From contig MKVR01000026.1 of assembly GCA_001899235.1 (NCBI GenBank), positions 1 to 46,064 of the forward strand: a DNA stretch of 46,064 bases, read 5' to 3'. This DNA comes from Nitrosospira sp. 56-18. Lineage in GTDB: Bacteria; Pseudomonadota; Gammaproteobacteria; Burkholderiales; Nitrosomonadaceae. Shown piece by piece: positions 1-46,064 of this stretch. Position 1 is the stretch's first letter. Each line of letters starts with the position of its first letter. Under the pieces are notes generated by a model. That model saw only the letters and a program-made list of their open reading frames with translations. It did no database searches and had not been told where the DNA came from. A program made the translations under genes and the position numbers.

Positions 1-94
1 GCAGCCGCGTCTGACGAAGCAGGCTCTCCAACTGCTCCCCAAGATAACGCTCGCCATTGTATGTCGCCAGTGCGATAGACAGCCGATTGCTCAT
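1..94 (-). CDS. Family 2 glycosyltransferase, N-terminal fragment
   Basis: Only the first 31 codons lie in the window; the gene runs off the left edge. The start is the ATG at 92-94. The visible N-terminus (MSNRLSIALATYNGERYLGE...) is the classic opening of a GT-A fold family 2 glycosyltransferase: a hydrophobic beta strand, then the A-T-Y-N-G nucleotide-binding turn, then a helix ending LESLLRQT. Such enzymes transfer sugars from nucleotide-sugars onto polysaccharide or lipid acceptors at the cytoplasmic face. It lies downstream of bamC on the same strand with a 64 bp gap. Acceptor and donor cannot be judged from this fragment. Confidence 0.8.
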   Translation of the reverse strand, partial: MSNRLSIALATYNGERYLGEQLESLLRQTRL

Positions 95-158
95 CCCGGT
101 ATTGATCCAGCCTGACCTTCCCTGCCTATCGGTATTACTCTGCCTTACCGGTGCCGGA

Positions 159-1265
159 TTACTTCAGTTGCTCGTACAGCAAGCCCAGTATCCGGCTCGA
201 AGTGCTGGATTTCTCGGCCTCACCGTCCTTATTGAGTACTTTGACCTCTGTGGCCGCCGCACCGGCCTCGCTTAACTGGATACGATACTGATCCGCCGAA
301 TCGGCATTCTCGTCTCGCCAGAATAGCAATTTTGAAAGCAAGCCGCCACCCGTCTTGTTATCCGCATCCGGGTTGATATATCGGACGAAGTAAATTCCCT
401 GCGAACGGTCGCGATCCTCCACCGTGAACCCAACGCGGTCCAGCGCCAGCCCAACGCGCCGCCAGGCGCGATCGAACGCCTCGTTTACCGTCAGCACGCC
501 ACCCTTTTCACGATTCATGCGTGCCCGCTCCGTGTTGGCGGAACTGCCCACCATCGCCCTGGCACGCTCCTCCGCCACGCCGAATCGCATCATCAGACGG
601 GAGAGCATCTCGGCTTCCAGCTCAGGATCCGGAGGACGAGGCTGCCAGATCGTGCGCATATTGGCTTCCAGCACTTCATCCATGCCGCGATGACTGATGT
701 AAATCTCGGTAACGCCGTCCTCCCCGCGCTCCAGGCGGGTGCGAAACTTGTCCCGCTCCGCGCTTGAATAAAGTGTATCAAGAACTTTGGAAAGCGCACT
801 GCGAATCAGATCCTGTGGAATCTTTGCCCGGTTTTCCGCCCAATCCGTCTCCATCACCCCGGCTTCGGGCATCTCGATTTTGATAAGAAAACCCAGGTCG
901 TGCCAGAATTCCTTCACCACCGGCCATATCTCTTCCGGCTCGCCTTTCACCACCAGCCAGCGCTGCGTGCCGGAGCGCTCCATGCGCACGCCGGAATCAT
1001 CCAGTGTCGGCAGAATGGAACTGCCGCCCGATCCCGGCTGCTTGTTACGCTCCTTGCTGTAGGCAGAAAAAGTAGCGCTTCCTGTCGGATTGATATCCGG
1101 AACGACATAGCGCTCGTCGCTGCCCGGCGTGGTCAAGTCCGGCGGCACTTCCAGCGGAGGGAGCTTTCCCGCCGATTTATAATCGATTTTCTTGCCTTCC
1201 GGCAACAGGTTGCATCCTGCCATGCTTGCCACCAGGCATACTGCAACCACAATCCGCCATTTCAT
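159..1265 (-). CDS. bamC: Outer membrane protein assembly factor BamC (NlpB), lipoprotein
   Basis: Lipoprotein component of the BAM complex, which inserts beta-barrel proteins into the outer membrane. From the ATG at 1263-1265 the product is 368 residues, near the family size. Residues 1-18 form a lipoprotein signal peptide with lipobox S-M-A-G-C, making Cys18 the lipidated residue. The BamC-typical PLEVPPDLT segment follows, then a disordered linker and two grip-like domains. A GTG three codons upstream (1272-1274) is an alternative start; a GAGGGAG ribosome site lies about 11 nt before the ATG but only about 3 nt before the GTG, so the ATG is preferred. It follows dapA on the same strand, the arrangement common in proteobacteria. 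Confidence 0.9.
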   Translation of the reverse strand: MKWRIVVAVCLVASMAGCNLLPEGKKIDYKSAGKLPPLEVPPDLTTPGSDERYVVPDINPTGSATFSAYSKERNKQPGSGGSSILPTLDDSGVRMERSGTQRWLVVKGEPEEIWPVVKEFWHDLGFLIKIEMPEAGVMETDWAENRAKIPQDLIRSALSKVLDTLYSSAERDKFRTRLERGEDGVTEIYISHRGMDEVLEANMRTIWQPRPPDPELEAEMLSRLMMRFGVAEERARAMVGSSANTERARMNREKGGVLTVNEAFDRAWRRVGLALDRVGFTVEDRDRSQGIYFVRYINPDADNKTGGGLLSKLLFWRDENADSADQYRIQLSEAGAAATEVKVLNKDGEAEKSSTSSRILGLLYEQLK

Positions 1266-1463
1266 ATGCAACACCGGCTCCCTCTAATCATGACCGCCCA
1301 ACACGAAGGAGCCAGCCAACTCTGCAGGATTGGTGCCAGCCGCCGACTGAACGGATTCGAACGGATGCCGATGCTGGTTTCCATGGACGAGGCCAGGTGG
1401 ATGGTCCTCGGGGAAGCTTGCTCAGATGGATTGCGAACAACGGAATATGTGCTTCCATTTATA

Positions 1464-2357
1464 TCATTGTATTGCTATGCCTGCGTGGGATATCGCATCC
1501 CGGACAATCTGTCCGTTTCGATCGGATAATGGCGTCAGGGGCAGCCGCAGGGCCGGCCCAATCAGCCCCATCTGCGCCACCGCCCATTTCACCGGGATGG
1601 GATTGGCCTCAATAAACAGATCCTGATGCAGTTTAAGCAGCTTCCCGTTCAGGGAGCGCGCCTGGCCGAGATCGCCCGCAAATGCGGCAAGGCACATTTC
1701 ATGCATGAGCCGCGGAGCGACATTGGCGGTAACCGAAATCACCCCATCCGCCCCGAGCAGCAGCAACGCGAGTCCGCTCGCGTCATCTCCGCTATAAACC
1801 GAAAACCCCTCAGGGGCACGGCATAACAGATCAAAACCTCGCCCCATATCCCCGGTGGCATCCTTGATGCCGACAATATTGGGAATTTGAGCGAGGCGCA
1901 GCACCGTCTCGTTGCTTATGTCAGCCACGGTGCGGCCGGGAACATTGTATAAAATCTGGGGAATATCCACCGCTTCCGCGATCGCTCTGAAATGCCGGTA
2001 CAAACCCTCCTGGGTGGGCTTGTTATAGTAGGGCACGACCGACAGGCTCGCATCCGCGCCCGCATCCCTGGCGTACAGGGACAAGTCGATCGCTTCCCTC
2101 GTCGAATTCGCGCCGGTTCCCGCAATAACCGGAATGCGTCCCGCAACCCGTTCCACCGCCGTCCGGATCAACAGGTGATGCTCATCAAAATCCACGGTGG
2201 GAGATTCGCCAGTGGTGCCGACGACTACGATACCGTCCGTTCCCTCCGTCACGTGAAAATCGATCAGCGCGTGGAAACGTTCCAGGTCCAGCTCACCCCC
2301 CTCATGCATGGGCGTGACAATGGCAACCAGGCTTCCTCTGATTACGGCACCATGCAT
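1464..2357 (-). CDS. dapA: 4-hydroxy-tetrahydrodipicolinate synthase
   Basis: Condenses pyruvate with aspartate semialdehyde, the first committed step of lysine and diaminopimelate synthesis in the cytoplasm. The 297-residue TIM-barrel protein has the full family signature: G-T-T-G-E-S (Thr48/Thr49), Tyr111, the YNVPGR motif with Tyr137, and the Schiff-base Lys165 in GIKDATGD. The ATG at 2355-2357 has an AAGGG ribosome site. It is slightly longer at the N-terminus than the E. coli enzyme ([17 protein letters not shown]). bamC lies 198 bp downstream and clpB 306 bp upstream on the same strand. It competes with hom (14 kb) for aspartate semialdehyde. Confidence 0.96.
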
Positions 2358-2663
2358 GACAGTACCCTTAAAAAAAACGCCATTTTACCTGAATCTCGCG
2401 CCTCTCAATATAATTCCCGATTGGGGATGCACACCCCCGCGCCCTTCGACAGCAAAAAATCGAGAGCTGGCGGAGGAACAAGGACGAGCGGACCGGGACT
2501 TCTCTCTGCAATGCACGGCATCGGTAATGAAACGATGAACAATCACCTGGTCGTGGGATTGCGCGTCAGTCCGGGCAGCGACACCTTGCGCGCGCCGCCC
2601 GGCCCTCTCGAGACTGTGGAGCGGATTGATTAGTGCAAGGTGGAGCAAGGCAATGCTGTCTTG
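2358..2663. other. Intergenic region between clpB and dapA
   Basis: 306 bp without a convincing gene. Short open frames on both strands resemble no family. It holds a candidate dapA promoter (2382-2408). No terminator with a T-run was found after clpB. Confidence 0.5.
2382..2408 (-). promoter_or_regulatory. Candidate sigma-70 promoter of dapA
   Basis: On the minus strand TTGAGA (2403-2408, 5/6 match to the -35 consensus) and TAAAAT (2382-2387, 5/6 match to the -10) are separated by 15 bp, about 25 bp before the dapA start. The spacer is short, so this is a weak prediction. Confidence 0.35.
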
Positions 2664-5273
2664 CTACGATTTCGCAAATAACATCACTCCGTTTTTACAA
2701 TCCACCGTGATATTCTCCTTGGCTGCGAAGCGGCCTTCCAATATTTCCTTGGCCAGAGGGTTCTCGATCTGCGTCTGGATCGCGCGTTTCAACGGGCGCG
2801 CCCCGAAAACCGGGTCGAACCCCGCTTGCGCCAATTCCGCCAACGCCGCATCCGATACCTGGAGATTCATCTGGAGCTTTGCCAGCCGCGCCTCCAGTTG
2901 CTGTAGCTGGATCCGCGCTATGGATTTGATATGCTTCTCGTCCAGTGCATGGAACACCACCACCTCATCGATGCGATTGATGAACTCGGGCCGGAAATAG
3001 GCTTTCACCTCACCCATCACCGCCAGTTTGATGACCTGGTAATCATCCCCCGCCATTTGCTGGATCATCTGCGAGCCGAGATTCGAGGTCATTACGATCA
3101 CCGTGTTCTTGAAATCCACCGTGCGGCCTTGCCCATCCGTCATGCGACCGTCGTCGAGCACCTGAAGCAGAACATTGAATACGTCGGGATGCGCTTTTTC
3201 GACTTCATCCAGCAGAATCACCGCGTACGGTTTCCGCCGAACCGCTTCGGTCAGATAACCGCCTTCCTCGTATCCTACATAGCCCGGAGGTGCACCGATC
3301 AATCGGGCAACGGAATGTTTCTCCATGAACTCGGACATGTCGATACGGATGAGATGATCTTCGGCATCGAACAGGAAACCGGCCAGTGCCTTGCACAATT
3401 CGGTCTTGCCCACCCCCGTGGGACCCAGAAACAGAAACGAGCCATAAGGCCGGTTAGGGTCGGCCAGTCCCGCGCGCGAGCGGCGGATCGCATCGGACAC
3501 CAGCCGAACGGCCTCATCCTGGCCCACGACCCGTTCATGCAGTTTCTCCTCCATGTGCAGCAGCTTTTCCCGTTCGCCCTGCATCATCTTGGAGACCGGA
3601 ATGCCGGTCGCGCGCGATACCACCTCGGCGATCTCTTCCGCCCCCACCTGGGTGCGCAGCAGCTTCGGCCTGTTGCCGGGCGCATCGGATTCCGCCGCTT
3701 GCTCTTCGCGCTGCTGGTTGTTGAGTTGCGATTGCAATTGCGCCTCCAGTTGCGGAAGGCGTCCGTACTGCAATTCCGAAACCTTTTGCCAGTCTCCCTT
3801 GCGCGTTGCCGCTTCTATCTCCAGCCTGACCTTTTCCATCTCTTCCTTGATATGCTGGGAGCCTTGCACCAGCGACTTCTCGGCCTTCCAGATCTCTTCG
3901 AGATCGGCATACTCGCGCTCCAGTTTCGCGATTTCATCTTCCAGCAGGCTCAGGCGTTTCTGGGAAGCCTCGTCTTTTTCCTTCCTGACGGCCTCGCGCT
4001 CGATCTTGAGCTGGATAAGGCGCCGGTCCAGCCTGTCCATCGACTCAGGCTTGGAATCGATTTCCATGCGGATGCGGGCCGCCGCTTCATCGATGAGGTC
4101 GATAGCCTTGTCCGGCAGAAAACGATCGGTGATGTAGCGATGGGAAAGTTCGGCCGCGGCGACGATGGCGGGATCCGTGATATCGACGCCGTGGTGCACC
4201 TCGTATTTTTCCTGCAGCCCGCGCAGGATGGCGATAGTCGCTTCCACTGTGGGCTCCTCCACCAGCACCTTCTGGAATCGCCGCTCCAGCGCCGCGTCTT
4301 TCTCGATGTATTTGCGATATTCATTCAAGGTGGTGGCGCCCACGCAATGCAGCTCTCCGCGCGCCAGCGCGGGCTTGAGCATATTGCCCGCATCTATCGC
4401 CCCTTCCGCCTTGCCAGCCCCCACCATGGTATGAAGCTCGTCAATGAACACGATGATGCTGCCTTCACTCTGGGCAATCTCCTTCAGGACGGATTTCAGG
4501 CGTTCCTCGAACTCCCCACGGTACTTGGCGCCCGCCAGCAACGCCGCCATGTCGAGCGACAGCACGCGCTTGTCCTTCAGGGTTTCCGGCACCTCGCCAT
4601 TGACGATGCGCTGCGCGAGGCCTTCGACGATCGCCGTCTTGCCCACGCCGGGCTCGCCGATGAGAACCGGGTTATTCTTGGTGCGCCGCTGCAGTACCTG
4701 GACAGTGCGGCGAATCTCGTCATCCCGCCCGATCACCGGATCCAGCTTGCCCATGCGTGCGCGCTCGGTCAGGTCCAGCGTATATTTCTTCAGCGCTTCA
4801 CGGCTGCCCTCGGCTTCGGGACTGCCCACATTTTCTCCTCCCCTCACCGCGCTGATTGCCTGCTCCAGCGCGGCGCGACTGGCTCCGTGCTGCCGCAGCA
4901 GGTTGCCGGTTTCGCCTTTGTCCTGGCATGCCGCCAGCAGGAACATCTCGGATGCGATAAATTGATCGTTCCGTTTCTGCGCTTCCTTGTCGGCAAGGTT
5001 GAGCAGATTGCCGAGCTCGCGCGAGGCATTGATTTCCCCGCCGGTACCTTCCACCTTGGGCAAGCGTTCTATGGCCCTTTTCAAGGCATCGCGCAATGGA
5101 GGAACATTGGCGCCCGCCCGCTGCAGCAGCGAGGTGGTTGAGGCGTCTTCCTGCTGCAGGAGCGCAAGCAGCAAATGCTGCGGTTCAATATAGGGATTGT
5201 CCTGGCCCACGGCGATGCTCTGCGCATCGGCCAGCGCCTGCTGGAATTTGGTGGTCAGCTTGTCGAAACGCAT
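2664..5273 (-). CDS. clpB: ATP-dependent disaggregase ClpB
   Basis: Hexameric AAA+ chaperone that, with DnaK, pulls polypeptides out of aggregates after heat stress. The 869-residue length is typical. Order: Clp N-domain repeats (1-145), AAA1 with Walker A GEPGVGKT (206-213) and Walker B IVFIDELH, the long coiled-coil middle domain (about 410-530), AAA2 with Walker A GPTGVGKT (near 606) and sensor GARPLKR, and the C-terminal D2-small domain. The ATG start has an AAGGA ribosome site 6 nt upstream. A sigma-32-like promoter lies 36-62 bp upstream. A 736-codon open frame lies antisense within this gene; it is a by-product of GC-rich codon use. Confidence 0.98.
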
Positions 5274-5308
5274 GGGAATTCCTTGGGTGGTTGAAAGAGT
5301 GCTTTTAT

Positions 5309-5335
5309 ATGTGGGAGCAAAACCGGAATTTCAAG
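5309..5335 (-). promoter_or_regulatory. Heat-shock (sigma-32/RpoH) type promoter of clpB
   Basis: Read on the minus strand, CTTGAAA (5329-5335) and CCCACAT (5309-5315) are separated by 13 bp. This closely matches the known RpoH consensus (CTTGAAA, 13-17 bp, CCCCATNT) and sits 36 bp before the clpB start, the expected place for a chaperone gene. Seen directly; sigma-factor assignment is by consensus. Confidence 0.75.
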
Positions 5336-5468
5336 GAGACACCCTTGTCGGCCTGCGCTGGGAAGATCCATTGGCGATACGGTTCGCCGTCCGGTGGCCG
5401 GGCCATCCTCTTCGGGTAGAATACGCAATCAATCGAACAAACGGGTTAACGGCAAACCGGGAGAGCTG

Positions 5469-6347
5469 ATGGATCTTGCCATCGAAATAAGGGATAACGT
5501 GGCTCGGGCGCTAGCGGAAGACCTCGGCCCCGAAAATGCGCACGACTGGGACAGCCGCGGGGATATCACCGCACAACTGATCCCCGCAGGCGAGATCGCC
5601 GCTGCCCGTGTCATCAGCCGCCAGAACGCGGTATTATGCGGCGTTCCGTGGTTCGATGCATGCTTCGCCGGATTGTCGCCCGATACCCGGATCGAATGGT
5701 TTGCAGGGGATGGCTCCGTCATAAACCCCGGCCAGGAACTCTGCCGGATCGCCGGGAAAGCACGCACGCTGCTGACGGGCGAGCGTTCCGCGCTGAACTT
5801 TCTTCAACTGCTGTCGGCAGTCGCAACGGAAACCTCGCACTATGTCAACGCGGTCCATGGAACTGGTGTCGTCATAGTGGATACCCGAAAAACCCTGCCC
5901 GGATTGCGGCTCGCGCAAAAGTACGCGGTGAAGTGCGGTGGCGGAACGAACCATCGCCTGGGGTTGTACGACGGCGTACTCATCAAGGAAAACCATGTCA
6001 TCGCGGCGGGCGGAATCATGCAGGCGTTGCGGGCTGTGGAAAAAATTGCATCGCCAGGATTATTCATGCAGGTGGAAGTGGAAACACTGGATGACTTGCA
6101 GGCTGCGCTTCATGCCGGCGCAAAAATGATTCTCCTGGACAATTTCGATCTCGAAAGCTTGAGAAAAGCAGTGGCGCTGAACAAGCGGGCATCCGGCAAG
6201 ACCGCGATACTGGAAGCATCCGGGGGAATCACCCTGGAAAACGTTCGTGCGGTAGCGGAAACCGGCGTGGACCGCATTTCCATCGGCAGCCTCACCAAGG
6301 ATATCAAGGCTGTGGATCTGTCGATGCGATTCATATCCAGAATCTGA
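5469..6347 (+). CDS. nadC: Nicotinate-nucleotide pyrophosphorylase (quinolinate phosphoribosyltransferase)
   Basis: Converts quinolinate and PRPP to nicotinate mononucleotide, CO2 and pyrophosphate in de novo NAD synthesis. The 292-residue product starts at the ATG at 5469, preceded by GGGAGAG; the frame is open 75 nt further upstream but that part is unrelated to the family. Family marks are TRKTLPGLR, the KCGGGTNHR substrate-binding segment, the LIKENH lysine motif and the C-terminal EASGGI and D-R-I-S-I-G-S-L-T-K phosphate-binding strand. Divergent from clpB; no other nad gene is in view. Downstream are two miniature mobile elements. Confidence 0.96.
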   Translation: MDLAIEIRDNVARALAEDLGPENAHDWDSRGDITAQLIPAGEIAAARVISRQNAVLCGVPWFDACFAGLSPDTRIEWFAGDGSVINPGQELCRIAGKARTLLTGERSALNFLQLLSAVATETSHYVNAVHGTGVVIVDTRKTLPGLRLAQKYAVKCGGGTNHRLGLYDGVLIKENHVIAAGGIMQALRAVEKIASPGLFMQVEVETLDDLQAALHAGAKMILLDNFDLESLRKAVALNKRASGKTAILEASGGITLENVRAVAETGVDRISIGSLTKDIKAVDLSMRFISRI

Positions 6348-6438
6348 CTGGGCGATGCAACGCAGCCATGTGCCGCAAAAATCGCGCAATCTGCCTGTAG
6401 CCGCCCTGTAGCGGACTCACCATGCGAGTGAACGCTAA

Positions 6439-6711
6439 GGAAGCGCTGAATAAATCCTCGCTGGTGCGGCGGTGGCTTTGCGGGATGGGATGCGCGAAAG
6501 GCGACGACGCGAATGGTTGATCCCCTTCGCTAGGAGCCTGACAAGGCAGACCGCTCGCAAAGCCCCGCCCCATAAGGGTTGCAGTAAAATCGGGTGCTCA
6601 CCGCGTTGCGCTCCTTGGCATCGTAGTCCCGGCTACGACCTGCGTCGCACGCCTTATGATCATCCCGATTTTACCAGCAACGCGCTCAGCGAGGATTTAT
6701 TCAGCGCTTCC
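6439..6711 (+). mobile_element. Miniature IS5-like element, copy A, with CTAA target duplication
   Basis: 273 bp. The left end GGAAGCGCTGAATAAATCC and right end GGATTTATTCAGCGCTTCC are perfect inverted repeats, extending to about 27 bp including CTCGCTG/CAGCGAG. The element is flanked by direct repeats CTAA (6435-6438 and 6712-6715). The ends resemble those of IS5 (GGAAGGTGCGAA...), and CTAA fits the YTAR target of IS5-family transposases. There is no transposase gene inside, so it must be non-autonomous. An inner hairpin (CGTAG-tcccgg-CTACG) is shared with the copy at 34965. Confidence 0.85.
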
Positions 6712-6768
6712 CTAAGTACCGTGGAAAGTCTTTACGGATCATGGATCTGGACCGTAAATGAGTGGTCG

Positions 6769-6783
6769 ACTGCCGGATTTAGG
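6769..6783 (-). repeat. Short dispersed repeat R2, copy 1
   Basis: The complement reads CCTAAATCCGGCAGT, an exact 15 bp match to 34911-34925 and close to the complement of 17438-17453. Only this core is shared here. Role unknown. Confidence 0.5.
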
Positions 6784-6939
6784 TTCATACCCAGCCCCGA
6801 GGAATGACGATCCAGCAAACCTGTAAATTCTTACAGCTATTCATCCGGATAAGGGTATTCGACAATGTTTGCGCCGTGTCTCGCGGTCTAGCCGTTCAAA
6901 TATTCGAGATTTGACTTCGCCTGCACTCGGATGAATTAA

Positions 6940-7037
6940 GGAAACAACGCTGAACGAATCCTCTCGGTGGCGCGGCGATGGCTTTGCGGGATGGGATGCG
7001 CGAAAAGCAACGCAGCGAATGGTTGTTCAGCGTTTTC
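6940..7037 (+). mobile_element. Miniature IS5-like element, copy B (98 bp)
   Basis: Shortest apparently complete copy. It runs from GGAAACAACGCTGAAC to GTTCAGCGTTTTC with imperfect inverted ends. It keeps the conserved left module (GGCTTTGCGGGATGGGATGC) also seen in the copies at 6439, 34965 and 42474. Flanks are TTAA (6936-6939) and TCAA (7038-7041), similar but not identical. It ends 27 bp before the glycosyltransferase start. Confidence 0.7.
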
Positions 7038-7064
7038 TCAAGTTTGCTCACCATGCCAGCATCC

Positions 7065-8252
7065 ATGAAAATACTCATTACCAACAATACGCTTGCAGCC
7101 TTGGGAGGTAGCGAGTGGGTAGTGGTCGACCTCGCGCGGGCTCTGGTCTCTCGAGGACATCAAGTTGCGGCATGCAGTTCGCAAATCGGCGAGGCAGGAA
7201 CCCTGTTAAAAGGAATGTCGGTTCCCACAATTCTCAATCCTTTCGAATCCCCCTTCAAGCCTGACATCATCCATGGGCAGCACCATCTGGATACGATGCG
7301 CGCTTTGTGTGCATTTCCTGGCGTGCCGGCCATCTATCATTGCCATGGATCGCTGCCGTGGGTGGAAAGACCGCCGGTTCATCCACGGCTTCTGTACTAC
7401 GTCGGGATGTGTTCGGTGGTTTCAGAGCGTATCCGTTTGTCGCTTGGCTTGACCGATCAGGAAGTCATGACCATTCCTAATTGGGTCGATCTCGACCGGT
7501 TTCGTTTTGTCCGCACGCCGAGGAAAAAACCCCGGACTGCGCTGCTCTACCTGAGAAGCTTCGACCGCACCGGCTGGCATGCCTCGCAGCTTTGCAAGGC
7601 CTTCGAATCCATGGGCATCAAGCTCGATCTCTGGCTGCCGCAAGGAGAGACGTGCGCGCCGGAGGTGGTGCTGCCCGAGTACGATATCGTTCTTGCATCC
7701 GGCCGATCGGCTATCGAAGCGATCGCTTCCGGATGTGCGCTTCTACCAATCAGTCCCAACGCATGCCTTGATCTTGCCGATCTGGACAACCTTGATTTAC
7801 TGCGGGGTCAGAATTTTTCGCCGAGGTTAACCACGGGTCAATTCAATTCTGCATCCATTATTCAGGCCGTTTCCGCATATGATGCTGATCGTGTCGCGGC
7901 CGTCACAACCGCCGTCAGGAGCAAATGCGCACTTCACGCCGCGGCAGGCGAACTGGAGGCTTTGTACACCAGAGCAATCGAGGATTTCAGCAAACAGGAC
8001 TCCCTTCCTTCATCCATATTCAAGGATGAACTGCACGCCATGGCAAGCTATATACAATCCGTCATGCCGATGGTACGAGACCGGGAAAGATTGCTTGCGG
8101 AGAATACCGATTGCCGCCAGGCAATGGCGGTAAAGGAGCAAACGATGGCAGCGTTCCTTGAATGCAACTCGATGCGCGTAACCAGGCCGGCAAGGGCGAT
8201 AAGACAATGGCTAAGGCGAGTTGGCAGACGGTTGAATCCCGTTCATGAGTAG
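7065..8252 (+). CDS. GT-B fold glycosyltransferase (family 4-like)
   Basis: Probable cytoplasmic glycosyltransferase of 395 residues. The N-terminus (MKILITNNTLAALGGSEWVVVDLARAL) is the acceptor-domain start of family 4 enzymes, with the G-G-S-E loop. The donor-domain motif is degenerate but visible (ASGRSAIEAIASGCALLP, equivalent to the GxxExxAxG nucleotide-sugar motif). A tail of about 110 residues is mostly helical. The frame is open for 29 codons upstream, but those codons come from mobile element copy B, so the ATG at 7065 (or 7053) is the likely start; neither has a strong ribosome site. It stands alone, and the substrate is unknown. Confidence 0.75.
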   Translation: MKILITNNTLAALGGSEWVVVDLARALVSRGHQVAACSSQIGEAGTLLKGMSVPTILNPFESPFKPDIIHGQHHLDTMRALCAFPGVPAIYHCHGSLPWVERPPVHPRLLYYVGMCSVVSERIRLSLGLTDQEVMTIPNWVDLDRFRFVRTPRKKPRTALLYLRSFDRTGWHASQLCKAFESMGIKLDLWLPQGETCAPEVVLPEYDIVLASGRSAIEAIASGCALLPISPNACLDLADLDNLDLLRGQNFSPRLTTGQFNSASIIQAVSAYDADRVAAVTTAVRSKCALHAAAGELEALYTRAIEDFSKQDSLPSSIFKDELHAMASYIQSVMPMVRDRERLLAENTDCRQAMAVKEQTMAAFLECNSMRVTRPARAIRQWLRRVGRRLNPVHE

Positions 8253-8316
8253 AACAAGGCTTTCAGGCATGGGCTCACCAATATTACATTGCGATAAAGG
8301 GCGGGGATTGCGATGC

Positions 8317-8610
8317 CTACCCGTCATCATCCCGCCCCTCCTGCCAGGTCAAATACGTCACGACGATAATGATGATTGCAACCGGAAGAATGACGTACCA
8401 ACCCAAGGCAGATCCCGCCCCGATATCGGAATGGTGCGGAGGCGGCGTGCTGATGATCTTCGACGCGTGAACGACCGCGACCATAAGGACCAGGACAAGA
8501 CCGGCAAGCCGCCGATTCCGGATCAGGATGCGGCCGGTAAGCTGATTCAGCAAATATGCAGCCAGAAACCCGAGGAAATAGATCGCAGTGTAAAAAATCA
8601 AAGCGCCCAT
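8317..8610 (-). CDS. Small integral membrane protein, unknown function
   Basis: 97 residues with three hydrophobic segments (about 4-24, 33-51 and 69-89) and a charged C-terminal tail (WQEGRDDDG). The codons look natural and no larger overlapping frame competes. It is convergent with the glycosyltransferase, with a 64 bp gap. I do not recognise the family. Confidence 0.6.
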   Translation of the reverse strand: MGALIFYTAIYFLGFLAAYLLNQLTGRILIRNRRLAGLVLVLMVAVVHASKIISTPPPHHSDIGAGSALGWYVILPVAIIIIVVTYLTWQEGRDDDG

Positions 8611-9145
8611 CGTCCGCCAGCTATCCGCTGATTACCCGCTTAAGTGCCATACTTATTCTCTGCATATCCGGAGGCGAAACGCAAGATCATTTTAGGAAAT
8701 AACTCGCCGAATCGCTATTCCCTCCATAGGATCATGGAAATCCTGGTCCTGCACCCATGCTGACCCTGGTTCATAAGCAACAATCACAATCCCATCCGCA
8801 AACTTCACTCTGCGGGAAGCGGGGAAGACCAGACTGAAAGAAAACTTTTACTTAGGCTCCTGTTATCAAAAGATCTTTCCACGAAGCGGAAGGGTTCTCG
8901 ATTGAGGCAAAATCCTTCCGGAATACCCTATTTCCCTATCACGGCCAAGGGCACGGAGTAATGGAACATCCGATGAACGCTTCCCAACCATTCCTCATCG
9001 TTTATAATTCAGCCGTCTCTCCAGATTTACGGTTCTCAGCCAAAACCCTCACCCACGGGCAACCACGCGTTTCACTGTTTTAAGCAGTTTCGTTTTAGTA
9101 CAAGCACGAGGCGCCACGTTCACTTTTATCCACAAGGAGGGCCGG
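8611..9145. other. Intergenic region before the antiporter
   Basis: About 535 bp without a supported gene. A TATAAT hexamer at 9003-9008 with a poor TTCCCA -35 (8981-8986) could be the antiporter promoter. I see no RNA gene or repeat. Confidence 0.45.
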
Positions 9146-9217
9146 GTGTATCCGAAAATAACGCTTGAGGCGGCAAATACGGCAGCTTTCCCGATATTGT
9201 CTCTCGTCCCGGCATGA
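9146..9217 (+). CDS. Possible 23-residue leader peptide coupled to the antiporter
   Basis: A GTG codon at 9146 has a near-perfect ribosome site AAGGAGG (9134-9140) five bases upstream. It opens a frame of 23 codons (YPKITLEAANTAAFPILSLVPA after the start) whose TGA overlaps the antiporter ATG as ATGA. The antiporter itself has no recognisable ribosome site. This is the usual geometry for translational coupling. The peptide has no known family, and expression is inferred. Confidence 0.4.
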   Translation: MYPKITLEAANTAAFPILSLVPA

Positions 9218-10419
9218 CCTGGTCCAGCTATCTTCCCCTCTGGCCGCTTTCTGTCAGCCCCGCGCTCTGGCTTGCGCTTTCGCTGGTGGTGGGCGTACTC
9301 GTCGGCGAGGCGCTGGTGCGCTACGCCAACCTCCCGCGCATCGTCGGTTATATAGGCATCGGCTTGTTGCTTGGTCCAGGCGGGATGGGTTTGATCCCCC
9401 AATTACCCGCCGCCGAATGGCGCCTAGTGGTCGACCTCGCACTTGGGATTCTGTTATTTGAACTGGGAAGCAAGGTGAATCTTCGCTGGCTCAAGGCTAA
9501 TCCCTGGCTTGCCGCCACCAGCCTGCTCGAAGCTGGAGCAAGTTTTTTTGCAGTGCTGCTGTTCCTGGTCTGGTTTGATATTCCTTCCGTCACCGCCTTT
9601 GTGGTTGCCGCCATCTCCATCGCCACTTCACCGGCCATCGTGGTGCGCATCGTGACCGAGTCGCGCGCCCAGGGCCAGGTAACCGACAGGCTCTTGTTGA
9701 TGACCGCCCTCAATTGCATTTATGCGGTCATTTTGTACAAAATCGCAGTAGCCTTCATGCACGGCGAAACCGGTACCGATCTGGTGCATTCCATATTGGC
9801 TCCACTCTACCTCATCAGCGGGTCGGCCCTGCTGGCCTGGCTGTTCGGCGTCACCTTCGAACGCATTCATCATTACGTGGGCCGGCACGAGGAAACCTTT
9901 TCCTTCGTGCTGTTCGGCATGATCGCCTTCGCGACCATCATGGCGTCGACCCTCAAGCTCAGTCCGATCCTGGTGCTGCTTGCGGCCGGCTTGATCACGC
10001 GTTACCAGCGCCAGCGGCCGCGTTCTTTCCCCCCGCATTTCGGATCAGCCGGCGCTGTTCTGGTCGTGCTGATGTTTATCGCAAATGGCCTGGCCGCAGA
10101 CCTGAGCGGCTTGCGTTACGGTTTGCTGGTCTTGCTGCTCATTGTCGTGCGCAGTGCGGCAAAGCTGCTATCCGTGCTCGCGCTGGGGCATTACAGCGGC
10201 ATTGGCGTGCGCCAGACGGTGGCTTTGGGCATTGCGCTCGTGCCCATGTCCAGCGTTGCGCTTCTGCTTACGCTGGATACGAGCACGATGTTTCCCGCAT
10301 TTGGCGCCGGAATGGGGCTCGTGCTGATGAGTTGTATCGTGATACTGGAGATTGCCGGGCCCATCGTGATGCAAAAAGCCCTCAAGGCGGCCGGGGAGAC
10401 CCCGGAGGAGAAAACATGA
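9214..10419 (+). CDS. CPA2-family cation:proton antiporter, membrane domain only
   Basis: 401 residues with about 11-12 hydrophobic segments. Family marks are the early VGYIGIGLLLGPGGMGL loop, the FELGSKVNL helix and the SIATSPAIV segment of Kef-type exchangers. It would exchange Na+ or K+ for protons across the inner membrane. It lacks the C-terminal RCK/KTN nucleotide-binding domain found in KefB/KefC. The ATG at 9214 has no clear ribosome site but overlaps a possible leader ORF. Its TGA overlaps the ATG of the next gene (ATGA at 10416-10419), so the two are surely co-transcribed. Confidence 0.85.
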   Translation: MTWSSYLPLWPLSVSPALWLALSLVVGVLVGEALVRYANLPRIVGYIGIGLLLGPGGMGLIPQLPAAEWRLVVDLALGILLFELGSKVNLRWLKANPWLAATSLLEAGASFFAVLLFLVWFDIPSVTAFVVAAISIATSPAIVVRIVTESRAQGQVTDRLLLMTALNCIYAVILYKIAVAFMHGETGTDLVHSILAPLYLISGSALLAWLFGVTFERIHHYVGRHEETFSFVLFGMIAFATIMASTLKLSPILVLLAAGLITRYQRQRPRSFPPHFGSAGAVLVVLMFIANGLAADLSGLRYGLLVLLLIVVRSAAKLLSVLALGHYSGIGVRQTVALGIALVPMSSVALLLTLDTSTMFPAFGAGMGLVLMSCIVILEIAGPIVMQKALKAAGETPEEKT

Positions 10420-11531
10420 GCCTGATGCCGTTCGCGTCCTCTCGCCCACTCACCCTGGGGGTGGAACTTGAGCTGCAGTTGCTCAGTTGCAATGACTATA
10501 ACCTGGTTTCTTCCGCGCCCGACATACTGCGGCGGGTGGCAAAGCATACGCATCCCGGCGATATCAAGCCCGAGATGACCCGCAGCATGATCGAGATCAA
10601 CACTTCCGTACAACAGGAATATGCCGCATTGGTCGAGGAACTGAGCGCACTGCGCAAAACAGTTTCCGATGCGGGGCGTTTCCTCAACGTTGCCGTAGCG
10701 GGTGGAGGCACGCATCCGTTTCAGCACTGGAGCGAGCAGAAGATTTTCGACGCTCCCCGCTTTCATTACCTTTCCGAACTGTATGGGTACCTGGCCAAGC
10801 AATTCACCATATTCGGCCAGCACGTGCATGTCGGCTGCGCAGGCCCTGACGAAGCGCTCCATCTGATGCACATGCTGTCGCGCTATATACCGCACTTCAT
10901 CGCCTTATCGGCCAGTTCGCCTTTTGTGCAGGGACACGACACGGGCTTCGCCTCGGCGAGGCTTAATTCCGTATTTTCGTTCCCCTTGAGCGGACGTGCC
11001 CCCTTTGTCCTGAGCTGGAGCGACTTCGAAGCCTTTTTTGCCAAAATGACGGCTACCGGCGTGGTGGAATCGATGAAGGACTTTTATTGGGATATTCGCC
11101 CCAAACCAGAATTCGGGACGATTGAAGTACGGGTATGCGACACGCCGCTCACAGTGGAAGTTGCAGCCGCCATCGCCTGCTACATCCAGTCCATGTCCCG
11201 CTATATCATGGTGGAGCAGCGCACTCCGCCGGAAGAGGATGACTATCTGGTATATACATTCAACCGGTTCCAGGCCTGCCGCTTCGGACTCGAAGGGATT
11301 TTCATCGACCCGCGCTCGCATGAGCGGCGTACTATCCGGGAAGATATCACCGCCATGCTGAACCGCATCGGCGACCATGCAAGCGAACTGGGAGCAGTGG
11401 AGGCGCTGGAACAGATCCGGAAAATACTTTCCGCGGGAAATGGCGCAAGCTGGTTTCGCCGCACCTATGCGCGGGAACACAACCTTGGCGACGTCATGCA
11501 ACTGCAGGCCGAGTTATGGATGGGGAATTGA
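10416..11531 (+). CDS. ybdK: YbdK-type carboxylate-amine ligase (glutamate-cysteine ligase family 2)
   Basis: 371 residues, the same size as E. coli YbdK (372), a weak gamma-glutamyl ligase. GCS2 family marks are the N-terminal GVELELQLL (glutamate/metal-binding acidic strand), the central GQHVHVG segment and the F-G-T-I-E-V-R-V-C-D-T-P core strand. It would join glutamate (or another carboxylate) to an amine at the cost of ATP; the natural product is not known for the family. The start has a GGAGGAG ribosome site and overlaps the antiporter stop by 4 bp. A possible terminator separates it from the downstream C26 gene. Confidence 0.88.
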   Translation: MSLMPFASSRPLTLGVELELQLLSCNDYNLVSSAPDILRRVAKHTHPGDIKPEMTRSMIEINTSVQQEYAALVEELSALRKTVSDAGRFLNVAVAGGGTHPFQHWSEQKIFDAPRFHYLSELYGYLAKQFTIFGQHVHVGCAGPDEALHLMHMLSRYIPHFIALSASSPFVQGHDTGFASARLNSVFSFPLSGRAPFVLSWSDFEAFFAKMTATGVVESMKDFYWDIRPKPEFGTIEVRVCDTPLTVEVAAAIACYIQSMSRYIMVEQRTPPEEDDYLVYTFNRFQACRFGLEGIFIDPRSHERRTIREDITAMLNRIGDHASELGAVEALEQIRKILSAGNGASWFRRTYAREHNLGDVMQLQAELWMGN

Positions 11532-11685
11532 CGATTTTGGATTACGCCGCAATACAGTGTACTATGCGATAGCGCACATCGGTGCAGTTGACCTTTCAGA
11601 ATATCTCCGGAATAGCACGTTAAAAATGAGCAGGATCGACGTCAGCGGCGAATGATCAAGCGCGTTGTTCACCCATCGGCACGAG

Positions 11686-11717
11686 ATGCCGAGGGACAAC
11701 GCCGATCCGGCATTTTT
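11686..11717 (+). terminator. Possible terminator/attenuator between ybdK and the C26 gene
   Basis: ATGCCG (11686-11691) pairs with CGGCAT (11708-11713), followed by TTTTT to 11717; a shorter GCCG-atc-CGGC stem (11701-11711) also fits. Just upstream, CGGCA (11677-11681) can instead pair with TGCCG (11687-11691), which would break the longer stem. Short stems, so tentative. Confidence 0.4.
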
Positions 11718-11755
11718 GACTAGAGAGCTTCCGAAGCACTACACCAGCCACCACG

Positions 11756-12529
11756 ATGACGCGCCCGTTACGCATTGGTTTATCGCCGCGCATTCTGCAC
11801 AACCCTCCTGCAGAACTGGGATTTCGCAACAAAACACTGCAATATCTCGAACAGAGTGTCGCGCACTGGATCATGCGGCGCCGTGCGCTGGCATTCATGC
11901 TGCCGGCGATAGAATCGGGAGGGGTGGAGCGTTCCAGCGTGCGCATCAGCGATTATGTCAAGGAAATAGACGGCCTGGTGCTGCAGGGAGGCGCGGATGT
12001 CAGTCCAATCTCTTATGGAGAAACCCCTATCCGGCCTGAATGGTCCGGTGATCGCGTGCGCGATCTTTACGAAATGGAACTGTTCTGGGAGTGCGTGGTG
12101 CAGGGAAAACCCGTACTCGGCATATGCCGCGGCCTGCAGCTCATCAATGTGGCGCTGGGCGGAAGCCTGTACCAGGATATCGTCACGGAGTGCCCGGATG
12201 CTGCTCCCCATGTGGATGCGGTGCTGTACGACCGGCACCGCCACCAGGTGCATATCGAGGAAAATTCCCGCCTGGCGACGTTATATGGAAATAATCCCGT
12301 CCACCTCGTCAACAGTATTCATCATCAGGCTATCAAACGGCTGGGGCGGGATTCCGTGGTCGAAGCAGTCTCCACCGACGGCATCATCGAAGCCATACGC
12401 ATGCGTGGAGAATGTTATGTGACGGGATTTCAATGGCACCCCGAGTTTCACTTCGACGCCAGCGAATTGCTCGACTCGGGCCCGATACTGGATGATTTTC
12501 TTTCCGCGGCGAAGAAACAGCGCATTTAG
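11756..12529 (+). CDS. Class I glutamine-amidotransferase-like peptidase C26 (PuuD-like gamma-glutamyl hydrolase)
   Basis: 257 residues. The nucleophile elbow is GICRG with Cys124, and the catalytic pair is His228 and Glu230 in QWHPE. The LQGGADVSP and IHHQAI segments are typical of family C26 (PuuD, gamma-glutamyl-GABA hydrolase). It would cleave a gamma-glutamyl amide bond. It follows the YbdK-type ligase by 224 bp, so a ligase and a hydrolase acting on gamma-glutamyl compounds are neighbours. The TAG stop forms part of TTAG, the target of a miniature element starting at 12530. Confidence 0.85.
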   Translation: MTRPLRIGLSPRILHNPPAELGFRNKTLQYLEQSVAHWIMRRRALAFMLPAIESGGVERSSVRISDYVKEIDGLVLQGGADVSPISYGETPIRPEWSGDRVRDLYEMELFWECVVQGKPVLGICRGLQLINVALGGSLYQDIVTECPDAAPHVDAVLYDRHRHQVHIEENSRLATLYGNNPVHLVNSIHHQAIKRLGRDSVVEAVSTDGIIEAIRMRGECYVTGFQWHPEFHFDASELLDSGPILDDFLSAAKKQRI

Positions 12530-12560
12530 GGAAGCACTGAACAAATCCTCGGTGCCGCAA
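12530..12560 (+). mobile_element. Miniature element end fragment, copy C
   Basis: GGAAGCACTGAACAAATCCTCG matches the left end of the family, preceded by TTAG (12526-12529), whose TAG is the stop codon of the C26 gene. No matching right end was found before thrC, so it looks like a solo or decayed end. Confidence 0.6.
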
Positions 12561-12606
12561 CAGCGGCCTTCCCCGTCACGATGCAGCAACAGTCTTCCAA
12601 AAACCG

Positions 12607-14070
12607 CTATCGCACTACCTTTTCATATTCTTCGAAAGTGCCTGCTTCGCCAGTATTGCGTGCTTGCTCGGCAATGAATGTCTTCACCGGGTCGGCGTCG
12701 GCATTCATCACCACATACCGTTGTGGCAGGTTCTCTATGCCTTGATACCCGGCTGGGCGTGGCGGCTCGTGGCTGATAGCCTCCATGATGCTTTCAGAAA
12801 ATTTGACCGGAAGCGCGGTTTCAAGGCAAACCAGCGGCACGCCCTCCTCGCGGTATTCCATTCCCACCTTCAAGCCATCCGCGGTGTGAGGATCCACCAG
12901 CACGCCATACTGTTCATGAATCCGCCGTATGGTTGCGATACGGGCCGCGTGGCTGCTGGTTCCGGAAACAATGCCGAAGTCCTTTATCTTCTCCCACAGG
13001 GAGCCGCCGGAAAGATCGAAAAAATCTCCTCCTCCCCTTTCGATTTTCCCCCACAGCTCCTTCACCCGATTCGCGTCCCGTCCCGCCAGATCGAAAATGA
13101 AACGCTCGAAATTGGACGCCTTGGATATATCCATGGAAGGGCTGCTGGTGTGATGCGTCTCATCGGTGCCGCGGGGACGGTAGCGCCCTGTCCTGAAGAA
13201 CTCATCCAGCACATCGTTTTCATTGGTGGCGAGAATCAGGCGCCTGACAGGCAGTCCCATCATTCGAGCCACATGCCCCGCGCAGATATTGCCGAAGTTG
13301 CCCGATGGCACCGCAAACGACACCTGTTCCGCGTTTGATCGGGTTGCGGCAAAATAACCCTTGAAGTAATAGACGATCTGCGCGGCAATGCGGGCCCAGT
13401 TTATCGAGTTGATCGTTCCGATATGGTATTTCTGCTTGAAAGCGGAATCATTGCTGACTGCCTTGACGATATCCTGGCAGTCATCGAACACGCCGCGGAT
13501 GGCAATATTGAAAATATTCGGATCCTGCAGGGAAAACATCTGGGCTGTCTGAAAACGGCTCATCTTCCCCTGCGGCGACAGCATGAATACCCGGATTCCC
13601 GCCTTGCCCCGCATGGCATATTCCGCGCTGGGCCCGGTATCCCCGGATGTGGCGCCCAGGATATTCAGGTGGTCCTCGGTTTTTGCCAGTGTGTATTCGA
13701 ACAGATTGCCAAGTAATTGCAGGGCGATATCCTTGAATGCCAGGGTCGGCCCATTCGACAGCGCCAGGATATGCAATCCGGGTTCCAGGGTTTTAAGAGG
13801 GGTGATTTCATCGCTGCCGAAGGATCCGGCTGTGTAAGTACGTTCAATGATATTGCGCAAATCAGCGGTGGGAATATCGTCGGCAAAGCGGGAAATGATC
13901 TCGAACGCCAGCTCGCGGTAGCTCAGGCCGCGCAATTGCTGCAACGCGGCGGAATCGAACTCCGGGTACGCCTCAGGCATGGTCAGCCCGCCATCTGCAG
14001 CTAGCCCCCCCAGGAGAATGCTGGAAAACTTTTTGGGCGGCATGCCGCCCCGGGTAGAAACATAACGCAT
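12607..14070 (-). CDS. thrC: Threonine synthase
   Basis: Converts O-phosphohomoserine to threonine with PLP. The 487 residues fit the long bacterial/fungal class. The N-terminus MRYVSTRG is typical, Lys113 in GPTLAFKDIALQ is the PLP Schiff-base residue, and GATSGDTGPSAE and SGNFGNICAG are cofactor phosphate loops. The ATG has an AGGAAG ribosome site. It is the last gene of an aminotransferase-hom-thrC run on the minus strand, 121 bp after hom. A terminator-like hairpin with a T-run lies directly before the ribosome site. Confidence 0.96.
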   Translation of the reverse strand: MRYVSTRGGMPPKKFSSILLGGLAADGGLTMPEAYPEFDSAALQQLRGLSYRELAFEIISRFADDIPTADLRNIIERTYTAGSFGSDEITPLKTLEPGLHILALSNGPTLAFKDIALQLLGNLFEYTLAKTEDHLNILGATSGDTGPSAEYAMRGKAGIRVFMLSPQGKMSRFQTAQMFSLQDPNIFNIAIRGVFDDCQDIVKAVSNDSAFKQKYHIGTINSINWARIAAQIVYYFKGYFAATRSNAEQVSFAVPSGNFGNICAGHVARMMGLPVRRLILATNENDVLDEFFRTGRYRPRGTDETHHTSSPSMDISKASNFERFIFDLAGRDANRVKELWGKIERGGGDFFDLSGGSLWEKIKDFGIVSGTSSHAARIATIRRIHEQYGVLVDPHTADGLKVGMEYREEGVPLVCLETALPVKFSESIMEAISHEPPRPAGYQGIENLPQRYVVMNADADPVKTFIAEQARNTGEAGTFEEYEKVVR

Positions 14071-14082
14071 TTTTTCTTCCTG

Positions 14083-14106
14083 AAAAAACGAAACCGGTAG
14101 CCGGTT
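14083..14106 (-). terminator. Terminator-like hairpin just upstream of thrC
   Basis: On the minus strand AACCGG-cta-CCGGTT (14106 down to 14092) is followed by TCG and six T residues (14088-14083), ending about 12 bp before the thrC ATG. It lies after hom and immediately before the thrC ribosome site, so if active it would either end the hom message or act as an attenuator. A second perfect hairpin, CAAGGGG-aaac-CCCCTTG, lies at 14139-14156. Confidence 0.5.
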
Positions 14107-14189
14107 CAGGCCGGAGTCGCGGTGTATTCGAAGGTATTCAAGGGGAAACCCCCTTGCGGCGCACTGCTGCAGCGTAAGCTGAAGGACAT
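14106..14189 (-). CDS. Possible 27-codon leader peptide before thrC
   Basis: ATG at 14187-14189, just after hom, opens 27 codons with TGA at 14106-14108, exactly at the base of the terminator-like hairpin. Three of the last nine residues are threonine (NTFEYTATPA). There is no good ribosome site and the 121 bp gap is open in another frame too, so this is a weak call. Confidence 0.2.
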   Translation of the reverse strand: MSFSLRCSSAPQGGFPLNTFEYTATPA

Positions 14190-14191
14190 CG

Positions 14192-15508
14192 CTACTTGCT
14201 GTTCAATTGCTCCAGCCGGATACGTGTCACTTTACCCACCACGAGGGGCAGTTTCTGGATCCCGGCGATTGCGGCGTTGATATTTTTCTCCAGAGCCAGA
14301 TGGGTAAGCATGATGATGTCCACATGGTCCTCCCCTTCGCTGGGTTCCTTTTGCACCATTGCGTCGATGGAAATTCCCAGGTCTGCGAGCACGCGGGTGA
14401 TGTCGGCCAATGCCCCCGGTTTATCGATGACTCGCAGTCGCAGGTAATAAGATGTTTCCACCTCTTCCATTTCCAGGACCGGCGTATTGGAAAGCAGGTC
14501 GGACTGGAAAGCGAGATGGGGGACGCGATGTTTCGGATCGGCAGTATGCATCCGGGTGACATCCACCAGGTCCGCGACGACAGAACTGGCCGTGGGTTCC
14601 GCACCGGCTCCCGCGCCGTAGTATAGCGTTGCGCCAACCGCGTCGCCTTTCACCACGATGGCGTTCATCACCCCTTCCACGTTGGCTATCAGGCGGCGCG
14701 CGGGAATCAAGGTCGGGTGGACGCGCAACTCGATTCCGACCGAAGTGCGCCGGGTAATGCCCAGAAGCTTGATGCGATATCCCAGTTCTTCCGCGTAGCG
14801 TATGTCTTCACGGGTCAGTCTGGTAATGCCTTCGGTGAAAACCTTGTCGAACTGCATGGGAATCCCAAAGGCGATCGAAGCCATGATGGTAAGCTTGTGC
14901 GCCGCATCGATGCCCTCGACATCGAAAGTGGGATCCGCTTCGGCATAGCCCAGCTTCTGCGCCTGCTTGAGCACCGTATCAAAGGTCAATCCCTTGTCGC
15001 GCATCTCCGAGAGAATGAAATTGCTCGTGCCATTGATGATCCCCGCAATCCATTCGATGCGATTCGCCGTGAGGCCCTCGCGCAACGCCTTGATGATGGG
15101 TATTCCACCCGCCACCGCTGCTTCGAACGCAACCATTACGCCCTTCCGCTGGGCTGCCGCAAATATTTCCGTGCCATGCGAGGCCAGCAGGGCCTTGTTG
15201 GCGGTGATGACATGCTTGCCGTTTTCTATGGCCTTGAGCGTCAGCTCTTTCGCGGCGGTATACCCGCCTATCAGCTCCACCACGATGTCTATGTCTGGAT
15301 GCGTCACGATTGCGTTTGCATCGTCCGTAACCACAATGTCATTACCCGCGATTTTTCGCGCCTTTTCCACATCACGGTCGGCAATCATGCGAATGATGAT
15401 TCCTCGCCCCGCGCGCCTGCTGATTTCTTCCTGATTACGCTTGAGCACTGCAAAAGTACCCCCGCCGACAGTGCCTATGCCTAGTAATCCTACGCTGATG
15501 GGTTTCAT
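14192..15508 (-). CDS. hom: Homoserine dehydrogenase
   Basis: Reduces aspartate semialdehyde to homoserine with NAD(P)H, the branch point to threonine and methionine. From the ATG at 15506-15508 the protein is 438 residues; the frame extends 18 codons further but without family character. Rossmann motif GLLGIGTVGGG (residues 7-17), the NKALLA strand, the central VEGIDAAHKL catalytic segment, and a C-terminal ACT domain from about residue 350 (YYLRLRVIDKPGALADI) for likely threonine feedback. It is 76 bp after the aminotransferase and 121 bp before thrC. Confidence 0.96.
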   Translation of the reverse strand: MKPISVGLLGIGTVGGGTFAVLKRNQEEISRRAGRGIIIRMIADRDVEKARKIAGNDIVVTDDANAIVTHPDIDIVVELIGGYTAAKELTLKAIENGKHVITANKALLASHGTEIFAAAQRKGVMVAFEAAVAGGIPIIKALREGLTANRIEWIAGIINGTSNFILSEMRDKGLTFDTVLKQAQKLGYAEADPTFDVEGIDAAHKLTIMASIAFGIPMQFDKVFTEGITRLTREDIRYAEELGYRIKLLGITRRTSVGIELRVHPTLIPARRLIANVEGVMNAIVVKGDAVGATLYYGAGAGAEPTASSVVADLVDVTRMHTADPKHRVPHLAFQSDLLSNTPVLEMEEVETSYYLRLRVIDKPGALADITRVLADLGISIDAMVQKEPSEGEDHVDIIMLTHLALEKNINAAIAGIQKLPLVVGKVTRIRLEQLNSK

Positions 15509-15584
15509 GTCCTGACAGATGAATGAATTGTTGGAAATGTTGCTGGTACGATGCACAGTCAAGAATAAAAAATCACGCTTCCCG

Positions 15585-16832
15585 TCATTTGCTCTCTTCC
15601 GGTGATCTGATCCGGGTTCGCTTGCGGTATCGCCCGAGAAAATCGCCGATCCGCCCTATCGCTTCAGTGAGGTCATCGCTATTGGGCAGGAATACCACCC
15701 TGAAATGGTCGGGTGCCGGCCAGTTGAAACCGCTGCCTTGCACCAGCAGCACTCTTTCCTCCAGCAGGAGATCCAGGACAAACTGCTCATCATCCTCGAC
15801 GGGATAAATTTCCGGATCCAGCCGGGGAAACAGGTACATCGCCGCCTTCGGCTTGTAGCACGTCACGCCGGGAATATCGGTGAGCAGCTTCCATGCCAGA
15901 TCGCGCTGCCGCATGAGGCGTCCGGTCGGCATCACGAGGTCGTTGATGCTCTGGTATCCGCCGAGCGCGGTCTGGATACCGAATTGCGAAGGCACATTCG
16001 CACAGAGCCGCATCGAGGCAAGCATGGTCAGTCCGGCAATATAGTCGCGCGCAAACTGTTTCTGCCCGGAAACCACCGCCCACCCGGAGCGGAAGCCCGC
16101 AGCCCGGTAATTTTTGGATAGCCCGTTCAATGTCACAAACAGCACGTCGTCCGCGAGCGAGGCTATCGAGGTATGAGTGGCATTATCGTACAATACCTTA
16201 TCGTATATCTCATCCGCGTAGATGATCAGCTGGTGCTCGCGCGCAATGTCGGCAATCCCGCGCAGGATATCGTCCGGGTAAAGTGCGCCGGTCGGATTAT
16301 TGGGGTTGATGACAACAATGGCGCGAGTGCTGGAAGTCACTTTCGCGCGAATGTCATCCAGATCGGGCAGCCAGTCCGACTTCTCATCGCATACATAATG
16401 CCGTGGCGTTCCTCCCGCCAGTACAACTGCGGCTGTCCACAAGGGATAATCGGGTGCGGGAATCAGCACTTCGTCCCCGGTGTTCAGCAGCGCCTGCATC
16501 GCCATCACGATCAGTTCCGAAACGCCATTGCCGATATAGATATCCTCCATCCGCACACCCTGGATCTGTTTCTCCTGGGTGTAGTGCATGATGGCCTTGC
16601 GTGCCGCGAACAACCCCTTTGAATCGCAATATCCGGAAGCGGCAGACAGGTTATGGATCACATCCTGGAGAATTTCCTGCGGCGCATCAAAGCCAAATGA
16701 GGCGGGATTGCCGATATTGAGCTTGATGATGCGATGCCCTTCCTCCTCCATCTGCCTTGCGCGGTCCAGCACAGGCCCGCGAATGTCGTAGCAGACATTG
16801 GCCAGCTTGCTGGATTTCAGGATCGGTTGCAT
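15585..16832 (-). CDS. alaA: Pyridoxal-phosphate aminotransferase, AlaA/AlaT type
   Basis: Class I/II aminotransferase of 415 residues, likely making alanine from pyruvate and glutamate. Marks: LNIGNPASFGF, the GNGVSELI turn, NPNNPTGALYP, DEIYDKVLY and the PLP lysine Lys240 in LNGLSKNYRAAGFRSGW. The ATG at 16830-16832 matches the family start (MQPILKSSKLANVCYDIRGP); an upstream TTG at 16932-16934 is open but not family-like. No strong ribosome site is seen. It heads the hom-thrC run, an order seen in betaproteobacteria. AlaA versus other subclasses is judged by motif resemblance only. Confidence 0.85.
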   Translation of the reverse strand: MQPILKSSKLANVCYDIRGPVLDRARQMEEEGHRIIKLNIGNPASFGFDAPQEILQDVIHNLSAASGYCDSKGLFAARKAIMHYTQEKQIQGVRMEDIYIGNGVSELIVMAMQALLNTGDEVLIPAPDYPLWTAAVVLAGGTPRHYVCDEKSDWLPDLDDIRAKVTSSTRAIVVINPNNPTGALYPDDILRGIADIAREHQLIIYADEIYDKVLYDNATHTSIASLADDVLFVTLNGLSKNYRAAGFRSGWAVVSGQKQFARDYIAGLTMLASMRLCANVPSQFGIQTALGGYQSINDLVMPTGRLMRQRDLAWKLLTDIPGVTCYKPKAAMYLFPRLDPEIYPVEDDEQFVLDLLLEERVLLVQGSGFNWPAPDHFRVVFLPNSDDLTEAIGRIGDFLGRYRKRTRIRSPEESK

Positions 16833-17026
16833 GGTTTTGGATTGGATGACTGGAAGAGGCGGTTGCCGCGAACACACCGTGGCCTCCTGCAAAGAGGAGG
16901 ATATGGGCGACGGAATCGGAATTTTAATTTTCAAGCAGGTAGTCTGTTCGGCTGATCATGCCTTTGTTCCGCTTTATTGCATCGCAAAAAAGATGTAATG
17001 TTACCCGACAGACCAACGTGCCGCAA

Positions 17027-17404
17027 ATGGAGACTGATTTGAAGCTGCACCTTTCCGGGTTATCCGAACAAAACACGTTCACCGGCTACGGTGCCGGATA
17101 TGTTACGATCAACCAGATACGCTACGAACAAAGCCTGATCGTCCTGCCCGATCTCATCATCGACTGGGAACCCAGGACCCTGGAGCAACTCGAGCCTGAG
17201 CACTTTGCATTCCTGCTTTCGTTGCAGCCTGAAATGGTGCTGTTAGGGACAGGACCCATGCTGCGGTTTCCGCATCCTTCCCTGACGAAAATGCTGACTG
17301 CTGCGGGAATCGGGGTGGAAGTAATGGATACCCAGGCGGCATGCCGCACCTACAACATATTGATGGCGGAAGGACGGCGCGTGGCGGCGGCACTCGTCAT
17401 TTGA
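17027..17404 (+). CDS. Mth938-like domain protein (NDUFAF3/AAMDC family)
   Basis: 125 residues forming one Mth938-like domain (formerly DUF498/598). Visible features are FTGYGAGYVTIN, the IIDWEP strand, LLGTGPMLRFP and the C-terminal DTQAACRTYNILMAEGRRVAAAL segment. The human relative NDUFAF3 helps assemble respiratory complex I; the bacterial role is unknown. The ATG at 17027 fits the family start better than one 69 bp upstream. It is divergent from the alaA-like gene. Confidence 0.85.
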   Translation: METDLKLHLSGLSEQNTFTGYGAGYVTINQIRYEQSLIVLPDLIIDWEPRTLEQLEPEHFAFLLSLQPEMVLLGTGPMLRFPHPSLTKMLTAAGIGVEVMDTQAACRTYNILMAEGRRVAAALVI

Positions 17405-17413
17405 TCTCGCCGG

Positions 17414-17457
17414 CTTTCGCACACTCCACCCTGTCCAACTGCCCGGATTCAGGATTA
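17414..17457 (+). repeat. Short dispersed repeat R2, copy 2
   Basis: About 44 bp nearly identical to the complement of 34906-34951 (shared ACTCCACCCTGTCCAACTGC, then a GGATT(T/C)AGGATTAT tail). It runs directly into miniature element end D, so the two repeats may be parts of one element type. Confidence 0.65.
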
Positions 17458-17469
17458 TTCAGCGCTTCC
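17446..17469 (-). mobile_element. Miniature element end fragment, copy D, inside the EAL gene's 3' end
   Basis: The complement starts GGAAGCGCTGAATAATCC at 17469, preceded by CTTG (17470-17473). The bases G-GGA-AGC-GCT-GA supply the last codons (Gly-Lys-Arg) and the TGA stop of the phosphodiesterase gene. No opposite end was found. Confidence 0.65.
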
Positions 17470-18679
17470 CAAGGGAAAGCTCGGTCCGCACGCGCTCGTG
17501 CCAGATCTCGATCCAGCCGGGTAGTTCTGCAGGCAGCATGGGCCGGGAAACAAAAGCTCCCTGCGCGAGATCGCAGCCCGTGCGCTGCAGAAGATCCCAG
17601 TCATTCCGGTCTTCCACACCTTCGGCAACAACTTCCATGCCTAATTGCCTCGCCAGTGACAGACTGGCTTCATACATCGCCATCAGGGTCTCATTGCTCC
17701 AGGCGTGGTGGACAAACCCCTGGTCAATCTTGAGTTCATCGAAGGGAATATCACGCAACTGAGCCAGGGAGGAATGCCCGGTGCCAAAGTCGTCGATGGA
17801 TAGCCGGAAACGCTTCAGGCGCAGCCGCGTGAGTATCTCAAGCGGTGCCCGCGTATCCTGCATCAAGCGGCTTTCCGTCACTTCCAGCACGATATCCTGG
17901 GGAGCGATGCCGACTTCGGCAGTCATATCAGCAACAAAATTCAGGAAACTCAAGGATGCCAGATTATCCATCGACACGTTCACGGCAACGCGAAGCCGGA
18001 TTCCCTCCTCTCTCCACACTTTTGCCTGGATCAGCGCATTGCTGAAAACCCGTTGTGTCAGTTCGTCGATCAGTCCGAAAGCTTCGGCCACCCCGATGAA
18101 CATATCGGGAAATACGAGCCCATCCACCGGATGGTTCCAGCGCACCAGCGTCTCGACGCCAATCACCTCGCCGCTCGCGACCGCAACCTTCGGCTGGTAG
18201 TAATTGACCAGCTCCCGATTGTTTAGGGCAGCCTGCAATTCCTCCGCGTGGTAAACTTTTTTTGGTATCCCCTGGCCGCTGCTGGAAGGAGGAGTCCATT
18301 TATCGAGCAGCAGGGATAACGATTCCGGCCGGACCGGCTTGTGCAGATGCCCCAGTATGGGAATCTTGTGCGCCTGCACCAGTTTCTCGGCAGTCTGCAA
18401 CATGCGCTCATCCTCCCCGCTGACCAGGATGAGGCTGCCGGTATAATGGCGCTCGACGAGATGGCGCACGAATTCTATTCCATCCATTTCCGGCATGTTG
18501 AGATCCAGCAGGATAATGTTGGGCCGCGAGTTTGCATCGATGCTTTCCAGCGCAACACGCCCGCTATCGCACAGTATTACCGATGTAAATCCGAGATTGG
18601 CAAGAACACGGTTGAGCAGCTTGAGCATGAAGGATTCATCGTCAAGCACCAGAATCCTGATAGCGGATCGTTCGACCAT
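17459..18679 (-). CDS. Response regulator with EAL cyclic-di-GMP phosphodiesterase output (RocR-like)
   Basis: 406 residues. A REC domain (1-125) has the acidic pair Asp13/Asp14, phospho-acceptor Asp59 and Lys114; a linker leads to an EAL domain (145-395). All metal and catalytic positions of active EAL enzymes are present: Glu176 (E-T-L variant), Asn234, Glu266, Asp296/Asp297 in DDFGTG, Lys317, Glu353 and Gln373. It should therefore hydrolyse c-di-GMP to pGpG when switched by phosphorylation, as in RocR of Pseudomonas. It lies 246 bp after the hybrid kinase on the same strand, the probable phosphodonor. Its final codons come from a mobile element end. Confidence 0.9.
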   Translation of the reverse strand: MVERSAIRILVLDDESFMLKLLNRVLANLGFTSVILCDSGRVALESIDANSRPNIILLDLNMPEMDGIEFVRHLVERHYTGSLILVSGEDERMLQTAEKLVQAHKIPILGHLHKPVRPESLSLLLDKWTPPSSSGQGIPKKVYHAEELQAALNNRELVNYYQPKVAVASGEVIGVETLVRWNHPVDGLVFPDMFIGVAEAFGLIDELTQRVFSNALIQAKVWREEGIRLRVAVNVSMDNLASLSFLNFVADMTAEVGIAPQDIVLEVTESRLMQDTRAPLEILTRLRLKRFRLSIDDFGTGHSSLAQLRDIPFDELKIDQGFVHHAWSNETLMAMYEASLSLARQLGMEVVAEGVEDRNDWDLLQRTGCDLAQGAFVSRPMLPAELPGWIEIWHERVRTELSLGKR

Positions 18680-18925
18680 ATTGTTTTTCTAAAATATACT
18701 GAATAAAGCCTCAAACAAGGCGTCAAATGGGCTGCCTCATTGCTCGGTTTCACGTATTGGCATCGCACTACCTAGCCTAGCTGGCCTGCTTCGTTGTTCC
18801 AGGCTTGCCATTGTAATCATAACCCATGAAACCACGGTGGATAAACCTTGCGGCACGAAAGGTTTGTCCAGGGGATTCTCCCAGGAATATATTACCAGTG
18901 GCTTAACGTTCTCACCCGGAAACCC

Positions 18926-21900
18926 TCAGGAACCCTTGGTCTCCAGAGAATCGATATAGTAGCTCACCGACGTCAGTTCCAGCTCGAAGCGCGGCAATAA
19001 TTCTCTCAGCGCATCCATATCCCCTGCTTTCCCTGCCTGCTCCATCTGTTCACACAATTCGCCCAGAGCCATTGCTCCCACCGAACGGGCCGAAGACTTG
19101 AGCTTATGTGCGGCCGCCGCCGCCGGCGCGGCCTGCCCTGCTTCGCATGCGGCACGCAAGTCCACGGCGACTCTTGCCGAGCTGATCCTGAAATCGTGGA
19201 GAAATTCGCTGATCACCGCCGGATCGTTTCCTACCAGGTTTTCAAGGATGGTCACATCCACCGGTTTCTTTTCCGCCGGCGCCGCCGGGGATGCGAAAGG
19301 CGATGCCGCCACAAGATGGTCAGCATAGGCGGCGGGAGTTACGGGCGTCGCTGGCGCGGGCAGCCATTTTTGCAGTATCGCTCTCAGATGGGCAAGCTGA
19401 ACCGGCTTGCTCAGATAATCATCCATGCCCACTGCCCGGCAATGCTCCGCCTCGCCCTTCAATGCATTTGCAGTAAAGGCGATGATGGGCTTGCGGACCT
19501 TGTCTCGTTCGGCGAGACGGATCGCAGCCGTCAGCTGATAACCATCTATTTCCGGCATATGCAGATCGGTGAGCAGCAGCGCATAATCGCCGCTCATCCA
19601 GCGCTTCAGCGCTTCCTTTCCATCAGGGGCTATGTCTGCAGCGTATCCCAGCAGCGCAAGCTGCTGCCGGATGACTTTCTGATTGATTTCATTGTCTTCC
19701 GCCACCAGGATCAGCCTGCCTTCCGCCAGCGCCTTGTCTCTCGATGGCGCAACCAGCGAATCGATCTTATCCGGCTGCTGTGTAGCCATTTCCTCGTGCA
19801 GCCGTCCTGCAGCGATCGCCACGGCACGGAGAAAAGCATCCCGATGCATGACGTCGCCATCCAGAGTAACCGTATCAACGGCTTCGGAGCGCTCGTGGCG
19901 GCGGCGCCCGCGCCGGATGACCACGAACCGCGGCTCGATGTCGGGCTGATGGTGGCCGTGCTCCAGAACCACGAAATGAGGATCGAGATCAGGACGTGCG
20001 CGAAATGCTTCCCGCAATTCCTCTATGGGGGGAAAGGCATGTCCGGCATCGATGATCAATAGCCACAAGCCTGGCGGAAGCGTTTCTATCCGATTACGGG
20101 CCGCCGCGAGATCGGCTACCCGCTCAACGGCAGCCCCGCTGTATTTCAAATACACGGCCAGATCGTCGCTCAGCCCCTTCTCGTCCCCCAGCACCAGGCA
20201 GGAAACGCCAGCCAGGTCCACCACCTTCGCCACGGGTTTGGCAGGAAGCGCCACAAATGTGAGACGCACGGTGAATGTCGACCCCTTACCGGGCGCGCTC
20301 TGGACTGTGATACTTCCCCCCATGAGCTCGACCAGATGATGGGAAATAGCCAGGCCGAGTCCGGTTCCTCCAAATCTGCGCGTCGTGGAAGTATCGCCCT
20401 GGGTAAAGGAACTGAAAAGTTTTGCCTGGATCTCCTCGCTCATGCCGATCCCATTGTCGGCGATCTGGAACTCCACCGTCACCTGATCGCGGTCATGGCT
20501 GGCCAGAAGCGCCCGCACTGACACCCGGCCCGGTTCCTGCTGTCCGCTGGAAAACTTGATGGCATTGTTGGCGAGATTGACAAGCACTTGCCGCAAGCGC
20601 AACGCGTCTCCCAGGACCTCCTCCGGAATCGCCGGATCCAGGAACAAGGTAAGCTCCACGCCTTTTCGCGCAGCCAGGCTTTCGAGCATGTTGCAGGCCT
20701 TCTCGACGACGCTCACCACCGATGTGGGCGCCTGTTCGATTTCCAGCCGGCCTGCCTCTATCTTGGAGAAATCGAGAATATCATCGATGATTTCCAGCAG
20801 CGCAAACGCAGATTCGCGGATAAGGTCGACCATCTCCATCTGGTAGCCGTTGAGACTGGTCTGCTGCAGCACATCCGCCATGCCGATCACGCCATTCATG
20901 GGGGTGCGTATCTCATGGCTCATGGCAGCCAGGAAAATCGATTTAGCCTGATTGGCTTGCTCGGCATCGAGACGAGCCTGTTCGAGATCGCGCAGGATAC
21001 GCATTCTTTCGCTTATATTGATGCCCGAAGGTATGAGCTTGGCTATCTGGCCCTTCGCATCGCGCACCGGTACCAGCATGAAATCGATAGTCATCAGGCC
21101 ACGGTTGGCGATGCGTACAACCAGGTCGTGGCGCACGATCTTCCCGGCTAGCGCCTTCTCGATATCCTCGCGAATTTGCGCCTGCACTTCTTCCTTATAC
21201 GAAAACCATGCCGTTTCATAGAGTTTCTTGCCGATCACGTCCCGGCTCCGCAGGCCGCCCGTCTCCAAAGCAGTGCGGTTGATCTCGACCAGTACTCCGT
21301 CAGGCGTCATCTCCCCGACAAAAGCCCCCAGGTTATCCACTATGGCTCTCAGCCGCTGCTCGCTGCCGCGCAATGCCTGCTCTGCCTGCTTGCGCTCGTG
21401 GATATCGCGCAGAATACCGGTAAAGTATCGTTTTCCCCCGACGAAATATTCGCTGACGGCAACATACAGATCGACGAGCTGGCCATTCTTGTGCCGCCCC
21501 TCGACTTCCCGGCCCATGCCGATGTTATGTACGCCTTCCACTTCCAGGGTGAGGATATGGTCGAATTCACAACGCCCCCTCCCCGTTCGAAAGTATCTGT
21601 CGATATAGCCGTCATGCGCGTGGCGATGGGGTTCAGGCATGAGCATCGAAATATTCTGGCCCAGCACCTCCTCGCGCGTATAGCCGAAGAGTTTTTCTAT
21701 TACCGGATTGACCGAGCGGATAATGCTTTTGTCATCAATGGTGATAATGCAGTCCACCATGTGTTCCACAATGGAACGTGTCTCTTCTTCCTTGCTGACA
21801 AGAGCCGCATTGACGCGCTCCAGGTCCGCGGTGCGGGCTGCCACCCTGTTCTCCAGCTCCTGATTGAGTTGCCGCAGGTTGTCTTCGGCGTCTTCCCGCT

Positions 21901-23098
21901 TACGGGTGCTCGCATTCAATCGCTCGATCATGGTATTGAAAGTACCGGCCAGTTGCCCGATCTCATCCCATCCCCCAACCGGCACGCGTTGTTGCAGGTT
22001 TCCCGCGGCGATATGCTGTGCGCTGTGGCTGAGCTTTTTCAAGGTGTCAACAACGCGCCTGCTGAACAGGATAGCGCCAAGAATAGCGGCGAGCAGCGTT
22101 ATCCCGAGAATCACCAGGCTGAAAGTACGCACGCGCCTTCCGAATGCAAACACCTCGTCCGCATCCATCTTGACCTCGATGCCCCAGTTCATGCGCGGCA
22201 GATAGCGCCATGCGGCGACCACCTCCTTGGCGCGGTAATCTTCTTTCAGGCCGGCTCCACGCTCGCCATGCAGGCCGCTCTGGATCATTTTCGAAAATGG
22301 CGGGTTGTTAAGGGGCACCTTGAGCTCCAGCGCCGCATTGGGCTCATGTCTCAATGGCGCCATCACCAGGGCGGTGCGCTCGTTCAGAAGCCGGGTTATC
22401 ATGGTTTCGCCGCTCGCACCTAGTCCGACATTGTCGGTAACGACCTGGAACACGCGCTCGCTATATATCTGAAGCGCCAGGACACCCTCGAGCTTACCCT
22501 CAGCCATGATCGGAAAAGCCATGAAAGCCGCGATCGCGCCTTTCGACGGTCCGTAGCGTTCAAAATCCGACACGCCTTCCTGCAGCGTATCGAGCGCATT
22601 GCGCGCAACATAAGCCAGGCCGCTATTCCGGTAGGGTCCGGTGATCAGGTTGGTGGCGAAATCGATTTCATGGGCCTGGGTATAAACAATATCGCCCTGG
22701 AGAGAAATCAGGAAAAGATCGTAATATCCGGCATCCTCGACAAAACGCTTGAAATGCTTGCGGTAGCGGGCATCCAGTTGACGATACGCGGCGGACTTTA
22801 TCCCCTCTTCGGCATATGCCGCGGCAAGCTCCGGCATGGCCATGCGTGTGGTGCTGGCCGCCTGTATGATTTTGGCGTCGCGGAGACGCTCTCGCAGATA
22901 GCTATCGATCTGTTCTGCTTTCATATCGGCAATGGCGGAGACTTGCCGGATCGCCGTCTTCTCCATTTCGATTTCGAAGGTATGCAGCAGGCTGTAGCCG
23001 ATTATCAGAATCGGTAGCAGGGAAACCGCGACGAACCAGACGGTGAATCGCTGCGTAAGAGAAGTGAATCTCAAGGTCATGGGGAGGATGATGCTCAT
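18926..23098 (-). CDS. Hybrid sensor histidine kinase (dCache-HAMP-PAS-PAS-HisKA-HATPase-REC-REC-HPt)
   Basis: 1390 residues. TM1 18-38; periplasmic dCache-like sensor about 40-322; TM2 326-346; HAMP 347-400; coiled coil 400-440; two PAS domains (about 440-570 and 578-705); HisKA with His728 in SHEIRTP; HATPase with Asn845, DNGIGM (Asp881) and GGTGLGL; a degenerate receiver (964-1100) lacking the conserved lysine; a good receiver with Asp1178 (LLTDLHM) and Lys1231; and an HPt domain with His1331 ([10 protein letters not shown]). This is a complete four-step phosphorelay, able to hand phosphate to the REC-EAL protein next door. Its ATG overlaps the stop of the upstream binding-protein gene (ATGA), so they are made together. 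Confidence 0.93.
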
Positions 23099-24435
23099 GG
23101 CGAAGCGAGGCTCAGGGAAGCTTCCTCGCTTCTGCTAAGGAGTTGATCCCATTCTTCACGCGAACGGTAGCTCGGAAATGGGGCCGGCTCCAGCGGACGG
23201 CCGGAATCCCAGACGATATCGAACTGACCATCGCCCCGCGCCTTGCCGACACGGGCAATTTTCCACACATGGCGCGTCGCGGGATCGACCGAAACCAGCC
23301 CCTCGGGTGCTGGCAGGCTCTGGCGCAGGATGGTGCGCTGCACCTGGGCCACATCGCCCGAGTCCGCCTCGAGCGCCGCCTGTACCCACATTTGCAGGTT
23401 GACATAAGACGCTTCCCCCGGCCCGTCGATCACGGCGTCCTGTCCAAAGCGATCCCGGAACCGGCTTACGAAAGCCTTATTCTCCGCGCCTCGAATGCTC
23501 TGGAAATAGTTTCGCGCCGCATAATGACCCGCCATGGGAGGCATTTCCTCGGCGGACAATCCAACCTCGGTGATGCTGAAAGATAATACGGGTATCCTCT
23601 CGGGGGTGATTTCCCTCTTTTGCAGTGCGCGAAAAAACATTGCATTGTCTGTGCCGCTGATGGTATTCAGAACCATGTCCGGCCTCTTCCCGGCGATATC
23701 CGCCGCCAGATCGTCCATATCCGGAAGCCCGGCGGATATATACCGCTCCCCTGCTATGATCGTGCCATGCGCAGCCAGTAAATCCTTGATGAGAATACTG
23801 GCTACGCGCGAAAAATCATCGTTCGATCCAGTCAGGTAGACTCGTTTGCCACGCCCGCTATGGATACCGCTCTGGATACCGCTTTGGCCAGGCTCCCCCC
23901 GGTTACCAAGATTTACCAGCGCCCAATGAACCGCGGGCATAATCTGTTGATTGGGTACACCGCCCCCATACAGGATGTTCGTGGACTGTTCCATGCCCTC
24001 GTACCGTAGCGCATAAAAAAGTATGTGATGATGTTTTTCCACGACTTTTTTCACTGCCTTGCGGCAAGCCGAAGTCCAGCATCCAAACAACGCCTGTACC
24101 TGCTCCAGTGTAATCAGGCGCTCCGCCTCCTGTGCGCAATGCTCCGGATCGGAGCCGCAATCGACGACGATAGCCTCGATTTTTTGCCCTTTTATTCCTC
24201 CCGCCGCGTTTGCCTCCTCGATGGCAAGCCTAAGAGCGTCCACGAGCGGCTTTTCGCTCTCCGCCATCGTGCCAGTCAGCGAATGCAGCACGCCAATCCT
24301 GATAGGGGGTTTTACAGTAGAGTAGTGGCTTACTGCCAGGGCGCCGCCGATCAATACAAGGATCAGCAGCACCAATGGAATGCGCCTTGTTCCGCTAATG
24401 CCCGTGGCTCGCTTTTCTGTCGGCATACCATTCAC
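23095..24435 (-). CDS. Membrane-anchored UrtA/AmiC-like periplasmic binding protein
   Basis: 446 residues: short cytoplasmic N-terminus, one hydrophobic segment (about 18-37) acting as uncleaved anchor or signal, then a type 1 periplasmic binding fold. It carries the marks of the urea/short-amide group (UrtA, AmiC, FmdD; Peripla_BP_5): [52 protein letters not shown] and [12 protein letters not shown]. No ABC permease or ATPase gene is near. It overlaps the kinase gene by 4 bp, so a sensor-presenting role is more likely than transport. The start is the GTG at 24433-24435 (AAGGGAA upstream); ATG at 24424-24426 is the alternative. Ligand not provable from sequence. Confidence 0.88.
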
Positions 24436-24584
24436 ACTTCAGAAAATTCCCTTTCGAAAACCATGGATTCACGCGCGCCGTTCTGCCGCACCTTTCATCA
24501 TGAACGCTATGCGCCAAACCAGAGCCTGGTAAAGTTGGACCATGGCCGCTCCCAAAGATTACCAGGGCTGTGAAGGAAAAGCTG

Positions 24585-24596
24585 AACAGACCCTAA
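24585..24596 (+). repeat. 12 bp repeat AACAGACCCTAA
   Basis: Exact match to half of the palindrome at 31349-31372. Lies between the binding-protein and deacetylase-like genes. Could be chance. Confidence 0.25.
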
Positions 24597-24616
24597 AATC
24601 ATCGAGCAGTATTTCG

Positions 24617-25561
24617 TTAATCGCTAACCGCCGCACCGCACAGTGCTTTTACATGCGCCGCGACACTCCTGCCGAGCGCTCTGAGATCATATCCGCCCTC
24701 CAGCGTGGATATGATCCTGTCGCCGGCCCATACCGATGCCACCTGCATTATTTGCCGCGTCACCCATGCGTAATCCCCCTCTACAAGATTCAGCGAGGCA
24801 AGATCATCGTCCCGATGGGCATCGAAGCCGGCTGAAATGAACAACATCTGTGGCTTGAATTTCTCCAGGGAAGGCAGCCAGAACCGGTTGACTGCCGAGC
24901 GAAAAACTTCTCCTCCGCTATCAGCCGCAAGCGGAATATTGACCATCCGCTCCGAACGCCCCGAGATGCCGCTATAGGGATAAAATGGGTGCTGGAAAAT
25001 CGAGACCATCATCACGCGTTCATCGTTCCGGAAGATATCCTCGGTACCATTGCCATGATGCACGTCGAAATCCACCACGGCAACGCGTTCGAGAGCGTGC
25101 GCCTCCAGGGCATGGGCTACGCCTGCGGCGACATTATTGATAAGGCAGAATCCCATCGCGCGGGACCGTTCGGCATGGTGGCCCGGGGGACGAACGCTGC
25201 AAAAGGCATTTGTCATGCGCCCTCCAATCACCAGGTCCGTTGCCATGACCACCGCCCCTGCCGCACGCAGCGCAGCGTTCCAGCTATACCTGTTCATCGA
25301 GGTATCGGGATCAAGATGAACGATTCCCGTGGAAGGCACCTTTGCCGCAAGCGAAGCGATATATTCGGGGGAATGCACCCGCTCCAGTTGCTCCATCGAT
25401 GCAAGGGGAATGTCATGGGGTTCGATTCGTTCCATTGCCCGCATCAATCCGGAAGCCAGCAATTCATCATTAATGGCACTGAGCCGGGCCGGACATTCGG
25501 GATGATACGAAGCCATTTCATGCAGCAGGCAATCTGGATGGGAAATGAAGGCGGTGCGCAT
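24617..25561 (-). CDS. Histone-deacetylase-family amidohydrolase (acetylpolyamine amidohydrolase-like)
   Basis: 314 residues from the ATG at 25559-25561, chosen because CGGAGG lies 7 nt before it. Arginase/deacetylase fold with HPECPARL, the PPGHHAE histidine pair (His128/129), zinc ligands in DFDVHHGNG (Asp166, His168) and SAGFDAH, and the catalytic-loop tyrosine in LEGGYD. Bacterial members remove acetyl groups from acetylpolyamines or other acetylated amines in the cytoplasm; the substrate here is unknown. It precedes the binding-protein gene by 181 bp on the same strand, and could share its transcript. Confidence 0.9.
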   Translation of the reverse strand: MRTAFISHPDCLLHEMASYHPECPARLSAINDELLASGLMRAMERIEPHDIPLASMEQLERVHSPEYIASLAAKVPSTGIVHLDPDTSMNRYSWNAALRAAGAVVMATDLVIGGRMTNAFCSVRPPGHHAERSRAMGFCLINNVAAGVAHALEAHALERVAVVDFDVHHGNGTEDIFRNDERVMMVSIFQHPFYPYSGISGRSERMVNIPLAADSGGEVFRSAVNRFWLPSLEKFKPQMLFISAGFDAHRDDDLASLNLVEGDYAWVTRQIMQVASVWAGDRIISTLEGGYDLRALGRSVAAHVKALCGAAVSD

Positions 25562-25957
25562 GTAATTCCTCCGGTTCATGACGACGAGCTGGCGGCGGGG
25601 AGTATTTCCGCCTCGGATCGCCTGTCGGCGGCCACCGTCGCATATGGCGCCCACACCTTGCCCGGCATTCCGCCAGTTGCCCCGGGATTCCTCATATCAA
25701 AACAGCCCGCGCGGCCTCGGGCGCAAAATTGAAACGACAGTCCACTCCGTGATAACCTCTGCCTCGGTCACCCCGCTTGTTTACCCACTTATTTATACTG
25801 CATTTGAATCGTCTCATGGAATAATCTTCAATCCGGTAGTTGATCGCTTTTTTCAGTTTGGAACCATGATCCACAAAAACTTTCGCGACACTCGACGTTC
25901 ACCTGCGTGGTGGGTTCGCTACAAGACGGATTTAGGATAATAAAAATCAGGTCTTAA
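25562..25957. other. Divergent intergenic region between the deacetylase-like gene and lapD
   Basis: 396 bp without a supported gene. It must hold the promoters of both divergent units. A copy of the R2 repeat core lies at 25927-25942. Nothing else is recognised. Confidence 0.45.
25927..25942 (-). repeat. Short dispersed repeat R2, copy 3
   Basis: The complement contains ATCCTAAATCCG, matching the R2 core. It ends 16 bp before the lapD start. Confidence 0.4.
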
Positions 25958-27898
25958 ATGTCTCTTTCACGACAACTCTGGTTAGCCATCACACTGGTTA
26001 CGTTAATAAGTTTTACGGGCAGCTTTGCGCTAAGCATGGCCAGCATCCGCAGCCACATCGAACAGCAGTTGCATCAAAAAAATATCGATAGCGCCACCTC
26101 CCTCGCCCTTGCAATATCGCAGTTAAGCAAGGATCCCATTACCATCGATCTGCAGATTGCCGCCCTTTTCGATACTGGCCAATATGAGGCGATCTCCATT
26201 ACCGCGCCGGACGGCAGTATCATCGATGAGCGTACCCAGAGACCGGTTGCAGCTGCGGCTCCTGGCTGGTTCATGAGTCTTTTTCCAATAACGGTCGAGG
26301 CGGGGCACGCTCAGGCGACGGATCACGGAGTGCACTTTGGCGTCATCAAGGTTGCCAGTCAGTCCCATCCGGGTTATCGCATGCTATGGGACCAGGCGAG
26401 CACGCTGATGATCTGGTACCTCACGGCGGCCGCCCTTGTGGGACTCATCGGCGTGCTGATACTCCACGCAATAAAGAAACCGCTGGTAGCGATGGTGGAT
26501 CAGGCGGAAGCCATAACGAACCGTAATTTCCTGACTATTTCCGAACCCCGGATCCTGGAGCTGCGCAGCATCGCCCGCGCCACGAACGACCTGATAAGAC
26601 AATTGCATAACAGGAAGCTTGAAGAAAGCTCACGGCTCGCAGATTTGAACGAGCGCATGAACCTTGACCCGGTCACCGGCCTTGCCAATCGCGAATATTT
26701 TATGAACCGGCTGCGTGAAATGATGGAAAACAAGGCCGATGCATCGGGTGACATGCAAACCGGTATTCTGTTTCTTATTCGCCTCGATAAACTCGAACAG
26801 ATCAATCAGAAGCTTGGGCGCATCGAGACCGACCGGCTGCTTCGCGAAGCAGGCGCGCTCCTGAGCCATATCGGCGAAACTTCGGAGGGCGAAAACCCGG
26901 GGTTTCTCGCCGCCCGCATGAACGGGTCGGATTTCATGCTGTTTATCCCCCACGCCGACAATACCGAAGCCATAGCGAATCAAGTCGTTTCGAAACTCAC
27001 GGTATTGCTGTCGCGAGTTGGTGACGAGGTTACGGACATCTGCCACATCGGCGCCGTGCGATACCGCAAGGGGGACGAGTTGCGCGAACTTCTTGCCAGT
27101 GCCGATGCAGCCTTGGCAGCCGCCGAAGGCACTGCCAGGACGCTAGCCCGGGCGGCCCCAACCCGGGCCGGCCCGGCCGCGAATATTGGGGATTGGCGGC
27201 ATATTTTCAATGATGCATTCCGGGAGGACCGCTTCAGGCTGGTTCTCCAGCCTGTGGTAGGGCATGCCGGGGAATTGCTGCACCAGGAAGCATCCGTTCG
27301 CATGCAAGCGCAGCAAAACGGCGGCTGGCTGGATGCGCCGGACTTTATCCCCATCGCGGTGCATCTTGATCTGATCGGAACGCTCGATCTCGGGGTCGCC
27401 CGCCATGCCCTCGAACATCTGCATTCCTTCCCGGAAGATATCGCCATCAACCTCTCTGTCGAAACCATCGCCAATGGGGAATCCCGCAGCAAACTGACTG
27501 AATTGCTGTGCAGGCATCCGGATTTATGTCGCCGGATATGGCTCGAAATGACGGCATATGATGCCTTGCGTAAATTTGAGGCATTCCAGGATTTTTGCGG
27601 CACGTTCAGGGAAATCGGTTGCCGCATCGGGGTGGATCATGTCGGCCATTCCGCTGGGGAATCGGAAAAACTGGCCAGCTTTGGCCTTGACTACTTCAAG
27701 ATAGATGCCAGCCTGGTGCATCGGATTCATCAGAACAGGGAAAACCAGAGACGGCTGAAAGCGTTATGCGGCTTGGCTCAACAAACCGGCATTATCGTGA
27801 TCGCATGCGGGGTGCAAACCGAAGAAGAACAGAAAGCCCTGGTCAAATTGGGATTTGATGGCTTGGCTGGACCCGGTATCGATTTAAAATCAGAATGA
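25958..27898 (+). CDS. lapD: LapD-like c-di-GMP receptor with degenerate GGDEF and EAL domains
   Basis: 646 residues. TM1 9-29; periplasmic LapD/MoxY-N domain 30-148 with FDTGQY and G-W-F (Trp104); TM2 150-170; HAMP 170-222; GGDEF-like 235-395; EAL-like 410-640. The N-terminus (MSLSRQLWLAI...FTGSFALSM) resembles Pseudomonas LapD strongly. Both enzymes look dead: GGDEF is NGSDF (322-326), EAL is EAS (444-446), DDFG is DHVG (560-563) and AEGVE is ACGVQ. Known LapD binds c-di-GMP inside and holds the protease LapG outside, keeping adhesins on the surface. No lapG or adhesin is in the window. Divergent from the sensing operon. Confidence 0.88.
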   Translation: MSLSRQLWLAITLVTLISFTGSFALSMASIRSHIEQQLHQKNIDSATSLALAISQLSKDPITIDLQIAALFDTGQYEAISITAPDGSIIDERTQRPVAAAAPGWFMSLFPITVEAGHAQATDHGVHFGVIKVASQSHPGYRMLWDQASTLMIWYLTAAALVGLIGVLILHAIKKPLVAMVDQAEAITNRNFLTISEPRILELRSIARATNDLIRQLHNRKLEESSRLADLNERMNLDPVTGLANREYFMNRLREMMENKADASGDMQTGILFLIRLDKLEQINQKLGRIETDRLLREAGALLSHIGETSEGENPGFLAARMNGSDFMLFIPHADNTEAIANQVVSKLTVLLSRVGDEVTDICHIGAVRYRKGDELRELLASADAALAAAEGTARTLARAAPTRAGPAANIGDWRHIFNDAFREDRFRLVLQPVVGHAGELLHQEASVRMQAQQNGGWLDAPDFIPIAVHLDLIGTLDLGVARHALEHLHSFPEDIAINLSVETIANGESRSKLTELLCRHPDLCRRIWLEMTAYDALRKFEAFQDFCGTFREIGCRIGVDHVGHSAGESEKLASFGLDYFKIDASLVHRIHQNRENQRRLKALCGLAQQTGIIVIACGVQTEEEQKALVKLGFDGLAGPGIDLKSE

Positions 27899-27997
27899 TA
27901 GCCCATCCCAGGCGAGACCGGTCCGGCGTGCCGGCTCTACACGGACTACTACATACTGCACGGCTTGCTGAATTTCGTGCAATTGCGCAGAGAACAC

Positions 27998-28026
27998 TTG
28001 CAATATTCCGGTATTCGACCTATAAG
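27998..28026 (+). promoter_or_regulatory. Candidate sigma-70 promoter of the EF-hand membrane protein
   Basis: TTGCAA (27998-28003) and TATAAG (28021-28026) with an ideal 17 bp spacer, 44 bp before the ATG. The -10 matches 5/6 and the -35 matches 4/6. Confidence 0.5.
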
Positions 28027-28069
28027 TGTTAGAGGGTAAAACGGTTTTTCAATAACAACAAGGACAGGC

Positions 28070-30226
28070 ATGATGGCTTCTTCCCATACATGGAAATTTT
28101 TCCGGGCGGGCGGTTTCGATCAGGCACAGATCGATAGCGGCGCGGATCTGCTGGCATTGAAAGCACTGGATCAGAAGCTGTGGGTGGCGCTCAGTTGTCC
28201 GACCCGCGGCATCGAATTCGATAACAAGACGCTCGATCTGATCGACCACGACAAGGACGCGCATGTACATGCGAATGAAATCCTCTCTGCAATTGCCTGG
28301 GCAGGTGGTTTGCTGAAAAACTCCGATCTCATGGTCGAGGGATCGCCCAGTCTGGCTCTGGCGGATATAGACGATAGCAGCGAAGAAGGACACCAGGTGC
28401 TGGCGTCCGCACAATATATCCTTAAATATCTTGGTAAGCCCGACGCGACCGAAATTTCTCTTGCAGATCTGGCTGACGTCGAGAAACTGGTTGCCGGACT
28501 GGACTTCAACGGCGACGGGTTGATCAGCGTCCGCCAGATTACGGACGTAAAACTGCGCAGTACGGCGGAAGACATCGTCAAATACCAGGGATCCGTTGCT
28601 GATGTGAACGGTGAGCCCAGCATCAGCCAGGAACTCAGTGATTCGTTCTTCGCTGAAATTGCCGCGTACTGCGATTGGCAAGGCCAGGGCGACGGCGACC
28701 CCGCTATCCGCTTTCTGGATGAGACAACCCAGTCCGCCGCTGGCGCCTTTCATGCGGTCGAGGACAAGATCAACGACTATTTTACACGGTGCGACCTGGC
28801 CGCATACGATGCCCGCGCGGCTGTACCGCTCAGCCGCTCCGTGGAGGATTATCAGGGCATCGCAGCCCAAACATTGTCGGCCGTGAACACCGATATAGCG
28901 AATTTTCCGCTGGCAACCGTGGAACCCGGCAAGCCATTGCCATTGATCTCCGGAATCAATCCCGCTTGGCGAAAACAGGTCGATGCGCTACGGGAACTGG
29001 TCATTACGCCGCTACTCGGAAAAAAAGAAAGTCTAAGCGCTTCCGAGTGGGCAATGTTGCGCACAAAATTTGCCGCATTCGAAGCCTGGCAGGCGGCAAA
29101 ACCGGCATGCAAGGCGGAGGAACTGGGCAAGGAGCGAATACGGGAGATTTTCAAAAGCGAACACAAAAAAGCCATTGACAGCCTGCTCAGCCAGGACAAG
29201 GCAGTGGAGAACGAGGTAAAGGCGATTCGCCTAGTGGAAAAACTTCTGCGCTTCAAACGCGACCTGTTCAACCTCGTCAACAATTTCGTATCGTTTCGCA
29301 GCTTTTACACCGGAAGAGACAAAGCCATCTTCCAGCTCGGCACGCTCTATTTGGATGGACGGAGTTGCGATCTATGCATTCGGGTGGACGATATCGCAAA
29401 ACATGCGGAATTCGCCAGCACCAGTGGCCTGTATCTTGCGTACTGCGAGTGCGTGCGCAATGGCGGGACCGAAAAAATGAGCATAGCGGCCGCCTTTACC
29501 GCTGGCGACTCCGATTTTCTGATGGTTGGGCGAAACGGCATCTTCTATGACCGGAAGGGCCACGACTGGGATGCAACCATAGTACGCATAGTCGATCATC
29601 CGATCAGCATCCGCCAGGCGTTCTGGTCTCCCTACAAAAAACTTGCCCGGTTTATCAACGAGCAGTTGCAAAAACTCGCCGCATCGAAAGCGGCCGCCAC
29701 GGATGAGAAACTGATCAGTGCAGCTGTGGATGTGGGCACTCCTGCCGCCCCTGGAACTCCGCCTCCACCTCCGAAGCCCCCTTTCGACGTGGGCAAATTT
29801 GCAGGGATATTCGCCGCGATAGGGCTGGCCTTGGGAGCGATCGGCGGTGTTCTCGCCTCCCTGGTCAGCGGCATCCTGGGTCTCAAACTGTGGCAGATCC
29901 CTTTGGCGATTATCGGGTTGATGCTGCTGATTTCCGGTCCGGCCATGGTGGTCGCATGGTTCAAGCTGAAGAAGCGTAATCTCGGCCCCCTGCTGGACGC
30001 GAATGGCTGGGCAATCAATGCGCGCGCGCGAATCAACATCTCGTTTGGCACTTCGCTCACCAAGCTGGGTTATCTGCCCGAAGGTTCCCGCCGCTCGCTC
30101 AAAGATCCCTATGCCGATAAAAAATCTGTTTGGCCTTATTTCGTCCTGATAGCCGGCGCCATCGCCGCCTTGATCGTTTTATCGTATCTCGGTATCTTCA
30201 CTGCACCACCGGCCACCACGCCATGA
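28070..30226 (+). CDS. Large EF-hand protein with C-terminal membrane anchor, unknown function
   Basis: 718 residues; I do not recognise the family. There are two EF-hand-like calcium loops: DHDKDAHVHANE (59-70; acidic at positions 1, 3, 5 and 12) and DFNGDGLISVRQ (145-156; canonical at 1, 3, 5, 6 and 8, with Gln at 12). The middle (about 280-550) is helical and charged, with a Cys-containing stretch (SCDLCIRVDD, YCECVRNGG). A proline run (near 563-571) precedes three hydrophobic segments (about 577-605, 608-632 and 688-710). There is no signal peptide, so the soluble part probably faces the cytoplasm. The ATG has AAGGA upstream. It stands between lapD and an aldolase, with its own likely promoter. 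Confidence 0.8.
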   Translation: MMASSHTWKFFRAGGFDQAQIDSGADLLALKALDQKLWVALSCPTRGIEFDNKTLDLIDHDKDAHVHANEILSAIAWAGGLLKNSDLMVEGSPSLALADIDDSSEEGHQVLASAQYILKYLGKPDATEISLADLADVEKLVAGLDFNGDGLISVRQITDVKLRSTAEDIVKYQGSVADVNGEPSISQELSDSFFAEIAAYCDWQGQGDGDPAIRFLDETTQSAAGAFHAVEDKINDYFTRCDLAAYDARAAVPLSRSVEDYQGIAAQTLSAVNTDIANFPLATVEPGKPLPLISGINPAWRKQVDALRELVITPLLGKKESLSASEWAMLRTKFAAFEAWQAAKPACKAEELGKERIREIFKSEHKKAIDSLLSQDKAVENEVKAIRLVEKLLRFKRDLFNLVNNFVSFRSFYTGRDKAIFQLGTLYLDGRSCDLCIRVDDIAKHAEFASTSGLYLAYCECVRNGGTEKMSIAAAFTAGDSDFLMVGRNGIFYDRKGHDWDATIVRIVDHPISIRQAFWSPYKKLARFINEQLQKLAASKAAATDEKLISAAVDVGTPAAPGTPPPPPKPPFDVGKFAGIFAAIGLALGAIGGVLASLVSGILGLKLWQIPLAIIGLMLLISGPAMVVAWFKLKKRNLGPLLDANGWAINARARINISFGTSLTKLGYLPEGSRRSLKDPYADKKSVWPYFVLIAGAIAALIVLSYLGIFTAPPATTP

Positions 30227-30332
30227 CCCTCGCACTTTTTGGAAAGCGAGGAAGCAAAAAATAAACTGATAGACTGTTCAGTACTATTTCAGGTTTTTTA
30301 TCTGGGGTGGCATTGAAAAGGAAACCAGGCTG

Positions 30333-31352
30333 ATGAACATCGATGAACTCAAGTTAGTGGCTGCTGCCATCGTGGCAAAGCAGAAGGGGCTTCTTGCAGC
30401 AGATGAAAGCAGTCCTACCATCAAGAAACGTTTCGATGCGATCCAGCTCGAGTCGACCGAGGAAAATCGCAGGCGATACCGGGAACTGCTCTTTACCGCT
30501 GGAGGCATCGAACGCTATATCAGCGGCGTCATTCTTTTCGATGAAACATTGCGCCAGAGCTCCTCTGGCGGTATTCCTTTTGTACGATTGCTGTCGGAAC
30601 GCGGGATCATACCCGGCATAAAGGTGGATAAGGGCGCGAAATCGCTGGCGCTGTACTCCGGCAATCAGATCACCGAAGGCCTGGACGGATTGCGGGACCG
30701 GCTGGCGGAATACAGGCAGCTGGGGGCGAGGTTCGCAAAATGGCGCGCAGTCATACAGATCGATGAATGCGAGTTACCAGCGCCCTATGCCGTCCACGCC
30801 AATGTCCATGCTCTGGCACGATATGCCGCGCTGTGCCAGGAAGCGGACATCGTGCCGATCGTGGAACCCGAAGTCCTCATGGATGGGAAGCATGGCATCG
30901 AGCGTTGCGAAGCGGTCACCTCGCAAGTGCTGAAAAGCCTGTTCGAAGAACTTGACGCTCATCGCATCGCATTCGAAGGAATCCTGCTCAAGCCCAATAT
31001 GGTGATTGCCGGCCTGAAATGTCCATCCCAGCCTGAGCCCCGGCAAATTGCAGAGGCCACGGTGCGATGCTTGAAGCGATATGTGCCTGCCGCGATTCCA
31101 GGCATCGTCTTCCTGTCGGGAGGTCAAAGCCCGCAAGATGCGACCGCCAACCTCAGCGCAATAAATGAGCTGGGACCGCAACCGTGGCAGCTCAGCTTTT
31201 CCTATGGCCGGGCGCTCCAGGCGCCGGTTCTGGATGCCTGGAAAGGCCGGGACGATAGCAAGGTGAAAGCCCAGGAGGTTTTTTTCAAACGCTGCCGGCT
31301 GAATGGCCTGGCACGTGACGGAACGTATACCGAATCCATGGAAGGTAATTAG
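30333..31352 (+). CDS. Fructose-bisphosphate aldolase, class I
   Basis: 339 residues. Splits fructose-1,6-bisphosphate to dihydroxyacetone phosphate and glyceraldehyde-3-phosphate through a Schiff base, without metal. Marks: LLAADESSPTIKKRF at the N-terminus, GIIPGIKVDKG, Lys136 in FAKWRAV, VEPEVL, Schiff-base Lys220 in GILLKPNMV and FLSGGQS. Class I aldolase of this eukaryote-like type is less common in bacteria than class II. In an autotroph it may serve the Calvin cycle or gluconeogenesis. Own transcription unit, 106 bp after the EF-hand gene. Confidence 0.95.
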   Translation: MNIDELKLVAAAIVAKQKGLLAADESSPTIKKRFDAIQLESTEENRRRYRELLFTAGGIERYISGVILFDETLRQSSSGGIPFVRLLSERGIIPGIKVDKGAKSLALYSGNQITEGLDGLRDRLAEYRQLGARFAKWRAVIQIDECELPAPYAVHANVHALARYAALCQEADIVPIVEPEVLMDGKHGIERCEAVTSQVLKSLFEELDAHRIAFEGILLKPNMVIAGLKCPSQPEPRQIAEATVRCLKRYVPAAIPGIVFLSGGQSPQDATANLSAINELGPQPWQLSFSYGRALQAPVLDAWKGRDDSKVKAQEVFFKRCRLNGLARDGTYTESMEGN

Positions 31353-31372
31353 GGCCTGTTAACAGACCCTAA
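31349..31372. repeat. 24 bp near-perfect palindrome between convergent genes
   Basis: TTAGGGCCTGTTAACAGACCCTAA, with one mismatched pair. It includes the aldolase stop codon and lies before the 3' end of the convergent SmbP-like gene. It could form a hairpin in both transcripts, but there is no T-run. Half of it recurs at 24585-24596. Confidence 0.4.
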
Positions 31373-31388
31373 CTGGGACCACTTACAG

Positions 31389-31781
31389 CTATTTCGCCTG
31401 CTCTTTCTGCTTCAGGTGGAGATATGCTCTCGACGCCGCCTCACCGCCAGCTCTTGCGTTTCCCTTTCTCGCTTCGCTGATCGCCAGCGCCATCTCTTCA
31501 AAGAGCGCATCATCATACTCCGCTTTCGGGTTCTCTCCATATATATGCAGGCTCGGATGCGTATAAGGATGTTCCCTGTTCTGCTGAATCAATTGTTCTC
31601 TGGCCGCCTCGGTATGCCTGACCACCGCTGTTGCACTTCCTTCTCTGCCGCTTTCAATCGCTTTTTTCAGTAATCGCTCAGCCTTTTTCTCATGGTCTTC
31701 CTGTGCATGGCCCACTGAGGCGATTCCAAAAAGACCGGCAAAACCCGCTAGAAGAATGAAATCGATAACACTTTTGTTCAT
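31389..31781 (-). CDS. SmbP-like small periplasmic metal-binding protein
   Basis: 130 residues from the ATG at 31779-31781, chosen for its GGAG ribosome site 7 nt upstream and the signal peptide it starts (MNKSVIDFILLAGFAGLFGI, cut near G-H-A). The mature part is all-helical and resembles SmbP, the periplasmic copper-binding protein of Nitrosomonas europaea (KKAIESGREGSATAVVRHTEAA compares with its heptad-like repeats). It has fewer histidines than SmbP, so metal binding may be weaker. A central stretch (HPYTHPSLHIYGENPKAEYD) is extra. Convergent with the aldolase gene. Confidence 0.65.
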   Translation of the reverse strand: MNKSVIDFILLAGFAGLFGIASVGHAQEDHEKKAERLLKKAIESGREGSATAVVRHTEAAREQLIQQNREHPYTHPSLHIYGENPKAEYDDALFEEMALAISEARKGNARAGGEAASRAYLHLKQKEQAK

Positions 31782-31891
31782 TGGATTTCTCCGATGAAAT
31801 AGGCGCACGGTGAGGCGCACGGTGCGAGAAGCAGGCTTCCGGTAAAATCGATAGACATCTCGCTCCATCACCTCGCCCAGGCATAGCTATC

Positions 31892-32062
31892 ATGACAACG
31901 AAACTGCCTGAAAAATTCAGTCTGGCTTTTCCCCTGGATACGAAGCCGTTGCCCAGAAAGTTGCGGTTGCGGCCTGAAGCCTTCCCTGTTCCTTTCAGCC
32001 AACTCCGGCAGTATCTCCCAGCCATTCACGGCGGTTCAGTCTGTTGCATCCCTGCCGAATAA
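31892..32062 (+). CDS. Possible small ORF of 56 codons before the permease
   Basis: ATG at 31892 to TAA at 32062, encoding a proline- and arginine-rich peptide (KLPEKFSLAFPLDTKPL...). No clear ribosome site and no family recognised. It ends 15 bp before the permease start, so coupling is conceivable, but it may be chance. Confidence 0.25.
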   Translation: MTTKLPEKFSLAFPLDTKPLPRKLRLRPEAFPVPFSQLRQYLPAIHGGSVCCIPAE

Positions 32063-32077
32063 ACAGGACCTGATCAA

Positions 32078-33193
32078 ATGGAACAGCCGCAGCGCGCATC
32101 CCTGCTTCACACACTGAAAAAAGACTATTTCCTGTGGTGCCTTGTCGGACTTCTTGTCCTGCTCGCGATCACCGGCCATGGGCAGATAGCCGATTACGCG
32201 GAACTCGTGGATTGGCATACGATCGCCGCCCTCACAGGATTGTTGATACTGACGAAAGGCGTGGAGACTTCCGGCTATCTGCATCATCTCGGCAAGCGGA
32301 TGGCGCTGTTGATGTCTACCGAAAGGGCACTGGCTCTAAGCCTCGTAATTGCTGCGGCACTGCTATCCACGGTGCTTACAAATGACGTCACGCTCTTCGT
32401 TGTAGTGCCGCTCACCTTGAGCCTCAGGGTCATGGGAACGATACCGGTAACACGCCTTGTGGTCTTCGAAGCCCTTGCGGTAAACGCGGGATCCACCCTG
32501 ACGCCGATCGGAAATCCCCAGAACCTTTTTCTCTGGCAGCTATCCGGTGCCTCATTTTACCGCTTTGCGGCCGCCATGGCTCCGCTTGCCGCGATATTGC
32601 TTGCCCTGCTGCTTCTGCTTACTGCCTGTACCTTTCGCAGTCGCCGCCTGGTTATCAGGGACGGCCTGGAGCCGCTCCCGCTAAATAGAAGGCTACTCTG
32701 CCTTTCGCTGGCGCTGTATTTGCCATTTTTAAAGCTCGTGGATATGCGTCAGGGGGAAATAGCCGTCATATTTTTGTTATTCATTTTTTTAATCGCCTAT
32801 CGCCACGTGCTCAAACGGGTCGATTGGCCCTTGATCGTGGTATTCGTGCTCATGTTCGTGGACGTACGGTTGGTTGCCGAAATGCCCCTTTTACACGGAA
32901 TGATAACGCAGGTACCTGACGACCCCAGGCATTTTTTCGTTGCCGGAATCCTCATCTCCCAATTCATCAGTAACGTGCCAACTGCCATCCTTCTGGCGGA
33001 ATATTCCGGAAACTGGGAGCTGATCGCTCATGCCGTAAATATCGGAGGCTTCGGCTTCATCGTGGGGTCGCTTGCCAATATCATCGCATTGCGCATGGTC
33101 CGGGACAGCAAGAGCTGGCTCGTCTTTCATGCCTTCTCGGTGCCGATGCTATGCATGGCGACTATCGCCGCATACCTGCTGCTGTTCGTCTGA
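32078..33193 (+). CDS. SLC13/ArsB-type anion permease (YbiR-like)
   Basis: 371 residues with about 10-11 membrane segments. Ion-transporter superfamily marks: VLTNDVTLFVVVPL after the first helices and AGSTLTPIGNPQNLFLW, the N-P-Q-N hairpin motif, repeated in weaker form in the second half (FISNVPTAILLAEYSGNW). It probably moves an organic or inorganic anion across the inner membrane; the substrate cannot be told. The ATG has CAGGA upstream. Convergent with the phospholipase D gene, with an 80 bp gap. Confidence 0.82.
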   Translation: MEQPQRASLLHTLKKDYFLWCLVGLLVLLAITGHGQIADYAELVDWHTIAALTGLLILTKGVETSGYLHHLGKRMALLMSTERALALSLVIAAALLSTVLTNDVTLFVVVPLTLSLRVMGTIPVTRLVVFEALAVNAGSTLTPIGNPQNLFLWQLSGASFYRFAAAMAPLAAILLALLLLLTACTFRSRRLVIRDGLEPLPLNRRLLCLSLALYLPFLKLVDMRQGEIAVIFLLFIFLIAYRHVLKRVDWPLIVVFVLMFVDVRLVAEMPLLHGMITQVPDDPRHFFVAGILISQFISNVPTAILLAEYSGNWELIAHAVNIGGFGFIVGSLANIIALRMVRDSKSWLVFHAFSVPMLCMATIAAYLLLFV

Positions 33194-33273
33194 GAGGCGC
33201 CATGCATGTGCCATTTCTGATAGCGGAGATTCCCGGCTGCCCCCATCAGCGCGAAATAGAGAAGAAAACGGGG

Positions 33274-34632
33274 CTACAGCCACCGCGCGCACAGCCTCGC
33301 GCCGAACTCTTTCAGCCGCTCGCCGATCGATCGCTTGCGCCAGTCTTCCAGAATGATAAGTGCTGAGGAGTCAATGTCCTTGTCGAACATCGCCTTCATT
33401 TGCGCCCCGAATTCCTGCCCCAGGACCACGGCATTCACCTCGTGGTTATACTCGCGGCTCAGCCAGTCGAGATTGGTTGAGCCGACAGTGGACCATACGC
33501 CGTCTATGAGAGCGGTCTTGGCATGCAGCATGGCGTCCTTGCGCTCGTAGATCTTCACTCCCGCAGCCAGCAGCTCTTCATAATAAGAGTGCGAAGCGTA
33601 AAAAACGAGGTTCGAATCACTCTTGCTGGGCAGCAGCAGGCGCACATCCACTCCCCGTCGGGCAGCTTGCTCGAGCGCGGCGAGCAGTTCCTGGTTCGGC
33701 ACAAAATACGCGTTGGTGATATAGGCATAGGTTTCCGCGCTGTTTATGGCGGATAGCAGGGTGACGTACATCTGGTTGCAATCCTCATCCGGACTGCTGG
33801 CCACCGCGCGTATAATCTCGCTTCCTTTTTCTCTTTGCTTCGGGAAAAAGTTTTTGGCCGGAAGGGCCTCGCCATTCTGCTGCTCCCATGTCGCGAGGAA
33901 TAACTGCTGGAATTTGGCCACGACGGGGCCTTCTATGCGAAGGTGCGTATCACGCCAAGGCTCAGTGCCGGGCGCGGGGGTTTTTGAACGGAACGACCCG
34001 CTGGAATAAACGCTGCTGATGTTGACCCCGCCCACGAAAGCCACCTTGCCGTCCACAATGAGGAGCTTGCGATGATCGCGACCCACTTCCCATTTCTTGC
34101 GTAACGCAAGAGGGTTGAGCGGATTGAACTCAAGTATCTTTGCGCCGCTCGCGATCAAAGGCTGGAAAAATTCGCTGGGCGTGTTCCCCGACCCGACACT
34201 GTCATAGATCAGATTCACCTGCACGCCGCGCCCTTGCCTGGCTACCAAGGCATCCCGAAAGCGGCGGCCGACCTCGTCGTCCTCGATGCTATATGTTTCC
34301 ATGTTGATATGATTCCTGGCATCCAGAATTGCCGCATACATGGATTTGTAGGTGGACGGGCCATCCATCAGCAGCGTCACCTTATTGCCCGTGGTCAGGA
34401 CACTGCCGGCGATTTGCTCCACCTGCGCGAGATGCCTTTCAAATATGCCGGTCGGCTCGCCGCCACTTTCGACCCGGGCGAGAATTGCCTTGCTTTCCCG
34501 CCGGGAAATTTCACCATGCGCACCTTCGATCTGGATCGCGCGACTGGCGGAGCCGCTTTTGACGGAAACAGGAAACGAGCCGCAACCCGCAAACAGCAAT
34601 AGGCAAATAACCGGCAAACACTTATATGTCAT
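33274..34632 (-). CDS. Phospholipase D-family lipoprotein, cardiolipin synthase-like
   Basis: 452 residues. Lipoprotein signal with lipobox LFAGC (Cys17), then two phospholipase D half-domains, each with a complete HKD motif: His187-Lys189-Asp194 (RDHRKLLIVDG) and His370-Lys372-Asp377 (MLHAKTALIDG). It would join or hydrolyse phosphatidyl groups, most likely making cardiolipin at the envelope. The lipid anchor differs from E. coli ClsB, which is not a lipoprotein. GAGG lies 9 nt before the ATG. Confidence 0.88.
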   Translation of the reverse strand: MTYKCLPVICLLLFAGCGSFPVSVKSGSASRAIQIEGAHGEISRRESKAILARVESGGEPTGIFERHLAQVEQIAGSVLTTGNKVTLLMDGPSTYKSMYAAILDARNHINMETYSIEDDEVGRRFRDALVARQGRGVQVNLIYDSVGSGNTPSEFFQPLIASGAKILEFNPLNPLALRKKWEVGRDHRKLLIVDGKVAFVGGVNISSVYSSGSFRSKTPAPGTEPWRDTHLRIEGPVVAKFQQLFLATWEQQNGEALPAKNFFPKQREKGSEIIRAVASSPDEDCNQMYVTLLSAINSAETYAYITNAYFVPNQELLAALEQAARRGVDVRLLLPSKSDSNLVFYASHSYYEELLAAGVKIYERKDAMLHAKTALIDGVWSTVGSTNLDWLSREYNHEVNAVVLGQEFGAQMKAMFDKDIDSSALIILEDWRKRSIGERLKEFGARLCARWL

Positions 34633-34905
34633 AACACGGCCACCTCGGCTTTATGGTTGACCTGACGCATACGGATTCCATTCTCCTCTCCGGCGTTGCA
34701 GGGAAATAATGGAACAGGTCGATGATTCAGAATGAAGAAGCAAAAACTGTTCCTATACCTTCGATTCAACAGATTAGCAAATCTCGGGGCCGGAAACAGG
34801 AAAATTCTTCGACACAGCATTCACTCGTTCCCGTGGCGATGGGCGGCCAGGTGACAATAGCCATGCAATGATATTCCATTCCCCATGAGATCCCGGGGGG
34901 AAACG

Positions 34906-34951
34906 ATAATCCTAAATCCGGCAGTTGGACAGGGTGGAGTATGCGGAAGCG
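34906..34951 (-). repeat. Short dispersed repeat R2, copy 4
   Basis: The complement matches 17414-17457 over about 44 bp. The core CCTAAATCCGGCAGT is at 34911-34925. It ends 13 bp before miniature element E, again next to that family. Confidence 0.65.
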
Positions 34952-34964
34952 GACAAGATGTTAA

Positions 34965-35298
34965 GGAAGCGCTGAATAAATCCCCGCTGGCGCGGCGGTG
35001 GCTTTGCGGGATGGGATGCGCGAAAGGCGACGACGCGAATGGTGCGACCGCGCAGGGCAAAGCAGTGTCTTCCGAAAGGAAGATGCGACCCCGTAGCGGG
35101 CTGCTGGCGCCCCATGTATGCTTTGGCGCGCTCTGGCATCCCCGCTTCCGCTTCGCGGGGGCTCTCGGGCCACGCTCCGGGGAGCCACTGCATTGCGCTC
35201 CCTGGCATCGTAGTCCCGGCTACGACCTGCGTCGCGCGCCTTATGATCATCCCGATTTTATCAGCAACGCGCTCAGCGAGAATTTGTTCAGCGCTTCC
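34965..35298 (+). mobile_element. Miniature IS5-like element, copy E (334 bp)
   Basis: Left end GGAAGCGCTGAATAAATCC and right end GAATTTGTTCAGCGCTTCC. Flanks are TTAA (34961-34964) and TCAA (35299-35302), one base different. It shares its left module with copies A, B and F, its middle (CTGCTGGCGCCCCATGTATG and onward) with copy F, and its right module (hairpin CGTAG-tcccgg-CTACG) with copy A. It is thus a mosaic. No transposase gene. Confidence 0.8.
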
Positions 35299-35437
35299 TC
35301 AAATGGCCAGCATGCCCCTAATCCATTTCAGGGCAGGTGGATGAGGACGAAACGCCGGCGGAAACGATTGCCTCGCATGATGAAAAGACAGGCGGATCCC
35401 GGACCGGATGGGGGAACTGGTCCGGCGCCGGCAGCAT

Positions 35438-35911
35438 TCAATGTTTTTGATACCGGCCGATCAATTCGGAATAAGTGATGATATGGCCTCGCATCGCTTC
35501 CTCCAGCTTGGATTTGGTGGGCTGCTTCAAATCCGGCAGCACCGTATCGAGCGCATAGAGTTTATGAAAATAGCGATGATTGCCGATCGGAGGACAGGGG
35601 CCGCCATAGCCGGTGCGCTGCCAATCATTGGTGCCCTCGCGGGTCCCGCGAGGAAGATTTTCGGTTGGGATCCCCTCCGAAAGACCCGTTGCATGCGGGG
35701 GAATATTATATAAGACCCAGTGTACCCAGGTCCTTTTCGGTGCTGCTGGATCGGGCGCGTCCGGATCATCCACGATCAGGACAAGGCTTTTCGTCCCCTC
35801 TGGGACATCTGTCCAGAAGAGTTCCGGTGAAATATCGTGCCCTTCGCATGTATGACGAGCAGGAATCTCCCCGTCTTGGGGAAAGGACGATGCAGTTAAG
35901 CTCATGGGCAT
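35438..35911 (-). CDS. YbhB/YbcL-family phosphatidylethanolamine-binding-like protein
   Basis: 157 residues from the ATG at 35909-35911, chosen for the AAGGAG ribosome site 8-9 nt upstream. PEBP-fold marks: CEGHDISPELFWTDVP, DDPDAPDP, W-V-H-W-V-L-Y-N-I-P and PIGNHRYFHKLYALD, forming the anion-binding pocket. The cellular role of bacterial members is unclear. The frame stays open upstream to 36115 and codes for a basic-hydrophobic stretch (RRRLVFLLGFILGCW) that could be a signal sequence, but that form would overlap the CBS gene. Confidence 0.85.
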   Translation of the reverse strand: MPMSLTASSFPQDGEIPARHTCEGHDISPELFWTDVPEGTKSLVLIVDDPDAPDPAAPKRTWVHWVLYNIPPHATGLSEGIPTENLPRGTREGTNDWQRTGYGGPCPPIGNHRYFHKLYALDTVLPDLKQPTKSKLEEAMRGHIITYSELIGRYQKH

Positions 35912-36111
35912 AATCGATTTCTCCTTCTTCTCTTTTTTTTCCAAAGCGCCTGCCGTCGGTTGGATACCAGCCGTAGCCGGCTGCCAGCAGCCGAGGATGA
36001 ACCCCAGAAGGAAAACAAGCCTTCTCCGCTGGCCAGCATCGGGCTTGAAGCGGGACAATTGAAGCCGGGCGGCGGATATCATGGAATATGCCGATCTTGC
36101 CGGAGAGGCTG

Positions 36112-36561
36112 TCAACGGCGGTCCTGGGTTTCTTTTTGCTGCTGGTGCGCAATCAGCCGGGCAATTGCCGCCAATTCCTCCGACAGCAACTGCAGCAGAT
36201 CATCCAGCGTGAGTATGCCCACCAGCGCGCCCTGTTCATCCACCACCGGCAGCCGCCTTACAGCCTTTGTCCGCATGTACTGGATGGCTTCGAATACCCC
36301 AAGGCTCTCCTTTACCGTAACCAGTCCCCCGGTCATGATGTCGCCGACTGTTATCACCTTTTGATCGAGCTCGGTCGCCATGATTTCGATCACCACATCC
36401 CGATCCGTAATGATTCCGACCGGACGCCGGAAGCCGCTGCTGTCATCTGCAACCACTACATCGCCCACATGGTGCTGGCGCATGAGTTTTGCGGCAGCAA
36501 GTATGGTGTCCTCACGCCGCAAGATGACCACGTCACGATTGCATAATTCGCCTACTGGCAT
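36112..36561 (-). CDS. CBS-pair domain protein
   Basis: 149 residues, almost entirely a pair of CBS motifs (about 7-65 and 73-130), with PVGIITDRDVV and LVGILTLDDLL as the ribose-phosphate-binding strands. Stand-alone CBS pairs bind adenine nucleotides and often regulate a partner; none is obvious here. A helical, Gln-rich tail follows. It is in the same direction as Hsp20 upstream and PEBP downstream. Confidence 0.9.
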   Translation of the reverse strand: MPVGELCNRDVVILRREDTILAAAKLMRQHHVGDVVVADDSSGFRRPVGIITDRDVVIEIMATELDQKVITVGDIMTGGLVTVKESLGVFEAIQYMRTKAVRRLPVVDEQGALVGILTLDDLLQLLSEELAAIARLIAHQQQKETQDRR

Positions 36562-36642
36562 CGCACTCTCCCATCTGGAGCGATACTTTCCGCAACAGAA
36601 AGCGTTCGGGGAACAACCGGATCAGCAGTAACGGCATATCCG

Positions 36643-36693
36643 GCGGGATAGGGGCGGGATTGTATCTCTCCTGCGCCTGTCCCGCTCTCCCGC
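36643..36693 (-). terminator. Possible stem structure downstream of hsp20
   Basis: GCGGGA twice (36643-36648, 36654-36659) faces TCCCGC twice (36680-36685, 36688-36693), giving a two-step stem 12 bp past the hsp20 stop. There is no T-run, so termination is uncertain. Confidence 0.3.
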
Positions 36694-36704
36694 TCTGGTT
36701 TACC

Positions 36705-37163
36705 CTACTTTACCTCAATATGCCTGGCGGTCTTGCCTTCCTTCTTGGGCAGTGTCAGTTCCAGGGTGCCGTTTTCATACCTGGCCTCGGCCCTGGCGTC
36801 ATCCACATCGCTGCTCAACGTAAAGCTGCGGTAGGCTGAGCCTTGCCGGCACTCGCGGCAAATGACCCTTTCACCCTCCTTCTGTTCCTTCTCCTGCCTG
36901 GTCTCCGCACTGATAGAAACGCGGTTGCCATCTATCTGCACCTTCACGTCTTCTCTCTTTACTCCAGGTATCTCCGCTCGCACCGTGTAAGCGGTATCGC
37001 TTTCGCTCAGATCCATCTTGATCGTCGGTGCGTTTTCCATTTCCATGGAAAAAGGACGCATTCCGGTATTTTTGACCCAGTCGAACCAATCATCGATATT
37101 ATAAAATGGGTCAAAACGGGCTATATCGCTCGAAAGCGGGGAGCGGCGTGCAATATTTGCCAT
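36705..37163 (-). CDS. Small heat shock protein (Hsp20/IbpA family)
   Basis: 152 residues from the ATG at 37161-37163 with AAGGAG 6 nt upstream. Holdase that binds unfolding proteins. The alpha-crystallin domain runs from about 46 to 145 (IKMDLSESDTAYTVRAEIPGV... NGTLELTLPKK), followed by a C-terminal I-E-V anchor motif. Unusual: the normal E-R-x-x-G-x-F-x-R stretch reads ICRECRQGSAYRSF, placing a C-x-x-C pair (Cys102, Cys105) in the domain. A sigma-32-like promoter lies upstream. Confidence 0.94.
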   Translation of the reverse strand: MANIARRSPLSSDIARFDPFYNIDDWFDWVKNTGMRPFSMEMENAPTIKMDLSESDTAYTVRAEIPGVKREDVKVQIDGNRVSISAETRQEKEQKEGERVICRECRQGSAYRSFTLSSDVDDARAEARYENGTLELTLPKKEGKTARHIEVK

Positions 37164-37186
37164 GATTTTCTCCTTTAACAATAAGT

Positions 37187-37218
37187 TCTTGGGGAAAGTT
37201 ACCGTCCAATTTCATATA
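37187..37218 (-). promoter_or_regulatory. Candidate heat-shock (sigma-32) promoter of hsp20
   Basis: On the minus strand ATATGAAA (-35, with ATGAAA at 37215-37210) and CCCCAAGA (-10, 37194-37187) are 15 bp apart, 24 bp before the start. Near the RpoH consensus, with a weaker -35 than at clpB. Confidence 0.5.
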
Positions 37219-37253
37219 CAGCGTTTTCATTTCATCTGTTGCCCTGCCTGCTG

Positions 37254-37535
37254 CTATCTGAAGCTGTCATCGCCGGAATCGCCATCCATTTCGCTCCCCA
37301 CTTCCGGTTCTTCGGGAAATTCATCGGATCCGCCACCAAACACGCGGCCCCGCCGTTCGGGATGATAATAAGAAGCGGTAGAGATGACACGATGAGGACT
37401 TCTACGTTCAGTTGCTTCAGACGGAACATGCGGATCAGCCAATCGCGCCGACTCAGCCGCGGCTTGCATAGGCGCGCCGGTTTGGTCCTGAACTTCCGTA
37501 TCGGAAGCGTTTCTTCCGTCTGATGATTTATTCAT
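37254..37535 (-). CDS. Small acidic hydrophilic protein, weakly DUF2934-like
   Basis: 93 residues, no hydrophobic segment. A middle stretch (VISTASYYHPERRGR) recalls the I-x-x-x-A-Y-Y-x-x-E-x-R-G core of DUF2934 proteins; the tail is Asp/Glu/Gly-rich. The AAGGA ribosome site 6 nt before the ATG supports it over the antisense frame. It is 90 bp upstream of hsp20 on the same strand, so probably stress-related. Function unknown. Confidence 0.55.
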   Translation of the reverse strand: MNKSSDGRNASDTEVQDQTGAPMQAAAESARLADPHVPSEATERRSPHRVISTASYYHPERRGRVFGGGSDEFPEEPEVGSEMDGDSGDDSFR

Positions 37536-37731
37536 TTACTTCCTTTATAAGTTATTGATATTCCATGAGGAAACTGGATGAACCAAGGAAATGGAGTTCG
37601 TTCTGAAATTGGTGCATCCCATTTTCTGTGCGATTTTTTCGCAGTCCAGCGGAATTGTTCGTTCGCTAGCTAACATAATCTTTGCTTTTCCGCCAAAATT
37701 ACGAGGTGTATATAAGAGAGGATGAGTCCCG

Positions 37732-38544
37732 TTATCTCGCTTCGCATATTCCGGGACAGTCCGCACCTCCCTGTTCAGGGTCGCAGTTGTCGTTGGGGTC
37801 GTCCACGCAAACCTTGTCGCCGGGACACCTGATTCCCGCGATGCCGTCGCAGGCCTGCCGCTCGCCCTTTTTGCATTCCCCCTGGTACCCGATAGATGCG
37901 CCAGCGGCTGCGGCGCTGCATGCGTTCCCGTAGGTTTTTCCATCGCAGCCGCAAACGGGCTTGAACTCACGGGTACAAATCTCCGGCTTGGTCTTGCATA
38001 CTCCTTGCGCGTCCGGAATCCTGCACTGACCCAGGCCATACCCGCAATACTGTTTTAGATCAGCACAGGTTTTTCCGGCGATTCCCCCACAGACCGCCGG
38101 CGGTCCGGCATCCTCGGAATTCACCGGCTTGCACTGGGATACGAACTCCACATTGAGAAATGTGCCCTTCCTGGGGTGAATGGAACGCAATTGCCGGACG
38201 AAATGATCGAAATCTTTGGGAGCAGCATCAAAGCCCTTTTCTGCGCATACGAACAACCCGCCTTCGATCGGGACCGGGCCGCCTTCGCGGGGACTATAGA
38301 CAAAAACCGAGTCGACGGTCTCGGCGGCGACCGCTCGTCCGATCACCTTGCGGACAGATCGAAGCGCCGCGTTATCCAGTCCTGCGCCGGAATTGCCGAG
38401 CGTGATGTTCACCGCCCTGTTGGCCCGGCTTGCCTGATCTGCCTGGTTCGCTCCGGGGATTGGATCAAGGCGGTCGCTGGCGAAAACGGGCGAGGCCTGA
38501 GCCAGGATGGAGCCGATCAGAAACGCATGAATGATCGTCCTCAT
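37732..38544 (-). CDS. Secreted Kazal-type protease inhibitor domain protein
   Basis: 270 residues from the ATG at 38542-38544, with a strong GGGAGG ribosome site. Signal peptide 1-22 (cut after V-F-A). An N-terminal region (23-140) of unknown fold with two cysteines is followed by a cysteine-rich part: C-G-G-I-A-G-K-T-C (152-160), a Kazal domain (about 183-224; PVCGCDGKTYGNAC, then YQGEC) and a final C-D-G-I-A-G-I-R-C module with VCVDDPNDNCDP. Kazal domains block serine proteases. Export to the periplasm or outside is inferred. A candidate promoter lies at 38644-38671. Confidence 0.88.
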   Translation of the reverse strand: MRTIIHAFLIGSILAQASPVFASDRLDPIPGANQADQASRANRAVNITLGNSGAGLDNAALRSVRKVIGRAVAAETVDSVFVYSPREGGPVPIEGGLFVCAEKGFDAAPKDFDHFVRQLRSIHPRKGTFLNVEFVSQCKPVNSEDAGPPAVCGGIAGKTCADLKQYCGYGLGQCRIPDAQGVCKTKPEICTREFKPVCGCDGKTYGNACSAAAAGASIGYQGECKKGERQACDGIAGIRCPGDKVCVDDPNDNCDPEQGGADCPGICEAR

Positions 38545-38854
38545 TTGTCCTCCCATATATAGACGCAGGAATGTAAAGGGGCGAGCCGCTGATGGACTCC
38601 ATGCGCTGGTTCCTGGATTTCCAGATGGAACCGGCCATAATTCTTTATAGCAAAGAAGATGGGAATGTAAAGACGCTATCTGGCTGTTTCGATTGCTTCG
38701 ATTACGCCATTGGCAAAAAAATCCGGAGAGGATCAAGAAACCCGCCGTTCAAGAAAACGTGAATCCTCATGCGGGATGCACCTTTTTTTCTTATAGCTTT
38801 TTTGCTTCTTATCGGATGCAAATGCCGACAGCGCCGTGGATCATTCAGAGGTCC
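38545..38854. other. Intergenic region upstream of the Kazal-domain gene
   Basis: 310 bp. Contains only the candidate promoter at 38644-38671. Nothing else is seen. Confidence 0.5.
38644..38671 (-). promoter_or_regulatory. Candidate sigma-70 promoter of the Kazal-domain gene
   Basis: On the minus strand TTTACA (38671-38666, 5/6) and TATAAA (38649-38644, 5/6) are 16 bp apart, about 100 bp before the start. Confidence 0.45.
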
Positions 38855-40264
38855 CTAAAGCCCCGATGGATAGGTCTCATCCATTTCTCCCGGCTTCCTG
38901 CGGATATGGGCCAGTAACGGGATGACCGCCTCCGTATCATCGATATGGATCATGAAGTCGAACTGCCGCGGCAGCGACGAATGAAAGTAGTGGCTTATAC
39001 GTTCGGTTTCCGGCCGATAGATCACGCCGATGGCGCGCTGCAGGCGCTCTTGCCTCAGCACGTCGACTGCTTCATTTTCAACTGTCAGATCGAGGTAGAA
39101 GGATTTTTTCTCAAGCCGGGAAAACAACTCTTCGTAACTCCCGGGCAGGGGTGCACGTATGGTTTTGGTTCTGGACGGAGTGTCCCAATCCGTCGCTGCA
39201 GTAACCGTGCCGCGGCTGGTGGAAAAGCCGATGCGTAAACCGCTGCGGCCATATTTTTCAGTAACCAGTTGCCCGATATTGATTTCTCCGCGCCGCCCCA
39301 TATCCGTTGCGGCCGCATTGCCCAGATGAGAGTTGTGTGCCCAGACAACCAGCCGCGGCTCCCGTTCCAGCCGTGTTTCCAGATGGGCGGACAGTTTTTC
39401 CAATGTCTCGAACATATGCCGATCCCTGAGATTCCAGGTATTGGGGCGCCCCCGGAACATAGCCCGGTAGTATTCCTCCGCGTTCCTTACCAGCTCGGCA
39501 TTCTGTTGAGCTGAAAAATAATCGTTTCCGGCAAACGGATCGTCCCTTCCTATATACACACGCGCTTTTTGCTGCAACCGTACGAGCTGGTCGATGACCT
39601 CCTGCTCGCAGGAATCCCATCTGCCAGATGCGATGGCATAGCCATATGCCTGCGGATTGTTGATGAACTGGCCAAAGCAGGCGTAGCGCTCACGCGCCGC
39701 GGAAGCTTCTTCGGGGTCGATTTTGTCGAGATACTCCAGAACCGCGGCCATGGAAGTCGTCATGCTATACAGATCCAGCCCGTAGAAGCCCACGGGCTCC
39801 TGCTCTCCGCGCTGGATTTTTTCCTTTTTCTGCCCGCTGTATTGGGTAAATGAACCGCTCCCCAGGTTATAGTCGTGGAGCCATTCGACGAAAGCAAGAA
39901 CCTCGGTATTGCGCCACATCCAGGTAGGAAACCGTTGAAAACCAGACAGGGCACCGTCCGCAGCCAGGTCATCCGAACGACCGGAAACGAAGTCATTCAC
40001 GCGGTATGCATCCGGCCAGTCAGCTTCAACAGCTACCGCATCGAACTCCTCTTCGACTATCAGGTGCCGGGTAACTTCGGCCCGAATGCGGTAGAACTCC
40101 GCTGTACCGTGGCTCGCTTCTCCAATCAGGACGAAGCGTTTTCCTCGCGCCTGGCCAAGCATGGTTTCGATCAGCGCATCCTGGTTGCCCGCCGCGAGCC
40201 CTAAAGGTTGGGCATGTTTTTCCACCACCTCAGCCAGGCGTTGCTCCGAAATGATACTGTGCAT
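38855..40264 (-). CDS. Erythromycin esterase-like protein
   Basis: 469 residues. Family marks: GEASHGTAEFY with Glu49 and His52, the VAVEADWPDAYRVN strand, the RGRPNTWNLRDRHM segment and V-V-W-A-H-N-S-H-L-G-N. EreA/EreB members open macrolide lactones, but most chromosomal members of this broad family, especially in stress clusters, have no proven substrate, so resistance should not be assumed. Its ATG is one base after the stop of the upstream hydrolase gene, so the pair is translated together. Confidence 0.9.
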   Translation of the reverse strand: MHSIISEQRLAEVVEKHAQPLGLAAGNQDALIETMLGQARGKRFVLIGEASHGTAEFYRIRAEVTRHLIVEEEFDAVAVEADWPDAYRVNDFVSGRSDDLAADGALSGFQRFPTWMWRNTEVLAFVEWLHDYNLGSGSFTQYSGQKKEKIQRGEQEPVGFYGLDLYSMTTSMAAVLEYLDKIDPEEASAARERYACFGQFINNPQAYGYAIASGRWDSCEQEVIDQLVRLQQKARVYIGRDDPFAGNDYFSAQQNAELVRNAEEYYRAMFRGRPNTWNLRDRHMFETLEKLSAHLETRLEREPRLVVWAHNSHLGNAAATDMGRRGEINIGQLVTEKYGRSGLRIGFSTSRGTVTAATDWDTPSRTKTIRAPLPGSYEELFSRLEKKSFYLDLTVENEAVDVLRQERLQRAIGVIYRPETERISHYFHSSLPRQFDFMIHIDDTEAVIPLLAHIRRKPGEMDETYPSGL

Positions 40265-40276
40265 TTCAGCGCTTCC
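40265..40276 (-). mobile_element. Possible miniature element tip, copy G
   Basis: The complement is GGAAGCGCTGAA, 12 bp identical to the element end, preceded by ATAG (40277-40280). It codes for the last residues (Gly-Lys-Arg) and TGA stop of the hydrolase gene. Twelve bases may be chance, though the same Gly-Lys-Arg-stop ending occurs at the EAL gene. Confidence 0.35.
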
Positions 40277-40961
40277 CTATGGGTGCGCTGCAGTGATCGC
40301 AAAACCATTCTGCGGCCAGAAGAGCAGCTGCCTCCAGCGTTCCCGGCTCCTCGAACAGATGCGTGGCATTTGGGACGATTTCCAGCGTGGATTCGGCATT
40401 GAGGCGGGAGAGCGCCGATCTATTCAACTCCAGCACCTGGGGATCGTTCTCCCCGACAATAAGCAGCACCGGCGCCATGACTTGTGGCAAATAATTCTCC
40501 GCCAGGTCCGGGCGCCCACCCCGCGAGACCACAGCCATGATATCGTGAGGGCTGCGGGCAGCCGCGATCAAGGCCGCCCCAGCTCCCGTGCTGGCGCCAA
40601 ACCAGCCGATATTTAAATGCCTGGTTTGCGGTTGGCGCTGCAGCCACGCCCCAATGTCGATCAACCTGTCCGCCAGCATGGGAATATCGAAGCGCAAATG
40701 CCGCGTCCGCAAATCGATCATCTCTTCCTCGGATGTGAGAAGATCGGCAAGCAGCGTCGCGAACTGATATTCATTCAGCGTTTCCGCCACATAGCGATTC
40801 CGGCCGCTATGCCTGCTGCTGCCGCTGCCATGGGCAAAGGCGACAAGGCCTTTCGCGTTGGACGGTATCGCAAGATCCGCATCCAGAACCACGCCTCCCG
40901 CTGGAATACGAACGGGAATGGATTTCAACTCTCCGCCTCCTTCCCGTGCGGCATCTGTCAT
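40266..40961 (-). CDS. Alpha/beta hydrolase, dienelactone-hydrolase-like
   Basis: 231 residues. Nucleophile elbow GASTGAG with Ser124, acid Asp173 in VGENDPQV and His201 in NATHLFEEPG complete the triad; AFAHGSGSSRHS supplies the oxyanion loop. In other bacteria this type is found alone or fused to a phosphoribosyltransferase next to erythromycin-esterase-like genes, as here. Substrate unknown. One base separates its stop from the next start. Confidence 0.87.
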   Translation of the reverse strand: MTDAAREGGGELKSIPVRIPAGGVVLDADLAIPSNAKGLVAFAHGSGSSRHSGRNRYVAETLNEYQFATLLADLLTSEEEMIDLRTRHLRFDIPMLADRLIDIGAWLQRQPQTRHLNIGWFGASTGAGAALIAAARSPHDIMAVVSRGGRPDLAENYLPQVMAPVLLIVGENDPQVLELNRSALSRLNAESTLEIVPNATHLFEEPGTLEAAALLAAEWFCDHCSAPIGKR

Positions 40962-41273
40962 GTTGGAACCCTTTTCTTACAATGGCTTGGACCCTGCTTC
41001 GACTGGGAAAACCAAAAACCTGATACCTTCCGCCTGTTTCTCCGGAAGCGTCTTTCATTTTTAACCGGCTTTATCCTGCTGCTTCTGTGCGATTCCGTAC
41101 ATAGCCACCCTGGTATTCGGGAGATTTTCTCCGCTACCCCGGAACGGCAAATTGCGCCCCTGCGGGTTGTATGGTAGATTTTTGGCTAATCCGGGGTAAT
41201 GCTCTCTACCGCCACTCCTCGATCAAAAGAAAGAAGCAATAACAAATAAGCAACAAATGGGCGATCTGACAGC
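40962..41273. other. Divergent intergenic region
   Basis: 312 bp between the alpha/beta hydrolase and the methyltransferase. No supported gene, repeat or clear promoter pair. Confidence 0.45.
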
Positions 41274-42473
41274 ATGACGGACCCGATTGAAAGAGCTCCT
41301 CTCAGCAGGCATGACGAGAAAGAAGCGCCATCTGCGCGTTTTGAACCTGCCGGGTTCACGCATGAGGCAGCATCGACTCTCTCATCGATCCTCAGGAATG
41401 CCGAATATGAATGCGCCAAACGCATTCCGCAGTCCGGCGGAAACCGCTGGTATTCAGAGCCCATCCGTCTCGCCACCTACGCTGCTGGAGGGGTCAATTG
41501 CTGGAAAGAGTCGCCATGCCAGAACCTCTATTCCGGCATGCTGGAACGCAGCAAAGGTCTCGCCCCCGTCATGCTTTTCGATCTGTTTTTCTTTCATCGA
41601 AGCGTTGCGCGCGACCGGATCACCCAGGTCATTGCTGAAGATGAACTGAAGATTCTGGAGGAAGCCGGCGTCCTCCACATTACCGGGGACGACGTGGCGT
41701 CAAAGGTTCGATGCTATCCGGTGGGGGAACTGTATTTCCTTTGCGACCCTTCCAGGGACAAATCGGATTTTGTCTATATCGGATGGGACTCCGACCTGAT
41801 GGTCGATATCGCCGCAAAATATTCCAAGGGTCGCCGCTTTTCTCGATCGCTCGACCTGTGCACGGGAAGCGGCGTGCAGGGAATCTGTCTCTCGCGCCAG
41901 GCGGAAGAAGCAATCTGTGCGGATATCAATCCGCGAGCTCTCGCAATGGTCCAGGCAAATGCCCGCCTCAACAAGATCCGGAACGTCAACACGATACATA
42001 GCGACCTCTTCTCCAGCATTCCGGGGCGCTTCGATTGCATTACCGCCAATACGCCATATGTTCCACATCCGGAAGGAGCGCAATTGCCCATAGGCGGGGG
42101 AGATATCGGCATCGAGTTCACCATTCGGCTGCTGCTGGAACTACCGGAGAGATTGACTGATAACGGAATGGCCGTGATTTACACCAGCGATCCCATCGTT
42201 CATGGAAAGCGGCGGCTGATCAGCCGGGTCACGTCCGAATTGGGGCACCTGCCTTTCCGTATCATACTGATACCCCTGTTTACCAATAATTACCCGATGA
42301 CACGGCCCATGCAGGAGCACTACGACCGGCTCGGACTGAGCGGGTATGATGATTGCATACTTGTCATAGAGCGCAGCAACAAATATACGGTAGAACAGCA
42401 CCAGAACGACTGGCTGCACTACTACCGCACGCGTATGGATGCCTGGCTGGATTGGCGCCGGCGCGCGAACTAG
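41274..42473 (+). CDS. Class I SAM-dependent methyltransferase (HemK/PrmC-like core)
   Basis: 399 residues. A poorly conserved N-terminal domain (1-185) precedes a Rossmann methyltransferase core with motif I DLCTGSGVQGI (194-204), the acidic ADINPRAL strand and motif IV NTPY (259-262), a variant of the N-P-P-Y motif that methylates planar nitrogens in proteins, RNA or DNA. The substrate is unknown. The TAG stop is part of the CTAG target of miniature element F. It stands alone. Confidence 0.82.
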   Translation: MTDPIERAPLSRHDEKEAPSARFEPAGFTHEAASTLSSILRNAEYECAKRIPQSGGNRWYSEPIRLATYAAGGVNCWKESPCQNLYSGMLERSKGLAPVMLFDLFFFHRSVARDRITQVIAEDELKILEEAGVLHITGDDVASKVRCYPVGELYFLCDPSRDKSDFVYIGWDSDLMVDIAAKYSKGRRFSRSLDLCTGSGVQGICLSRQAEEAICADINPRALAMVQANARLNKIRNVNTIHSDLFSSIPGRFDCITANTPYVPHPEGAQLPIGGGDIGIEFTIRLLLELPERLTDNGMAVIYTSDPIVHGKRRLISRVTSELGHLPFRIILIPLFTNNYPMTRPMQEHYDRLGLSGYDDCILVIERSNKYTVEQHQNDWLHYYRTRMDAWLDWRRRAN

Positions 42474-42744
42474 GGAAGCGCTGAATAAGTCTCCGCTGGC
42501 GCGGCGGCGGCTTTGCTGGATGGGATGCGCGAAAGGCGACGACGCGAATGGTGCGGCCGCACAGGGCGGAGCAGTTTCTTCCAGAGGAAGATGCGACCCC
42601 GCAGCGGGCTGCTGGCGCCCCATGTATGCTTTGGCGCGCTCTGGCATCCCCTCCGCCGCCCGATCCCCGCTTCGCGGGGCCCCTCGGGCCACGCTCCGGG
42701 GCGCTCCTTCGCCAGGAGCCTGACAAGGCAGACCACCCGCTTCC
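42474..42744 (+). mobile_element. Miniature IS5-like element, copy F, with CTAG target duplication
   Basis: 271 bp. Left end GGAAGCGCTGAATAAGTC; the right end keeps only GCTTCC. Direct repeats CTAG at 42470-42473 and 42745-42748. The first CTAG carries the methyltransferase stop codon. The inside matches copy E (middle module) and the GAGCCTGACAAGGCAGACC stretch of copy A. No transposase gene. After it, 42749-42825 holds nothing recognised. Confidence 0.8.
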
Positions 42745-42825
42745 CTAGCAGCCAGATTTTCACCTCGATTCTTCAAGTCCGGCAGGGCGCTAGCGCCTGT
42801 TGACACTTGTTGCGCGCCCGCCTGC

Positions 42826-43998
42826 TCAGGCTTCGTCCGGTTCCGGGTCCTCGGTCAGACCCGCCTTCCGGTTTCCACTCAATGGAATGAAAACGTTCGC
42901 TGGAACACTGGCGGGGATTTTTGGCGTCGGACAGGAGACATCTGCATTTTGTGCCCGGTGGCGCAGGGCATGATCCATCAGCACCAGCGCCAGCATCGCC
43001 TCGGCGATGGGCGTTGCACGAATGCCGACGCAGGGATCATGTCTGCCATGGGTCTCGACCACTACCGGCCTGCCGCTCTTGTCTACGGACCGGCGGCCCA
43101 GCCGGATGCTGGAAGTCGGCTTGACAGCGATATTCACCACGATGTCCTGCCCCGTGGAAATGCCGCCGAGGATGCCTCCCGCATTATTGCTCAGAAATCC
43201 TTCCGGCGTGATCTCATCCGAATGCTCGGTGCCTTTTTGCGCGACAGCGGCAAAACCCGCGCCGATCTCGACACCCTTGACTGCATTGATGCTCATCATC
43301 GCGTAGGCGATCTCCGCGTCCAGCCGGTCATACACCGGCTCGCCCCAGCCTACGGGCACGCCCTCCGCCACTGCGGTGATCTTCGCCCCGACAGACTCGC
43401 CTGACTTCCGCAGCTTGTCCATGAATTCTTCCAGGACAGGCACGATAGCAGCATCCGCCGCGAAGAACGGGTTCCGGCTGACCTCGGCCCACTGCCCGAA
43501 TGGCGCCGCTATCGGCCCAAGTTGCGCCATGTAGCCGCGTATCCGCACGCCATGATTTTCCAGCAGCCATTTTCGGGCAATGGCGCCTGCCGCAACCCGC
43601 ACCGCCGTTTCCCTCGCGGAGGATCGGCCGCCGCCGCGGTAGTCGCGTATCCCGTACTTCTGCCAGTAGACATAGTCTGCATGCCCCGGCCGGAACGTAT
43701 CCATGATCTTGCTGTAATCCTGGCTCCGCTGATCGTGGTTGCGGATCAACAGCGCAATGGGCGTGCCAGTGGTTCGGCCTTCAAATACCCCGGAAAGGAT
43801 TTCCACCGTGTCCGGTTCGCGCCGCTGGGTTACATAACGCGAAGTGCCCGGACGGCGCCGGTCCAGGTCCTGCTGGATATCTTCGGCGGACAATTCCATC
43901 CCCGGAGGGCAACCGTCGACCACGCAGCCGATAGCCGGGCCGTGGGATTCGCCGAAAGAAGTCACGCAAAAAAGCTTGCCGAGCGTATTTCCAGACAC
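42826..43998 (-). CDS. aroC: Chorismate synthase
   Basis: Makes chorismate from 5-enolpyruvylshikimate-3-phosphate using reduced FMN, the last shared step to aromatic amino acids. I choose the GTG at 43996-43998 because the family opens [20 protein letters not shown]. It gives 390 residues; an ATG at 44035-44037 with AAGGGG close upstream is the alternative. Signatures: [53 protein letters not shown] and [14 protein letters not shown]. The C-terminal tail is some 25-30 residues longer than usual and Pro/Glu-rich. Confidence 0.94.
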
Positions 43999-44154
43999 GT
44001 TATTTGTCTCGCCAGATCGATACCTGAAGTTTAACATATCCCCTTCCGCAACCCGCATCCGCAGGGGTGGCAAGCGCGCGGGAATCGCATCGGCAGACAG
44101 CCTCGACCGGAGGCCGCGCATCCTTTTCTATCTGGACAAGCATATGAAAATATC

Positions 44155-45156
44155 ATGAGAGCCATATTGATGAATGCGCCTGGCGGGCCGGAAGTGCTGG
44201 CCGTCGCCGATGTTCCGGCGCCGGTGATTTCCACGCCGTCCGGCGTACTGGTGAAAAACCATGCCGCCGGAATCAATCCGATAGATACGAAAGTGCGCAA
44301 GCGCAATATGTATTATCCGGAGAAGCTGCCTGCCATTCTGGGCTGTGATGGCGCGGGGGTGGTGGAGGCAACCGGAAGCGCGGTTACCCGCGTACGCCGG
44401 GGAGACGAAGTGTTCTTTTTCAACAATGGCCTGGGCTATCCGCCAGGAACGTATGCCGAATATGCGGTGGTGGACGAAGACTATCTGGCATTGAAGCCGC
44501 GCAATATCTCCATGGTGGAAGCTGCAGCCTTGCCGCTCGCGCTCATCACCGCCTGGGAAGCGCTGGTAATCCGCGGCGACCTGAAAGAAGGCCAGTCGGT
44601 GCTGATCCACGCGGGCGCGGGCGGCGTCGGCCACATCGCCATACAGCTTGCCCGTTATTTCGACGCGGTGATCGCCACCACCGTTTCAAGTCCCCTCAAG
44701 GCAGAGCTGGCGCGATCCCTGGGCGCAGAACTGATCATCGACTATACCAGGGAGGATTTTGCCGCAGCCGCGTTGAACTGGACTGGAGGCCTGGGGGCAA
44801 GGCTCGTGGTGGATACCGTCGGCGGCGACACCTTCTGCAAATCCTTCGCCGCGACGCGGCTGTACGGCCGCGTGGTGACGCTGCTTTCCACCGCCTGTGA
44901 AATCGATTGCATCAATACCGCGCGACTGCGCAACCTGAGTATCGGCTATGTGCAAATGACGGCCCCGCTCTATTTCGGAGTGCACCTCGCACGCCTGGCG
45001 CAGACGCGCATACTGGAACGCGGTGCGAAACTGGTCGAACAAGGGTTGCTCAAGGTGCACGTCGATCGCGTTCTGCCACTGCAAGAAGCAGCCGAGGCGC
45101 ACCGTTTGATCGAGTCAGGCCATGCCAGGGGCAAGATCGTGCTGAAAATCGAATGA
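44155..45156 (+). CDS. Quinone oxidoreductase-like zinc-type alcohol dehydrogenase family protein
   Basis: 333 residues of the MDR superfamily. GroES-like N-terminal domain with AAGINPIDTKVRKR and GCDGAGVVEATG; Rossmann domain with HAGAGGVGHIAIQLA for NADPH; C-terminal HARGKIVLKIE. Structural zinc cysteines are absent, as in quinone oxidoreductases. It would reduce quinones or enones; the substrate is unknown. Divergent from aroC. A 7 bp inverted repeat (45153-45159 with 45168-45174) covers its stop codon, without a T-run. Confidence 0.88.
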   Translation: MRAILMNAPGGPEVLAVADVPAPVISTPSGVLVKNHAAGINPIDTKVRKRNMYYPEKLPAILGCDGAGVVEATGSAVTRVRRGDEVFFFNNGLGYPPGTYAEYAVVDEDYLALKPRNISMVEAAALPLALITAWEALVIRGDLKEGQSVLIHAGAGGVGHIAIQLARYFDAVIATTVSSPLKAELARSLGAELIIDYTREDFAAAALNWTGGLGARLVVDTVGGDTFCKSFAATRLYGRVVTLLSTACEIDCINTARLRNLSIGYVQMTAPLYFGVHLARLAQTRILERGAKLVEQGLLKVHVDRVLPLQEAAEAHRLIESGHARGKIVLKIE

Positions 45157-45232
45157 GAAAGCCGCCATTCTCATGCTTCGAAGCGATGCGACTGCTTTAT
45201 TCTCTCCCCGATGGGTCTTGGGGAATTCTCAA

Positions 45233-45262
45233 GGAAGCGCTGAACAAATCCTCGCTGGATAT
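45233..45262 (+). mobile_element. Miniature element end fragment, copy H
   Basis: GGAAGCGCTGAACAAATCCTCGCTGG matches the family's left end, preceded by TCAA (45229-45232). There is no right end before the peptidase gene. It lies between two convergent genes. Confidence 0.65.
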
Positions 45263-45303
45263 GTTGCGAGTCCGATATCGGCGGAAAAAAAGATCGAGAG
45301 GAC

Positions 45304-46064
45304 TCATTCGAGGTTCTCCAGCATCGCCAAACCCCAGCCTACGCCAAAACCCGTGACTTCGCTTCCCACCGCGCCCAGTCCGCCCTTGCAACTGCTGGCC
45401 GAAAGATCCATGTGTATCCATGGCCCGTCGCCTGCAAAACGTCCCAGGAAACGCGCGGCGAGTATATGGTCCGCATCGCCTTCGAGAGAGCATTGCTTGA
45501 TGTCGGCAATCCTGCTTTCCAGTTCTTCGTCATAATCGGCATCCATCGGAAATGGCCATATTCTCTCGCCGCTGGATTTTCCCGCCGATCCCGCTTTTTC
45601 CAGCAATTCCTCCCGGTTCGCGAAAATCCCGCTGTAACGGCATCCCAGCGCGGTATGCATGGTACCCGTGAGCGTGGCAAAATCGATCATCAGATCCGGT
45701 TTCTTCCTCGATGCCAGCGTCAGGGTATCCGCCAGCACCATTCTGCCTTCCGCATCGGTGTGGATGATCTCGATGGTTGTCCCCTGCAGCGCCGTGATAA
45801 CGTCATTCTGCTTGTAGGCGCGCGGACTGATGTGATTCTGTGCGATGGCAAGCCAGCAATCGATATCCACCGGCAGATCAAGACGCGTTGCAGCGAGCAG
45901 AATGCCGAGGGCAACCGCCGAGCCGTTCATGTCCTCGTGCATGCCATGCATGTATTTCGGTGGCTTCAGGTTATGGCCGCCCGTGTCGAAGCAGATGCCC
46001 TTGCCCACCAGCGCGACGTTTTTGGCGGTCTTGATGGTCTTGGCGGTTTTAGCGGAGCGGGCCG
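45304..46064 (-). CDS. Leucyl aminopeptidase family protein (M17), C-terminal part
   Basis: The last 253 codons; the gene continues past the right edge. Two-zinc catalytic domain: VGKGICFDTGGHNLKP (lysine and aspartate metal ligands), the M-N-G-S-A loop, and HTDAEGRMVLADTL, where the family signature is normally N-T-D-A-E-G-R; the catalytic arginine and acidic ligands remain. It trims N-terminal residues from peptides. Directly before the catalytic strand, near the edge, is a low-complexity Lys/Thr stretch (KTAKTIKTAKN) not usual for the family. Confidence 0.88.
   Translation of the reverse strand, partial: ARSAKTAKTIKTAKNVALVGKGICFDTGGHNLKPPKYMHGMHEDMNGSAVALGILLAATRLDLPVDIDCWLAIAQNHISPRAYKQNDVITALQGTTIEIIHTDAEGRMVLADTLTLASRKKPDLMIDFATLTGTMHTALGCRYSGIFANREELLEKAGSAGKSSGERIWPFPMDADYDEELESRIADIKQCSLEGDADHILAARFLGRFAGDGPWIHMDLSASSCKGGLGAVGSEVTGFGVGWGLAMLENLE

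Follow-up and report, generated by a model that had tools for sequence, protein, structure and literature searches.

What does a substrate-binding protein (SBP) of the urea-binding UrtA family do beside a membrane kinase and a putative c-di-GMP enzyme? The window (the whole stretch of DNA analysed, 46,064 nucleotides) comes from a probable ammonia-oxidising bacterium. Its UrtA-like protein appears to have turned into a dedicated sensor part for the membrane kinase, and this kinase probably controls a c-di-GMP signal. Across bacteria, this sensor part is combined with several kinds of signalling protein. The locus contains the following features:

17459..18679, minus strand: REC-EAL response regulator gene (Pfam REC and EAL; RocR-like over its full length; predicted c-di-GMP phosphodiesterase)
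18680..18925, no strand: intergenic gap of 246 bp between the kinase and REC-EAL genes
18926..23098, minus strand: hybrid histidine kinase gene (1390 aa; Pfam domains)
22178..22966, minus strand: dCache sensor domain of the kinase, residues 45-307 (dCache_1; conserved partner of the SBP family)
23095..24435, minus strand: SBP gene (446 aa, GTG start; UrtA family, Peripla_BP_5)
24617..25654, minus strand: histone-deacetylase-like (HDAC-like) hydrolase gene (PF00850), 181 bp upstream of the SBP gene
25958..27898, plus strand: divergent LapD-like gene (LapD_MoxY_N, degenerate GGDEF and EAL)

The coordinates of the earlier note are exact, and the SBP and kinase genes do overlap by 4 bp. The gap after the kinase is 246 bp, so only the SBP and the kinase are tightly coupled. 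In relatives this gap ranges from 40 to 580 bp; thus, the REC-EAL gene may have its own promoter. The expectation that the three genes stay together is confirmed in the window's genus, where the order is the same in 21 of the 21 fetched SBP-bearing relatives. These 21 also keep the divergent LapD-like gene and, upstream of the SBP, the HDAC-like gene (the latter in 5 of 7 sister-genus loci as well). We estimated dN/dS from the longest reading frames, using only pairs with dS of 0.05-1.5 (out of 231 pairs, 124 for the SBP, 134 for the kinase, 139 for REC-EAL and 93 for the LapD-like gene). The median was about 0.10-0.17 for the SBP, kinase and REC-EAL genes (SBP 0.165, kinase 0.098), which means purifying selection.

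The kinase presents, in Pfam order, dCache_1, HAMP, two PAS, HisKA, HATPase_c, REC and Hpt domains. The full phosphorelay described earlier is there: His728 (HisKA), Asp1178 (REC) and His1331 (Hpt) lie in the expected motifs. The AlphaFold2 model of its N-terminal 359 residues, including dCache, has a mean pLDDT of 93.9, and the sequence profile of dCache matched only McpU (E 0.0098). The REC-EAL protein likewise has the catalytic residues attributed to it (E176(TL), N234, E266, D296/D297, K317, E353 and Q373, by the EAL catalytic motifs). It is predicted to be an active c-di-GMP phosphodiesterase, and among solved structures RocR (3sy8, E 1.1e-54) matches it best over the full length.

Do the kinase and the REC-EAL protein work together? 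The prediction that they form a pair agrees with their adjacency in the 21 fetched genus relatives (21/21). They also adjoin without any SBP in the genome G112 and in 4 of the 15 loci sampled from g3, a genome group that is probably Nitrosomonas, where they lie tail-to-tail; in a fifth g3 locus the SBP-less kinase lies 11 kb from REC-EAL. It could be that the two are not cognate, with the kinase signalling to a different receiver and REC-EAL driven by a different kinase. The variable gap would fit this, as would the sister genus, where REC-EAL is located apart from the SBP and kinase, and the 10 of 15 sampled g3 stretches (some ending at contig ends) with no such kinase near REC-EAL. Against the adjacency in the genus, in G112 and in part of g3, we consider this unlikely. 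REC-EAL is older and more widespread than the SBP, being present in 107 of 125 family genomes. Of 56 related loci with full flanks, 22 have c-di-GMP genes within 6 kb on the same strand, vs 0 of 16 transporter or AmiR loci.

The LapD-like neighbour, with its LapD_MoxY_N domain and degenerate GGDEF/EAL, is a probable c-di-GMP receptor, although it scores 383 bits against a LapD model cut-off of 1020. We looked for the LapG protease (PF06035) in the 23 genus genomes and obtained no match (0/23); the same search was positive in the control Caulobacter. A LapD/LapG adhesion switch next door was rejected on these grounds.

The next question is where the SBP comes from. It matches Peripla_BP_5 (E 5.6e-133), and its closest fold matches are urea-binding proteins (8tg1, TM 0.91). 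After a hydrophobic helix (18-39), with A-L-A at its end as a possible cleavage site, comes a type I periplasmic binding fold; the protein is probably membrane-tethered. By a hydropathy and motif heuristic on unique rows, an A-x-A cleavage-like site occurs in 12 of 76 scored receptor SBPs vs 26 of 33 UrtA (11 of 87 receptor and 1 of 34 UrtA rows were unscorable). The earlier note had expected the SBP to fall in the amide group. The tree does not bear this out, since the protein falls on the UrtA side, outside AmiC and the amidase-linked rows. A branch with SH-aLRT 96 separates the 10 AmiR-linked rows from the window protein. An AmiC-type amide receptor was rejected because of this position and of a pocket mismatch. 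All 78 dCache-linked rows lie within one clade of 84 (132-row tree, quick search, SH-aLRT 99). For the UrtA model TIGR03407, the window SBP reaches 359.6 bits vs the curated cut-off of 492.75. Among 43 unique transporter-linked rows, 34 keep W120, S122, Q144, Y190 and N246 together; 3 of the remaining 9 (L185, L186, L187) score above the cut-off despite a changed pocket, so that the two can disagree.

That the SBP and the dCache kinase form one sensory unit, proposed earlier as a prediction, is sustained by three counts. Of the 80 best related loci (out of 353), 72 have the SBP next to a dCache receptor, in 12 named phyla as labelled in database records, mostly of metagenome bins. The search that gave these loci relied in part on the peptide DGQFDIVW, which is frequent in receptor SBPs but seldom seen in transporters (6/46 rows), and this favours receptor-type SBPs. 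A separate sample and a reciprocal search were meant to offset this bias, with profiles built from the same 80 loci. In 299 Pseudomonadota genomes, a dCache receptor stands beside 25 of the 29 top profile matches listed (own excluded). Reciprocally, the SBP stands beside 20 of 25 high-scoring dCache domains and, within about 1.5 kb, beside 0 of 10 low-scoring ones among those listed. SBP and dCache distances correlate (r 0.80, 68 pairs), also among pairs with different outputs (r 0.65), in Mantel tests that ignore shared ancestry. The outputs are swapped as modules: histidine kinase, GGDEF-EAL, chemoreceptor (MCP) or PP2C beside the SBP, and Ser/Thr kinase, GGDEF, histidine kinase or TrmB in fused relatives. 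Partners were classified by phmmer comparison with the domains of the window and the loci, and by Pfam searches of 25 proteins from related loci, either neighbours or fusions, and of 7 from the family; we classed the fusions and five dCache cases that overlap manually.

Could the SBP feed a transporter? An absent ABC permease had been reported, and we likewise obtained none in the window with UrtB, UrtC and UrtD queries. The SBP is the sole TIGR03407 match of its own genome, with no second one at E 0.001. A remnant ABC transporter was rejected on these two results. SBPs can serve permeases encoded elsewhere, so this one might feed an unlinked transporter, its closeness to the kinase being incidental. 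We regard this as very improbable given the 4-bp overlap and the single clade with dCache partners in many phyla. Moreover, 22 of 25 receptor-bearing genomes (chosen from the 80 loci) lack a second UrtA-type match.

The pocket, judged by alignment only, is where the window SBP departs from UrtA. The residues kept are (UrtA=window) W120=W120, S122=S122, Y141=Y141, E146=E146, F192=F208 and S274=S287; those replaced are Q144=R144, Y190=D206 and N246=S260. In the portion of PMC10392092 available, the urea-bonding residues of UrtA are S122, Q144, Y190 and N246, so that the window SBP conserves only S122 and has 3 of 4 replaced. The urea or short-amide family motifs claimed at first are therefore only partly there. 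The whole urea pocket is intact in two genus members, G096 and G100, and R144 is present in 19 of 22. Outside the window clade (the window's genus, the sister genus and one Nitrotoga), 65 of the 69 receptor-type rows have Asn at site 246, chemoreceptor-linked rows dropped, and the urea pocket is intact in 37 of 54 dCache-linked loci; some pocket and locus tallies hold one gene from two collections (17 window-clade and 3 transporter pairs). With the pocket remodelled in the window clade, the ligand here is probably another small molecule and not urea. From R144 one could guess, weakly, at an anion or zwitterion.

We then compared the SBP with urease. The SBP is present in 22 of 23 genus genomes; urease is found in 16 of these 22 and in the one SBP-less member, and the window's own genome has it. 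Among the 20 with a changed pocket, 14 have urease, as do both G096 and G100. None of the 7 SBP-bearing sister-genus genomes has it (0/7). In g3, urease occurs in 50 of 85 genomes and the SBP in none. In the wider set (40 of the 80 loci selected, assembly completeness not known), urease turned up in 3 of the 40 genomes examined, one being that of the transporter locus L067; outside the window clade it is 2 of 39, despite a mostly intact urea pocket. SBP presence does not follow urease. The original proposal of urea or a small amide as ligand thus fails on the lost urea-bonding residues, on the difference from an AmiC-type pocket and on this distribution; urea as the window-SBP ligand was rejected on the pocket residues and the missing link to urease. 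A tolerant pocket that still senses urea, with urea as an ammonia source setting c-di-GMP, would draw on the urea-binding folds, on the pocket kept in the wider receptor family and in G096 and G100, and on the urease of these genomes and of the window's own. Set against the three replacements and the urease counts, it seems quite unlikely to us.

Alternatively, the SBP may be a ligand-free structural adaptor with a decaying pocket, only tuning the kinase while dCache senses the signal; its loss in g3 and G112 would be the endpoint. A 32-row tree of the window clade with two outgroups shows 11 changes at site 246 and 4 at site 190, as such decay would predict, and the SBP has a higher dN/dS than the kinase. 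G112 and five g3 genomes have this type of kinase but no SBP, so the kinase does not require one, and these SBP-less kinases fall inside the SBP-linked dCache tree. Nevertheless, the SBP is under purifying selection and is nearly always present in the genus. W120, Y141 and E146 never change in the same 32 rows which, together with the frequent R144, looks like a kept site. We hold the adaptor to be unlikely. For G112, the rate ratios to the genus were 1.58 (dCache), 1.56 (HAMP+PAS), 1.69 (REC) and 1.25 (HisKA-HATPase) in the kinase, and 1.59 (REC) and 1.78 (EAL) in the regulator. In this SBP-less genome dCache evolves at a rate no higher than that of most other parts, so there is no sign of the SBP constraining dCache.

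Taken as a whole, and with moderate confidence, we favour an SBP-dCache pair that is a transferable sensory cassette, with an ancestrally urea-type pocket, found in many phyla with different outputs. Here the SBP would be a dedicated, probably membrane-tethered UrtA-family subunit controlling the neighbouring dCache-HAMP hybrid kinase. Ligand would close its two lobes, and the closed (or open) form might press on dCache and change kinase activity. Phosphate could then pass from His728 to Asp1178, to His1331 and on to the REC-EAL receiver, with an effect on how c-di-GMP is broken down. Among the proteins that read this c-di-GMP might be the divergent LapD-like one. In the window clade, the ancestral pocket would have been remodelled for a different small molecule. 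The locus might in this way set the choice between attached and motile growth.

As a separate observation, the available part of PMC11113362 gives cases in which sbp and kinase genes lie close together without a link between them (AgtB or PA0602 with AgtS, PA4985 with AruS), a precedent that counts against the explanation we favour. The SBP-less kinases, the wider spread of REC-EAL, the dCache rate in G112, the whole urea pocket of G096 and G100 and the bias of the locus search count against it as well.

Few bacterial receptors have a known input signal. Tentatively, the urea-binding flytrap could be a general plug-in sensor across bacteria with a matching dCache, reading urea or a mimic widely and retuned in the window's genus. 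If so, urea or its mimic is read by cells mostly without UrtABC import or urease breakdown, and the receptor of the window's genus is retuned to a small molecule tied to its own chemistry. The solved, mutation-tested ligand site of UrtA would become readable across a large receptor family, with a ligand prediction per member. Most dCache-linked kinases and GGDEF-EAL proteins would have a urea-type ligand, the chemoreceptors, mostly planctomycete, an amide-like one, and the window clade a new one. The intact pockets of G096 and G100 and the altered one of the window, all in one genus, are a ready natural experiment. If right, a c-di-GMP input would be identified in ammonia oxidisers, bacteria for which attachment to surfaces is important in soils and wastewater plants.

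Compared with known systems, the window SBP shares with UrtA of UrtABCDE (8HIC, 7S6E, 7S6F, 8TG1; TIGR03407) the fold, the side of the tree and W120, S122, Y141, E146, F192 and S274. It differs in having a kinase and no permease, in the replaced Q144, Y190 and N246, and in an N-terminus that looks tethered in the receptor group. AmiC (1PEA) has a related fold and a sensor rather than an uptake role. However, the AmiR-linked rows are a separate group with the pocket [YIH]-S-Y-[LPHM]-E-Y-[YW]-[VI], and AmiC acts on the ANTAR protein AmiR and has no dCache kinase; the neighbours of the window SBP gene are HDAC-like and kinase genes, with no ANTAR regulator. RocR and PvrR share the REC-EAL architecture and catalytic residues, but the window protein stays below the PvrR model (275 bits vs the NF052596 cut-off of 580). 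To our knowledge, the known partner kinases of RocR and PvrR are not paired with an SBP. Sensor kinases stimulated by an SBP include TorT-TorS, LuxP-LuxQ, XylFII-LytS and ChvE-VirA, which use SBPs from other families and, for the most part, different sensor domains, and the arginine-binding ArtI belongs to another SBP family too. Among NCBIfam models, TorS scores highest for the window kinase (399 bits vs a cut-off of 676.5). As far as the accessible part of PMC11113362 goes, such a class of kinases exists. The window is like it in that an SBP gene lies next to a transmembrane kinase with an extracytoplasmic sensor, conserved in relatives, and differs by its UrtA-type SBP, dCache partner and predicted c-di-GMP breakdown output. 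The excerpt available of PMC8846402 describes STM1987, a dCache_1 diguanylate cyclase needing the putative periplasmic arginine-binding protein ArtI. To that extent, the logic of SBP, dCache and c-di-GMP is the same, with a cyclase there and a phosphorelay to an EAL protein in the window.

The arrangement described in the earlier note was confirmed by coordinates, Pfam domains, a 4 bp overlap, and the relay and EAL residues. It consists of a UrtA-family binding protein (SBP), a dCache hybrid histidine kinase and a REC-EAL protein, which is a predicted c-di-GMP phosphodiesterase. The features of the locus are the following.

24617-25654, minus strand: HDAC-like gene (amidohydrolase), directly upstream of the SBP gene
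23095-24435, minus strand: SBP, Pfam Peripla_BP_5 (E 5.6e-133)
18926-23098, minus strand: hybrid kinase, Pfam dCache_1-HAMP-PAS-PAS-HisKA-HATPase-REC-Hpt
17459-18679, minus strand: REC-EAL, Pfam REC and EAL
25958-27898, plus strand: LapD-like gene with degenerate GGDEF and EAL, opposite in strand to SBP, kinase and REC-EAL
31389-31871, minus strand: small metal-binding protein family (SMBP) gene

The overlap joins the SBP stop to the kinase start, and 246 bp separate the kinase and REC-EAL genes. The phosphorelay residues His728, Asp1178 and His1331 are all present in the kinase. REC-EAL has all the residues of the catalytic EAL motifs, and its activity is predicted. Its best full-length solved relative is RocR (3sy8).

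We searched a family sample of 125 genomes, 23 from the genus of the window (its own included), accepting SBP matches with E up to 1e-60. The SBP is present in 22/23 genomes of this genus, 7/9 of the sister genus g4, 3/85 of g3 (probably Nitrosomonas) and 4/8 of g2. All three g3 matches are divergent, and two are fusions. In g2, the SBP adjoins Urt transporter genes in the three genomes fetched of the four. The host presumably oxidises ammonia. The co-occurrence proposed as a check on the earlier reading holds: SBP, kinase and REC-EAL stay together in 21/21 fetched SBP-bearing genus relatives. In all of them the HDAC-like gene shares its strand with the SBP, kinase and REC-EAL genes, opposite to the LapD-like gene. 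The sister genus has the SBP-kinase pair in 7/7 fetched loci and the HDAC-like gene in 5/7; REC-EAL was not found in these seven stretches; in two of them the sequence stops within the kinase gene. Median dN/dS values are 0.165 (SBP), 0.098 (kinase), 0.109 (REC-EAL) and 0.186 (LapD-like). Between the window and its nearest relative, L113, synonymous divergence is 0.54 for the SBP, 1.12 for the kinase and 1.31 for REC-EAL. Recombination or codon constraint could account for the low SBP value.

REC-EAL relatives (E up to 1e-70) occur in 107/125 family genomes: 23/23 in the genus, 6/9 in g4, 78/85 in g3 and 0/8 in g2. REC-EAL is older and more widespread than the SBP. None of the 20 REC-EAL neighbourhoods examined (1 from the genus, 15 from g3, 4 from g4) was found to contain an SBP. 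In g3, a dCache kinase of the window's type lies tail-to-tail with REC-EAL in 4/15 loci and at 11 kb in a fifth; it was not found in the stretch around REC-EAL in 10/15. The sole SBP-less genus member, G112, has the order LapD-like, kinase, REC-EAL, with no SBP or HDAC-like gene there. The HDAC-like gene is missing together with the SBP from this locus, and may be a functional partner. The window clade comprises this genus, sister genus g4 and one Nitrotoga. In a dCache tree (quick search), the SBP-less kinases are nested among the clade's SBP-linked rows or lie just beside them. SH-aLRT support is 92 at the fork of G112 and 94 at the fork with the g3 rows. SBP-linked rows lie outside these kinases, so the loss of the SBP in G112 and g3 looks secondary. 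In these loci, kinase and REC-EAL remain neighbours without the SBP, which supports a partnership between these two proteins and shows that the SBP can be lost.

The association of this SBP with a dCache receptor is widespread. Among the best 80 of 353 related loci, the receptor adjoins the SBP in 72, which span 12 named phyla by database labels (Pseudomonadota 42, Planctomycetota 11, unplaced 2). The receptor outputs are PAS-kinases of the window's type in 20/72 (3 cut by contig ends), other histidine kinases in 23, methyl-accepting chemotaxis in 13, GGDEF-EAL in 11 and SpoIIE/PP2C in 2; the contig ended before the output in 3. The remaining eight loci comprise three Ser/Thr kinase fusions, one TrmB fusion with a second long protein, one chemoreceptor without dCache, one real transporter, one contig end and one partnerless SBP.

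Several UrtA-like domains are fused to other domains. In g3, L143:1163-4252 (-) and L144:4317-6068 (-) fuse a UrtA-like domain to HK-REC or GGDEF. They have an intact urea pocket and no obvious membrane helix, so they are perhaps cytoplasmic and could be urea-type sensors. The planctomycete Ser/Thr kinases L061:423-2852, L063:1107-3629 and L069:2-2047 have a C-terminal UrtA-like domain with a urea-type pocket, and a helix separates the two domains. Candidatus Peribacter L065 encodes two such proteins, at 90-2024 (-) and 5930-7615 (+): a TrmB DNA-binding domain joined to a UrtA-like one, and another long UrtA-like protein whose N-terminal part has no assigned domain.

To offset locus selection, we searched 299 Pseudomonadota genomes with the SBP profile. 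The scores divide between 539 and 469 bits, although not cleanly: G387 is dCache-linked at 469 bits, and L183, 2 bits under the cut-off of TIGR03407 (the curated UrtA model), is dCache-linked as well. In the upper group (35 matches overall), a dCache receptor is adjacent in 25/29 listed loci, our own excluded; the other four are two chemoreceptors without a dCache match, one contig end and one other. Conversely, a dCache profile run over 150 genomes divides between 250 and 197 bits. The upper matches have an adjacent SBP in 20/25 (16 seen in loci, 4 from coordinates), and the other five are one contig end and four without an SBP. Of the lower matches, 10/10 loci listed are chemoreceptors with no SBP found in the flank examined.

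In a 132-row SBP tree (quick search), a single 84-row clade (SH-aLRT 99) contains all 78 dCache-linked rows; its remaining rows are three Ser/Thr kinase fusions and three of other kinds. UrtA transporters, amide transporters and AmiR-linked rows fall outside, and so do both fusions from g3, which have long branches. The binding protein lies outside the amide group, an outcome that the earlier note had named as counting against its reading. SBP and dCache distances are correlated over 68 pairs (r 0.80; best of 2000 permutations 0.14), and pairs with different outputs give r 0.65. Compared with UrtA, the N-terminal hydrophobic helix of receptor SBPs is stronger (median 2.43 vs 1.55) and A-x-A sites are fewer (12/76 vs 26/33), both by heuristics on unique scored rows; these features suggest a membrane anchor.

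Within 6 kb and on the same strand, c-di-GMP enzymes occur in 22/56 full-flank loci of the 80-locus set vs 0/16 transporter/AmiR loci, the lineages being non-independent. REC-HD-GYP and REC-PAS-GGDEF proteins lie near two further family systems. Because of these enzymes and the LapD-like neighbour, c-di-GMP is the likely output of the locus. LapG (PF06035) was not found in the 23 genus genomes, although the LapD-like gene is conserved there. So the LapD-like protein, if functional, would read c-di-GMP into something else.

An AlphaFold2 model of the SBP, from a 37-row alignment of the window and fetched loci, has a mean pLDDT of 89.4 and pTM of 0.86; the kinase dCache domain is modelled at a mean pLDDT of 93.9. 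The nearest folds to the SBP model are urea-binding proteins, with 8tg1 first (TM 0.91 normalised to the target, 39% identity) and 7s6e, 7s6f and 8hic after it; AmiC follows. The pocket is different. According to PMC10392092, urea in UrtA is surrounded by W120, S122, Y141, Q144, E146, Y190, F192, N246 and S274, and is bonded by S122, Q144, Y190 and N246. W120, S122, Q144, Y190 and N246 are all kept in 34/43 unique transporter-linked rows of our alignment. The other nine include amidase-linked operons and L185-L187. These three are transporter-linked and exceed the TIGR03407 cut-off without Q144 and N246, so a score above the cut-off is not enough to infer the pocket, and their annotation for urea is doubtful. 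In AmiR-linked rows the pocket reads [YIH]-S-Y-[LPHM]-E-Y-[YW]-[VI]. The amide operons L180, L182, L190-L192 and L195 have an AmiC-AmiR pair beside an amide transporter; in several, that transporter comes with a UrtA-like SBP of its own and with genes for formamidase or amidase.

Outside the window clade, the urea set is kept in 37/54 dCache-linked loci; A144 is found in 14, of which 13 are chemoreceptors and one is a cut locus, and three are other. The SBPs of L059, L062, L068 and L072-L081, mostly Planctomycetota, adjoin a dCache chemoreceptor and have A144 and mostly V246, a pocket nearer the amide than the urea type. All nine positions (F or Y at 192) are kept in 27/29 loci of the 299-genome sample. 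N is at 246 in 65/69 receptor-type rows outside the window clade, chemoreceptor-linked rows dropped. Two further Nitrotoga loci (L028, L031) also fall outside the window clade, as do L141 and L142, which are second systems of g4 and g3. All four have a urea-type pocket, and its absence is thus no general feature of nitrifiers.

The urea set is kept in 0/18 window-clade loci among the 72. In the window SBP, Q144 is replaced by R, Y190 by D and N246 by S. R144 occurs in 19 of 22 genus members, and the set is intact in two (G096, G100). On a 32-row tree, sites 144, 190 and 246 changed two, four and eleven times; site 246 changes more often than 92.7% of 409 columns. With the purifying selection on the gene, these substitutions mean that the pocket changed while the SBP stayed selected. 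The positive residue replacing Q144 suggests an anion or zwitterion ligand, although its charge could be offset by E146 and the D at 190.

Urea or amide, the ligand earlier proposed, is not supported for the window SBP by these three residues, nor by any tie to urease. Urease is present in its own genome and in 16/22 SBP-bearing genus genomes (both with intact pockets and 14/20 others), and in G112 despite the absence of SBP. It was not found in the SBP-bearing g4 genomes (0/7), and occurs in 50/85 g3 genomes, none among the three with SBP. Among 40 genomes selected from the 80 loci, urease is in three, including transporter locus L067, which leaves 2/39 others. A second UrtA-type match (E 1e-60) was not found in 22/25 genomes selected from this set; the other three are planctomycete chemoreceptor genomes. 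The rarity of urease and its mismatch with the SBP indicate that the cassette does not just assist the use of urea, not even where the pocket is of the urea type. Urease scarcity is a puzzle also for a urea reading of the wider receptor family.

The sensory and c-di-GMP wiring is well supported as a prediction, and of more interest is the wider SBP-dCache cassette. Among the matches listed in full-text searches, which covered few subscription papers and no preprints, we recognised none that describes a dCache receptor paired with an SBP of the UrtA type. Urea transport and use is the subject of PMC3098086 and PMC5596200, and a chemoreceptor carrying a Peripla_BP_5 domain appears once in a survey table (PMC8547431). 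Receptors activated by an SBP form a recognised class (PMC11113362, PMC9602780). According to PMC11113362, 10/11 characterised SBP-kinase pairs are close neighbours, but the neighbour pairs tested in P. aeruginosa showed no interaction. ArtI and the dCache cyclase STM1987 (PMC8846402, where no mention of urea was found) are a close functional precedent for the SBP-dCache logic.
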